A stretch of 64,000 nucleotides of DNA, from assembly GCA_028673005.1 (NCBI GenBank), contig CM054117.1, forward strand, positions 372,001 through 436,000, read 5' to 3'. The notes under the pieces are model-generated. The model did no database searches. It had not been told where the DNA came from and was given only the letters and a program-made list of their open reading frames with translations. Positions 1 to 64,000 of this stretch are shown here, in pieces. Within the stretch, counting starts at the first letter, position 1, and the number at the start of each line of letters is the position of its first letter. Both the position numbers and the translations under genes were made by a program. Source of the stretch: Tanypteryx hageni (lineage: Eukaryota > Arthropoda > Insecta > Odonata > Petaluridae).

Positions 1-74
1 AATAATAATTAATACATATCAAGTTTTACTTTCAATCACTTACTTATTTTTTTATTTATGTTATAAATTCTCAG

Positions 75-256
75 TTTGATCCCAAGCGAGCTCAGACACT
101 GAGCGTAAAACTGCCGCCTTCCAAGGGAGATTCAGCGATAGACGTTGATGCTCTTGAGACCTCTAATTGGACTATGGGTGCTAAAGTGATAAAAAAAACA
201 GCAGCAGCTAGTGCTGGAGGAAGCAAAGATATTCCATCTCCTGGATCCAAGCCTAC
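75..256 (+). CDS. SRP72: SRP72 internal exon (signal recognition particle 72 kDa subunit)
   Basis: SRP72 binds SRP68 and the 7SL RNA in the cytosolic signal recognition particle that targets nascent secretory proteins to the ER. This exon lies between a CAG acceptor at 72-74 and a GT donor at 257, and translates without stops. It includes the stretches LSVKLPPSKGD and IDVDALETSNW, which resemble the region just before the basic C-terminal RNA-binding tail of animal SRP72. Its 182 bases leave a phase-2 junction that matches the next exon. The 5' part of the gene lies upstream of the window. Identification is from remembered family sequence, supported by agreement of all three exons in order and phase. 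Confidence 0.85.
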
Positions 257-384
257 GTAATTAAAATTTTCCTCAAGAAATAATATTAATTATTTAAATG
301 CGAGAAAGTTGTTGCAGTAAAAGATTCATGCATTGATTGTTTTCATTTCTCTGTATACTTATGCCATTTACGTACTACTTTCAG

Positions 385-600
385 AACACCAGGAGAAGAT
401 CTGTTACTTCAAACAAGGCAGAAAAAATCACGTCGAAGAAAGGGAAGACTCCCCAAAAACTATGATCCTGAATCAACTCCAGACCCAGAACGCTGGCTCC
501 CACGTCATGAGAGAACTGGTTTCAGGAAAAAGAAGGACAGGAGGAATAAGGATATTGGGAAGGGAACTCAAGGTGCAGCCACGGGTTCCAGTGATATGTA
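385..600 (+). CDS. SRP72: SRP72 exon with the conserved basic SRP72 RNA-binding motif
   Basis: The exon follows a TTTCAG acceptor (379-384) and precedes a GTGAGT donor at 601. It encodes a highly basic segment, a run of K/R residues followed by PKNYDPESTPDPERWLP, then a K/R-rich stretch and IGKGTQGA. This is the diagnostic C-terminal SRP72 motif that contacts 7SL RNA. The 216-base length keeps phase 2 at both ends, so the split codon is completed by the first base of the exon at 14067. An alternative donor at 596 (GTAGTG) is weaker and would change the junction. The intron between the first two exons is short (257-384). Confidence 0.93.
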
Positions 601-1813
601 GTGAGTGTTTCTAGTACTCTACATCTCTCAAGTGGTTTTATCAATCTATCTGAAGAGAATATTTTATTTTAAACTTTTTCATTTATATATAAATTATTAA
701 TTATATCACTGATGATCAATAATATGTACTATTTAGATGTTGTTTTAATACTGGAACAATGCAAGAAAAAATGGTTGAGTTTGGTACCCTCATATTATTA
801 ATATTACCGTATTTCCTAGGATATAAGCTGCATTTCTTCCCAAAGTCTTCATCTCCAAAATGAGGTCATGGCTTATATGCGAGGAAACAAAATGGTAAAA
901 AAAAGGGGGATAATCGTTGACATTCACTATAACTTTGATAAATGGCTGGGTGATTCAATGTGCAGTATGTGACGTATAAAAACATAACATAATCACCAAA
1001 ACCAATGAAAATGAAAAATTTTTTATTATTATTGATGACCAAGTTACAGACATCAATTTTTGTAGGCAATCGCAATGGTAGCACCAGAGGCCCACAAGAA
1101 AAATTCTGTATTTTGACAAATTTCAAGGCTTCATCACAGTTTAGTCTCATATTATAAATATTTTAGAGTGTATATGTGTATGTTCTTTATACGCTTTTAC
1201 ACTGTTGAAGATATTGAATTCAAAAGTTTCATGGGCCATCCTATCGACCAAAGGAAGAACTTGGTCTAGGTTTGCAGACCATGGGGTCTCTTATATGCCA
1301 TGGGGTCAACAAAATACTATTTCCATAAGAATGCATGGGAAATAGCGTAGAGAAACCTCAAAATGCCATGCAGCTCTTCACTGATGTGGATATAAATATA
1401 CCTAAATGTTAACTTACGATCATGGGAAATGGCTTATTTTACGCACAAAAGTTTGAATATTTTAATTCTTTCATGTTTTGTCATATTACATGCTAATTGC
1501 TCAAAATTTTCCTCTAAGTGCAAAATTTATTGGTTTAGATGAACATTTTCCAGGAAGCAACAAAGCTAAATTTCTTAATTGTTGTCCTCTTCAAAAGGAG
1601 ATAGCCACGTAAAGATTAATGAAAGGAAAATCCAAGCAATGGCATGCCCAGGAGGAAGAATAGCCAACACCAAGTTTAAGAGTACAAATGGATTAAATAT
1701 AGTCTATGAATACTATTAAAGTGAGTCAAATAATTTTTAAGGAATGTTAGAACATTGTTATGTTTTACCATTAACATTGAAAGATTTATTGCAACATAAA
1801 TCGATACATCTAC

Positions 1814-2216
1814 TTACATTTGTTCGGTAACCAGGATGTTGTTTGTTGGCTCAGGCTCTAAATATTTATCGATTTTTTTAAGACTTTCACTTAAAGTATG
1901 CTTTAGGTTTTCAATAATGTCAAATAAAGCATCATTGTTGTTAACATCATTCAAAAGTTCATTTAAATCACCTGAAAATATCCCATCAGCATTCCTTGTT
2001 AATTCTTGCCTGATGATTTGGAGCTCTTCCCAAAGTATGTGTGCACATGGATACTTTGACCCTTCAAGCAAATTAATTAAGTTTATAAACTTGTCACAGA
2101 CAGTAAAAACAAATTTACACTGTATTTTTATATTTGTTGCATATTCTTCATATTCAAATGTATCTCAAATGTGATCAATGGCTCCATTACTTTAATGACA
2201 TTGCTTAAAAATTCTA
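1814..2216 (-). pseudogene. hAT transposase relic, C-terminal part (copy 1)
   Basis: Minus-strand reading frames give LLEGSKYPCAHILWEEL, a pattern seen in CGBP1-like/DUF659 hAT transposases near the C-terminal half. A frame change near 2110 separates it from upstream coding that ends at the piggyBac insertion. The N-terminal continuation lies at 5177-5790, on the other side of the piggyBac. Excising 2221-5180 restores an uninterrupted frame across the TTAA. No intact transposase remains. Confidence 0.7.
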
Positions 2217-2220
2217 TTAA

Positions 2221-5176
2221 CCCTTCAGCACCGGGATCAGTACGTGGTACGGACCTAGGTTTCTTTCCTTGGTGCCAGGATCCATACCACGTATGGACCC
2301 TTGCCGCGACTCTTTTAATTTGCCGTATTTCGATTATAAACATTTCTTATAGAATGATATTTTTGTTTAACACTGAGGAATGATTTTTTATTTGAATTTT
2401 ATAAATAGAATTCGTTTTGTGAACTCTTCAATTGACTTATATAAATTTTTTTAGTGTACATGAATGGAAAACGGTAAAAAAAACTCTTTACCTCACATCT
2501 CTTTTTATTATTCTTTACTTTATCAGTTCGTAATATTTTCTTTTATTAGAAATTAATCACACGGATAATTTCTTATATTTTTGGGAATTTAAACAATTTC
2601 TTTTGTTCATCTGGCTCTTATTAACATTATAAAAATTGATTTTGAAAGTTATGATTTTAACATCCAATTTTTTGTTTACTTTAGAGAAATTTAACTTAAG
2701 ACATTATTTACATGCACAATAAACTACTTTAGCAATAAAATGTTTTAATTACCTTAATAATTCAGTTTTGTATGATAGATCTCGAAGCGCTCTTCTAAAC
2801 AGAGTCCAACGTCACATTCCCTGCAGCAGTACACCGTGTCTTTTTTCTTATTATTTTTCGTACAGACAACACATCTCCTCTGTGGTTTTGATTTTTTTCC
2901 TGTTGGTTGCACTTTCCTGATAAAATGTCTTTCTGTTAGTCTTAAAACTGTGTTATCTGATGGCCTATGACTTGCGGCATTCCCGTCTCTAATTACAGCG
3001 TACTTGGAAAAAAGACCTTCTACTAACTGAATTCTATATGATAAATGCTCCACTTTTTTTGCATGATTTTTATTATACATAATAATGGAGTTTAACATTG
3101 CAGAATTTAAAAGTCTTTTGAATAATTTGATGTACCATTTAACGGTACATTTCCTTTCAACCAAATATGCTTGTAACATTTGATCTTTTATATCAACACC
3201 CCCCATATACTTATTATAGTCAAGCACACACACACAGGTTTCTTGGTCTCTTTTCCCCTAATGATGATGCTTTCTTTATCATCATTATGATAAGTAGATA
3301 TCATGGTGACAACTTTCTTATCAAACCACTTGATGATAGAAATGGGACCTGCATGTCTTGCAATTGTCTCTCCCCTTTTTAATTTTTTTCCTTCAATACT
3401 ACAGGTATGTCTTTTCTGCTTAATTTTAGCATTCCCACAAAATCCGTGGAATTATATTTTAGAATTTTAGCTAAAGCTGGACTATTATAAAAGTTATCCA
3501 TCCATACAGTGTATCCTTTACCAAGAAGCTGCTCAATAAGTTTGAGAACAATGGCAGCTGTTTTTGAAGTAGATGCTATTATGAAAGGAGTTTCAATTGT
3601 AGTAGTTTTTCCTGTATATACTAAAAAATTCCATAAATATCCCATCACAGATTCACACAATTCAAAGGTTTTAATTCCGATTTTTGAGGCTTTTAGAGGC
3701 AGGTATTATCAAATTGAGAGTCATCCCTTCCATAAAGTTAGAGATTCATCAATAGCTTTATTTTTTTCAGGTAAGTACAAAGACTGAAATTTATTGTTTA
3801 GGTGACATAAAACTGGATATATTTTGAACAATTTTGGAGGGCCTTTGTAATCAGCCTTTTTTTCATTGTCTGTAAAATGTAAGAACCTGTTGATCAATTC
3901 AGATCTATCTCTCAACATTACATCGCCAAAGGAAAGTGTACACATAACTTTTCTTTGAAAAATAACTACGTATGGTAGGTTTATGTACTATTCCCATTAA
4001 CAAAAACATACCAATGGTTACATATATTTCATTTTCGCTTACAGGTTCCCATGACTTCATTTGAGAACGTAAAGAAAAAAAATTACCTCTATTATTCATA
4101 TGTTGTTCGGCATATCTATTTGTTTCCTCAACTATAATTTTAATAAATTTTTTATCAAAAAACAGTTCAAAACACTCAACAATATCTACTATAACCTTTG
4201 CCGCAAGCTTGGGACCGCACTCTTCAGAAAATTTTTCGGGTCGTCCAGGGAAATTTTCCATGGTCTCCCAAATGAAATCTTCAAACTTTTCCTCATAATT
4301 GAAATTGGGCTGATCAATTACAGCGTCTACTACTGCAAGGTCATCTACAACACTAGAGCCACTGTCACTATCGTTTTCACTCTTGTCATCACTAAAACCT
4401 GATAAATCACTAGATTCTTCCAATATCCCCTGCATGTCTTCATCACTCACACCAGTTTTACTCCTGCTTTCCATGACTATGTACTAAGGGATTGCAGTTT
4501 TCAGAATTATTACTAACAAAAAAGGAATAGTATCGAATCACGGAAAAAATATATAGTATATTAAAATATAACTGTACTTTGTAAAAACTAAATGGACAGA
4601 TTATGCAAATAACTAAATAAACGTGTGTATATTCTTGGAACACAGCTGCACTGGAGTAGGCTATTATCGTAAAGAGGCAAGAGACGAAATGAAAACGGAT
4701 CGTTCTAGAGCGTTTCTTTCTCAGTGATGGAAGGGACCCTCCCTGTTTTATTCATGATATATCTTCTCATATCTCATCGTGCGTGCTCTCATTCGAAGGA
4801 GCACTTCATATTCTCAAGACTAAACAAACTCGAAAGGCAACAAATCATTGTATATTGGTGCCGTCTCTGTGAAACCTCGAGGATGTAATTTCAGTGAAGA
4901 TTTTGTGAGCTTAGCTAAGTGGTCACGGAATGGACGATAGGAATACAATACTTCTCTTTGTTAGGCATCCAAATGCGATAACATTCTCTCTCTTTCTCTC
5001 TGAGAGAGAGAGCGAGTTAATAACCAGTCATAGGCTCCAATGAGTCGGTGTTTACAAGAAGCCAAAAAAGCAAAGGCATTTTTTTAAAGATGGCACTTAT
5101 AAAATCTGATATTCTGTTTAAACACCAGCCGGCCGTACGATGCCGTAGGATCTAAATGCCTCCCGTCGCTGAAGGG
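2221..5176 (-). mobile_element. piggyBac transposon, 2.96 kb, TTAA target duplication
   Basis: The element starts CCCTTCAGC and ends GCTGAAGGG, a perfect 9-bp inverted terminal match, and is flanked by TTAA at 2217-2220 and 5177-5180, the hallmark of piggyBac. Subterminal sequence at both ends carries CGTACG/GTACGTGGTACG-like palindromes. It encodes a decayed transposase on the minus strand. It sits inside a hAT transposase reading frame. A (GA/CT)n tract lies near 4984-5015. A short right-end copy of the same element recurs at 46075-46208. Confidence 0.92.
2754..4474 (-). pseudogene. piggyBac transposase (PGBD4-like), frameshifted
   Basis: Four minus-strand segments follow each other in family order. 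4474-3905 is an acidic N-terminus starting MESRSKTGVSDED and running into the DDE_Tnp_1_7 domain. 3945-3721 contains DESLTLWKG, which supplies one catalytic Asp. 3660-3379 contains VWMDNFYNSPALAK, the second catalytic Asp region. 3233-2754 contains DYNKYMGGVDIKDQM, the third Asp region, and ends with a cysteine-rich C-terminal domain (CVVC, CCREC). The segments are separated by frameshifts, so the enzyme is not expressed intact. The total length of about 570 codons is normal for the family. Confidence 0.9.
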
Positions 5177-5790
5177 TTAAAGGTTCCAAATAATTGTTTA
5201 AATATTTTATACTTAAAAACCAAGAATTCCATCGAGTGGTTATTGGTGTTGGAAAAAGCATTGCTGGGAGATTAGGATAATTGTCCTGAAGAAAATGTGC
5301 ATAGGATGATCTTAATTTTCGTTAATTAATGAATGCGATTTTAGTTTTACTCACTATTTCATTTAAATTATACAATTTCTTAATGAAGATATTTCCAATA
5401 AGATTAATTTTATGTGGCCAGCATGTAAAGTGAAGAATATTATCTCCGAGCAACACTTTTAAACTCTTAAAACATGCTATCATGTAAGCAGCAGAATCAG
5501 ATACAAATCCAACTACATTACCGTAATCTATATCATAATCTTTCAAGGCATCTACAATAGCTTGACAGCATGTAATCCACTATAACAACTATTTTTTTGT
5601 CTTTCAAATCACTTTTTATGTAATTTTTCATTTCTGTGCAATACTTCGGCAGATAAAGTTTTCTCAAGCAATCTGGAGAAGATAGATCTCCTGACCCTTT
5701 AATATACTTGGAAAAATATTCCCTTACTGCTGAATTATCCAGTTTATGCAAAGGAATGTTCGCATTAACCCTTTAGCTGCATCAAGATAA
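5177..5790 (-). pseudogene. hAT transposase relic, N-terminal/catalytic part (copy 1)
   Basis: Minus-strand frames encode KYIKGSGDLSSPDCLRKLYL, a break after KKIVVIVD, then the segment with FVSDSAAYMIACFKSL and LHFTCWPHKINLIGNI. These match CGBP1-like hAT transposases. Compared with the second copy at 45345-46074, this copy lacks about 120 bases immediately after the first catalytic Asp, removing the ETSD motif. It forms the outer end of a roughly 4 kb segment repeated in inverted orientation at 42167-46208. Confidence 0.75.
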
Positions 5791-6433
5791 AATATTTTTA
5801 TTCCCTGAAATATGTTAAAACTCCATTAAAAAATAAAATGTTATAATTGGATTTTTTTTGTTACTTCTTATGTAAATGGGTTTGAGGCATACATATATAG
5901 CAGTGAAATGGATTAAATAAATTTTTTGTTGTTAAATGTTAACTTTTTTGGTAGAAAATTGTTAATTTCATGTAAATATTTTTTACGTTAGACTTGTGCT
6001 AAAATCGGCAGTATTGAACTCTGATTATGGGTAAAAACCTACCCCAAATATAAACTTATAGCCTATATACAAAATTTAGCATGTTTATCTCATTATTTGC
6101 ATTGAATAGTTGCCAACATTTACCCATTTTTGTTAAAATTACATAATGGTACCAGCAACTAACTTCTGCTATGGGACAGAATGTAGATTTGCATCACAGA
6201 TGCTTGCCGCATGAAACGCATTTCCTAGCAACAGGCTACCTCTGTTTCTGTTACCTTAGCATATGGCTTATGAAAAAAAAAGCTATTTGGGTTAGCAGGA
6301 ATGTTGTAACTTAAAAGAAACCATAACAAAGATTCTTTTTAACCTTTTATTCACAGATTAGAAAATAATAAAGGTAGTAAATCATAAAAAGGTATTTTAA
6401 AGTAATAATAAAACATTTTGTGAAATTTATACA

Positions 6434-8941
6434 TATATAGAGAGAGTAATTATGCTCGGAGATATATGGGTGGGAGTAAAACGAGAAGGCACGGAAAGGG
6501 TCCTTGGACCATTTGGTGACCCAAGAGTGAATGATAATAGTGAAAGCTTGGTGAATGTATGTATGGAAATGGGATTGTTTGTCTCGAACACATGGTTCAA
6601 GCACAAGTCAATCCACTTGTATGCATGGACAAGAGGGGAAGCGAAGAGTGTGATAGATTTTGTTGTGTATGATGAACGGTTGAGGGAGCATATGAATGAT
6701 ACGATAGTTGTGAGAGGTGCGGAATGTGGATCAGACCATTATTTAGTGATCTCTAGAGTAGATCTTGGGAGAAAATGGATTGTGAGAAAGAGGAAAGGGG
6801 AGAAGATAACTAGAGTAAAAGTGGAAAGATTGCAAGAGCAAATGAATAGGTGGGAATATGAAAGTGTGCTAAAAGAAAGGCTGATGGCCGAAGAGAGTGA
6901 ATGGAAGAAGGAAATGAGAGAAGAGAATGTGGAGAAGGCTTGGAACAGATTGAAAAGTATTATCTTGCAGTGTGCTACTAAGGTGTGTGGGACTGCAGTT
7001 GTTGGAACAATGAGAGGTGATGCATGGTGGAATGAGCGAGTTAAAGTGGCTGTGAATAAGAAAAAGGAGGCATAAGTGAGAATGATTGCTGCTAAGAATG
7101 AAAATGAGCAAAAGGCACTGTATGAATTGTATAAAGAGAAAAGGAGAGCTGCAAAAAATATTGTGAAAGAGAGTAAAGAACAATTGCGGATGAATGAAGC
7201 TGAGAAAATGCAGAATGATTTTGAGGGGAATAAGAAGTTGTTCTGGAAATGGGTGAAGAGAGCAAGGCAAGGAGTGAGTAAGGGTGTGAGCGGAATTCAA
7301 GGAAAGTATGGTAATATGGTGTGGAATGAGAGTGATGTAAGGGAGTGTTGGAAAAAGTATTTTGAAGAGTTGTATGGAAATGTTGTGAATGGGTCTAAAA
7401 ATCCGAGTGAATCTGTTGGAGTGAATATTAATGAATTTGAGGGGATTAGTAAGAACGAGGTAGTTAAAGCAGTGAATATGTTGAAAAATGGAAAAGCTGC
7501 AGGTGTGGATGGCATAACGGGAGAGATGTTGAAGTATGGAGGTGATTTGCTTATGTGTAAGGGAGATAGGACTGAATGTAAGAATTATAGAGCGATTAGT
7601 TTGCTGAGTATACCTGGAAAGGTATATGGGAAAGTTTTGATTGAAACAGTACAAAAGGTAACTATGGATAAAATGTGGGGAGTGCCTAGAAGGGGTTGCA
7701 CTAACCAAATATTTGCCCTACAGCAAGTGGTTGAGAAGTGCATGGATGTAAGAAAGAAAGTGTACTGTGCATTTGTTGATCTAGAGAAAGCATATGACAG
7801 AGTGAATCATAATCAACTGTGGAATGTTCTGAGCGAGTATGGAGTGAATGGTTGGTTGCTGAATGCTATAAAGGTAGTGTATACTGGAAGTAGGGCATGT
7901 GTAAGGGTGAATAGCATGATGAGTGATTGTTATAGAGTTGAGCAAGGTGTATGACAAGGATGTGTCATGTATCCCTGGTTATTTAATGTGTTCATGGATA
8001 AATGTATGAGACAGGCATGTATGGATATGGTGGGTGTTAAGGTTGGTGGAGAGAATGTTCGTGTACTTTTGTATTCTGATGATGCTGTGTTAATGGCTGA
8101 GAACCCAGGAGAATTGCAGAGAATGTTAGATAGCCTGCATGATACGACAGTGAGAATGGACTTTAGGATAAATGTGTCCAAAACCAAGGTAGTTGTGTTC
8201 GATCGGGAGAATGAGGTGAACGACTGTTAATTTAGCATAAATGGTGGAACGATTGAGGTAGTGGATGAATTTGTATACCTTGGTAGAATGTTTAGTAAAA
8301 ATGGTCGAGTATATGGGGAAATCAAAAGGAGAGTGAATGCTGGTAGAAAGGTGGCAGGGAGTGTGTGGTCGATTGCAAAGAATGAATGGTTGTCAAAAGA
8401 AGCGAAAATGTCTGTATACAAGACTGTTTTAATGCCTACCTTGCTGTATGGCAGTGAAACATGAGTGTGTCAGGAGAAGCATAAAAGTAGTTTGAATGCG
8501 GTTGGGATGGGATACATGAGAAGAGTTTGTGGAAAATCTAGGAGGGACAAAGTAAGGAATAATTGGATGATGAACAAATGTGGTATGAAAGCTAGTGTGA
8601 CAGATCTGTATGAGAGAGGTGTGCTGAGGTGGTTTGGGCATGTAGAAATAATGGAGAAGTGTAGAATCACCAAACAAATATATGAAGGAAGAGAGAATGG
8701 CGAGAGAGGGAGGGGCAGACCGCGCAAGATTTGGTTGGATGTGGTTAGTGAGACTCTGAGAAAAAGGGACGTGAAAAGTATGAGGAATAAAAGGAAATGT
8801 GTGACTCAGTGTATGAGTGTAAGTGAAGCAAAAGAAGTGTGCAAGGATAGAAGTGTGTGGAGGAAGGTGATGAGTTGGTAATAGGCAGACATATGGCATG
8901 GCTTACCCCACAAGGGGAAGCGTCAAGGTGTGTTGTTGTTA
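6434..8941 (+). pseudogene. RTE-type LINE, 5'-truncated copy A
   Basis: The ORF covers the end of an apurinic endonuclease domain and the reverse transcriptase. SDHYLVISRV near 6740 is the C-terminal endonuclease motif. Reverse transcriptase motifs include KNGKAAGVDGI, FVDLEKAYDRV, and YSDDAVLMAENP (catalytic YXDD) near 8070. The domain order matches RTE-clade proteins annotated as craniofacial development protein 2-like. In-frame stops occur at 7073-7075, 7952-7954, 8228-8230 and 8462-8464. Copy B shares all four. The copy begins abruptly at AGAGTAATTATGC; copy C continues upstream of that point. The 3' end carries a (TTG)n-type tail, typical of RTE elements. Confidence 0.9.
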
Positions 8942-9334
8942 TACAAATTTTAAAGAATTTTGTCCCTTGGAACATAGGCAACTTGTGGCCCTACACTTGT
9001 GTACTTTATGTACAAATTCATTCATTTTTATAAAAGGAAATCATACAGTAAATTCTAGATTTTAAATTATATCTTATATTATATACCTTATATATTTTAT
9101 AATAATTCAGTTTACATTATTCTTTTTATTATATAAAAATAAATCCACAAGACAGATGGCAGCAGTCAGTTCAATATCCAACACCTTCACAAATACAGTA
9201 TAAATAAGTCTTATGTATATCATACATTGTAATATATTTAAAGTAAGGTATTCTAATTCATAGTATTAATTATTTAGAACAGGAGCACCAATTCCTATAC
9301 TTACTAATCGTGTGCTATTTTTCGAAGCATGGGA

Positions 9335-10398
9335 TCACACATAAGGCAGGTTTTTATGGGCAGTCATTGTAAAAGTATATTGTTTGCTTTCTTTTGCATA
9401 ATCCCTTCCCTTTCTTCTTGCACTGTGCTGGCTGAATACTGCACACAATGTACTCTGCAATCTGAGAACATCATATAACGGAGCACTAGAATAAAAATTA
9501 TCCATATATACAATATGTCCCTTATTTTCGAAATCAGTAATTAGCACTACTCTTGATGCTAGGCCATCAACCAGGATGTTTTCAGTTTCTTTTCCAGTAT
9601 ATACCTGAAATTTCATCAGAAAACCTGTGTGTGAGTCACAGAGAGACCAAACTTTTATTCCCCATTTCGCAGATGGCTTGGAAGGAAGGTATTCTTTAAA
9701 AAAGTCTGCCTTTAAACTTTAACATTGATTCGTCTATAGAAAGTTCCCTATTATACGTAACATTTGATATCTAAAATGGGCCTTATTTTATAGAGTCGAT
9801 CAGTTTTATTTCCCTCATCTTCGTTATCTACGAAATGTAAAAAGGAACGAATTAATTGATATCGATCCCTAGAGAGCACTGATCCAAATCCTGGTGTCTG
9901 AAACGACCAAAAAGGATCTTTAAAATAAGAAGCAAGTGTAACTTTATGGACCACTCCCACACCAATTTCTAACACTACAGCTGCTTGGATGTCATTTGCG
10001 GAAACATCTTTCCATTGTGCGAACTTCAACCTCAGGGTAAGGGACCCCATCTCGTTAATCCTAGCCTCTGCATACCTGTTAGTTTCCGTAGCAGTTTTCT
10101 GAAATATTGTCTTTGGAAAAAACTTAAAAAAACACTGAACTGGGGATAAATTTTCAAAGCCAGTTAGTTATACTGTGCATCAGAAATGAAACAAATCTGA
10201 CGTGGGTCCTCTTGAAACATTCACCCTATTCCATACATATGTTGAAGCCTCCAGTACACTTGACTGTCTGTGGATCGGAGTCTCTCTGCCTTCCCCTTTG
10301 TCTTCATCGTATGATTCCATTGCTTCTTCATCATCGAAGCGTGCTTCATACTCAAGAGTCTGATTCTTGAAGCAGAAATTTTTCTTCCGTTTCTTCAC
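9335..10398 (-). pseudogene. piggyBac transposase relic, second family
   Basis: Three minus-strand fragments retain family order: an acidic N-terminus (10398-10180), a middle with SRDRYQLIRSFLHFVDNED (10050-9751) and a segment with GHIVYMDNFYSSAPLYDVL (9616-9335), which carries the second catalytic Asp. The C-terminal third and both element ends are missing or unrecognisable. It is clearly diverged from the piggyBac at 2221-5176, so it is a separate family. Confidence 0.8.
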
Positions 10399-11597
10399 TC
10401 TTTCTCTCCGTGCTCATGACTGAGCTCAAATAATAAAAAAGATAGAATAATAGAAGATTATAATAGAGAGAATAATAGAAAAATTAGTAGATTAACATAT
10501 TTTTGCAAAAGATAAAAAACTTGCCGTGAATAATTCCTTGTCTTCTCTCTAAGATGATGAGGATCTGATGGAATGGTGGAAATTGTTTGCTAAAATTTAC
10601 TGTCGTGGAAATTAAATTCTCAGAACTTGACTCAACTCACACGACTCGCAAAAATATTTTACTACTTCGAAAAACCAGAGAAAACTGAATGGAAAGAGTA
10701 CAATGTCTAGAATATTTCAGAGGTGGTACAAGAGGGGCAAGGACTAGCCAATTGGAAAGAACTAAGGCAATTAACTGCAGACAGCGAAAAACCAGCTGCA
10801 AAAATGATAGCATAAGTGCGAAAATAGACAACTTCCAAATTCTGCAGATGTTTGAGAAAAAGTGTGTGTTGAGGTTTGTGGAGTCTAGCAGAAAAAAAAG
10901 CTGGCAAAGACAGATGTCAAATCATCAGTTCTATTTGAATCATCTTGTTCTTTTATGTCATAAAAGTCATTGTACTTGTTCAATTGTTATCATTCACCAT
11001 CACTCTCTGTATTAGAGGCGCACAACTCAAAAGTTGACACAGGCCAAAGTCGACTTTGATTGGACCTAAGCGCCCATACTATGAAAGTTTTGTGCATAAA
11101 AAATTTAAGTACAGTACTGTAGATTCAGTAATTACTGTAAGAACTTTTACATGCAATTTTTATGCAACAGTGCTGAATGTAATGGAGCTTTGTTTAATTT
11201 CATAAGAGAGAATGTTTGTTCACACATGCAATAAATATCCATAACAAATTGTACTTTACTTTATTTTCTGGCCCACACAAAATGTGCAGTCAGGCCAAAT
11301 ATGGCCTCTGCGGACCGTGTGTTGTGCATCCCTGCTTTGTATACTTATCACTCCCAACTTCATCTGTAGACTTACAGAATGTCATCCTATCTTGTGTCCA
11401 TGGCATTAGATAAGCGTCGCTTCTTAAATGCATCCCAAGTTTAACCATTACATCTTGATCCAATAGCAGATCATTGCAACATAAGGTTTCTTTAGTTTTC
11501 CTCTCAGTTTTAAAGTATGATCTCCAGCAATAGCAAATAAAAGACTTTTTGAGAGCAATATCGAGAACCTGAAGTTGTGATGTAACCGCTACAGGTA

Positions 11598-12657
11598 CCG
11601 TATCTGCTCGAATACAAGCCGATGTTTTTCATCAAAATCTATCATGAAAAAATCATCCCTTGGCTTAAATGCGAGTCTGAGAAAAAATTTGGGGATAGGG
11701 TTGTCTCATAGTCACCCATAGATGCCAGCACATCTCTCATTGCTGTCGTGTTCAAATGATAGTACTATATTTTTCGTAAAGTAAATATTTGACCTACGAT
11801 GAATATTAATGAATAAATAATATAGCTAGAATATTGAATTTAGCAGTAACTGTTTTGTTACTGTTGTTACCTGTTCTTTCGTTTCTAAATGCTATTGGAT
11901 ATTTTCTTCTGTTTTTCAGGGCTATGCATATATATCATTAAGAATAGTTAGCAATTTGTATTATTTTTCATTAGTCATCAAAAGAAGTTCCTATTAGTTT
12001 TACTTGGCATTTGTAGTTATTGCTATAGCCGTTGTAATGTTTGTTTGCTTGTTAAAACCTCATTCATGGAATGTATTGAAATAGCATACATTGACTATGC
12101 AGATGGTTATGCGAAGTGCGATGACAGTTTTGGATGCTCAACTGTTTAAATTTCAGTTTCTTAAGGCAATGTAAATGCTAATTTCATTGGACTTGGATTA
12201 AAAATTATCTTGGCGAGGTTGTTATTGCTTTATTTGACCTTTTGTGCATATGAAGGTGAATGAAATTTTTGTCAGTCAATGTGGAACATTATTCAATAAT
12301 GCAAAATTATTAATTGGAGTAATAACAAAGTCCACTTGGGAAGGCTCTACTTTGTGGAAAAATTCCATTTAAATGAAAAAACAAACTTGTACATTTCTAC
12401 TAAAAAATTTAATAACCAACTGGTTTCGCCTGTTACAGCATCTTCACCTAATGATGCTGTTTTTTCATTTAATTGGAGTAATATTTCAAAATGTCAACTA
12501 CTAAACCATTGCCCACTCTTTTCTTCAATCTTGAATAATGTGTTGTAGGCCCTGCATGAATGCCCGGCACATATCAGTATAAAATCTACGAAATTTACTT
12601 TTGTCAAAAAATGGTGGAAATTTTTGGGGGGGTCAGCTTCTATTTGGGTAGATACGG
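11598..12657. mobile_element. TA-flanked MITE, 1.06 kb
   Basis: The element begins CCGTATCTGCTCG and ends GGTAGATACGG. The outer CCGTATCTRC is an inverted match, and both ends are flanked by TA (11596-11597 and 12658-12659). A TA duplication points to Tc1/mariner-related mobilisation, although the termini do not match a classical Tigger CAG start. No transposase is present. The interior is AT-rich with no coding capacity. A related but distinct element of almost the same size lies at 53612-54682. Confidence 0.7.
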
Positions 12658-12752
12658 TATGTTTAAAGGTAAGTATTCATTGTCCTAATTGAATCCTTAA
12701 CTTCAGAAGTTATGTCCTTTGAACACATTCAATGCAAGCATCTCTCATTTGT

Positions 12753-13748
12753 AGCCTACTTTACAAAAAATGGAAAGTAGTCATGAGATTGCCTCAGTGT
12801 CCGTGTGTATGTGTCTCCCGAACATCTTCTTCATGAATGAACCGATTTCAACTAAACTTGGTACATAGAATCTTCACATAAATTCATGACCAAAATGACA
12901 TATTTGGACCGGATCAACTGAGCCGAGGTGCCACAATTGCAAAGTTAAACTTTTTGTTAATTATGAATTTGGAAGGAATTGGCCCGACTGATTCCAACGA
13001 AATTTTGTAAGAAACAGGTGTGCAACATGAAATAACAAAATCAGGATGTTTAGTATAGATATAGAAAGCAGGGCTGCCACAATACAAGGGATAAAAAAAT
13101 ATAAAAAATATATACAAAACCATAATAGCATATTTTAACTGAATCAGCCGAACAGGAGTGCCACAAATACAAATTAAACTTTCAATAATTAAGGATTTTG
13201 AAATAATTGGCTGAACGGATTTCAATTAAATTTTGTATATAAGATTTGTACAACATACCATAATGAAATTATGTTAAAAGCGGAGCTAAAGAGCAGGACA
13301 ACTACAATAAAAGGTTAAATAATATTTCTTTTGCATGTATTTCTAGAGAACTGACCTCATGGATTTTTGCAAAATATAGTATATTTAATCTTTGTATAAA
13401 TATATAACCAAAATATCATATTTAAACGGCATCAAGTAAACAGGGCTACCACAATATCAAGGTTAATGTTTTTCTGTAACTGTGAATTTGGAAGGTATTG
13501 GCTGAACAGATTTTAAAGAAATTTCATTCTTAGGGCGAGTATAGAATGGAATAACAAGATATGTTTAGAAAGAATAAAAAATGCAGGGTTACCACAATAT
13601 AAGGAAAATAATTTTCTGATTTCAATGCAAATATATCAGTATAAGATTATATTATGGCAAATTTGACGAAAAGCACATCTGTACCACGGGAAACCTGTGT
13701 ACATCCCTACTTGTGTTATATTTAAATTGTATTGAAAGGAAAGTAGGC
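12753..13748. repeat. Degenerate repeat bounded by GCCTACTTT/GGAAAGTAGGC
   Basis: The interval begins GCCTACTTT and ends GGAAAGTAGGC, an approximate short inverted repeat. Inside are several diverged tandem units, recognisable by a phrase like GAATTGGCCCGACTGATT followed by AAATTTTGTA, recurring near 12975, 13205 and 13495. The same terminal phrases bound 14632-15876. The class is uncertain; it could be a non-autonomous DNA element or a Helitron-like repeat. No coding sequence is seen. Confidence 0.4.
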
Positions 13749-14066
13749 AGATTAGTTCTTTCCAGAACTACCTGTCTTAACTTTGCCATGGCCTTCTATT
13801 CCAGATAACATGCAACCAATCTCTTAAGTTCTCTTGACATCTTTCCCTTATTAAATTAATGCTCCAGTTGTTCTTTGGGTATTCTTCATGCTTTAGGATA
13901 ACATTTGATGGCAATTTTGTATCATTGGCTAGGACAGCCAAAATTACCATATTTCACATTTTTTCATAAAATCATCAACTTAATGCGTCATTTTACCTTC
14001 TATTCAAGCATGAGATGACTATTGATTTTTGAAGGCTGAAATTATTGTACACTTTCTTTTCTCAAG

Positions 14067-14208
14067 TGATATAACAAAAATGCAACCCTCTGGTGGAGCT
14101 GTAGCTTCTTCCCCTAACATTCGTCATGGAAGTCCTGGTGCAGAAGGGCCTCGGCAACAGCAACGCAAAGTTCAGCAAAAGAAAAAAAAGAAGGGAGGAA
14201 AATGGTGA
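14067..14208 (+). CDS. SRP72: SRP72 terminal exon and stop codon
   Basis: After a TTCTTTTCTCAAG acceptor, the first base completes the split codon from the exon ending at 600, and the frame then reads 46 codons to TGA at 14206-14208. The protein ends in a basic tail, QQKKKKKGGKW, as in animal SRP72, which ends in a lysine-rich GGKGGW-like tail. The serine/proline-rich linker before it (ASSPNIRHGSPGA) also fits the family. A candidate polyadenylation signal AATAAA lies at 14565-14570, about 360 bases downstream. Phase agreement across 13.5 kb makes the assignment strong. Confidence 0.9.
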
Positions 14209-14564
14209 GATATTTGGCAGTTGGTGAAATGGAGGTATTGTTTTAAGATGATGATGTTTTGTGTTTTGAAAAACCATGGTATTGGCTCATAATAATCATG
14301 ACCAAATGTGTTCAACAAATGGTATACATGGAAAGTAAAAGATGTGTAATGTATGTTGAAGGAAATGCGTCATAAATTCAAATAATGACTATTTGTAAAT
14401 TGCCTGTTATACCTTACCAATTGTACAATTAGATCTGTTTTATCATTATATGGAGTGCATGTTTTGGCATGTACATTTCAACATTTCACATTAACCCTCA
14501 TAATACCATGGGGTTTCTAGTGACTCCAACACAACATTGTCTTTTGTATTCTTGAAACCTGAAC

Positions 14565-14570
14565 AATAAA
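14565..14570 (+). promoter_or_regulatory. Candidate SRP72 polyadenylation signal
   Basis: AATAAA lies about 360 bases after the SRP72 stop codon, in a plausible 3' UTR. It is the best canonical hexamer before the next repeat begins at 14632. Only the motif supports it. Confidence 0.4.
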
Positions 14571-14631
14571 AATCTAAAAAAATGGAGTTTTTCTGTCTCA
14601 CTTCTAACTATAAGGCCCTGTACTGTTTTTA

Positions 14632-15876
14632 GCCTACTTTCCATAATGAAACTAGGCTTATAGTTTTGTCATTGTGTCTGTCTGTCTGCCCCCCCTATTA
14701 ACACATTCAATGCAGCATGACTGGAATTCCCGTCGTGAGGGATGATATCCTGTGACTTATGACTGGAATTCCCATCATTGTGCTACATCTGGTTCCAACA
14801 GTTCAGGTGGGGGACTGTCACGTCTTAGCGTCCTTTCTTTTGCATCAATTTGGTTCCTACCATCGTTTGGGTAACATGTTTCAGTTGGTGATTTTTTTCC
14901 ATCGGATATACATCAGATTGTGTTGGTGGTTAGTACTCGTAATCATGTAAACATATTTAATCATTTAATCGTAATGTTTTATTATGGGTTTGATCAATTT
15001 ATTCATTTTTACAGGTTTATTTATGTATTTATAAGAGAAACCAAATTCTGTTTTAGTGGGAAAAATTTTTTTTGGAAAGTACCAAAAGTTTTCTGCAAAA
15101 CTAGAGCTTTTGTTCATACTTTTTAATTGTTTATTAAACATTTAATGTTTCTAAGCACTTATAAGTATTGTAGTATCGAGGATAAATTGTCCTGAACATC
15201 CTACTTTTAAGAAATACTTGGAAAATTATGAAAAATGTACCAATCTAATGAAAAACATTGCCAACGTAACTCAACTACCCATAAGAAACTGGATTTTGGG
15301 GCTGCATTGAAAGGGTTAACTTTTGAACCATGACATTTGGTAGAAATCTATTGCTACATGGGCAGAGCTCCTGAGGATAGTTTTTGTTGCAAAGATTTAA
15401 AGTCCTGGGTTTGATTCCAGGAACTATCCTTCACATTTGTTTACATGGAAAATCTGAAATCCATCATGCAGGGTAATTTTCTCTTGCACATTAAAATATC
15501 TTAGAATTGTAATATCAGAGCGAGGAAAGGTATGAAGATTCTAATTTTTATCATAGAATTTCACTTATTGATTGTATTTCATAGAATTTCGTATAAATAC
15601 TGGTGATTTTGCAGTTTTTATCACTCATTACGAGTGTTACCATAGCAACAACTATTGTTGGACTCAGATTCAGTATACTCTAATACGTACATGCATTATT
15701 TTTGCCACACAAATATGCGTGATCAATTTAATATTCAGTTTCAATGTACTTGTAGTATTTTATAATGCTAAATTATGAAATTTGGCAACACAAAGAGCTA
15801 CATATCCACAAGGACTTTAAAGCTATTAAAGCCTATATAAGTATGTATTATATAAATGATTAAATGGAAAGTAGGC
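14632..15876. repeat. Second repeat bounded by GCCTACTTTCC/GGAAAGTAGGC
   Basis: The ends form a perfect 11-bp inverted match. The start continues into a (TCTG)n-like stretch, as the repeat at 12753 does. An internal direct duplication of GACTGGAATTCCCGTCGT-like sequence occurs near 14718 and 14760. No coding sequence is recognisable. It abuts the LINE at 15877. Confidence 0.4.
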
Positions 15877-18800
15877 ATCATAAGTTCTGTTTGGATCATC
15901 TTGTGTTTTCCACGAAAACTAGCCAGTCCCTGTTCCCAATGTTGACGACTCTGCTACCAATCCGAACGATATTACTGATGCTAATTCCGATACCCCTCAC
16001 ACAGTCGACGATTCCGAGTCACCTCTTGGCTTTGGTATCACAACTCTTAGTAAAAATGGTGTGTGTAAACCTAAGTCCCAATGACTAGGTTCATCAATTA
16101 AGTGTGATACTATTATCACTGGCAATTATTCCAATTCCCAGCTCACTCTGCTTCTTCTCAATGTGCAGTGCATAAGGAATAAGATGCTTGAACTCGAGCT
16201 TCTGCTCGACTCTTTCAAACCAGATATTTTCTGTGTGTGTGAGCATTGGCTAACTGCTGACGAAGTGCCTTTATTTATCATTTCTGGTTATGTTATAGGT
16301 GACATATATTGTCGTAGCAATACAAAAAACGGTGGTGTGGCCTTATTACTGAAGGATCATCTCCCTTTTAATCTTCCCGCTATACAGTATAAACATTTAA
16401 TTATAGAGCGTGTATTTGAATGTGTCATTGTATCTGTAATGATAAACAACCTGCCTATTATTATTATCACTATTTACAGATCACCGCTTTGCGATTTTCA
16501 ATTGTTCATGGATAAATTCGAAAATCTTCTTGAAATGGTTCATGAATCTCTGGGTAATCAAAATTTAATTATCACTGGCGATATTAACTGTAACTTACTA
16601 CTTAAAAATAGTAGCAGTGCCAGATTGCTTAATTTGCTCAAATCTTTCAACTTGTTCATAAATGTCTCGGAACCAACTCGAATAACAAGTAATTCTGAAT
16701 CTCTACTGGATGTTATAGTATCCAACCTTAATCCAGATGATGTGCAATCCAAGGTAATCAAAACTGACATCTCTGACCATTTTCCGGTCCTCTCCACTTT
16801 CCCTTTTAAATCCTCTTTTTCTCCTAGCAAACGTAATGGGAGGTTTTTTTCCAAGTCGAATATTTCTCACTTTCTTTCTAGATTAGAAGGTGAAGATTGG
16901 TCTGATATGTATTCCTCCCCCAACTTTGATGCAAGCTTTAATTGCTTTTACGATAAATTCATTCACTACTTTAATATTTCTTTTCCGGTTGTTAGCAAAA
17001 ATGTAAGGAAAAGGAATGGTAATAAAAAATGGGTCACTGATGAAATTCGTGCACTATCTGTGTACATGAAAGATCTAGCACTCCTCTGTAAATCCTGTAG
17101 TAGTGACGAATCAGTTGCGGATTATAAATCTTTGAAAAGGGAATACAGATTAAAATTAAACAATGCCAAGCAAAACTTCAATAACGAGAGACTGCTTTAT
17201 TGCAATAATAAATCAACTGAAATTTGGAAGATTATTAATGAATCTAAAAATAATGACAAATCATCATCTCTGTTTAGAATTAAGGATGAATCTGGTAAAA
17301 TCATTTCAGACTATTCATCCCTCGTAACCACTTTCAGTAAACATTTTACTAATGAACCTTGTATTCAGCAGTTGATTAATGCTAATTTCCCTGATATTTC
17401 AAACTGTCCAAAGTCACTCTACCTTTCTCCCTGCCTAGAAAACGAACTCAAGTTGATAGTATTTAATCTAGGTTTGAAAAAGAGTTCAGGTATTGATGAA
17501 GTATCTAATTTTATTTTAATTCAATGTTATCATTTAATTGCATCTCCTCTTTTATTTTTAGTGAACTATTCCCTCGAAAGTGGTATTTTTCCTTCCTCGC
17601 TTAAGACTTCGAAAGTTGTACCTTTATATAAAAAGAAAGGAAGTATACATGATATCAGTTCATATAGGCCCATAGCTATGCAGAATCAATTAGCTAAGAT
17701 ATTTGAAAAAGTTTACTACAGACGTTTAATTTCTTTCCTTGAATCTCACAAATTATTATCCTTTTCACAGCATGGTTTTCGTAAAAACAAGTCAACAGTT
17801 TCGGCAATATTTGAAGCAATAAATAGTGTCTTGAGTGCTTTGGATAATAGTAAAGAAGTTGCTGCCTTGCTTTTTGATTTTTCTAAAGCATTCGATTTGG
17901 TTAATCATGGTTTACTCCTTAAGAAATTAGAATCGTATGGAATCAGAGGTATACTCTTTAAGTGGTTACAATCTTATTTAAGTTACAGATTTCAGTGTAT
18001 TACTATTAATGCCAATGGATTAAAACACATTTCTACACCAAAGGCTGTAACCATAGGAGTTCCGCAAGGTTCCATTCTTGGACCTGCATTATTTTTGTTA
18101 TATATTAATGATCTTCCTCAACAGCTCAATAAAATACCTGGTACAAAAACAATAGTGTATGCAGATGATACAAATGTTGTACTTTCCGCAGACTCAGCCG
18201 TGAGTTTGAGTCACTATGGCAACCAAATCACTCTTGCATTCAACAATTTGAGTCTTAATAATGTTCTCACTGTTAACGTTGATAAATCCCAGTCAGTATA
18301 TTTTGCTAATAAGAACAAAGCCAGTTTGAATCTACCTTTTCATATTAATGGTATTCAGATGTCCCAAGTTCAAAATATAAAACTACTTGGTTTGTATTTA
18401 GACTCTAATCTTTCTTGGGAGACTCACATCTCTAAACTAGCCATTAAACTCAGTTCCATTTGTTTCCTCATTAGAAGTATAAGATTCACAGTTTCGAAGG
18501 ATGTGTTGCTTTCCATTTACTATGGGCTATGTTATGCACAAATTGTTTATGGTATACTTTTTTGGGGTTCTTCTACTAATGCCCTCACTATTTTTAAGAT
18601 TCAAAAAAAATTGTACGTCTTATGGCATTTGAAGGTTACAATGCTCCATTTAAACCTATTTTTAAAGGATTTAACATATTACCTATGCCATGTGTATATA
18701 TTCTTAATTTAATTATTTTTATGAGAAAGAATCTAAGCGATTTTGAATTCAACTCAAAATTTCATAATTATAGTACTAGAAATTATAATAGCTTACATAT

Positions 18801-19060
18801 TAACTATGTCAGAACCAGAGGTACTTTCCTTGGCCCCAGAAATATGGGGGTCAAATTATTTAATCATTTGCCAAGTTTTCTCAAGACGCCTATGTCCCTA
18901 TGTATGTTCAAAACAAAGTTGAAAGAATTCTTATTACATAAAATGTATTATAGCATTAATGATTTTTTAGATGACAAATGTTAATATATCTGTTTATGTT
19001 GTGTATATGTTTTTGACGAATCCTATACCTTCTTTTGTAAGGTCTTTGGAGAATAAAGTG
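15877..19060 (+). mobile_element. Jockey-superfamily LINE, nearly complete ORF2
   Basis: This non-LTR retrotransposon copy is 5' truncated. It begins with a short acidic remnant (15920-16080) that ends at a TGA, followed by a long endonuclease/reverse transcriptase ORF. The 3' region after 18984 has AATAAAG at about 19052 followed by a GACTTTGACTTT-type tail, which suits a LINE 3' end. Few lesions suggest a fairly recent insertion. The clade within Jockey/CR1-like elements is not resolved. Confidence 0.85.
16163..18984 (+). pseudogene. LINE ORF2: endonuclease-reverse transcriptase, one frameshift
   Basis: Residues about 1-220 form an APE-type endonuclease (CEHWL, GDINCN, SDHFPV). The reverse transcriptase follows, with SSGIDEVSNFIL, SYRPIAMQNQLAKIFEKV, QHGFRKNKSTVSA, FDFSKAFDLVNH, GVPQGSILGPALFLLYINDL and the catalytic YADDTNVVLS near 18160. 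The main frame runs 849 residues, then shifts frame near 18620. The normal C-terminus continues to 18984 with STRNYNSL and LGPRNMGVKLFNHLP. Translation probably starts upstream of 16163, because homologous sequence such as LLLLNVQ precedes the first ATG. The protein would nick DNA and prime reverse transcription at the target. Confidence 0.9.
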
Positions 19061-19071
19061 ACTTTGACTTT

Positions 19072-19447
19072 AGTGGTTATATGCATGGAGATAAGAGAGT
19101 GGGGAAAAGAGAGGAGGGCATATGTGTGCCCATTGGCGAGAAAACAACTCCTAATAAACTTCCAGGTTACCATTTAAAAATTGGTAAGCAACACAAGCAC
19201 TGCTTGTCTGGTACAACAAAGCAAACATTTTTATTTGCTTTAAATAAATTTGGTTACCATTTAAAAATTGGTAAACATATTTTACATTTTCGTAATATAT
19301 TAATTCGATCGTGCCTGACATTACTCAACTGTTATTGAGTGGAGCAGCAAGAAGTAGTTTTGGTTCTGCTTCTCAAGTGGTTATATGCGTGGAGATAAGA
19401 GAGTGGGGAAAAGAGGGAAGGGCATATGTGTGCCCATTGGCGAGAAA
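19072..19447. repeat. Direct repeat pair of about 70 bp flanking the LINE tail
   Basis: The phrase AGTGGTTATATGCATGGAG through GTGTGCCCATTGGCGAGAAA occurs at 19072-19143 and again at 19376-19447 with few differences. Between the copies the phrase GGTTACCATTTAAAAATTGG occurs twice (about 19165 and 19252). It may be LINE 3' sequence duplicated locally. No gene is seen between 19448 and 19840. Confidence 0.6.
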
Positions 19448-19839
19448 GTAAGCAGAATTTGAACTGCTTCTCAGTGCCACGGGAAATTTCTACCAATAAT
19501 ACAATGGAGCGGTGAAATGAAAATACAGTTTTCTGTGTCCATCTATCAGGAAATTAATGGTTTACATCATTTACATATACTCAGATGTTTCTTTGTTTAT
19601 CAGTTCTGTTTCCTCCACGTGGTTTATATGGTGTTTATTTTTAGTGCATGTTCCTTTAATTAAACATTTCTTACTTTTTATTCCAAAAACATGTGGCTAA
19701 TGAACAGTGCATAATACAAAAATTTTTGGTGAAATCGTTTTCAAGTAGTAATCAAGATTTTGAAACTAAAAATGAAATTGTTGAAGCTGGAAAACCTACA
19801 CCTGAGCTCCTGCAACTTACTTCTTCCCTTTTTTTACAA

Positions 19840-20393
19840 TGAATAGACTGTTTTGTTGGCAATGCATTTTAATGTCAGTGGAGAGAAGTATATGGAACAC
19901 TTGTGGCTAGGATGATTTAAACAATCTGACAAATGCGATATAATGGCATAACACAAGTTAATCCCATTTGTGTGCATGTCTGGATTTACACAACTTTGGG
20001 AAATCAAGGGTTGATTTTTTGTTGAACAGTCAGTGCCGCTTAGAGACTCTAAATCATAACAAGAAAGTAAAAAAATAGGGAAGTGCTACGATCTCTAATT
20101 AACATTGTATGTCTGCTAGGTAAGCAGGAACTTGCCTTTCATGGCCACAATGAGACAGAGAGTTCAGTGAATTGAGTGAATTATATTGAGTTTGCTATGT
20201 TCCTGAAAGACTATGATGCTCATCTCTGTGAACATTTTAATAACGCTAGCGTTTTCAGTGGTCTTTCAAAACACATTCAAAATAATTTAATCAAGGCATT
20301 AGGGATTGTCATCTTAAATGAAATTTAACGTGAAATAAATTCATCAAAATTTTTTCTATTTTGGTTGATGAAACTTCAGACATTACTAAGGCT
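19840..20393 (+). pseudogene. hAT (ZMYM1/DUF4371 type) transposase, N-terminal part
   Basis: With several stops, the + strand reads in family order ACLDLHNFGKSRVDFLLN, LAFHGHNETESSVN, EFAMFLKDYDAHLCEHFNN, FSGLSKHIQNNLIKALG and finally SILVDETSDITK, the first catalytic motif. It stops dead at 20393, where the Harbinger element begins. The protein continues at 41216. These transposases carry an RNase H-like fold interrupted by a helical insertion. Confidence 0.8.
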
Positions 20394-20639
20394 CTGGGTG
20401 CACTGAACATCTCGAGAGGAACCGCGGCGAGAAAAGACCAGTTTTTTCGTCCTGGCCATATTGGACAAGACGAGACCACGTGACAGTCTGTCTTGCGACG
20501 TTGTAGAGTGAACATGCAATATCTTACGTATGGAAGTTAATGTTGATTGAAAGTTTAGCATGGAAGTATGTATATTATTGGAGAATTTTGAGCAACTGCA
20601 AGGAGTGGGTTGGTGACACAAACAAAGTGCTTTAGGGGA

Positions 20640-22684
20640 GTTCCATCACTTGTACCAGAACCTCGGAGAAAGGAAAGATAAATTCATTGAGTATTTCAGA
20701 CTTGATTTTCAAACTTTAGACTACATACTGGAAGCAGTTACTCCCCTCATGTGTAAGAAAAATACCAACTGGAGGAGAGCAGTGGGACCTACAGAAAGAC
20801 TAGCAATAACTCTGAGGTAAGATATATTTTGTTTATAAATTAATTTTATTTAATTAAATACATAACGTAATGTTTATATTACCACATACGTAAGAATAAT
20901 TGTTATTTAAACATATGATTAATTAAAGCAATGCTTATTACATAATATGATGTTGTATATCTTCTGAAGAAGCAGTTGTGTTGGGTGTCCAGTTACTTGT
21001 AGATGGCATGGGAAGGGGCTCATCAAACATTGCCTCGTAAATTAGTTTTTGAATGTCTAATTTCAGTAACATTTTCTTTCGCGCAGGCAACTGATCTGAA
21101 GAAGGCAACAAACTCATTAGAAAATGATAATCTTCAGATCTGTTAATGGATATATTATTTTGGAGAATCTCCATTTTCTTCCTTTGGAGTAAATTTGCTT
21201 TTTTTTCTTTGGATGTACTGGCATTGAGGAAGAAGTTCGATGAATTTCTTCATCTATATTTTAAACTGGCATAGCGCTTTCTTGGTTGGTGTTTTCATTA
21301 TATTCATCAGCAGAGCTATCATTAACAATCTTCTCATTTATTTTGGACAAAGTTTGTGACATGTTCACTGTGGTTAAACGAGGTGTCATAATGTCTTTCA
21401 AAAGCAACATTTGTTTGAAGTGAACCCATTTTGAAGAAGGCTCACCACTAGCCCTGTCTTCTGATTGCTTTCTGGGAACATTTCAAAGATCTCAATTGAA
21501 TGAATCTCTCAGCAGTTTCCATCTGCTTTTAACTTCAGTCACTGCAATAGAAACAAGATGAGAGATGCACACTTCATGCATGCATACATTCAAGGCATAG
21601 ACATTCTTTTGCAAATTACTTTTTTTAATTGAGCAAAAAGCAGTCTTGAAACAATCGAAAATCAATTAAAACAATTTATTTGTTGTTTTAAAGGTTTTTT
21701 GATAAGCAGTAATTTAAGTACCTATTTCATTATTTACAATAAATAATCAGCCACTCCTAAAATATTAAAACCTTAATCTTATAGAAAAATAATGCATGGG
21801 TTATCTGTTTTAAATGTTTTCATTTGAAATTAAGTGAGCTATATTTTTAAAAATGTGTATATGTGTCTGTCTTTCTTTAGTCTGTAAGCGCATGCAATCT
21901 TTCTATATTGTGAACTATTTTAATTACAGGTTTTTTGCAACAGGAGCATCATTTCGATCATCAGCAATGTTATTCAGAATGGGAAAAACTACAGTATCGG
22001 AAATAGTTACTGATACATTTGAAGCCATGTGGACCTCTCTAAAACAAAGGCATATGTCTGTGCCTACAAAGGAGCAATTGAAAGCCATCGCTGAAGGTTT
22101 TCTACAAAAATGGGATTTTCCAAATAGTGTGGGTGACATCGATGGCAAGCACATATGCATAACATGACCTAAAAATTCTGGCAGTATCTTCTATAACTAC
22201 AATGATTTCTTTTCTATTGTGCTGCAAGCCATAGTGGATCACCAGTACAAATTCATAATAATTTAAGTCAGTGCATATGGAAAAAGTAGTGACAATGGTG
22301 TTTTTCTGAATTCAAAACCGTGTAAGTTTGGAGAGAGGTGAATTTATGCCTTCAGACAGCAATCTACCAAATTCAAATATAAAAGTGCTCCACTTTTTAG
22401 TGGGTGATGAGGTGTTCCCATTACAGAAACATTTGTTGAGACCTTATCCTAGAAGAAATTTAAATCATGAACACACAGTTTTTAACTACAGACTTTCACG
22501 AGCACGAAAAGTTGTCGAATGTGCGTTTATAATTATTTCACAAAGGTGGAGATTACTCTTGAAACCTATTGAAACATCTCCACAAAAAGCCGATTTATTT
22601 GCAAAAGCGATATGTTTATTGCGTTATGTTTTAATTGACATAAATGGCATGCCAGCATTTTCGACTGAAACACTGCAACCTTAA
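20640..22684 (+). pseudogene. PIF/Harbinger transposase (DDE_Tnp_4), two exons
   Basis: Exon 1 (about 20640-20816) encodes the N-terminal helical region including RRAVGPTERLAITLR and ends at a GTAAGA donor. Exon 2 begins after TAATTACAG at 21930 and continues FFATGASFRSSAMLFRMGKTTVSEIV. The next motif is VGDIDGKHICI, which carries the first catalytic Asp. The later domain includes VGDEVFPLQKHLLRPYP (second Asp) and FNYRLSRARKVVECAF (Glu). An in-frame stop after ICIT (about 22167), one at 22264 and a frame change before 22328 disable it. The 1.1 kb intron contains the antisense MADF exon. Confidence 0.85.
20938..21541 (-). pseudogene. Harbinger MADF-BESS DNA-binding protein, exon 2
   Basis: After a TCTATTGCAG acceptor the minus strand reads VTEVKSRWKLLRDSF, then W-V-H-F-K-Q-M-L, the second half of a MADF domain. 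After a linker it reads EDYHFLMSLLPSSDQLPARK, a BESS motif, ending at 20938. Two stops follow the first 15 codons, and others are present. In Harbinger systems this protein helps the transposase bind DNA and enter the nucleus. The first exon is at 40791-40923, and the two exons join in phase despite about 19 kb of inserted sequence. Confidence 0.75.
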
Positions 22685-23195
22685 GAAATTGCCACAATTC
22701 ATGTTTAGCATAGAGGAGCTACACGTTGAGACGCAACTGTCTCATTTTACATTAATCTTTCATAATCGTCAAAGTACTTGAAAATAGATAAACGATACGA
22801 TACCCCTTTGGTGACACTGCTGCTGCCAACAAGAAATCAAATATAATACACTGGCAAAATGACAAGAAATATACTAACAATTATATTGGAGTGACATAAT
22901 ACAAAGCAGAAATATAGTGAAATACTTAATAGAAATGTCCACTTGGAGGAATCACAAATGATACGAAAAGTATTCGACTCGCAGTGAAAACTTCCGCAGG
23001 CCGCGGCTCAGGCTTGTGTCTCTCCATGTCCTTCCTTGTTCTCCTTCACTCCGTCTCTCTCTCTCTGCTCGTGGCGACGTTGTCGGATCAAAAGTCCCCT
23101 AGTTCGCATTGAATGCAAATAGAGGGCACTGCACTCGCGAAAGATTATTGGCTGTGGCCTGTCGATTGTGGTGTTCTCTTCTGGGCTAATGTCTG

Positions 23196-23342
23196 TTGCT
23201 ATAAAAGGCGGAACTCTGTACATACGCGCAAAGCCGAAGTACTCGCGTTTGCCGAAGTACGAGCGTATGCCGAAGTGCGTGCATATGCAGGGGTGCGTGC
23301 GTATGCAGGAGTGCGTGCATATGCAGGGGTGCGTCATTTGCT
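23196..23342 (+). repeat. TATA-like motif and 18-bp minisatellite (six units)
   Basis: A CTATAAAAGG motif at about 23199 is followed by six 18-bp units from about 23232. They start as CGAAGTACTCGCGTTTGC and drift to AGGGGTGCGTGCGTATGC. No protein is supported. The TATA box could belong to a lost promoter, an LTR or the Harbinger. The rest of 22685-23520 holds nothing recognisable. Confidence 0.5.
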
Positions 23343-23520
23343 GGAACACGAAAAACTGATGGGGAACTCGATAAATTGTCGAAAAGCGGAAAATGCTGCA
23401 ACGTGATGAACAAACAAATCGAGAACTTTTTGCTCACTATTTCGTGAACCCAAATGGAGCTATCTCAACAGATGTTGATCTAATTTGAAGTAATAATAAT
23501 AGTTATAGTTGTACTTGTAT

Positions 23521-24324
23521 CATTATATATAGCGGTTCCTTACAGAGGAGGATATAACATACTAGTAGAAGGTGCTTGCATACTGCATTTCATCACACCT
23601 TGACAAAACATTAATTTCAGAGAGATATTTCTTCATGAGTAATATTTATTTAATTCTAACGGTTATTCTGTAACGGTTTTAGTTTTGGGTTATGAAACAA
23701 TAATGGAGTACAACAATCACTAATTTTTGCAATTTTAAGAATATTATACTTTTTCTACATTGCCACACATTTTTGCCAAATTTATAGCACAATTAGAAGT
23801 GAAATAAAATTTATTTAAATGTTTAAATTTAAATAATTTTTAACGGCCGTAATAACGATTTTTTGATACATTAAAACGTTTATTCGATTGCATAGACTTA
23901 ATTCTAAATAATTTAAAAATTTCATCCCCCTAACTCGCCGCGTAGTGTCTAAACATTTACCTATTAGTTTAAATTTTAAGAATTTTTAACTGCCAAACAA
24001 ATTAAAATATCAAAATTTGTATAATCCCTAATTTTTTTTTACAAATACTACCTCTAAAAAAATTTTTAGCTTCGTAGCACATTCGGAAATATATAAACCT
24101 AGAAAATTTGTTTAAACAATTGCAAACTTTTAGCGGCCGCATTGTTGCACTTTTTCAAGATTATCGTTTTTTCTAGTCGGTTTTGCACAAATTCCTACCT
24201 AAGAAAAAAATTTTGAATCTCCATCACATCTGGAAGTGCCTAAACATTAGTATCCTCCTATCATTATATATAGACGTTTCTTACAGAGGAGGAGGATATC
24301 ATTGTACAAGTAGTTGGTGCACTA
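23521..24324. repeat. Fold-back repeat unit (forward orientation)
   Basis: This AT-rich unit contains AAGGTGCTTGCATACTGC at its left, TTTTTAACGGCCGTAATAA, and GCCTAAACATTAGTATCCTCC at its right. It recurs forward at 39345-40072 and inverted at 38577-39305 and 40130-40735. Each unit ends at a short spacer with CATTATATATAGACGTTTC and AGAGGAGGATAT. It lies at the left border of Gypsy A, and the related array lies at the right border, so Gypsy A seems to be inserted in, or trapped between, these repeats. Confidence 0.65.
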
Positions 24325-24326
24325 AA

Positions 24327-24985
24327 AAACTACTACCTGGCCACAAGTTAAGGGGATTCTCGAGGAGAATTACGTTATTCGGCGCACTCTAGATTTTTAT
24401 GCGAGCGCGATGTTTAATTCAAAACAAAATAAGGACGAAGGTATAGCGTCTTGGGGCAGCCGAATGGATGGAATGCAGACGGACCTGCGAGACGCGGCGG
24501 CGCGGAGAGTTACTAGAGAGGAAGAAGTAATCGGGGCTATGGCATTAGTAAATTATTTGGCAAAGGCATGTTTTGTGCAAGGGTTGGAGAACGATCGCAT
24601 CCAAACCATAGTGAGAAGCAAGGGCGACATTTCATTTCCTGACGCGGTGGAGGTAGCGCTGGAAGAAGAGAGCGCCATTTTGTCTTTAAAGGGAAAAAGA
24701 TATGCCGGAGATGAGAAAGCCCAAATTAGGTGTGAGAATTGTGGGAAATTGGGACACATTTCTTCTAGGTGTTTTATGAAACAAGCAAAGGTGGCTACGG
24801 AGAGAGTAATAAAATATTCGGAGGGAATTCAATGTTTCAATTGCGGAAGGAATGGTCATATGGCTAGGGAATGCCGAGATAAGAAGTACATTCTAAATAA
24901 GAGTCGAGCCGACAGAGGGTCCTCGGAGGATGGAGATAATGGTGACCGGGGAACGAGAAAAGCCTTCAAGAGGGCAGAGATATAG
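24327..24985 (+). pseudogene. Gypsy A gag: capsid fragment and two CCHC zinc knuckles
   Basis: The frame is open from 24327, before the first ATG at 24410, and shows capsid-like sequence (TWPQVKGILEENY), so the 5' end of gag is lost at the fold-back junction. The C-terminus has two nucleocapsid zinc knuckles, CENCGKLGHISSRC and CFNCGRNGHMAREC, each CX2CX4HX4C. They are followed by a basic and acidic tail. Gag would coat the retrotransposon RNA. The reading frame itself is intact from 24327 to its stop at 24985. Confidence 0.85.
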
Positions 24986-25066
24986 CAGATAAACCAAGGA
25001 AGGCAACTAAGTGTCCAAGGGAGTGACTCGCTCACGTTCGGTTGCAAAGAAAGTGAAAGCGGAAGA

Positions 25067-25869
25067 TTGAGTTTTCTTTTAGACACAGGGGCTGACGTCA
25101 GTTTAGTTAAAATGAATGCTCTTCGGAGAGGAACGGAATATTTCCCTGATGATAATACGCTATTAAAAGGGATCACTGAGGGTCACGTAAAGACGAAAGG
25201 GATAGTGGACCTTAGCTTAAGCGCGAAAGGGAAAACAGCGAAGTTGAGTTTTCAACTAGTGAATGATTCAAGACTTTCACTAGAATTCGACGGAATAATG
25301 GGAAGAGATTTGTTGGAAGAGCTTGGAGCCGTAATCTATTATGAGCAAAGACAGGTTTATATGAGGGGATTGGTTTTAAAATTTGATGCTAAAGAAGATT
25401 CCAAGGATGACTCACCAAAAGAGGCCACAATAAAGGTCCCGGCCCGATGTAAATGCATTGTGGAAATTCCCACGGAAAGCAAAGGAGAAGGGATATTAGG
25501 AAATACAGAACTAGATCGCGGAGTCTGCCTCGCGGGATCCTTAACGATCGGAAGAGGGGGGAAATGCATAGCCAGCGTGGTAAATACCACGGAATAGGAG
25601 GTTGGAATAAATATTTCTCCAAGAAAATTAGAGGAACTTATTCCCGGGGAAATTGAGAGTGCCGTAAAGTCTAATAACCGCGTTCCGCAGAGAAATTATT
25701 TAAAAGATTTCCTGCGCGTCGACCATTTGAGCAAGAAAGAGAAGGAAGATTTTTTGATCTATGCAAAAAATATCGTGAGATATTTTACTTACCTGGGGAC
25801 TCCTTAACCTGCACTACGGCTACTTTACATGATATTCCGACGCCGTCGCGGGAAAATTTCAACGCGAAG
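25067..25869 (+). pseudogene. Gypsy A protease and start of pol
   Basis: LLDTGADVSLVK near the start is the retroviral-type aspartic protease active site, and IMGRDLLEELG near 25300 is its flap/ILG-like distal motif. The frame ends at 25597; pol-type linker sequence continues in other frames (PGEIESAVKSNNRVPQRNY and a LTCTTATLHDIPTPS stretch). It runs to 25869, where the virus-like element is inserted. Frame changes after 25597 break the polyprotein. Confidence 0.8.
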
Positions 25870-25874
25870 TACTA

Positions 25875-26412
25875 TGGAATTATATGTCCTGGGCCCCCCC
25901 CCCACCACAAATTTTATTGCATTATTGCAGCCGCCATCTTGGATTTATGACGTCACATCCGGTCACGTGACCAACCTGTGGCGCCACCACTCGGAGAAAG
26001 TTGGAACTAAGAACAAGTGCCGTTCGAAAAGCAATGTTGTCAAGTGAGTTTCGATATATCGAACAGTTCAGTGTTGCCAAAAACTAGTGAATCGCAAAAG
26101 CGCATTCATGTTGAAAAATTGAATGGCGTAAATAAGCACTGTGGCAGTTGATGACTGCTTTGCGAAATTGCATGGGGTGGCATCATTGTGGAGGAAAATA
26201 TTGAACGAATACGAAATAAGTAACTTTTTATATTGTTGTCCGAATAGCTCAGTGGGTAGAGCTGCGACATTAAGATTCAAAGGCCCAGGGTTCAAATCCC
26301 TGTTAGGACAATTTTTTTCAGGTTTTACGCGAAATATGTAGACTTGCTTTTGTGAATATTAACACGGAAAGGTGTAACATTCAAGGGGTGAAATAAAAAA
26401 CATAGGTATAGG
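25875..26412 (+). repeat. Left terminal inverted repeat of the virus-like element
   Basis: The sequence matches the reverse complement of 31575-32086. Identity is high over the outer 440 bases and then diverges, with GGGGTGAAATAAAAA as a last shared phrase. It contains a C10 homopolymer near 25894, GACGTCACATCCGGTCACGTGACC-like CRE/E-box palindromes (TGACGTCA-like at about 25949, CACGTG at about 25964) and a tRNA-like gene. Confidence 0.9.
26238..26310 (+). tRNA. tRNA-like gene in left TIR
   Basis: The acceptor GTCCGAA pairs with TTAGGAC except for one G-A mismatch. The D arm is GCTC-AGTGGGTA-GAGC and also supplies an A box; the T arm is CAGGG-TTCAAAT-CCCTG and supplies a consensus B box (GGTTCAAATCC). 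The total is 73 nt with discriminator A and no encoded CCA. In the anticodon position the loop ATTAAGA would give UAA with U33, but the anticodon stem (GCGAC/TTCAA) barely pairs and there is no long leucine variable arm. A T7 run follows at about 26313, a good RNA polymerase III terminator. It may be a true tRNA, a pseudogene, or a tRNA-like element gene. Confidence 0.65.
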
Positions 26413-26417
26413 TTAAC

Positions 26418-27201
26418 TCAAGTATTTATTGACATTTGTTTACAATTTTCAATCACATTCTGTTCTTTTAAATAAAAAAAATCGTGCTCTTCTTTAGGAT
26501 CGTCACCTTTTTCCCATGAATATATGCTCACACCACATTTACAGCATACGGTGATGTCCTCATAACCAGTAAAAATAAATCCTAAATTAGCCATTTTGGT
26601 AATATTTAAAAATATCTTTTTTGGGAAAATCGTTAAACGTTATAAATCTAACATGTTCCCTATCTAAATTAACATTGCTCTGAAACCATTTCCTTAGTGA
26701 TTCACAATTGTTCGTTGCACAAATGACTTCACCATTTGTATGTTGAGGTAGCATGCAATATCTACCCATTGATGGTAGTTGTTTAATCGAGGGGCATCCG
26801 AAAACTTGTACATCGATGACTTAGTTTCCCAAAAGTGAGGAAAGGAATTTAACTTTTTGTAATCCCTTTACAAAGATTAAATGATAGTTTGAAATGTATT
26901 TGTTTAAAACTCGTTGGAAATCCTCATGATGAACTTCCCCATCATATAATGCAATTCTGTGATGATTATGAGCTAACCAAGTGTTTTCTCGTTTTAGTGA
27001 CAAATCCTTTGGGCAGTCAAAAACCCACGATTGAGAGCAATTGCGATCGGTATCACAAATTGCAAGTTCTCTGACTACGAATTCATTACAGCTATTGAGA
27101 TACGCTTGAAAATCCACTATACATTTACTCAATCGGAGGACTTTAAATGGAATACGGTTTACGGGAGTTTTACTTCCATCGCCAGGGACCGACTCCATCA
27201 C
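26418..27201 (-). pseudogene. Nuclease-like protein running into a BIR (IAP-type) domain
   Basis: On the minus strand an N-terminal region (27201-26821) contains CIVDFQAY, FVVRELAI, ENTWLAHNHH and LIFVKGLQKVKFL. After a single in-frame TAA at 26821-26823 the same frame continues VIDVQVFGCPSIKQLP and ATNNCESLRKWF to 26587. The layout recalls a DEDD-type RNase H-fold nuclease, but the DxE motif is DxQ here, so that is inference. The final segment, after a frame change at about 26595, reads MANLGFIFTGYEDI then CCKCGVSIYSWEKGDDPKEE and His: a BIR zinc-binding domain. CX2C and His are present, but the last Cys ligand position is Glu. BIR domains inhibit caspases in IAP proteins. The stop and the frameshift make it a pseudogene. 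Confidence 0.65.
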
Positions 27202-27322
27202 TCACACTCACGGTTTGCGAGGTCATTAAACCCAACGCCAGGGACCTAATCGACCACATACACAGAGATGAGCAGTTTACACGGTTTCAACCCGATCCCA
27301 GTGACTGTCACCTCTTTCACAT

Positions 27323-28056
27323 TCATCCGATAATTTTATCAGATAGCGAGCAATGTAAGGGAATTTCAAGTCTCAAACGTTCGTAGTCGAGTTTGCTCCC
27401 CTCAGGCTTTTCCAAGTTATCGACGTTTTCGATACCGATTACACCTGACACTTCAATAAACTGTTCGTAAAAATAGTCTACGTTTATCCGTTCGTTGTCT
27501 AGATTGTCAAAAGCCAGTGCTATACATTTCACACATAGTAACAAATTATTCCATTCCTCAGCATTCAAGGTCACCGAGCATTGATCACCTCTAATGAGCA
27601 CATGTTTTTTTCCAAAATAATTCACTAAACTCACGGGAAATTTGAGCGGAATCTTTTTTTGTCCCAAATTAAAATAATCAGATATAAATTTCTCTTGAGT
27701 AACAAATTCACACCAATCGGTATAGTTTAGTTCAACCGATCCCTTGTTCACTTGAGTTAACTGTACGATCACTTCACAGAATCTCTCAGGATCGAAACCG
27801 ATGCTGACAATTCTTGTTTTAGCAGAGTTCAAGAAAAACACAGTTTCTAGTAGCAACTGGGTGGCACCACACACTTTCTTCTTCTTCTTCTGCACAGTTT
27901 TCGGCTGTCTGTTAGATTTTGAAGTGGGTGATGTTTGCAGACTTGATGGAGGTGAGGGTCGCTTCTCGGGGGTTTCCAGACCGGATGGTGGTGGCCGTGA
28001 AGATACCGTCTGCGTTTAGGAAGGATGGGAGACTCTGCACTTGCTGGTTTCTGCAT
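27323..28056 (-). pseudogene. Unidentified element protein, possible tandem PC4-like ssDNA-binding domains
   Basis: The frame 27895-27323 has no ATG at its start and extends open upstream to about 28014. A candidate ATG at 28056 lies in another frame, so one frameshift near 28000 is likely. The N-terminus is Pro/Ser-rich, then a lysine cluster (QKKKKKV). The body repeats a pattern twice: VELNYTDWCEFV and VTLNAEEWNNLL, each after beta-rich sequence and before a helix-like stretch. This recalls the PC4 coactivator motif (a strand ending in SLNxxxWxxL followed by a helix). PC4 folds bind single-stranded DNA. I do not recognise a closer homologue, so the function is inferred. Confidence 0.4.
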
Positions 28057-28097
28057 GGCAACTGATAATAACTAGGTGGAATGCCTGGATATATGCT

Positions 28098-28602
28098 TTA
28101 GGAGGAGGCGGAAGGGAGTGAGGAGGTGGAACATTCGACATTGGTCGAACAAGGATCTACGTCGACCTTCAAGGTTAGGAATTTCAGCCAATGAAATAAG
28201 CAGTACGCATTTCTTAATGCGCAGTCACTTTTGCGTAAGCGGTGGCACGGATTCAAGCAGGAAATGGAGGGGAAGGAAAGGTCATCTGGTGAAGGGCAAT
28301 CTAAATCTTTCCTCATGCTTATGAAAGTGCGTCCGGTGAGGTCAGAGAGGAAGCTACATTTTTCCTCGTCCTTAATGATAGTTTCCAGGCAGGAGAGCAG
28401 CTCGGTGTAGGGAATGAATCCGTTTGCGAACGATGTCTCGTTACACAGGAGAACGTTGCTCGATTTCGCCTTCCTGCCTCCACCGATCCATTTGTTCGGA
28501 CTTTGGAAGCTGCACCAAAAGACTCTCGGAATCCACCTCCACCGCAGCCAATTCTTTCACTCTTCGGTCCGAGCCCCACTCTAAGTCGATGATGAGCCGC
28601 AT
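28098..28602 (-). pseudogene. Second nuclease-like paralogue of the virus-like element, no BIR
   Basis: Starting at ATG 28602, the minus strand reads MRLIIDLEWGSDRRVKELA, then EQMDRWRQEGEIE. A frame change near 28440 leads to ANGFIPYTELLSC, then LDCPSPDDLSF and SDCALRNAYCLFHWL, ending at 28098. The order (D-x-E strand, KELA, later CPS and C-A-L-R-N-A-Y) matches the gene at 26418-27201 (VRELA, GCPS, CATNNC), so the two are paralogues. Here the DxE of motif I is kept. A TATA-like AATAAATAG lies upstream at about 28655-28664. It may be a DEDD-like nuclease. The frameshift makes it a pseudogene here. Confidence 0.5.
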
Positions 28603-28728
28603 CTTGACAGTTTCGAGTCAGAATCTCGAATGATGACTATCGCGGATAGCGGTGCTATTTATTCTCGAACAGCAACTCTGCGACCAAGGATGGCAACGTC
28701 TTTCTTTCCTGGTGCTCCCAGACTCTAG

Positions 28729-29148
28729 TTAAAAGAGTTGAGCGACTCGACAGTCGTTGAATTGTGGGAGGGAAAATAGGTTGAGGTATTGGGTGAGGGT
28801 TTTACCAGTGGACTTGTAGAGTGCATAGAGACAACAGAATTCCACGCAAACGTCCGAACGAAAGCTCTAAAGTTGAACTGAATTTCGAGCGAGAGAGAAC
28901 GGTTCTAGAAATTTTGATATCGAATGGGCGAGTGGTGGATAACCATACGAATCGAAATATTCTGCCTTTTGCTTATTTAAAATGTGCACCGCGATCCAAT
29001 GGCTTCCCGGTCGAGTAGAAGCGTCTAAATTTATCACGTAGATTCCAGGCGAGGGTGAGGGTAAACTATCTGAAGGAAACACCCCACGAAACACTTTTCT
29101 CGTGCGTAGATCGCGACTAAGTAAGTTATATATATCTAACGTGTTCAT
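28729..29148 (-). pseudogene. Adenain-like cysteine protease, frameshifted
   Basis: The frame starts ATG at 29148, three bases after the stop of the capsid-like gene, suggesting one transcript. It contains FRGVFPSDSLP, the His motif GSHWIAVHI and the acidic motif EYFDSYGYPP. Its frame ends at 28867, and the C-terminal catalytic Cys region (VCVEFCCLYALY) lies in another frame ending at 28729. Adenain family (C5) proteases mature capsids and are typical of adenoviruses, Polintons and adintoviruses. The total of about 140 codons is shorter than usual. One frameshift near 28870 inactivates it. Confidence 0.75.
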
Positions 29149-29151
29149 CGC

Positions 29152-29902
29152 TTATGCAAAATTCGTGATGATGTTTCGACTTTTATCTATTTCCAAAGAG
29201 GCGTCGTATTCCGCGTAAACGATGCACGTTATGGTTTTTTCGAGCTGGTTATCGAAGCCAGCTTCGATTCTCACGGTACCCATATCCATCAAACCGACAT
29301 ATTCTTCGTTACCCGAACCGTCAGGTGTTAGATCGAAAGCTAAAATGAAATATCCATGTGCGAACATGTCCAAGGTTATTTGATTACCTTTATCACCGTG
29401 ATGCACGCCGATTCCCGAAAACATAGAACGGTATGCTTGCGTCCAGCATTTTTGATTGGTGAAATTTGTGGAAATGCCTTGCGGTGGCATTCGCTCACCG
29501 TTGACGATGAGAAAGAAACTAGCCAAAGAATAATGAGAGAACGCGAACGGATTTTTGTCCCTCCTTCCAACGTACGCATCGTTATCGACCATGCTGAAAA
29601 CTATTTTGTTCGGAAGCTGTCCTGTTATGACGTTATCTACAAAAATAGTTTGATTTCCTCGAGGGACGGTGAGCGTCTTAACTTCCACTCGCTTGAAAGG
29701 ATATATCGCGTTGCTTTGCTCCAACGCTCTGGAATGAGCCAATAAAATTGAGGGGTTTATATCGTTATGCTCGGCGTATAATGTAGCATCGAGAATTTTC
29801 AGCACGGAAGTACCCGCAGCATCCTCCTTGATGTAGAAACTCGGTTTTGCGAGCGTTAAGGTTTCGACGTTGATCTCTCGGGGAAACGGCTCTTGAAATT
29901 AG
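29152..29902 (-). pseudogene. F54H12.2-family protein, putative major capsid, N-terminally truncated
   Basis: The minus-strand frame is open from about 29902, with no ATG until well inside, and ends at 29152. Motifs such as NGERMPPQGIS, YRSMFSGIGVHHGDKG, YFILAFDLTPDGSG, TCIVYAEYDASLEIDKSRN match the C-terminal half of the protein family annotated in arthropods as F54H12.2-like. I recall that family as associated with Maverick/Polinton-type elements. A double jelly-roll capsid role is inference. About half the usual protein is missing, and a TATAAATA motif sits just upstream (29961-29968), so the 5' coding region seems deleted. Gene order capsid then protease fits the assignment. Confidence 0.7.
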
Positions 29903-29960
29903 CGTACGTTGATTATGGAATGAAACCAATAACTGATGACTTCTTAGATTCTTAGCACCT

Positions 29961-29968
29961 TATTTATA
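29961..29968 (-). promoter_or_regulatory. TATA-like box upstream of the capsid/protease genes
   Basis: TATAAATA on the minus strand, about 60 bases before the open capsid-like frame. It is correctly oriented to drive the minus-strand gene block. No initiator was identified. Confidence 0.4.
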
Positions 29969-30099
29969 CCAGTCTAAGGTCTATCCAACGCAGTATGACG
30001 CCGCCCTCCTACCCCAACACCTCGGCATTTAAGGTAGGTCAGATATGGTTTGCTAATACAATAGGATGTGAAATTCAACCCCCCCCCCCCTCCCTCCAC

Positions 30100-30410
30100 A
30101 CACGCGCGCGCTTTAGGTGAGTCATCCGCCTCTCCTTATTATTCTTAACCTGCTTTCCCTACACATCACCCAAGCGATTGAGACATGTCGTACATGGTTC
30201 GATAAGTATTTTATTCACGTACTCTCCCCACCCCCTCCCCTTCTCACATTTATGCGCTTTGGGTGTGTCATACGGGCTATGGCAGATAGATTATTCTTAA
30301 CCGGCTTTCCCTACACAACACCCAAGCGATTGAGACAAGTCGTACGTGATTTGATTAATGTGTTTTTCCACTACTCCCTCCCCTCACACTTCCGCGCCTT
30401 ATGTATATCA
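30100..30410. repeat. About 150-bp tandem repeats upstream of the rightward promoter
   Basis: The phrase ATTATTCTTAACCTGCTTTC with AAGCGATTGAGACATGTCGT recurs at about 30138 and 30289. A second phrase (CGCGCTTTAGGTGAGTCAT and variants) recurs near 30106, 30252 and 30394. The period is about 146-151 bases, with 2.5 copies. It lies between the divergent minus and plus gene blocks, so it could be an enhancer or replication region. No long protein there is convincing. Confidence 0.6.
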
Positions 30411-30437
30411 TACTGGATATCATACCAACTATTTCAG

Positions 30438-30445
30438 TATATAAG
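30438..30445 (+). promoter_or_regulatory. TATA box of the rightward virus-like gene
   Basis: TATATAAG, followed by CAGCGCG, about 78 bases upstream of the first GT-AG intron. Orientation and spacing suit transcription toward 31005. Confidence 0.45.
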
Positions 30446-30515
30446 CAGCGCGATTATCGTAGAAAATCACTCCTCTTCGACTACGAGTAAGAGCACCAAC
30501 AGCTGCAGATATTCG

Positions 30516-30836
30516 GTAAGCATAACATTCATTTCTTTTATAACTTTTTGATCACTTCTCCCTCTGAGAAAGCTTTGACTTTATTCTCGCGGATGGTCTA
30601 TTTTCTTTAGAATACCTTCAACTCCGCTACCACCACCATTACTGTCTCCGCCACCGTCTCCGCTACAGCAACAGATATTCCGTAAGCATAGCATTCATTT
30701 ATTTATAACTTTTTTCATCACTTCTCACTCTGGGAAAGCTTTGACATTACGCTCATGAATGGTCTCTTTTCTTTAGACAAATCCTCACCACCTTCGCCTA
30801 CTCCACTACCGCCGCCGCCACTCTCCGAATTTTACA
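30516..30836 (+). repeat. Duplicated exon-intron unit in the 5' leader
   Basis: Introns 30516-30610 and 30682-30776 are both 95 nt, are near copies (GTAAGCATARCATTCATTT through TTTTCTTTAG), and each follows an exon ending CAGATATTC. A third donor, GTGAGT, lies at 30837, and a TTTTTCCTTTTTAG acceptor ends at 31004 just before an ATG. Exons between them are rich in ACC/GCC/ACT triplets. A tandem duplication of one exon plus its intron is the simplest explanation. Confidence 0.6.
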
Positions 30837-31004
30837 GTGAGTAGTTATATTTGCCTAAATTATGTCTAGCTTGAATGGAAAAAGAATTATATGTATTTCG
30901 CTGTAAAGATAAATGTCCTCAGAGTTTACGTAAGTGCTTAAAGTTTATTAGGCTCTGTTCATATTAAAAAACTCATTGACTCATCAAACTTTTTTCCTTT
31001 TTAG

Positions 31005-31300
31005 ATGGAAGCAATTTCAACGAAACTTCTGATGAAAAACGGAACTATTACATTTATCAAAAAGGAAACATTAGAAGAGGATATCGTTTATAACATCGAA
31101 AAATTTGAGAAAATAAAAACTAAATATGGGGAGGCGTTGGTGGCGGTAATAACAACAGATAAAGACTGGGATTAAAAAAAAAGATTTTCCTACCTAACAA
31201 ATACAACATTTTAACTGGGGATGAAATACAAATTTATAACAATGCAAATGATAAAAAAAAAATTAATTTTAAAATTAATAAAAAATTAAATTTCCATTAA
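31005..31300 (+). pseudogene. Small rightward gene of the virus-like element, possible OB-fold protein
   Basis: ATG follows directly after a splice acceptor. The first 56 codons include LEEDIVYNIEKFEKIKTKYG and ALVAVITTD, then TAA at 31173 beside an A9 run. Past that run another frame continues IFLPNKYNILTGDEIQIYN to a stop at 31298-31300, which keeps the beta-strand pattern going. A one-base slip in the homopolymer is likely. Short proteins with a conserved TKYG phrase occur in related arthropod elements as I recall, and the strand pattern suggests an OB-like ssDNA-binding fold. Function is not established. Confidence 0.45.
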
Positions 31301-31574
31301 CAAAATACATTAATAAAATTAATGAACTCTTTCAATGTTGTTTCATTTTCATTAATTTTAAATCACCCCCATACCTGTTACCAATCGGAAAAAATTTTAA
31401 CTCGATTAAATACCACCGCCTCGGAAACTCAACGAATAAAGAAAATTGCCACCGAAAAGATATAACGATATATCCGACGAAGAGACAAGAATATATTTCT
31501 GGAAAGGAAAAATTCAGTTAGATAAAAAAGGATGTTTAATAATAAATGTTGAGTAATAAAAAATATAAATAAAT

Positions 31575-32086
31575 ATTTGTTAAGCTATACCATTGTTTTT
31601 ATTTCACCCCTTTTTCTGTCACACTTTTTCGTGTTAATTTATCTTAAAGTGTCCGAACAGGGATTTGAACCCTGGGCCTTTGAATCTTAATGTCGCAGCT
31701 CTACCCACTGAGCTATTCGGACATCAATATAAAAAGTTACTTATTTCGTATTCGTTCAATATTTTCCTCCACAATGATGCCACCCCATGCAATTTCGCAA
31801 AGCAGTCATCAACTGCCACAGTGCTTATTTACGCCATTCAATTTTTCAACATGAATGCGCTTTTGCGATTCACTAGTTTTTGGCAACACTGAACTGTTCG
31901 ATATATCGAAACTCACTTGACAACATTGCTTTTCGAACGGCACTTGTTCTTAGTTCCAACTTTCTCCGAGTGGTGGCGCCACAGGTTGGTCACGTGACCG
32001 GATGTGACGTCATAAATCCAAGATGGCGGCTGCAATAATGCAATAAAATTTGTGGTGGGGGGGGGGGCCCAGGACATATAATTCCA
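31575..32086 (-). repeat. Right terminal inverted repeat of the virus-like element
   Basis: Reverse complement of the left TIR, ending AATTCCA before TACTA. It has an 11-base G run (C10 in the left copy) and a few substitutions, mainly inside the inner 90 bases. It carries the second tRNA-like gene. Confidence 0.9.
31650..31722 (-). tRNA. tRNA-like gene in right TIR
   Basis: Inverted copy of the left TIR gene. Here the acceptor stem is perfect (GTCCGAA/TTCGGAC), the D arm, T arm, A box and B box are unchanged, and the anticodon arm shows the same weak pairing. Unlike the left copy there is no T4 run directly downstream on its strand (CTTTAAG only). Retention of a paired acceptor stem argues for recent function or recent TIR exchange. 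Confidence 0.65.
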
Positions 32087-32430
32087 TACTACTACGCGAT
32101 TAACACTCGCTCCTATCGAATTCCGGAAGCGCTAAAAGACGAAGTCCGTAGACAAACGCAAGAAATGCTCAAGGATGGGATTATCACGCAAAGTAAAAGT
32201 CCTTGGAACTCGCCGATATTAGTCGTCCCGAAGAAATCTGATGCCTCTGGACAGAAAAGGTGGAGAATAGTAGTAGATTACAGAAAGTTAAATGAAGCTA
32301 CTATCGAGGACGCATTCCTAACATCACCGAAATATTGGACCAACTGGGAAAATCAAGGTATTTTAGTACTCTAGACTTGGCAAATGGGTACCATCAAATC
32401 CCAATGAAACCTGAGGACCAATGTAAGACA
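32087..32430 (+). pseudogene. Gypsy A reverse transcriptase, N-terminal fragment
   Basis: The frame resumes Gypsy A pol after the virus-like element: INTRSYRIPEALKDEV, MLKDGIITQSKSPWNSPIL, RIVVDYRKLNEATIED, and after a frame change STLDLANGYHQIPMKPED. These are reverse transcriptase motifs 1-3 of Ty3/Gypsy elements. It ends at about 32430, where the LTR of Gypsy B begins, before the YXDD motif. Confidence 0.85.
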
Positions 32431-32811
32431 TGTGCCTTGGCAATGACAAACCGAGATCGTTGGTTCAACAAGGGCTGTATTTACTTCTTATGACACACAA
32501 TACCTATGCCAGGGATATGCGACTGCACTCCCGGATGGTCACGTTACAACTGCTTGCTCACTGAGAATCAAGAACATGGCAAAGTGGTAAAAAACAAACA
32601 AACATCGCCGCGCAACACAAACAAACAAAACATGAAATGCGGCCCTATACATAATAGTTAAAATACAATATGAATACATAACAACTCCTCCCCCTTTTAG
32701 CTTGAAGAGCCACACAATTTTATAAATTAGCATTAATTCATAATATAGCCAAAAACTAAATACATATCATGTTGCCTAATAAGCACTGCTCACAAAAAAT
32801 TAACCAAACTC

Positions 32812-33429
32812 TTAGGTCCAAGCAATATGGCACTTATAGTCCTTCAGGTATCCTGGAGCCCTCTTTATTCTCACTGATGCTCTTGTAGCCTGCTGCAGTG
32901 ATGATAAAGTTTCATCACTCTGGGCTGACATTGCGGCAGCAGATGATGGTTCACCATTATCTGAAGCACCAATGCTGGTAACACCTCGAGCATGATTTGT
33001 CTGCAATTCATTTGGAGGGATCTGCTCTCCTACTGGAACTTCAGGCATTGAGGGACTAACACTTTTTACAAAATTATCAAAAGGAAAAGGATAAAAAACA
33101 TTATTTGGATATGACACACTATCTCCAGAATCTTTAAAACTATCTGATGAGGAAGGGAGCACTGCTGATGTGTTACGATGCATCAACTGGTTTACATGGC
33201 GCCTTTCAGTTCTCCCATCTTCACATGCAACTTCAAAATTGCAGGGACCCTTGGCTGCTTTTATGTATCCCGGTAACCATAGCTTTCCACCTGCATAGCT
33301 ACGGAAATATACAGGACCTCCTTCTGCAAAAAATCTAAACTTATTAATTGGCATATTAACAGCATTTACGACTTTCTCCTCCCTCTCAGAAGATTTTAGC
33401 CATGCCGCTGGATGTAATTTATCCAGCAT
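32812..33429 (-). pseudogene. Gypsy B integrase C-terminal region
   Basis: Continues the integrase after a frame change at about 33430: TMLDKLHPAAW, then GGPVYFRSYAGGKLWLPGYI and RRHVNQLMHR, typical of the Gypsy integrase C-terminal domain, which binds DNA. The Ser/Pro-rich tail to 32812 is common in K02A2.6-like elements. Confidence 0.8.
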
Positions 33430-35645
33430 TGTATACGCCGGCCCATCAACATCTCTGCCGGGCTTCTACCAGTGGAAGTGCTAGGAGTGGTTCTCAATGT
33501 AAGCAAGACATTTGCCAACTGCAGCTTCCATTCTGCTGGTGGTAGCTTTTTTAGACAGTTTTTTAAGGTCTGCACCACCCTTTCTGCTTTGCCATTTGAT
33601 GTAGGGTGATAAGGTGCAGCTTTAAGATGGATAATGCAATTCTTTCTGACAAAACTAAGAAATTCATCCGACCTGAAGGCTGGTCCATTGTCAGTTACCA
33701 GCTGGTCAGGAATGCCATGGGTGGCAAACCATCTTCTAAGGCAATTGATGGTGGTTAAGGAGCTCATGGACCCTTTTGTCTCCTCGACTTCTATCCATTT
33801 TGAGTATGCATCCACCAGCACTAGAAATGTATGGCCATGGGTTGGTCCTGCAAAATCAAGGTGAAGGCACGACCATGGCTTTTCTGGAACACTCCAAGGG
33901 ATGACAGGTGCCCTCCTTGGATCTGGCCGCATCTCACAGCACCTAGGGCAAGACAATACCAACTCTTCAATGTCCTTATCAAGGCCAGGCCACCAGACAT
34001 AACTCTGTGCCAATGCCTTAGTGCGGACGACTCCCCGATGCACCTTATGTAGAAGCTGCATCACATTCCCTCTCAGCTTCTCTGGGATCACGACCCTGCT
34101 ACCCCGGAGGACGCATCCCTTATGAACCGTGAAAGTGCCTGCTGGCTCTCTGAAGAAAAGCTTTGCCTCCTTGGATCTGGAGGGAGCACTCCACCTTCGA
34201 AGTAGCCCCTCTCGCACCTCTGCCAACAGTTTGTCATCACTGGTGGCTTCTGCTACAGCCCCAGCTGTCAATGGTGAGTCCAATGGAGCTTCTTCTAGGA
34301 GCATCACACCTGCTGGCTCAGGGAAAATTGTCTCATCATCTACCTCCTTGCAGTCAAATGGAAGGCGACTGAAAAAATCTGCATTTGCATGCTGCTTCCC
34401 TGGGCGGTATGACAATTTAAAATCATAATTAGATAGCATTAAGGACCAGCGAAGCATCCGTGGAGACAAGACATCTGATATGGGCTTTCCTGGCTTAAAA
34501 ATTCCTAACAGGGGCTTGTGGTCTGTTATAATCTCAAAAGTGCGCCCCAACAAATACATACGAAATTTCATAATCCCAAATATAATAGCCAGTGCCTCTT
34601 TGTCCAATTGCGAGTAATTTTTCTCACTTCCTCTAAGAGTTTTTGAGGCATATGCCACTGGTCTCTCCTGGTTATCACTATACACATGAGACAACACTGC
34701 CCCAACTCCATATGGTGAGGCATCACATGACACCGTTATAGGGCACTTAGGGGAGTAATGTGCAAGCACTGCACCTGAAGTCATAATAGACTTAGCATAA
34801 GTAATGCAGGCCTCTTCCTTTTCTGTCCATCTCCATTGGACACCTTCACCTAGCAACGCATATAAAGGAGCAAACCTAGTGGCCTTCTGAGGGAAGAATC
34901 TATCATAATAATTTATATAGCCCAGGTAGGCTTGAAGTTCAGCCACATTTGTTGGGGATGAAGCCTCTAGTAATGCTTTCACTTTACTATCCGTTGGCCT
35001 AATGCCATCTGCTGAAACTAAATATCCCACAAATTCCAAACTTCTAGCAGAAAATTGGCATTTACTCAGCCTTAACCGAAAACCTGCCCCCCTTAATCTT
35101 TCTAATACTCCTCTAACTCGATGCCATAGCTAGCCCTCTGATGATGCTTGACATAGAACATCATCCATATATACAATTACTCCCTCCAGGCCAGCAAGGA
35201 TAGTTTCCATGGTACATTGAAAAATTGCAGGAGAAGAGGAGAGCCCTGGGGGCAACCGAAGCATTCTGTACAACCCCCTATGGGTATTAAGAGTTAACAC
35301 CCGTGACTTTTCCTCATCCACCGAAACCTGCATAAAGGCTTCAGATAAGTCAAACTTGGTAAACCATTTGCCTCCTGCCAATTTACTTAAAAGCTCGCCC
35401 ACAGTTGGGAGTGGGTAAATCTGTCTCATGCATTGCGGATTTATTGTGGAGCTGTAGTCACCACAAATTCTAATGGTTTTGTTACGCTTGACTACATTTA
35501 CAGTAGGGGTGGCCCACTCTGAAAAATCAACCCTCTCTAGGATGCCCTTCTTCACCATCCTATCTATTTCCTCACTCACTTTCTCAACCATTGCGAGTGG
35601 AACCGGCCTAGCTCGGCGAAAAACAGGATTCGCGTCAACTCGCAA
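33396..35645 (-). pseudogene. Gypsy B pol: reverse transcriptase, RNase H, integrase
   Basis: From 35645 the frame shows ILERVDFSEWATPTVNVVK, FTKFDLSEAFMQVSVDEE and catalytic YMDDVLCQ. A single TAG at 35130-35132 interrupts it, then the same frame continues FVGYLVSADGI, the RNase H region (VSCDASPYGVGAVLSH, ITDHKPLLGIF), and the integrase zinc finger and core (LHLDFAGP, VTDNGPAF, HPTSNGKAERVV, the D,D,E triad). It loses frame at about 33430. Function would be copying and integrating the element. One nonsense mutation and one frameshift inactivate it. Confidence 0.9.
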
Positions 35646-35737
35646 CTGAACTCGCGCGGGGGGACCCGTGTATTTTCCTAAGGCAGATTCGAAAACATCC
35701 CTAAAGTTTGAAATTTGGGGTGGTAAGTTGGACTGCT

Positions 35738-36443
35738 CTACGGAGTCACTCCCTGAAATTTGACACCCAAATGCTCAAACCAATTACGGCCCATCAGGCT
35801 TGGACCATCTCCTGCCATCACCACCAAAGGGAGTTTTGCCTGACGCGGAGGCAAACACACACTGACCAAAATTTCACCCCTAACAGGCAATTCTTCTTTT
35901 GACCAGGTATTTAGCATTACGGTTGGCTTAGTTAGAGAGGGGTATGTGCCTGAACATGGAGTTGTAAGTTTCTCCCCCAATTAAAGAAAATCCTGCACCG
36001 GAATCCACCTCCATCGACATGGATTTTCCCTCAGCCCACACAGTCACATTCATCGGCGGCGGTGCAGGAGCCGACGGTATGTGGAAAAGCAATGAATGCA
36101 ACCTTTCACTACCGTCCCCCTCATTTTTATTCGGTGCCGAGCCCGCTAGGCCTAAATTATGCGTGGCTGACCTACGCTGCCCGCGAAAACGGTTTCCTTA
36201 ATGTGGCCTCGAATTCTGGAGCGATCCACCGCCTCCCGGCCGTCCGCTCACGTTAGCACTGGGTTGCCTTTTTTTCTTGAAACAGGCCCTGTCGATATGG
36301 CCTACCTTTCTACAGTACCTGCAGATTGTCCTTTTATAGACGCACGAGGCCGCATTATGCGGTCCTTCGCAGCGATAACATGGTCCCTCAACCGGCGGCT
36401 GGGATGGCGGTCCTCTATACCTGCCCTCCCCTTTATGCTGCAT
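35738..36443 (-). pseudogene. Gypsy B late gag and protease
   Basis: 36443-36198 encodes nucleocapsid knuckles CYRCEGPHNAASC and CRYCRKVGHIDRAC. Between 36130 and 35990 another frame carries MEVDSGAGFSLIGG, the aspartic protease active site. 35980-35738 carries GPSLMGRNWFEHLGVKF, the distal protease motif. Frameshifts separate the pieces. Upstream gag is absent, since the frame begins inside the LTR-gag deletion junction. Confidence 0.85.
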
Positions 36444-36585
36444 ACCACGTTACAACTGCTTGCTCACTGAGAATCAAGAAAGTGGCAAAAAACAAACAAA
36501 CATCTCCGTGCAAAACAAATAAACAAAACATGAAATGCGGCCCTATACATAATAATTAAAATACAATAAATGAATACATAACAGT

Positions 36586-37524
36586 ATGAAGAGAGACATA
36601 GAAGATTACATAAGGTCATGTGAGAAGTGTCAAAACAATAAACTCACGCGAAAGAAAACGAAAATGCCAATGGAGATTACCACTACTCCAGGAAGTGTAT
36701 TCGAAAAGTGTTGTCTCGATATAGTGGGACCCTTGCCTACTTAAGAGGACGGAAACAAATATCTTCTCACCTTTCAAGACGAATTATCGAAGTTCACGGA
36801 AGCTATACCATTAAAGGAGCAAGACGCGGCTACGGTTGCGCGAGCGTTCGTGAATAAAATTATTTTGAATTTTGGTGCACCTCAGTCAATACTTACCGAT
36901 CAAGGAAGTAACTTTATGAGTGACGTATTCAAAAACACCTGTAGACTTTTAGGTATAAAGAAATTAGAAACTACTGCATACCATCCTCAGACGAATGGAG
37001 CTTTAGAGAGAAGTCATCGGACGCTAGTGGAGTTTTTACGCCATTTCAACGCAGTTGATCAAGTAAATTGGCCAGAATGGATTCCCTATGCCATTTTTGT
37101 TTTTAACACCACTCCGCATTGCGCCACTGGGTTCACACCTCATGAACTAATTTTTGGAAGGAGAGCAAATATACCAGGAATGTTACAGAAGGATCCCGAT
37201 GAATGTATGCATACCTACGATGATTTTTTGAAGGTGCTGCGCGGAAGAATGCAAAGCGGACATATAAAAGCACGGGAAACACTAATCTCGGTAAAAGAGA
37301 AAAGTAAGATAAATTACGATAAGTCTGCAAACGAGCTGTTATTTAGAGAAATGGATCAAGTTCTCTTGTTTGATGAATCTGTACGACGAGGGCACCCAAA
37401 AAAATTATCTTCGCACTGGATCGGCCCATATGAGGTGATAGGAGTTCACGGGGTGAAACTTACCATAAGGCGAAAAGGAAAAGAGATACGAGTCCATGCA
37501 AATCGCCTAAAACTTTTTTATTAA
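36586..37524 (+). pseudogene. Gypsy A integrase
   Basis: Starts in the integrase zinc finger (YIRSCEKCQ), then CCLDIVGPLPT (first catalytic Asp). A TAA follows at about 36741, then ILTDQGSNFMSDVF (second Asp) and YHPQTNGALERSH (Glu). The C-terminal domain has HWIGPYEVIGVHG and RVHANRLKLFY before the stop. The 5' half of the zinc finger and all RNase H were lost at the Gypsy B junction. One internal stop is seen. Confidence 0.88.
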
Positions 37525-37581
37525 CCTTTGCAGAGAGATTAATAAACCAAACTAACTACATTATATTGACACTTAAGGGAC

Positions 37582-37857
37582 ATGAGTGTATTCATAAACT
37601 GTCGAATGGCTATAGAAGAAGTCAGTCACAAAACCGAGATATTAATTGATGCAATTGTGAATTCACAAAAGGGGCTGTTGCAACCTTAGATTATTACCCC
37701 CGAAGGGATAATTGATCTGTTAAAGAATGGCCAAATCGACATACCGAAGGATCTCTCCCTACCTTTTCCTTTAAGTGTGGATTACAGTAATGTATTGTTA
37801 AGGTTGCAAACATTTGATGTATTTGTTTATAATAATGTAATGTATAATAATAATTTT
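37582..37857 (+). pseudogene. Env-like remnant of Gypsy A (baculovirus F/errantivirus type)
   Basis: Downstream of integrase a frame reads VSHKTEILIDAIVNSQKG, a TAG at about 37690, then the pattern L-P-F-P-L-S-V-D-Y and VLLRLQTFDVFVYNN. The spacing of these phrases resembles part of the Env of gypsy-type errantiviruses, itself related to baculovirus F proteins. Signal peptide, fusion peptide and transmembrane parts are absent. The fragment ends where fold-back repeat sequence begins, and it contains a stop, so it is a relic. Confidence 0.55.
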
Positions 37858-40740
37858 AGCTTCGTAGCACATTCGATAATACATAAACCTCAAAAATATG
37901 TTTAAACATTTGCGAATTTTTAGCGGTCGAATTTTTGAACCTTTTCAAAATTTTCTTTTTTATAAGTATAATTTTCTACAAAATGATTTCAAAAACTCGA
38001 ATCTACAGCATATAGTTTTCAGGATAAAAATTATTAAACTTTAATGTTCAAATGGGGTTAAAACCACCCCTAAAAATTAACAATTTTAAAAAATTTGATT
38101 TTTATAGTTAGTTATAAGGAAAATTATATAATCTTGCAAAATTTCAGCTTCCTAAACTTATTAGATTGGTCTACACACTGGCTTTCGTTTTCCCATGCTA
38201 ACTTATGGGAGATATTCCGGGGTCTCTGGAGTCGAACCCAAGACACTGTAAGCAAAAGTGACAATAATTCCTAATAGATATTGCGGCCATCTAGCAACAC
38301 TGAAAATTTCATTTTTCTAGCTTACCGGCAAGAGCACATAATTAATTTACAAAAATGGCGCAATGCTTTTCTTATGGGAAAAAACGCAACTTTCGGAATT
38401 TCTGGAGTCGAACTCATGTCACTTAGGTAAGAATTCTCATTTTATCTGTAGGTTTCTCCATCATATCTACAAAAACTAAAACTTTCAGCTCTCTAGCTCT
38501 TGTAGTTTGGGCTGGACATTATTATCCTCCTATATATCATCATTATATACTTATAGACGTTTCTTACAGACGAGGAGGAGGAGGATATAGGAGGATACTA
38601 ATGTTTAAGTACTTCCAGATGAGCTGGAGATTCGAAATTTTTTTCTTAGGTAGGATTATGGGCAAAACCGACCAAAAAAAAAACGAAAATCTCTAAAAAG
38701 TGCAACAATGCGGCCGCTAAAAATTCGCAATTGTTAAAACAAATTTTCAAGGTTTATATATTTCCGCATTTGCTACGGAGTTCAATTTCTTTAAAGTAGA
38801 ATTCGTAAAAAAACGAAATAGGGATTATACAAATTTTGATATTTTAATTTGTTTGGCAGTTAAAAATTCTTAAAGTTTAAAAAAATAGATAACTGTTTAG
38901 ATATAACGGGATGAGCTAGGAAGCTGAAATCTTCAAGTTATGTACAAAGTAGTGCATTTGCACAAATAAACATTTGAATCTCTCCGTAAACATATTGCGG
39001 CGGCCGTTAAAAATTATTTAAATTTGAACAATTGAAAAAATATTATTTCACTTCTAGAAGTACTACAACTTTAAAATTTGCCAGAAATGTGTAGCATTAG
39101 TACCCCATAATAAAGAAAGTATAAAATTCTTAAAATTGCAAAGTTTTGTAATTGTTTTAATCAATTATTTTTACATAAGGGAAAAACGAAAATCGCTCCG
39201 GAGGTGAAATATTTAGAATTAAAAAATTTATTGTAATGATGAAATATGAAAAATGAATGTTTTTTAATTTTGAGATAATATGCTTGCAAGCACCAACTAC
39301 TAGTCATTATATATCGATGTTTCTTACAGAGGAGGATATAACATACTAGTAGAAGGTGCTTGCATACTGCAAGCATTTAATCTCACCTTGAAAAAAATAT
39401 TAATTTTTCAGAGAGATATTTCATCATAAGAAATATTCCTCTAATTCTAAAGATTTCTCCTCTGTACGGGTTTTCGTTTTTTCATTATGGAACATTAATG
39501 GAGTAAAACAAAAACTACTTTTTGCAATTTTCGAAATATTATACTTTTTGACCATTGATTTAATAATGCCACAAATTTCTGCCAAATTTAAAATTTATAT
39601 TACAATTAGAAGTGAAATAACATTTATGTAATTGTTTCAATTTAAATAATTTTTAACGGCCAAAATAACAATTTTATTGATAAATTGAAATGTGTATTCG
39701 TTTACATGAACTAAACTCTAAATAATTTAAAAATTTCATCTCCCTAACTTGCGGCGTAGTGTCTAAGCATTTAGCTAATTGTTTAAATTTTAAGAATTTT
39801 TTACTGCCAAACAAATAAACATATCAAAATTTCTATAATCCCTCTTTCGTTTTTTTACAAATCCTAAATCTAAAAAAAGTTCAGCTCCGTAGCACATTCG
39901 GAAATACATAAGCCTTGAAAATTTGTTTAAACAATTGCGAATTTTTAGCATCCGCATTGTTGCACTTTTTCATGATTTTCGTTTTTTCTAGTTGGTTTTG
40001 CACTAAATACTACCTAAGGAAAAATTTCGAATCTACAGCTCATCTAGAAGTGCCTAAACATTAGTATCCTCCTGTTATATGTATGTTATATCCTCCTCTG
40101 TAAGGAATGTCTATATATAATGATAACATATAGGAGGATACTAATTTTAGGCACTTCCAGATGAGCTGGAGATTCCAATTAAGAAATGTTTATATATAAT
40201 GTGCTACGAAGCTAAAATATTTACTAGAGTTAGGATTTGTAAAAAAAACCAAATAGGGATTATACAAATTTTGATATTTTAATTTGTTTGGCAGTTAAAA
40301 ATTCATTTTTAAAAAATAGGTAAATATTTAGATACTATGGGGCGAGTTATGGATCTGAAATTTTTAAATTATTTAGTTTCGTGTATATAAACGGATATGC
40401 ATTTCAACGTATTCATGAAATCGTTATTGCGGCCTTTAAAAATAATTTAAATTTAAATAATTAGATAAATGTTATTTCTATTCTAATTGTGCTATAAATT
40501 TAAAATTTGGCAGAAATGTGTGGAATTATTAACCCAATGTGGGAAAAGTATAATATTCCTAAAATTGCAAAAATTAGTGATTGTTTTACTCCATTATTGT
40601 TCCATTATGAAAAAATGAAAACCTGTCCAGAGGAGAAATATTTAGAATTAAAAAAATATTTGAAATGATGAAATACCTGTCTGAGAAATAAATGTCTTTT
40701 CAAGGTGAGTTGAAATCCTTGCAGTATGCAAGCACCTTCT
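37858..40740. repeat. Fold-back array: alternating inverted units of about 0.7 kb
   Basis: A diverged unit (about 37858-38530) is followed by inverted (38577-39305), forward (39345-40072) and inverted (40130-40735) copies of the unit seen at 23521-24324. Each unit carries AACGGCC, CACATTCGGAAATA and ACATTAGTATCCTCC phrases. Units meet head-to-head or tail-to-tail at short spacers containing CATTATATA...GACGTTTC and GAGGAGGAT. Such symmetry can form long hairpins. No protein is encoded. Confidence 0.75.
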
Positions 40741-40790
40741 ACTAGTTTAATATATTAATATAGTCAAGTTATAATTAAACTTAAACTTAC

Positions 40791-40923
40791 CCGTGCAGTT
40801 AATTTCTTTTGCCACTTCCTCCCACACCTTTGGTTTCAAGTCCTGGTTGTTTTAAGAACTTTGTGTCATATCCCACAAGCTTGGCCGCAGGGACATTGCA
40901 CTAATTATCTTTTTGTTATCCAT
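40791..40923 (-). pseudogene. Harbinger MADF-BESS protein, exon 1
   Basis: ATG at 40923 starts MDNKKIISAMSLRPSLWD, the N-terminal half of a MADF domain, followed by a TAA and LKPKVWEEVAKEINCT. It ends at a GTAAGT donor (40790-40785). Its 133 bases leave one base over, which joins the exon at 21541 in frame. It is the same gene as 20938-21541. Confidence 0.75.
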
Positions 40924-41215
40924 CGATGCACAATGACCAATGACAGTGAAACCAAAGCAGAGTCTGTTAGTCATCCCAGCCGGGATGCGAGCGTCTCAAT
41001 CTAGCATGAGGTCAATGCAAACTCGCTGAGTCACAACTACACGAAAGCTTCGACAAAGACTGTCTCCTTGCAAGTTTGGAGACGGTCTCATCTCGGCCTG
41101 TCTCCACTTGCCGCATCTCAACTCATCTCACTCAGTATGGCCAGCCTCATATGAAAAGTATTGCTTTGTCTCCAGTTGTCTCGTCTTGCCGTGTCACGGT
41201 TCATCTCGAGGCGTT

Positions 41216-41859
41216 CGGTGCATCCGTGTTAGAACATTTTGTGGAATTTACTGATTTGAGTGCTGATAGAAAGGCAAACACTCTGTTCATCCATCTTGAA
41301 AATCAGCTAGATAGATTTGTTTGTGGTAAAAAGTTGGTGGGTCTGGGCTATGATGGCACTGCTGTAATGGCAGGAGAGCTCAGTGGCCTGCAGGCAGAGG
41401 TGAAGGAGAAATACCCTTGCGCTTTATTTGTTCATTGCTTGGCGCATCGTCTCAATCTGTTCCTCAAGCAAGTGTTCAAGCAGATCAGCACATCTAGAGT
41501 GTTCTTCCTGACTTTGAATGAGTATGCAGCATTCTTCTCCAATTCTCCTAAAAGAAGGCAATTGCTTGATTTAATGGTTCGCAAGGGATTTCCTAGAGTC
41601 ATCATAGTACGTTGGTGTTTTCAATTGCGACTTGTAAACACTGTGCATGATTACCATGATTCATTGATTAAACTATTTGAAACAATTAGAGATAATTCTG
41701 ATGGTTAGGATGATGAGTTCCTTACCAAGTGCCAGGGTCATCTTCGTAATTTAACAGACTTAGATTTTTTATTTCAATTGGAAATTCACTACATAATTTT
41801 TTCCCATACTGATGTTATGTTAGATGTGCTTCAGAAGCGTGATATAGATATAACACCAT
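41216..41859 (+). pseudogene. hAT (ZMYM1 type) transposase, central part
   Basis: Continues the protein interrupted at 20393: VLEHFVEFTDLSADRKAN, GLGYDGTAVMAGELSGLQ, FVHCLAHRLNLFLKQV. The frame runs to a stop at 41706-41708, and homologous sequence continues to 41859 (LDVLQKRDIDITP). CAHRLNL-type motifs are characteristic of DUF4371 hAT proteins. It ends exactly at the MITE at 41860. Confidence 0.85.
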
Positions 41860-42166
41860 GGGTCGAGTGAATAAAAATTAAGCAAATGCTTAAAGCAAAC
41901 AGTAAAAGCAAAAGCATTTGCTAAAAGCATAAGCAAATGCTAAAAGAATTTGCTTCATATTGAGTGAATAAAAGTTTGCTTTTGCTTATATGCATTTGAT
42001 ACTTAGTTTTAAGCAAATGCTTAAATTTTACAGAAGAAAGCAACTCATCTTTCACTAGTTTTTGTTTACATTTAAAGCTTTACATAGTTGAATTTCAAAC
42101 TAAAAACATAAATATATTGGGTAATATTTTTTAAAAAGTTAATCAATAATCTTTTAATTATAACAA

Positions 42167-44670
42167 CAACAACAACGCACCATGATGCTTTCCCTTGTGG
42201 GGTAAGCCGTGCCATATGTCTGCCTGTTACCAACCCATCACCTTCCTCCGCACACTTCTATCCTTGCACACTTCTTTTGCTTCACTTACACTCATACACT
42301 GAGTCTCACATTTCCTTTTATTCCTCATACTTTTCACATCCCTTTTTCTCAGAGTCTCACTAACCACATCCAACCAAATCTTGCGCGGTCTGCCCCTCCC
42401 TCTCTCGCCATTCTCTCTTCCTTCATATATTTGTTTGGTGATTCTACACTTCTCCATTATTTCTACATGCCCAAACCACCTCAGCACACCTCTCTCATAC
42501 AGATCTGTCACACTAGCTTTCATACCACATTTGTTCATCATCCAATTATTCCTTACTTTGTCCCTCCTAGATTTTCCACAAACTCTTCTCATGTATCCCA
42601 TCCCAACCGCATTCAAACTACTTTTATGCTTCTCCTGACACACTCATGTTTCACTGCCATACAGCAAGGTAGGCATTAAAACAGTCTTGTATACAGACAT
42701 TTTCGCTTCTTTTGACAACCATTCATTCTTTGCAATCGACCACACACTCCCTGCCACCTTTCTACCAGCATTCACTCTCCTTTTGATTTCCCCATATACT
42801 CGACCATTTTTACTAAACATTCTACCAAGGTATACAAATTCATCCACTACCTCAATCGTTCCACCATTTATGCTAAATTAACAGTCGTTCACCTCATTCT
42901 CCCGATCGAACACAACTACCTTGGTTTTGGACACATTTATCCTAAAGTCCATTCTCACTGTCGTATCATGCAGGCTATCTAACATTCTCTGCAATTCTCC
43001 TGGGTTCTCAGCCATTAACACAGCATCATCAGAATACAAAAGTACACGAACATTCTCTCCACCAACCTTAACACCCACCATATCCATACATGCCTGTCTC
43101 ATACATTTATCCATGAACACATTAAATAACCAGGGATACATGACACATCCTTGTCATACACCTTGCTCAACTCTATAACAATCACTCATCATGCTATTCA
43201 CCCTTACACATGCCCTACTTCCAGTATACACTACCTTTATAGCATTCAGCAACCAACCATTCACTCCATACTCGCTCAGAACATTCCACAGTTGATTATG
43301 ATTCACTCTGTCATATGCTTTCTCTAGATCAACAAATGCACAGTACACTTTCTTTCTTACATCCATGCACTTCTCAACCACTTGCTGTAGGGCAAATATT
43401 TGGTTAGTGCAACCCCTTCTAGGCACTCCCCACATTTTATCCATAGTTACCTTTTGTACTGTTTCAATCAAAACTTTCCCATATACCTTTCCAGGTATAC
43501 TCAGCAAACTAATCGCTCTATAATTCTTACATTCAGTCCTATCTCCCTTACACATAAGCAAATCACCTCCATACTTCAACATCTCTCCCGTTATGCCATC
43601 CACACCTGCAGCTTTTCCATTTTTCAACATATTCACTGCTTTAACTACCTCGTTCTTACTAATCCCCTCAAATTCATTAATATTCACTCCAACAGATTCA
43701 CTCGGATTTTTAGACCCATTCACAACATTTCCATACAACTCTTCAAAATACTTTTTCCAACACTCCCTTACATCACTCTCATTCCACACCATATTACCAT
43801 ACTTTCCTTGAATTCCGCTCACACCCTTACTCACTCCTTGCCTTGCTCTCTTCACCCATTTCCAGAACAACTTCTTATTCCCCTCAAAATCATTCTGCAT
43901 TTTCTCAGCTTCATTCATCCGCAATTGTTCTTTACTCTCTTTCACAATATTTTTTGCAGCTCTCCTTTTCTCTTTATACAATTCATACAGTGCCTTTTGC
44001 TCATTTTCATTCTTAGCAGCAATCATTCTCACTTATGCCTCCTTTTTCTTATTCACAGCCACTTTAACTCTCTCATTCCACCATGCATCACCTCTCATTG
44101 TTCCAACAACTGCAGTCCCACACACCTTAGTAGCACACTGCAAGATAATACTTTTCAATCTGTTCCAAGCCTTCTCCACATTCTCTTCTCTCATTTCCTT
44201 CTTCCATTCACTCTCTTCGGCCATCAGCCTTTCTTTTAGCACACTTTCATATTCCCACCTATTCATTTGCTCTTGCAATCTTTCCACTTTTACTCTAGTT
44301 ATCTTCTCCCCTTTCCTCTTTCTCACAATCCATTTTCTCCCAAGATCTACTCTAGAGATCACTAAATAGTGGTCTGATCCACATTCCGCACCTCTCACAA
44401 CTATCGTATCATTCACATGCTCCCTCAACCGTTCATCATACACAACAAAATCTATCACACTCTTCGCTTCCCCTCTTGTCCATGCATACAAGTGGATTGA
44501 CTTGTGCTTGAACCATGTGTTCGAGACAAACAATCCCATTTCCATACATACATTCACCAAGCTTTCACTATTATCATTCACTCTTGGGTCACCAAATGGT
44601 CCAAGAACCCTTTCCGTGCCTTCTCGTTTTACTCCCACCCATATATCTCCGAGCATAATTACTCTCTCTA
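42167..44670 (-). pseudogene. RTE-type LINE copy B (3' part)
   Basis: Inverted near-identical copy of 6434-8941, with the same 5' break point, the same endonuclease remnant and reverse transcriptase, and the same four in-frame stops. A few differences near the 3' end (for example RRKVMGW instead of WRKVMSW). It ends at the same (TTG)n-type tail. It is the distal part of the 42167-46208 duplicated segment. Confidence 0.9.
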
Positions 44671-45344
44671 TATATGTATAAATTTCACAAAATGTTTTAT
44701 TATTACTTTAAAATACCTTTTTATGATTTACTACCTTTATTATTTTCTAATCTGTGAATAAAAGGTTAAAAAGAATCTTTGTTATGGTTTCTTTTAAGTT
44801 ACAACATTCCTGGTAACCCAAATAGCTTTTTTTTTCATAAGCCATATGCTAAGGTAACAGAAACAGAGGTAGCCTGTTGCTAGGAAATGCGTTTCATGCG
44901 GCAAGCATCTGTGATGCAAATCTACATTCTGTCCCATAGCAGAAGTTAGTTGCTGGTACCATTATGTAATTTTAACAAAAATGGGTAAATGTTGGCAACT
45001 ATTCAATGCAAATAATGAGATAAACATGCTAAATTTTGTATATAGGCTATAAGTTTATATTTGGGGTAGGTTTTTACCCATAATCAGAGTTCAATACTGC
45101 CGATTTTAGCACAAGTCTAACGTAAAAAATATTTACATGAAATTAACAATTTTCTACCAAAAAAGTTAACATTTAACAACAAAAAATTTATTTAATCCAT
45201 TTCACTGCTATATATGTATGCCTCAAACCCATTTACATAAGAAGTAACAAAAAAAATCCAATTATAACATTTTATTTTTTAATGGAGTTTTAACATATTT
45301 CAGGGAATAAAAATATTTTATCTTGATGCAGCTAAAGGGTTAAT

Positions 45345-46074
45345 GCGAACATTCCTTTGCATAAACTGGATAATTCAGCAGTAAGGGAATATTTTTCCAA
45401 GTATATTAAAGGGTCAGGAGATCTATCTTCTCCAGATTGCTTGAGAAAACTTTATCTGCCGAAGTACTGCACAGAAATGAAAAATTACATAAAAATTGAT
45501 TTGAAAGACAAAAAAATAGTTGTTATAGTGGATGAAACATCGGATAGAAAAGGTTGTTGTGTTTTTGCAGTATTGTTTAAAACAGTTGAGCCTACAGTGC
45601 ATCAATAAATCTTCCTTGTATCCTGTAATGTTTTGGAAACTGCAAATGCAACCACATGCTGTCAAGCTATTGTAGATGCCTTGAAAGATTATGATATAGA
45701 ATACGGTAATGTAGTTGGATTTGTATCTGATTCTGCTGCTTACATGATAGCATGTTTTAAGAGTTTAAAAGTGTTGCTCGGAGATAATATTCTTCACTTT
45801 ACATGCTGGCCACATAAAATTAATCTTATTGGAAATATCTTCATTAAGATATTGTATAATTTAAATGAAATAGTGAATAAAACTAAAATCGCATTCATTA
45901 ATTAACGAAAATTAAGATCATCCTATGCACATTTTCTTCAGGACAATTATCCTAATCTCCCAGCAACGCTTTTTCCAACTCCAATAATCACTCTATGGAA
46001 TTCTTGGTTTTTAAGTATAAAATACTTAAACAATTATTTGGAACCTTTAACCCTTCAGTGACGGGAGGCATTTA
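45345..46074 (+). pseudogene. hAT transposase relic (copy 2, retains DETSD)
   Basis: Same sequence as copy 1 at 5177-5790 but with about 120 bases more: VVIVDETSDRKGCCVFAVLF and FLVSCNVLETANATTCC are present. It continues through FVSDSAAYMIACFKS, LHFTCWPHKINL and, after a stop, RKLRSSYAHFLQDNYPNLP to NNYLEP, ending at the piggyBac TTAA. The stop after PTVHQ and one after AFIN show it is inactive. Confidence 0.8.
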
Positions 46075-46208
46075 GATCCTACGGCATCGTACGGCCAGCT
46101 GGTGTTTAAACAGAATATCAGGTTTTATAAGTGCCATCTTTAAAAAAATGCCTTTGCTTTCTTGGCTTCTTGTAAACACCGACTCATTGGAGCCTATGAC
46201 TGGTTATT
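46075..46208. mobile_element. Truncated right end of the piggyBac at 2221-5176
   Basis: Begins TTAACCCTTCAGTGACGGG and matches the reverse complement of the last 130 bases or so of the intact piggyBac. It stops abruptly at about 46208, where RTE LINE 5' sequence starts. No left end is present, so it was carried here by duplication and not by transposition. Confidence 0.85.
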
Positions 46209-46787
46209 ATCAATCCCGCACCTTGACTACCGTGCACGCATTCATCTACTCCAGACCAAAAGGCCAAATTACCGTTATTCATTTCTATCGCATCCCTCCC
46301 TTTACGCTTAGTTTCACTCACACACAAAACATCTATCCTCCTTTTATCCATTTCATTCATCAATTCACTCTCTTTCCCACACACACCTCTTACATTCCAT
46401 GTTGCAATCTTCCATATCGGGTCATCATCAGATGGGCCAACCTGCTTCGACCTACTCCGCCCATCATGGTTTCGGTCGTCCGAGGCATTCTTATAGCACA
46501 TTGTAGTAATGTTAAAAATATGGTAAGCAAGGTTAATAGCCTATACTGTACCTGTGCCACATGTAGCATTCCCTACTAACGGTAAGGGCACAATACCGGT
46601 CAGTTTTGGCACAATTTGGCCATCATGCTACATGCAAAACCAACACCCAGTATTACCCCAGGTATGCTTACGCTATCCTACACAAGCTAGGATCTCTATT
46701 CTAGAAACTACCTTGTGAGCCAACATTCCGTTGCCCGTGTCCTACCAACTAGGAGGTACGTGCAGTATACTGACACACTTTGGACAC
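46209..46787 (-). pseudogene. RTE-type LINE 5' fragment (5' UTR and endonuclease start)
   Basis: Minus-strand ORF from 46501 encodes WKIATWNVRGVCGKESELM, VLCVSETKRKGRDAIEMNN and FWSGVDEC, the N-terminal endonuclease. It breaks after GAGLI. Upstream to about 46787 is 5' UTR-like sequence shared with copy C, which lacks about 200 internal bases. Between this fragment and copy B about 70 codons of the LINE are missing, replaced by the hAT/piggyBac segment. Confidence 0.8.
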
Positions 46788-47433
46788 TACAATAACAATT
46801 CGATAATATCACAAATCATGGGTGCATTTTTATTAAATTATTTATTGTAATTTTATCCAGTCATTTGCCTTTATAGTGATTTTGGATGCCACTAATTTTA
46901 TTGTCTTACATACAGTTGTGCATTGTACATGTTCTTCCCTGACTCCTATCTGAAATCTGGGATCACTTAAGTACCTTAAAAATATTTGTATCTACTGTTT
47001 GGAAGACAGTAGATATTCTCCGAGTAACAGATTTGAAATATACTTAACATTTTCTTCAGAGAAACAATATAAATTTTCAAAACCATTGGTTGTTGAAACT
47101 TTTCTCGTATATTTTAACCTTTCGTGTCACCATAAATTACCATATTTATATTTAGCATCAATTATCATGAAAATAGAGTACTTAGAAATAAATATCTTAG
47201 CAAGCCCTTTACCTCACTTAAAAATGTTTAAGCATATGCTTAAAGCATTAAGCAAAAGCTCGAATTATTCACACAATTTTAAGCAAATGCTTAAGAAAAA
47301 TCCTAAAAATAAGCAAATGCTTATTCTTTTTTAGCAAAAGCAAATGCTATTTTTTTATTCACTCCAAATTAAGCATTTGCTTAAAAAGTGATGGAAATCT
47401 TAAGCATTTGCTTATTTTTTATTCACTCTACCC

Positions 47434-48239
47434 AATGTGCTGTAAGAGTTGAAAGTGCTATTGCATTCGTGAATTAACAGAGAAACAACTTTGAAACCGT
47501 GTATAACATGTTGTTCAGCTTGTAGGAGAGTCTCGTAAGAAATGCTGAAATGAAACTGACATTTATTATAAAAAATTGTTCTGTAAAATTTTTGATGTGC
47601 TAATCATGCAATTGCAGACTCGATTTACCTCCCTTAGAAAAATTCAATTTTTTGAACTTTTAGTTTCCGAAAATTTTCAAAATTATGTGGAAAGTTTTCC
47701 TCATGAATATTTCAATTCTTTAAAAATCATGATTTTGTTAAGCTAAAAAGTGAACTCGGTAATATATAGCTCACCTGACTTCAGTTCAAAAACATAAATA
47801 TTTTCCATTATTTATCAAATGAGCTGAAATTTACCTTTGAAAAAACATACAAGCTCTGTGCATTAGTTTTGACATTGCCAAGTACAGCAGTGAGCGTCAA
47901 ATCTAGCTTTTCAGGTTTAGCATGAATAAAAGATCATCAACAAAACAGTATGGGAAATGAAAGGCTGACAGGCCTTGCATTAATGGCAAAAGAAAAGAGG
48001 CTGCTTAATACCCTGCGATCCCACGGGAATTTCATTGACTTGGTTATCACTGAATTTGTAAAGGAGCGGAGATTAGATCTCATCTACAAGTATATTTTTA
48101 TTAATAATAAAAAATTAATGAGTGTATTTAATTTATTATCTTTCATTTCCAAAAATATTTGGGTGGGGGATCTTCCCAACCCCACCTCTCATCCCTTCAA
48201 AGTTGCTTGCCTTACTCCGTAGGTCACCGACCGCCACTG
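47434..48239 (+). pseudogene. hAT (ZMYM1 type) transposase C-terminus and right TIR
   Basis: Reads AVRVESAIAFVN, FDVLIMQLQTRFTSLRKIQ, ALVLTLPSTAVSVKSSFSGL and MGNERLTGLALMAKEKRLL. It closes with FIDLVITEFVKERRLDLIYK, the hAT C-terminal dimerisation region, to about 48093. GGTCACCGACCGCCACTG at 48222-48239 is a plausible hAT terminal repeat (CAGTGGCGGTCGG inverted). Several stops and one frame change are present. The left TIR near 19470 is uncertain. Confidence 0.8.
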
Positions 48240-49040
48240 ACATATGTACAATATTCCTGAAACCAGTTGATAAAAATGAGGTTGAAACTACTCTGAAGAA
48301 AATTGACAATAAACACTCAGCAGGAGATGATAAAGTTTCAGGTTCAATACTGTTAAAATCAAAACAATATATTATAGATCCCCTTACATTATAAATGAAT
48401 CATTAATGTGTGGTGTTTTTCCATCCAATATAAAAAATAGCTTGATAATATCCATACATAAAAAGAATGATAAACAAAATCCAGATAACTACAGACCAAT
48501 ATCTCATCTATCATCCTTCTCTAAATTATTTGAAAATATAATGACAAGTCATTTAACCACTTTCCTGGAAAATCATAATCTCATATATCCATCATAACAT
48601 GGTTTTAGAAAAAAATGTCTACCATGACAGTCATATTCCACTTTCTATCAAAGGTATCCTATACTCTTGACCAAAAAAATTAAGCCCTAGGTATATTTTA
48701 TGATTTTCATAAAGCTTTTGATGCAGTTGATCGTGAACTATTATTCAAAAAGTTGTACACACCGGGAATAAGGGGAAGTGGGTAACTTCCTTTATGACTA
48801 AAAGAACCCAAAAGGTAACGATACCCTATATATAAATGATATCAACAACATCCAATCCAAAGGAGTTGAAACAATATTTGTAGATGACATTTCTCAATTA
48901 GTATCATCCCAAACACCCACAGATCTAATTATACATACTGAACAATCAATAAGAAAATTGGAAACGTTGTCAAACAAAAATCTTCTTAATATAAATATCT
49001 CAAAAACTGCCTATTTATATTTTCATCCATACCAAGCAAG
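48240..49040 (+). pseudogene. Jockey-like LINE reverse transcriptase fragment
   Basis: Shows KKIDNKHSAGDDKVSG, NYRPISHLSSFSKLFENIM, HGFRKKMSTM, FYDFHKAFDAVDRELLF and a FVDDISQLVSS motif in place of YADD. Frameshifts and deletions are frequent. It is older than the LINE at 15877. A LINE 3' end at 57490-57935 could be its continuation beyond later insertions. 49041-49650 holds no gene I recognise. Confidence 0.75.
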
Positions 49041-50424
49041 CCAAATTGCCCTCGACATTAAGAGGCTACTGGACAGAGGGTTTTCCACCCGAATATTTGT
49101 CAATTGATTTCTCAGAATCTGTTCAACATAAAGGGTGGAAATTTTGTATTTAGAATCCTTAAGCTAATACAAATCCAGCATGTTTCTAACTTTTTTAAAT
49201 TTGGTTATTTTTTTGAAGGTTTCTATATTGTTAAATATCTTTTAAGGGAAAACAAAAATTAAAAAATCTCTCACACACCGGAAAGTTCATATTTTTTCCT
49301 TTTAAATTATGTATAAATTGTAAATGTAGCTTATCAACAAAGAAATCAGTAGAAGTTGTAAATAATGTTATTTTTGCTTCTAATAGTTCACGGATCTGTA
49401 GACTGATCGCATCACCATAGTTCTGACGTCACTCTCACAGCCCACTTGCTTGAGCTCAAGTCCATTCTAGGAGACGGGAAGGACTTTTAACTTGACCGTC
49501 TAGAGAAAAGCGGGGAAGCATCTGTTCTCCAGATGGCCCTATTCGGTATTGTTTTGTCTTAGTTATGTATTTTGCTTTTTTACTTTCTCATATACGTAGT
49601 ATATTGAGACAGTATTGTAATCGTGTTCTACGTTGTATTTGTCTTCATCACAATCATTATGGATAGTAAAGATTGCAAGCACAGGGTAAGGCTTTCCGAT
49701 AAAAGAAGAAAAAACCATGGTGGTGAGCGACTACAATAGGGGTGCAAATGTCAGCATGCATCAAGAATTGAGTCCGCTTTGGAACCCTCAACACCATGCA
49801 TATCACCTCTTGAGAACATAGAAATGGAAACGACTTAAGAAAAAACCAAATGACTCCCCCCTCACCGACATCGGGTGGATCATTCACATTAGATAGTTCA
49901 TCCTAACAAGGTGCCTCAACAGTATTCAATCTCACAGGACAAAGGATCGTGGACATACAATATTTTTTGCAACAATTGCAGGCAATGGAAAACCATGGAC
50001 CATTTGGGACTAATTTTCACATTACCGTAAACTATGAAACCAATGCTATGGATACCGCAAAAATTCGTATTTTTACCTATGAAGGGCATTAAAATATTCA
50101 TAAGTGTGTTATTTGTAGTTTTACAATTGCATGTTTTCCCAAATGTTCAATATATTAGCCACAAACAAATTAATTGAAGTAATTTCGTTGGCTATGTTAC
50201 ATAAGGACATTCAAAATTTTATGATATTCACATTTCACGATTTGTTTGACGCATGCATTTCTTTCTTCCCCAGGCAGCCATTGTTGGGTATTGCAAAAAA
50301 AGTTCTGTTCATCGGTATCTGCAATAAATATTGCACTGTGTGCAAGATATGCAAATAAGGGAGAGGACTCAAAGCCTCATTCCTGTTTCAAAAACTGGGA
50401 CAGTACTAAAAGCTCTAGTAGTAT

Positions 50425-53055
50425 CAGGGCTGCATATATGGAGAGGGTTTGAGGGGTTCAAACCCCCCCCTTATGGATTCTCCTTTCTTAAGAACCTAAA
50501 GAAATAATGACTGAGGAAAACCCAAAATGTTAAGTTTTTAACTGCAATTCAGATGGGCGGATTTATGCTTAGGCACATGAGGCGCTACTTAGTGACCTAG
50601 AAAGGTCACTATGTTTGACCATTGGAGAGGGGAACATTTAAGGGTGACTCATAGGGTGAAGGAAGTGAAATAAACTGCTCAAAACATACTTCATCAGTGT
50701 AGATGGGTTGCCAGATGATAGCTCCGCATAATCACAATCGTAGCGCTTTCAAATTGCCCAAAGTCACACATTTCCATCAATTCGTTGAATAGTAGGAATA
50801 CTTTTATAATTTATTACATGGGATATATGTTTTTGGAGCCACAGGAAAGCTAAAATAAATTGAATTGAAGAGCACATTCTTTTATATCAGAATGTTTATC
50901 ATTCGTTTATGCGGGAGACATAAGAGCAGGTGGAGCATTCTGTAAAATATGTGTATTGTTTGCTCATCAAGTTGGAGGCAGAGGAGATCAAGCATTAGGA
51001 TCATTAGTAACAACAGCCTATCTAAACTGGAAGAATGTGAAAGAATATTTTGGAAAACATGAGAAAACAAAATATCATATTGAGGCCAGTATGCATGCAT
51101 ATAATTTTCTAAATGTTATAAGTGGAAAGCAAGTTGATATAGTATGTATGATAGATTCCGAAAGAAAGTGTCAGGTAGAGTAAAACAGAGAAAAGTTACA
51201 TTCTGTAGTAGAAACCATAATTTTATGTGGTCGCCAAGAACTTGCTCTGAGAGGCATGAAAGATTCAGGTCCCATTTCTCTCCATGAACCAGACTATAAC
51301 GACGGTAACTTTAGGGCTCTTTTACGATACCATGCTAAATCGGGAGATATCGCACTTTTAAATCATCTTTCTACATCCTCTGGCTCCCAAAGTATGCATA
51401 CTAGTCCAACCATTCAGAATGAAATTGTTGAAATTTGTGGAGAAATAATACAAAATGCAATTGTTTCTCGAGTAAACGACGCTGTTTTTCATTATAGGCA
51501 GATGAGACACAAGACATATCCAGGAAAGAACAGCTAGCAATTTGTGTTTGATATATTGATAGTAAAATATCTTAATTCGAAAAGATTTTTTGTGTTTCAT
51601 TCCTGTAACTGATGTGACTGCCTTGGGTTTGGCTACTATCCTCCTGTCCACATTGATGCAGCTTGGAGTAAATCTGAACAACATGATTGGCCAAGGCTAT
51701 GATGGGGCTGCTATCATGAGTGGCAAGTACAGAGGTGTGCAAGTGTGCATACATTTATATCAGAAAAATACCCAAAAGCACAATTTGTGCATTGCAGTGC
51801 CCATGCTTTAAATTTAGTTATTGCATATTCTTGCAATTTGTCAGTCATTAGAAATTGTATTGGCTTTATTAAAACAGCTGTGAATTACTTTCGTCTGTCT
51901 TCTCAGAGAAACAATATTCTAGAGAAAATAGCAAAAGAAAATAAAAGGCTAACTCATAAAACTGTTCTAGGTTTATGCGAAACGAGTTAGTCTGAGAAAC
52001 ATAACTCTGTATCCCATTTTGTGGAATTGTATTCTACAATAGTAAAAGCTCTGCAGCAACTTAAAGAATCCGGAACAAAAGAAACATCTGATAAGGCATA
52101 TCAATTATTATTCTCTATAACTAGTGCAGAATTTGTAGTTGCATTATTGACATTAAACAAGATATTTTCTTAGTGTAAATTTATGTCAAAGTCTTCAGAA
52201 AGTAAATGTGGATTTAGTAGAATGTTGTGTGCACATTGATTTAATCATTAATGTGATACAATCAATGCATATAAACAGTGAAGACTCATTCAATGACATA
52301 TATCTGCACAACGTTGGGAGCGAAATGATCAAACCCAGAGTAATTGAAAGACAAACAAAGCGTCAAAATGCCCCATCAAATGATGCAAATGAATATTACC
52401 AGTGTAATTTATTTATACCTTTTCTTGATCACTTTTTAGTTGAATTAAAGAATCGCTTCTCAACACATAATAAACTAACAGCTAAACTGCAGCTACTGCT
52501 TCCTACTAAATGTAAAAATGAAAAGCCAGAAATTTTTCAATAGACTTGTAAAATTTATAATGAAGACTTTGGACAACTTAAAGTAGAATTTTAAATAGGG
52601 CAGTGTAAATGGAATTTGCTGTCAGAAGATGATTTGCCAAAAACAGCGTTAGAAGCATTCAAAGTTTGCAATGATATGCTTTTTCCTAGTATAAAAAGAC
52701 TATTAAAGATTCTTGCTACCTTTCCCTGCTATACAGCAACCCTCGAAAGATGTTATTCTTCTTTAAGACGCCTTAAAACCTGGCTTAGGAATTAAACGGG
52801 AGATGAACGTCTAATGGATTTGGCATTGATGAGTGTGCATCGCAGTGTGTCTCTAAATGTAGATGAGATTATATCCAAATCTGCTTTAAAAAATAGAAAA
52901 GGAATTTGTAATTTAGAGAATAATTTTTATTTTAATTTTTTTTATTTAAATAAAATGTATTTTTATGATACTGATAGTAATGTATTAAAATATTAAAACT
53001 TTGAAATTATTTTTCATTAAACCCCTCCCTTTACTAAACTGTATCTATGGCCTTG
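50425..53055 (+). mobile_element. hAT transposon, 2.63 kb, 8-bp target duplication AGTAGTAT
   Basis: Ends CAGGGCTGCATATATGG and (inverted) CAAGGCCATAGATACAG are typical hAT TIRs. AGTAGTAT flanks both sides (50417-50424 and 53056-53063). The transposase is of the DUF4371 type, annotated in many arthropods as 52 kDa repressor of the inhibitor of the protein kinase-like. It shows FLSFVYAGDIRAGGAFCK, FGKHEKTKYHIEAS, FRALLRYHAKSGD, ADETQDISRKEQLAI (in a shifted frame), VHCSAHALNLVIAYSC and YTATLERCYSSLRRLKTWL. At least five frame or stop lesions are present. Confidence 0.9.
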
Positions 53056-53611
53056 AGTAGTATGGAGGCTTCTGTTATTGTTGAAGGTTTTAGGAAGAGC
53101 AAGGAAATGTATGGAGTGCGTTACAATAAATTAATTGCTGATGGAGACAGCAGTGTCTATTCGGGAATTTTGAAAGTACGCCCATATAGAAATACCCCGA
53201 TAGAAAAAATCGAATGTAAGAAGCACTTGTTGAGGAATTTGTGCAGCACGACTGGGCCTATTGAATTATGGAGGAAAATTGGAGGGAGTATTCTAAGGAT
53301 CAGGGGAGCCATTAATAAAGCTATCCTACATAGTAAAAAAGAAAACGGTCCTCTTTCTGACCGAATATCAGTCCTCTGTAAAGATTTAATGTCCCACGGC
53401 GTATTTTTGGTGATTACGCACAATGTGACCAATATTTTTGCATTGGCTCCAAGGAAGGGGAGGATAATCTTATGCCTAAATTGTTGAGTGTAAGATTATT
53501 TCAGAAAGCAGAGAAGTTATATCTATAACTCTTGCCAGGCATAGTAGGAGTCTGATACAAAACCTTAACAGCAACTGTGCAGAACATTTTAATTCCATAG
53601 TGGCTAAATTA

Positions 53612-54682
53612 CCGTAAATACCCGCATATAATGTACACCCTCGTATAACGCGCAGGGGGGTTTTCAGCCTCGTAATCTATGATTTTTCTATAAACCTACG
53701 TATAGTTCGCGCCGATTTTTTTAACGTCACTGTTCCAGAATAAAGTAGATGGTGTAACGTGTTCTAAAGCAATGATCAAATTATTGGTATTATGTATTGG
53801 TAACATAATGAAAGTGCGAAATGAAATTTTCGAATAACGTTCCAAAAGAACGTCAGCTAACTCAATCATTACATATTTTATGTTTACTTACAAGGTGATA
53901 TTAGGACATATATAATAAATCAAATTATATTAATTTCATAGTATGGCATATGACATTCTTTGAGCTAATAAAATGGAATGACGATAATCCTATATTTTTT
54001 ACATACGTTTTTGTCGCCCAGCCTTCAGTTTTACCCTTATTAGAACACTCGGGAGCACGTAAACACAATAGCAAATAACCATAATTAACTACAGACTCAA
54101 AGAATCAAGAATAAATCATGTATGAATTCTGAGAGAACGGTAGGGAACGATAACTTTATTTAGTTCTACAAGAAACATCAACTCCAAGCGTACTCAAAGG
54201 CATCAGCTGCCATTGTTTCTAATTGTAAGTAGTACCAGTACCTCAACACCAGGCTGGGTGCCGGTGTAGGGTGACGTCATGCGTAAGATGACGATTCCAA
54301 TAACAACATCGAAGAAGAATGGTCCAGTGACGAAGAATTTCTAGGCTTTTAAAATGAATAAATATTCATTCCTTTCATGTCTAATTATTCCCAACTTTAC
54401 AGCTTATGCCTGTCTGCATAGGATCTTCGGATCACTTTATTCTACTAATTAATGTATGTTTATAGAATTAGTTAATAAATTTTTACTATTATCTATCTTA
54501 CTTTTCATAAAAATCACCAATAAAAATATGAGGATACCCGGGCAGTAATTACTGTGCCGAAATTGTGGAAATATGAGGTCAAATGAAAATAGGAAGATTA
54601 TGTACCCTCATATAACATGCATTCTAATTTTTAACTAAAATATTTCGAAAAAAAAGTGCGCATTATACGTGGGTATTTATGG
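53612..54682. mobile_element. TA-flanked MITE, 1.07 kb
   Basis: Begins CCGTAAATACCCGCATATAA and ends TTATACGTGGGTATTTATGG, an inverted match over about 20 bases, flanked by TA at 53610-53611 and 54683-54684. Removing it joins VAKL to VGRKRVNYCLKG in the Mutator-like protein, which confirms both the boundaries and the TA duplication. No transposase. Confidence 0.85.
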
Positions 54683-55830
54683 TAGTTGGGAGAAAAAGGG
54701 TTAATTATTGTTTGAAAGGATCATATCAGGCTATAGCAATGACAACCATTATATCCTATAACACAAAGCTCCTCCACACAAAAATTCACAAGCGCTTTTG
54801 TTCCTCAAGCCCTGGGAAGTTCACCAAGGTAATGGAAGCTCAGCGACAAAAAAGACTGGCAAAAAACCAAGAAAGAAGAGATTTGTTAAGGTGCAAGCCA
54901 AGAAAGCTGCTCCCTCATCTTTTTGGTCAGAGTAAGCAAGATGAAGATTATGGAGAATTCTCTTCAAAGCCAGATATCAGCGACTCAGACTATGCTCAGG
55001 AAACGGCCGAATATTTGATGAGGCTGGGATTGTCTCCTGAACAAAGGAAGCTTTTGGAGAGATCCGCGCAGAAGAAAGGAGGAAGAGACTGACAGCATCC
55101 TCCTTCGGGCAAGTTTGCCACCTCCGACCTTCAACGAGCTCCTCCAAGCTTATCGATCATATTTTGTACAAAAAGTTCACAAATACGGCGATAGAATATG
55201 CCTCTAAATTCAAGGCAACAGCACTATGCCAACTAAGTCGTCAGATAGGAGTTGAGATTTCCAGGTGGGGCTTTTTTGTTGATCCTGATCTTCCATTCTT
55301 GGGAGCTGCACCAGATGAGATAATCGGGAATGATGGAATAGTCGAAATTAAATGCCCGTATTCTGCAAGAGATATGAGCCCAGATGAGGCAGTTGAAGCA
55401 AGGAAGGTAACGGTTTGGTCAGTAAATGGGCGAATTAACGAGAACCACAACTACTATTTTCAGGTAAAAAATTATTTTTCATTTGTTTCTTGTATGCATT
55501 TTTCATGATATACAGATAGGTTTAATTGAAAAAAATGCCTATACACAAAATCATTCTTGGAATTATATAGGTACAGGGACAATTACACATCAACAGAAGG
55601 AAATATTGCTTTTTTGCAATATGGACACAAAAAGAGCCTTTTTTGAAAATAGAGAAAATAGAAAGAGACGATGAGTTCTGGAAGACAAGTATGGAGGAGA
55701 AATTGAGAAACTTTTACCTCCAGTGCATTCTTCCCAAATTAGTGGACCCCCGTCGTATGCGATCGATGCCTCTCCGAAAAACTTGTATTCAAGCCGTGAC
55801 TCCAATTAAAAAAAAAAGGGCTAACAGTTA

Positions 55831-57489
55831 ACTGCAGATGTGAGTATAACTAATAAATATGTATAATTTTCTATAATTTGGAAATGTATCCGGATTTAAT
55901 TTCATAATTTCCTGTTATAAATCTTATATACATTTAAGTACACCAATAATGTTTACCTCTATCGTCTTTTGTGAATTAAATTATATGAATCGTAATGGGA
56001 AAATTCTGTAGCTAAATGGATGTAAAGTATTTCTTGTAAGAGAAAGGGAGGGATAGAAACAACAGTGTTAAAGTTAAGAAAAAAATTATATTTTTTTGTT
56101 ATGTTGAAGTATAGTTTCCATTACTGTGTGTACAATAATTTTCATATATAATGTAATTTATCACACAATTTTTTTAAAGGTTCATCAAAACTTAAAAATG
56201 GAATATTTTAAAATAACGGATGTGACAAGAGTAAACACCCACTTTCAATTGATTGATTCTTACCAAAAACTAATCAGTTCTTCTGACTTTCATAAAAATG
56301 TTAAATATAAAATTTGGCATTGACCTGATTAATAGTTTTTGAGTTAGAGCACCCACAAAAAGCTATCACATACACACACATACATCATCGAGAAAATGGT
56401 CAAAACGTGTTTAGGGGACCTCAAAACATGTATTTCCGTTGAAATCTCGAAGTCAATTTTTTTCATGAATACAATACTTTCCCCTTTACTACGTATATGG
56501 AGAAAGTAAAAAATGGCTTTCAAAATGCTGAAATGAAAGTTTTTGCGAAAAATTCAAACAAATACAATCGAAAATTAAAATTGTGTGATAAGAATAAGAA
56601 TCTTCACTTTTTTTCCTTAGAACAGTTCAAATCCCACTCCGATATTATTTTAAAACTAGTAGCCCATTGCAGTTATGCTTGCAATTAATTTGTTTATACT
56701 TACCACATCATTCTAATGGTACCGTCAGAGGCAAATGGTGGAACAATAAATAATAATAGATGATAGCAATAATAATCACAGAATAGAGTGTATTTCTTTC
56801 ATTCATTAAAAAACGTAAATATGGACCAAATTTCTCCGTTTTTGCTATATTCGACGGCTAAAACTATAAAATATCTTATTCTTGTGATGTTTTGGTGTTA
56901 CATGGAATAATGTCTCAGAAACATGCATTTCTTTTTGAAATTTTATGACTTTTTGTACTCTTTCCGGGTGTTGCCAAGGCAACCCGCATTGTTGCCTCTG
57001 ATTATTATTGTCTATTAAGCCTTCAAATAGGCAAAATAATTGCGTTATCTGCCTCATGCCGTTTATGAAGTTTCAAAATTCTTGTTGTAGCAATGCCAAA
57101 GTTAATAGATAGCAACATTATTAATTATAGATTATTATTATTCAGTAAACTACATGTAGGCTGTAGGAATTTTTAACAATTGACCAAAAGAAAAAATCTT
57201 TATTTATTTCAATACTGGAATGTGACCTTGAGAGACAGTTAAAATTGCACATATAAATTATAAAAACAAACAACATTCAAAATATCTGTTGACTAATTTT
57301 TTAAGGAGAAATTGGCTATTATTACTTTTAAACATGCAGATTTCTGGCTGACTTCACAAAATTTTTTGCAGGTACCACTAGCTTATATAATTATTGATTT
57401 ATTTATATTATATCCTATCATCCTTTTCACCTTTAAATTAAAATAGTTTTTTATAGTACCTTCCTATGTTAATGACTTAGTTATCACCA
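55831..57489. other. No recognisable gene
   Basis: AT-rich sequence with short open frames that show no family motif. A phrase CACACACATACATCATCGAG near 56370 and GTCAAAACGTGTTTAGGGG near 56400 look like dispersed repeat sequence. I see no RNA gene. Confidence 0.5.
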
Positions 57490-57935
57490 CTCGTGTATAA
57501 TGCACAGTTTGAAGACCAAATTTTTAGGTCAAATAGTAATGGTCATCTCAGATATGGCATAATAACTATGGGGTCATGCTGTAGATGTCTATTATGTACA
57601 TATCTATATTGAAAAATAAAGCGATAAGATTAATGACCAACTCTGCCCCCAGAGAACATTGCAAGAAAATCTTGCGAACCAAATAACTTGAAGTAGTATA
57701 CAATCATATGATACAAGAACTAAAGACACAATTAATATAATACAAAGTCAGTTATCTAAATCCCATAACTCTTTTAATAGTCAATGTATCAGATTATTTA
57801 ATGTGTTACCCAATAGAGGTAACACTGTGAGCCTACTGAGATTTAAATCGGTGATATCTGCATGGCTGATTAAAAGAGCCTTGTATTCTATTAATGAATA
57901 CTTTGTGAGTGCTATAGGTGATATGATAATCTAAC
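57490..57935 (+). pseudogene. Jockey-like LINE 3' terminal coding relic
   Basis: Across frames the + strand reads LRYGIIT, then NSFNSQCIRLFNVLPNRGN, SLLRFKSVISAWLIKRALYS and INEYFVSAIGDMII. This is the C-terminal tail typical of Jockey-type reverse transcriptases (compare LFNHLP and YYSINDF in the LINE at 15877). It is heavily mutated and may be the other side of the 48240-49040 fragment. Confidence 0.6.
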
Positions 57936-58119
57936 TACCCCCATTTTTTTTATTGGTAAATAATTCATCATGTATTTTATTTGGGCATTTTAGGAAATCT
58001 AATATGGTTTGCACCATCTAACAATGAATAAAGTTATTCTGTTCTACAAAGGTAACACTTCTCATCTCAAAAATTAAAGTGTACCTAACCACCACCAGAT
58101 TCTCACTTTTTGGTTGAAT

Positions 58120-61100
58120 TGAGGGAAGGAGGATGGGTGGGAGGGAGGATGGGTGGGAGGGAGGACGGGTGAGAGGGAGGATGGCTGAGAGGGAAGATGG
58201 GTGAGAGGGAGGATGGGAGGGAGGGAGGATGGGAGGGAGGGAGGATGGGTGAGAGGGAGGATGGGTGAGAGGGAGGATGGGTGAGAGGGAGGATGGGTAA
58301 GAGGGAGGATGGGAGGGAGGGAGGATGAGAGGGAGGGCAGATGGGAGGGAGGGAGGATGGGAGGGAGGGATGATGGGTGGGTGGGAGGATGGGGGGAGGG
58401 AGGATGGGTGGGAGGGAGGATGGGTGGGAGGGAGGATGGGTGAGAGGGAGGATGGCTGAGAGGGAAGATGGGTGAGAGGGAGGATGGGAGGATGGGAGGG
58501 AGGGAGGATGGGTGAGAGGGAGGATGGGTGAGAGGGAGGATGGGTGAGAGGGAGGATGGGTAAGAGGGAGGATGGGAGGGAGGGAGGATGAGAGGGAGGG
58601 CAGATGGGAGGGAGGGAGGATGGGAGGGAGGGATGATGGGTGGGTGGGAGGATGGGGGGAGGGAGGATGGGTGGGAGGGAGGATGGGTGGGAGGGAGGAC
58701 GGGTGAGAGGGAGGATGGCTGAGAGGGAAGATGGGTGAGAGGGAGGATGGGAGGATGGGAGGGAGGGAGGATGGGGGGGAGGGAGGATGGGTGGGAGGGA
58801 GGATGGGTGGGAGGGAGGATGGGTGAGAGGGAGGATGGCTGAGAGGGAAGATGGGTGAGAGGGAGGATGGGAGGATGGGAGGGAGGGAGGATGGGTGAGA
58901 GGGAGGATGGGTGAGAGGGAGGATGGGTGAGAGGGAGGATGGGTAAGAGGGAGGATGGGAGGGAGGGAGGATGAGAGGGAGGGCAGATGGGAGGGAGGGA
59001 GGATGGGAGGGAGGGATGATGGGTGGGTGGGAGGATGGGGGGAGGGAGGATGGGTGGGAGGGAGGATGGGTGGGAGGGAGGATGGGTGAGAGGGAGGATG
59101 AGTAAGAGGGAGGATGGGAGGGAGGGAGGATGAGAGGGAGGGCAGATGGGAGGGAGGGAGGATGGGAGGGAGGGATGATGGGTGGGTGGGAGGATGGGGG
59201 GAGGGAGGATGGGTGGGAGGGAGGATGGGTGGGAGGGAGGATGGGTGAGAGGGAGGATGGCTGAGAGGGAAGATGGGTGAGAGGGAGCATGGGAGGATGG
59301 GAGGGAGGGAGGATGGGAGGGAGGGAGGATGGGTGAGAGGGAGGATGGGTGAGAGGGAGGATGGGTGAGAGGGAGGATGGGTAAGAGGGAGGATGGGAGG
59401 GAGGGAGGATGAGAGGGAGGGCAGATGGGAGGGAGGGAGGATGGGAGGGAGGGATGATGGGTGGGTGGGAGGATGGGTGGGAGGGAGGATGGGTGGGAGG
59501 GAGGATGGGTGGGAGGGAGGACGGGTGAGAGGGAGGATGGCTGAGAGGGAAGATGGGTGAGAGGGAGGATGGGAGGATGGGAGGGAGGGAGGATGGGGGG
59601 GAGGGAGGATGGGTGGGAGGGAGGATGGGTGGGAGGGAGGATGGGTGAGAGGGAGGATGGCTGAGAGGGAAGATGGGTGAGAGGGAGGATGGGAGGATGG
59701 GAGGGAGGGAGGATGGGTGAGAGGGAGGATGGGTGAGAGGGAGGATGGGTGAGAGGGAGGATGGGTAAGAGGGAGGATGGGAGGGAGGGAGGATGAGAGG
59801 GAGGGCAGATGGGAGGGAGGGAGGATGGGAGGGAGGGATGATGGGTGGGTGGGAGGATGGGGGGAGGGAGGATGGGTGGGAGGGAGGATGGGTGGGAGGG
59901 AGGATGGGTGAGAGGGAGGATGAGTAAGAGGGAGGATGGGAGGGAGGGAGGATGAGAGGGAGGGCAGATGGGAGGGAGGGAGGATGGGAGGGAGGGATGA
60001 TGGGTGGGTGGGAGGATGGGGGGAGGGAGGATGGGTGGGAGGGAGGATGGGTGGGAGGGAGGATGGGTGAGAGGGAGGATGGCTGAGAGGGAAGATGGGT
60101 GAGAGGGAGGATGGGAGGATGGGAGGGAGGGAGGATGGGAGGGAGGGAGGATGGGTGAGAGGGAGGATGGGTGAGAGGGAGGATGGGTGAGAGGGAGGAT
60201 GGGTAAGAGGGAGGATGGGAGGGAGGGAGGATGAGAGGGAGGGCAGATGGGAGGGAGGGAGGATGGGAGGGAGGGATGATGGGTGGGTGGGAGGATGGGT
60301 GGGAGGGAGGATGGGTGGGAGGGAGGATGGGTGGGAGGGAGGACGGGTGAGAGGGAGGATGGCTGAGAGGGAAGATGGGTGAGAGGGAGGATGGGAGGAT
60401 GGGAGGGAGGGAGGATGGGTGGGAGGGATGATGGGTGGGTGGGAGGATGGGTGGGAGGGAGGATGGGTGGGAGGGAGGATGGGTGGGAGGGAGGACGGGT
60501 GAGAGGGAGGATGGCTGAGAGGGAAGATGGGTGAGAGGGAGGATGGGAGGATGGGAGGGAGGGAGGACGGGTGAGAGGGAGGATGGCCGAGAGGGAAGAT
60601 GGGTGAGAGGGAGGATGGGAGGATGGGAGGGAGGGAGGATGGGGGGGAGGGAGGATGGGTGGGAGGGAGAATGGGTGAGAGGGAGGATGGGTGAGAGGGA
60701 GGATGGGTAAGAGGGAGGATGGGAGGGAGGGAGGATGAGAGGGAGGGCAGATGGGAGGGAGGGAGGATGGGAGGGAGGGATGATGGGTGGGTGGGAGGAT
60801 GGGTGGGAGGGAGGATGGGTGGGAGGGAGGATGGGTGGGAGGGAGGACGGGTGAGAGGGAGGATGGCTGAGAGGGAAGATGGGTGAGAGGGAGGATGGGA
60901 GGATGGGAGGGAGGGAGGATGGGTGGGAGGGTGGATGGGTGAGAGGGAGGATGGGTGAGAGGGAGGATGGGTAAGAGGGAGGATGGGAGGGAGGGAGGAT
61001 GAGAGGGAGGGCAGATGGGAGGGAGGGAGGATGGGAGGGAGGGATGATGGGTGGGTGGGAGGATGGGGGGAGGGAGGATGGGTGGGAGGGAGGATGGGTG

Positions 61101-61134
61101 GGAGGGAGGACGGGTGGGAGGGAGGATGGGTGAG
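58120..61134. repeat. G-rich minisatellite, 3.0 kb, with higher-order structure
   Basis: Built from 12-16 bp units such as GGGAGGGAGGAT, GGGTGAGAGGGAGGAT and GGGTGGGTGGGAGGAT. Marker variants recur in blocks: GGGAGGGCAGATGGG appears about ten times (for example near 58335, 58603, 58980, 59410, 59800, 60240, 60740, 61005), showing higher-order duplications of 150-400 bp. All purine-rich Gs are on the + strand, giving dense runs of GGG. Reading frames on the minus strand are open for over 1000 codons in two frames because the repeat lacks stops; these are not genes. Confidence 0.95.
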
Positions 61135-61260
61135 ATTGATTGATTGATTTGGTCTTTATTTGGGGCGAGATTGAGACTAGGAAGTCCCATCTTCCACCTA
61201 ACCCCTCGTCGTGATACATATAGTAATACATAAATCATTGACAATGTAAATAAAGGCAAC
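61135..61260 (-). mobile_element. LINE 3' end with (TCAA)n tail
   Basis: On the minus strand, sequence ending AAATAAAGACCAAATCAATCAATCAATC abuts the minisatellite. A short degenerate coding end followed by AATAAAG and a TCAA tetranucleotide tail is typical of Jockey/CR1-type LINE 3' ends. Sequence from 61261 to 61618 shows nothing else recognisable. Confidence 0.6.
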
Positions 61261-61618
61261 AATAAAAATACAAGTATTTAAAAAGAAAAGATGTGATTTT
61301 GTGGGAAAAATTATGAACTACTGAGTAATGTAATCCATGTAAAAAAACCCACAGCAGGAAAACACCCACACAAGAAGGGGGGTGTGAAAAACCTGCGAAA
61401 CCTACTGAGATTCACTAAAGACATCACATAATGTTAAAATCATAAAGAGATAAAGAAAAAAAATTGGCACAACATGAATAGACCATTGAATAAAATAAAC
61501 ATGTAAAAATATCACCATGTATAATTAACATTCGTGTGTCTGAACAAAATGAAGAGAAAAAATATATAAATAAATCAGTACAATACAAACGTTTACAATA
61601 AATATTGTTTTGTCAAAA

Positions 61619-63225
61619 TCCCCTCATATTCATTAATATTCACTCCAACAGATTCACTCGGATTTTTAGACCCATTCACAACATTTCCATACAACTCTTC
61701 AAAATACTTTTTCCAACACTCCCTTACATCACTCTCATTCCACACCATATCACCATTCTTTCCTTGAATTCCGCTCACACCCTTACTCACTCCTTGCCTT
61801 GCTCTCTTCACCCATTTCCAGAACAACTTCTTATTCCCCTCAAAATCATTCTGCATTTTCTCAGCTTCATTCATCCGCAATTGTTCTTTACTCTCTTTCA
61901 CAATATTTTTTGCAGCTCTCCTTTTCTCTTTATACAATTCATACAGTGCCTTTTGCTCATTTTCATTCTTAGCAGCAATCATTCTCACTTATGCCTCCTT
62001 TTTCTTATTCACAGCCACTTTAACTCTCTCATTCCACCATGCATCACCTCTCATTGTTCCAACAACTGCAGTCCCACACACCTTAGTAGCACACTGCAAG
62101 ATAATACTTTTCAATCTGTTCCAAGCCTTCTCCACATTCTCTTCTCTCATTTCCTTCTTCCATTCACTCTCTTCGGCCATCAGCCTTTCTTTTAGCACAC
62201 TTTCATATTCCCACCTATTCATTTGCTCTTGCAATCTTTCCACTTTTACTCTAGTTACCTTCTCCCCTTTCCTCTTTCTCACAATCCGTTTTCTCCCAAG
62301 ATCTACTCTAGAGATCACTAAATAGTGGTCTGATCCACATTCCGCACCTCTCACAACTATCGTATCATTCACATGCTCCCTCAACCGTTCATCATACACA
62401 ACAAAATCTATCACACTCTTCGCTTCTCCTCTTGTCCATGTATACAAATGGATTGACTTGTGCCTGAACCATGTGTTCGAGACAAACAATCCCATTTCCA
62501 TACATACATTCACCAAGCTTTCACTATTATCATTCACTCTTGGGTCACCAAATGGTCCAAGGACCCTTTCCGTGCCTTCTCGTTTTACTCCCACCCATCC
62601 ATTCATATCTCCGAGCATAATTACTCTTTCTCCTGGTTCACACTCACTCAAAATATCTCTCAATTCTTCCCAAAATTTATTCTTATCATATTCATTCTCA
62701 CCGTCAACCGGAGCATAACATGCAACAAGCATAATCCTGCGCACACCCACTTTCATCTGCACCCACAACAGCCTTGGTGACACTAATTCATGCTTTCTCA
62801 CATGCATCTTAGCCCTTTCATTCAGTATCAATCCCACACCTTGACTACCATGCAGGCATTCATCTACTCCAGACCAAAAGGCCAAACTACCGTTATTCAT
62901 TTCTATCGCATCCCTCCCTTTACGCTTAGTTTCACTCACACACAAAACATCTATCCTCCTTTTATCCATTTCATTCATCAATTCACTCTCTTTCCCACAC
63001 ACACCTCTTACATTCCATGTTGCAATCTTCCATACCGGGTCATCAACAGATGGCCCAACCTTCTTTGACCTACGCTGCCCATCATGTTTTCGGTCATCCG
63101 AGGCATTCTTATAGAACATTGTAGTAACGTTAAAAATAGGGTAAGCAAGGTTACCAGCCTATAATGTACCCGTGCCTACCAACTAGGAGGTACGTGCAGT
63201 TTACTGACACACTTTGGACACAGTA
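61619..63225 (-). pseudogene. RTE-type LINE copy C (5' part)
   Basis: The ORF from 63119 contains the full endonuclease: ATWNVRGVCGKE, VSETKRKGRDAIE, ACYAPVDGENEYDKNKFW, GDMNGWVGVKREG, GPFGDPRVNDNSESLV and SDHYLVISRV. It ends at a TAA at 61989-61991 and resumes in frame to 61619. It stops before the reverse transcriptase core. The 5' UTR reaches about 63225. It retains the residues (GDMNGW) that copies A and B have lost by a 6-base deletion. The 3' half is absent. Confidence 0.9.
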
Positions 63226-64000
63226 AAAGCATGTATTTACATTATTTCATTTTAAGTTTTCCCGCTATTCACATCATTTTGTTAGAATTTCCAATTTTTT
63301 AAAAACAATTTAGCATGTGATTCCCAACAGTTTTTAACATTTTTTGGCTTAGCTTTGCAAAAAACTCCAAACTCTTTTAGGCAAAGATTTTGAAAACGGC
63401 GACAGATTGGAACAGCATCCCCTGAGGCAGAAATATGAACTCTTTCTTTTCGAAACAGCATTCGCGTTAACATATGCTACTCAGGAATAGACGGAAATAT
63501 GAACTCTTTTGGGTGAAAACTTCAAAACCTCATACGTAAATCACACTAGCAGAACATAAACAGTACATCTAGATATGGAAATACAGTCAGTCACTGACTT
63601 TCGATGCTCCGGACTTACGACATTTACTAATTTAGGAATGTGCTCTGGACTTAAGGTGCTGCTCCATGACACAGCCCACCGGCCTGGCCAAAATGTTTGG
63701 CACGTCATGGTCAATTCAGACTACACTGTACAGTTGGACCCTGGTATTCATGGATTCAGTATTCGTCATTCACTTATTTGTCATTTATTTATTATGGAAC
63801 AATATTTTGGTATCCACAGTTTTTCATTTTGCTTAGTCGTCACTCGGACTACTTGCTGTGGCAGAGTAAGAAGTCGACACGCATGATACTTGTTCAACAA
63901 TAGTTGCCTCATTGCACTCATTTTATTTTCTGGCCTATTTTGTTTATTTTTTGTTATTGATAAAGACAAACTTAAAACAATTAACACTAAATTATACTCC
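63226..64000. other. No recognisable gene
   Basis: Short open frames on both strands lack family motifs. No tRNA, rRNA or repeat boundary is evident. Confidence 0.4.

Follow-up and report, generated by a model that had tools for sequence, protein, structure and literature searches.

The element at positions 25868..32093 of the window (the whole stretch of DNA analysed, 64,000 nucleotides of Tanypteryx hageni contig CM054117.1) almost certainly belongs to a multi-copy Polinton/Maverick (adintovirus-like) family, as a defective copy that has lost part of its interior. It is an unremarkable remnant of a familiar type rather than a new small element. Its membership of Polinton/Maverick is one of descent, polymerase and integrase being found in its siblings (other copies in the same genome) instead. 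The initial annotation had offered two readings, an internally deleted Polinton/adintovirus-like copy or a distinct, smaller lineage, and the former is backed, since the genome also has longer siblings with the missing genes. A plausible history can be proposed: the polymerase and integrase of relatives would have copied the element and inserted it into a gypsy pol gene, duplicating the 6-bp site ACGCGA, and the interior would have been lost through microhomology-mediated joining at four shared bases (loss before and loss after insertion being indistinguishable). The window copy could probably no longer make particles or move alone, while its ends may remain usable by sibling enzymes.

Insertion site and termini

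The element measures 6,226 bp and has the termini AGTACTATGG...CCATACTACT, as indicated by sibling termini, comparison of the two terminal inverted repeats (TIRs), the flanks and empty sites. It sits within an old gypsy retrotransposon, at a site inside the pol gene: a zinc-knuckle gag, an aspartic protease and the start of the pol frame run up to the insertion (24410..25867, plus strand), and the pol frame resumes past it (32094..32374, plus strand). Flank comparison and empty sites give a 6-bp target duplication, ACGCGA, with its left copy at 25862..25867 and its right copy at 32094..32099 (both plus strand). Polinton termini are AG, and comparison of sibling ends gives AGTA...TACT as the termini of this Polinton family. 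The ends that the initial annotation called exact were therefore wrong, and its 5-bp duplication TACTA was a misreading: the two stretches concerned (25870-25874 and 32087-32091) fall inside the terminus AGTA[C/G]TA.

All four unoccupied gypsy copies (4/4) run straight through the insertion site and fit the 6-bp version, without the 15 extra bases. The TACTA duplication was rejected since such a join leaves 15 bases that are absent from empty sites, and a 2-bp TA duplication, which would leave 18 extra bases, was rejected on the same sibling-end, flank and empty-site evidence. The host pol frame is indeed restored on removal, as had been noted, and excision gives an open gypsy pol frame; however, with a 15-base difference between them, the 5-bp and 6-bp joins both preserve the frame, which is therefore unable to decide the matter. 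Among nine copies in which both ends were sought, an exact 6-bp duplication was found in six, inverted flanks without a duplication in two; for the remaining copy no second end could be located. The argument against Polintons drawn from a 5-bp duplication is void because the duplication is 6 bp. Nor would 5 bp be contrary to the Polinton kind: a section of PMC12220804 gives duplications of 5-6 bp, with GTTAT in one virus. A terminus of the AGTA[C/G]TA type can imitate a 5-bp duplication, and empty sites and siblings resolve such cases.

Siblings that hold the missing genes

A TIR search of the same genome, proposed with the initial annotation, did find longer siblings (642 first-look candidates; 40 matches scored, at 92-100% identity). 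The five measured are 12.8-14.6 kb long, somewhat below the 15-20 kb quoted for Polintons; siblings have the same ends as the window copy, and their genes are 89-99% identical to the window genes and stand in one order. Taken together, the siblings hold the missing genes: an rve integrase with chromodomain, a putative A32-like ATPase, a family-B DNA polymerase (PolB), a dUTPase and a full-length capsid; no one sibling was seen with all of its genes intact. In sibling L009 the rve integrase matches Pfam at 9.3e-15 and a C-terminal chromodomain at 2.2e-8, this combination being seen in L009 only. The dUTPase is matched at 1.6e-35 and the A32-like ATPase by Pox_A32 at E 0.0017, below the Pfam cut-off. 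PolB was recognised in pieces in sibling L012 (6.9e-8, 1.2e-5 and 3.8e-4, the latter two below cut-off), accompanied by an Endonuclease VII-like stretch; the gene is itself divided there among several frames, and its N-terminal piece (L012:1819-2298) has no Pfam match. A sibling ORF of 496 codons, considered for the penton or minor capsid protein, has no Pfam match above cut-off. When sibling polymerase, integrase, ATPase and dUTPase DNA was compared with the window copy by blastn (matches shorter than 80 columns discarded), nothing matched, in agreement with the earlier view that the copy lacks polymerase, integrase and ATPase.

Many of the sampled siblings lack PolB. One of them, L050, is identical to L009 over 1,297 and 1,199 bp, yet the two have different duplications. 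Such near-identical polymerase-less siblings are among the less usual findings.

The deletion junction

The deletion junction (29856..29859) lies inside the capsid gene, and its two sides align to widely separated parts of sibling L009, with an overlap of 4 bases. About 6.7 kb of interior is missing at this one junction by comparison with a single sibling, which has no polymerase either; the loss starts inside the capsid gene and ends past the dUTPase gene. When 40 matches were scored out of 435 first-look candidates, the window alone spanned the junction; nine matched one side and 30 the other. Several copies with one junction at different sites, the mark of a distinct non-autonomous subfamily, were not found among these 40, and the reading as a distinct, smaller lineage is left without backing.

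It is very unlikely that the element represents a distinct small satellite lineage whose genes are confined to capsid, protease and BIR-domain genes and which relies on a helper's polymerase and integrase to move. Such a lineage could account for TIRs that are nearly identical despite broken genes, and PolB-less siblings have spread, as L050 and L009 exemplify; but the junction is confined to the window copy among those scored, and with the capsid halved and the protease and BIR genes broken there is no longer a gene set for selection to maintain. Slighter still is the chance of an assembly artefact in which two different siblings were joined at a short shared sequence. In its favour, similar copies are numerous and no other scored match has the junction. 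Against it, a single gypsy copy supplies both flanks, the 6-bp duplications on the two sides agree and the frame is restored; the two TIRs differ by 4 mismatches in 447, a closer match than the left TIR has with the other 38 scored copies (92-98%).

Remaining genes

Of the minus-strand genes, the internally deleted copy retains half of the capsid gene, a protease gene and a BIR-domain gene that are both broken, and two of unknown kind (genes X and Y). The capsid gene is of the F54H12.2-type double-jelly-roll kind, and its C-terminal part alone is present (29152..29859, minus strand), starting at about residue 197 of relative P0001, with some 195 N-terminal residues gone. The F54H12.2-family assignment made for this candidate is confirmed: a search gave 33 relatives at E <= 0.001, of which four carry the name 'F54H12.2-like', and the best identity is 58%. 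A predicted model of P0001 (pLDDT 79.3, pTM 0.81) has a double jelly roll, the comparison capsids being those of Sputnik, PBCV-1 and mavirus. Capsid queries against IMG/VR viral contigs confirmed no relative. The putative adenain/Ulp1-type protease gene (28621..29151, minus strand) is disrupted by an in-frame stop; its window piece matches Pfam C48 (E 0.084) and ASFV S273R (E 0.24), and the open sibling gene matches Pfam C5 (E 0.055) and C48 (E 0.082). All of these domain matches are below cut-off and all indicate the same protease group, which lends weak support to the adenain-like protease of the initial annotation.

The BIR-domain gene (26452..27200, minus strand) has an in-frame stop and a frame change in the window copy, and in sibling L010 it forms an open frame of 256 codons; the frame carrying the BIR domain (26418..26639, minus strand) matches Pfam at E 1.8e-12. 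Upstream of the domain lies a 126-residue piece for which protein search found no homologue; an exonuclease-like fold is one idea for it, which is not claimed here. Gene Y (27323..28071, minus strand), of 249 codons in L010, has an open frame of 230 codons here and no homologue by protein search, and gene X (28101..28617, minus strand), of 181 codons in L010, has indels in the window copy. On the plus strand, g102 (31005..31310) is a 102-codon open frame in L012, of which 56 codons are open here; an OB fold is one idea for it, likewise not claimed. A segment with internal direct repeats (29910..30840) is common to the siblings at 76-94%. PHROGs and NCBIfam gave nothing useful.

Terminal repeats and tRNA-like sequence

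The long TIRs described earlier are confirmed at 447 and 448 bp (left, 25868..26314, plus strand; right, 31646..32093, minus strand), with 4 mismatches and 1 gap column between them. Further in lies a diverged inverted segment (26358..26440, plus strand; partner 31558..31638, minus strand) with 80% identity over 84 columns. Each TIR contains an inward-facing tRNA-like sequence. The left one (26238..26310, plus strand) forms 6/7 acceptor, 4/4 D, 5/5 T and 2/5 anticodon-stem pairs, and the right one (31650..31722, minus strand) forms 7/7, 4/4, 5/5 and 2/5, respectively. A tRNA-like sequence within TIRs is another of the less usual findings. ARAGORN assigns the anticodon TTA, which would read UAA; the anticodon letters differ among copies, being TTA or TAA among siblings and TGA in a neighbouring copy. 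Stop-codon suppression by this sequence was considered because two window genes hold in-frame stops, and it was rejected because the window anticodon stem forms 2/5 pairs, the loop letters vary and the sibling genes are open unaided.

Wider reading

Of greater interest than the window copy is its family, a Polinton present in many copies that carries a BIR-domain gene and a dUTPase and has a tRNA-like sequence in its TIRs. Its near-identical polymerase-less copies at different sites are a place to ask about Polinton derivatives that resemble defective interfering genomes. A broader and rather improbable conjecture is that the family spreads largely as polymerase-less derivatives that parasitise a few polymerase-bearing copies, in the manner of defective interfering genomes. 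Repeated homogenisation of the family's ends would have placed an end-borne tRNA-like RNA gene at both termini, together with a portion of the BIR-domain gene in one sibling; the RNA gene would serve replication or expression, and the window element would stand as an extreme outcome of this process.

Comparison with known systems

Long TIRs, a 6-bp duplication and a double-jelly-roll capsid link the window copy to Polinton/Maverick elements (polintoviruses), as would its putative adenain-type protease (below cut-off), and the siblings contribute PolB, an rve integrase with chromodomain and a putative A32-like ATPase (below cut-off); long TIRs and 6-bp duplications are given for Polintons in part of PMC8969392. 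Unlike them, the window copy is 6.2 kb long without polymerase, integrase or ATPase and has a tRNA-like sequence in its TIR, and the siblings are 12.8-14.6 kb (measured), many of those sampled being without PolB. Adintoviruses (Starrett et al. 2021; definition in PMC11071296) likewise have an rve integrase with a C-terminal chromodomain, as in sibling L009, an adenain-type protease, of which the window gene is a putative example, and a hexon-like capsid. Further marks of adintoviruses are an OTU-like domain at the N-terminus of PolB and a hexon that BLASTp can relate to reference adintoviruses. Anti-apoptotic genes are said to be common in mammal-associated adintoviruses, and their counterpart here is the BIR-domain gene; the terms 'inhibitor of apoptosis' and 'tRNA' do not occur in the text of the adintovirus paper. 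Polinton-like viruses also carry tRNAs: a section of PMC12220804 reports tRNAs in these viruses and in virophages, with 558 Rfam matches in that collection, and a 5-bp duplication in one virus. The tRNAs are not located in TIRs by that section, whereas the window copy has its tRNA-like sequence in the terminal repeat, with a poor anticodon stem. Deleted remnants of the same sort are described in part of PMC8504770 for Mayetiola destructor, with 408 fragmented Maverick copies that have accumulated deletions. The consensuses given there are 0.6-4.5 kb long and have a polymerase or integrase domain only; the window copy, in contrast, preserves both ends and the duplication, and its structural genes are still there.

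Ends and target site

The genome searched, G000, comprises 1,022 contigs totalling 1.678 Gb, and the window is C6:372001-436000 in it. According to the siblings (longer relatives in the same genome), the terminus of the family is AGTAGTAGGG...CCCTACTACT, with variants, and on these termini the window element runs AGTACTATGG...CCATACTACT (25868-32093), with the 6-bp direct repeat ACGCGA on both sides. Its terminal inverted repeats (TIRs; 447/448 bp) show four mismatches and one gap column between the two ends, and inward of them lies a diverged inverted pair (84 columns, 80% identity). The initial annotation had set the ends further in, at TGG...CCA with a 5-bp TACTA duplication, a reading that requires 15 extra bases in empty sites. 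The 6-bp reading was chosen because of empty gypsy sites: a 117-base query in which the gypsy flanks were joined through a single ACGCGA gave six matches, all scored, namely four unoccupied places elsewhere and the window's two flanks, whose alignments share exactly 6 bases of the query. Three of the four unoccupied places align gap-free over 116 bases and are identical to one another there, while the fourth has a 1-base gap; none holds the 15 extra bases, which rules out the 5-bp duplication. A second gypsy-type element (32812-36443, minus strand; RNase H, integrase, reverse transcriptase) lies inside the same host gypsy, and the site is therefore a nest of insertions. Elsewhere in the window are an inverted repeat pair (5575-8940 and 42168-45533; 3.4 kb, 99.5% identity) and a G-rich stretch (58001-60000; GC 0.63, GC skew 0.93).

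Nine copies were searched for both of their ends (other copies, read at one end only, were left uncounted), and six carry an exact 6-bp duplication: the window (ACGCGA), C1:168242074 (TACGTG), C9:135687217 (GAAGGG), C1:13159368 (TAGGCA), C2:214739007 (TACGTT) and C9:25202637 (CTTGTA). Two of the nine, L025/L026 (C1:273.69-273.70 Mb) and L028/L027 (C1:222.38-222.39 Mb), have none; mutually inverted copies of the host flank (300/300 bp at 100%, and 76 bp at 98.7%) replace it. For the ninth, L007/L062, the end-finding pattern used located only one end.

Siblings and gene content

A genome-wide search with the TIR scored the best 40 of 642 first-look candidates, each at 92-100% identity. Going by coordinates, the five siblings that carry a 6-bp duplication are 12.8, 13.2, 13.3, 13.4 and 14.6 kb long. 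Interiors were fetched as pieces from ten places, plus 3-kb pieces from six further places. Across the gene pieces compared, identity of the window copy is 89-99% with the siblings tested and 94-99% with L010. Assembled gene by gene from siblings and in window orientation, the family order is a TIR with a tRNA-like sequence, a BIR-domain gene, Y, X, protease, capsid, a 152-codon ORF, a 496-codon ORF, an rve integrase (9.3e-15) with a chromodomain (2.2e-8), a stretch holding 110- and 181-codon ORFs, an A32-like ATPase (0.0017, below cut-off), a 221-codon ORF, PolB in three pieces (6.9e-8 and, below cut-off, 1.2e-5 and 3.8e-4) plus an Endonuclease VII-like stretch (1.4e-5), a dUTPase (1.6e-35), a segment of intergenic sequence and repeats, an ORF of 102 codons on the opposite strand, and the second TIR. 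PolB of L012 is spread over several frames and so is not intact. Directly next to one sibling end (L013:9728-9898; C4:195.10 Mb) lies a capsid-gene fragment with 77% identity to P0001, a full-length capsid relative; the insertion site of this copy was apparently the capsid gene of another Polinton family.

In the window copy the protease gene has an in-frame stop, the BIR-domain gene an in-frame stop and a frame change, and X (28101-28617, minus strand) indels relative to L010; Y (27323-28071, minus strand) is open over 230 of 249 codons, and the 102-codon frame (31005-31310, plus strand) over 56. L010 has open frames for the protease, X, Y and the BIR-domain gene, so open versions of these genes exist. 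The BIR-domain assignment is firm (1.8e-12 in the window, 3.3e-17 in L010). The capsid fold is assigned through an AlphaFold model of P0001 (19 sequences, mean pLDDT 79.3, pTM 0.81); among solved structures this model is closest to the capsids of Sputnik, PBCV-1 and an iridovirus, followed closely by that of mavirus. Against viral models, first came a Cotesia bracovirus protein (32% identity, TM-score only 0.40) and second adomavirus LO7. Dragonflies and damselflies (Ladona, Hetaerina, Ischnura) supply most of the named capsid relatives, and a fly and a gall wasp are also represented.

tRNA-like sequence in the terminal repeats

Both ARAGORN and Rfam called a tRNA in each window TIR (26238-26310 and 31650-31722; 46.2 and 51.4 bits), facing inward, with well-paired acceptor, D and T arms and two of five pairs in the anticodon stem. 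It recurs in siblings (L009:833-905, L011:585-657 and others) about 370 bp from one end, and may be a Pol III promoter or a small RNA. Rfam matched at least one tRNA in 13 of 14 sibling pieces scanned, the exception being L012; of the 15 matches, the L028 one falls outside that copy and two (L019, L013) are to another tRNA. This other tRNA-like sequence (L019:1486-1556, L013:2297-2367; anticodon GGC by ARAGORN in L019) interrupts or adjoins sibling genes and is perhaps a SINE. The longest siblings carry the tRNA-like sequence at only one end, which in L011/L012 and L027/L028 is that beside the BIR-domain gene, and the outer ends of these two copies are 80-82% identical, whereas the window and L009/L010 carry it at both ends and have TIRs about 99% identical. 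The left TIR of L009 takes in the last third of the BIR-domain gene. A simple explanation would be that one end has overwritten the other, via conversion or during strand-displacement replication.

Deletion and loss of the polymerase

The window capsid gene starts at about residue 197 of P0001. Its deletion junction lies at 29856-29859, where the left side matches L009 down to 9759 and the right side from 3023, the two matches sharing 4 bases. Relative to L009 about 6.7 kb is missing; relative to PolB-bearing copies the deletion is larger, because PolB and dUTPase have no match in L009/L010. With a 361-base junction query, the best 40 of 435 candidates comprised one spanning match (the window itself), nine on the right side only and 30 on the left side only, with no second copy of this form among them.

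A 2,295-bp PolB query from L011/L012 was compared with 16 sibling places whose interiors were at least partly fetched; copies were picked by TIR similarity and pieces are partial, so the fractions are not a census. Coverage was nearly full in three (L011/L012, L027/L028 and L019/L020, the last broken by an insertion) and 76% in L054, up to the end of the fetched piece. L018 matches almost the whole query, but at only 70%, and is a more distant relative; the remaining places gave fragments or no match in the fetched pieces. L009/L010, L050 and L053 (C1:168242074, C2:214739007, C9:25202637) are near-identical, PolB-less copies with differing sites and 6-bp duplications. Over 1,297 and 1,199 bp L050 and L009 are identical, and L050 sits at another site with another duplication, which suggests a recent spread of polymerase-less copies.

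Status and comparison with known systems

Published accounts describe Polintons as copied by a protein-primed polymerase and inserted by an rve integrase (PMC4046053, PMC12220804). The window copy bears the mark of such an insertion but encodes none of the enzymes for copying or inserting. Most probably the copy is dead, a remnant with ends that might still serve in trans. The family is new and its kind known; the window copy as such is ordinary. Mavericks with deletions are common; Mayetiola destructor, for example, has 408 fragmented copies (PMC8504770).
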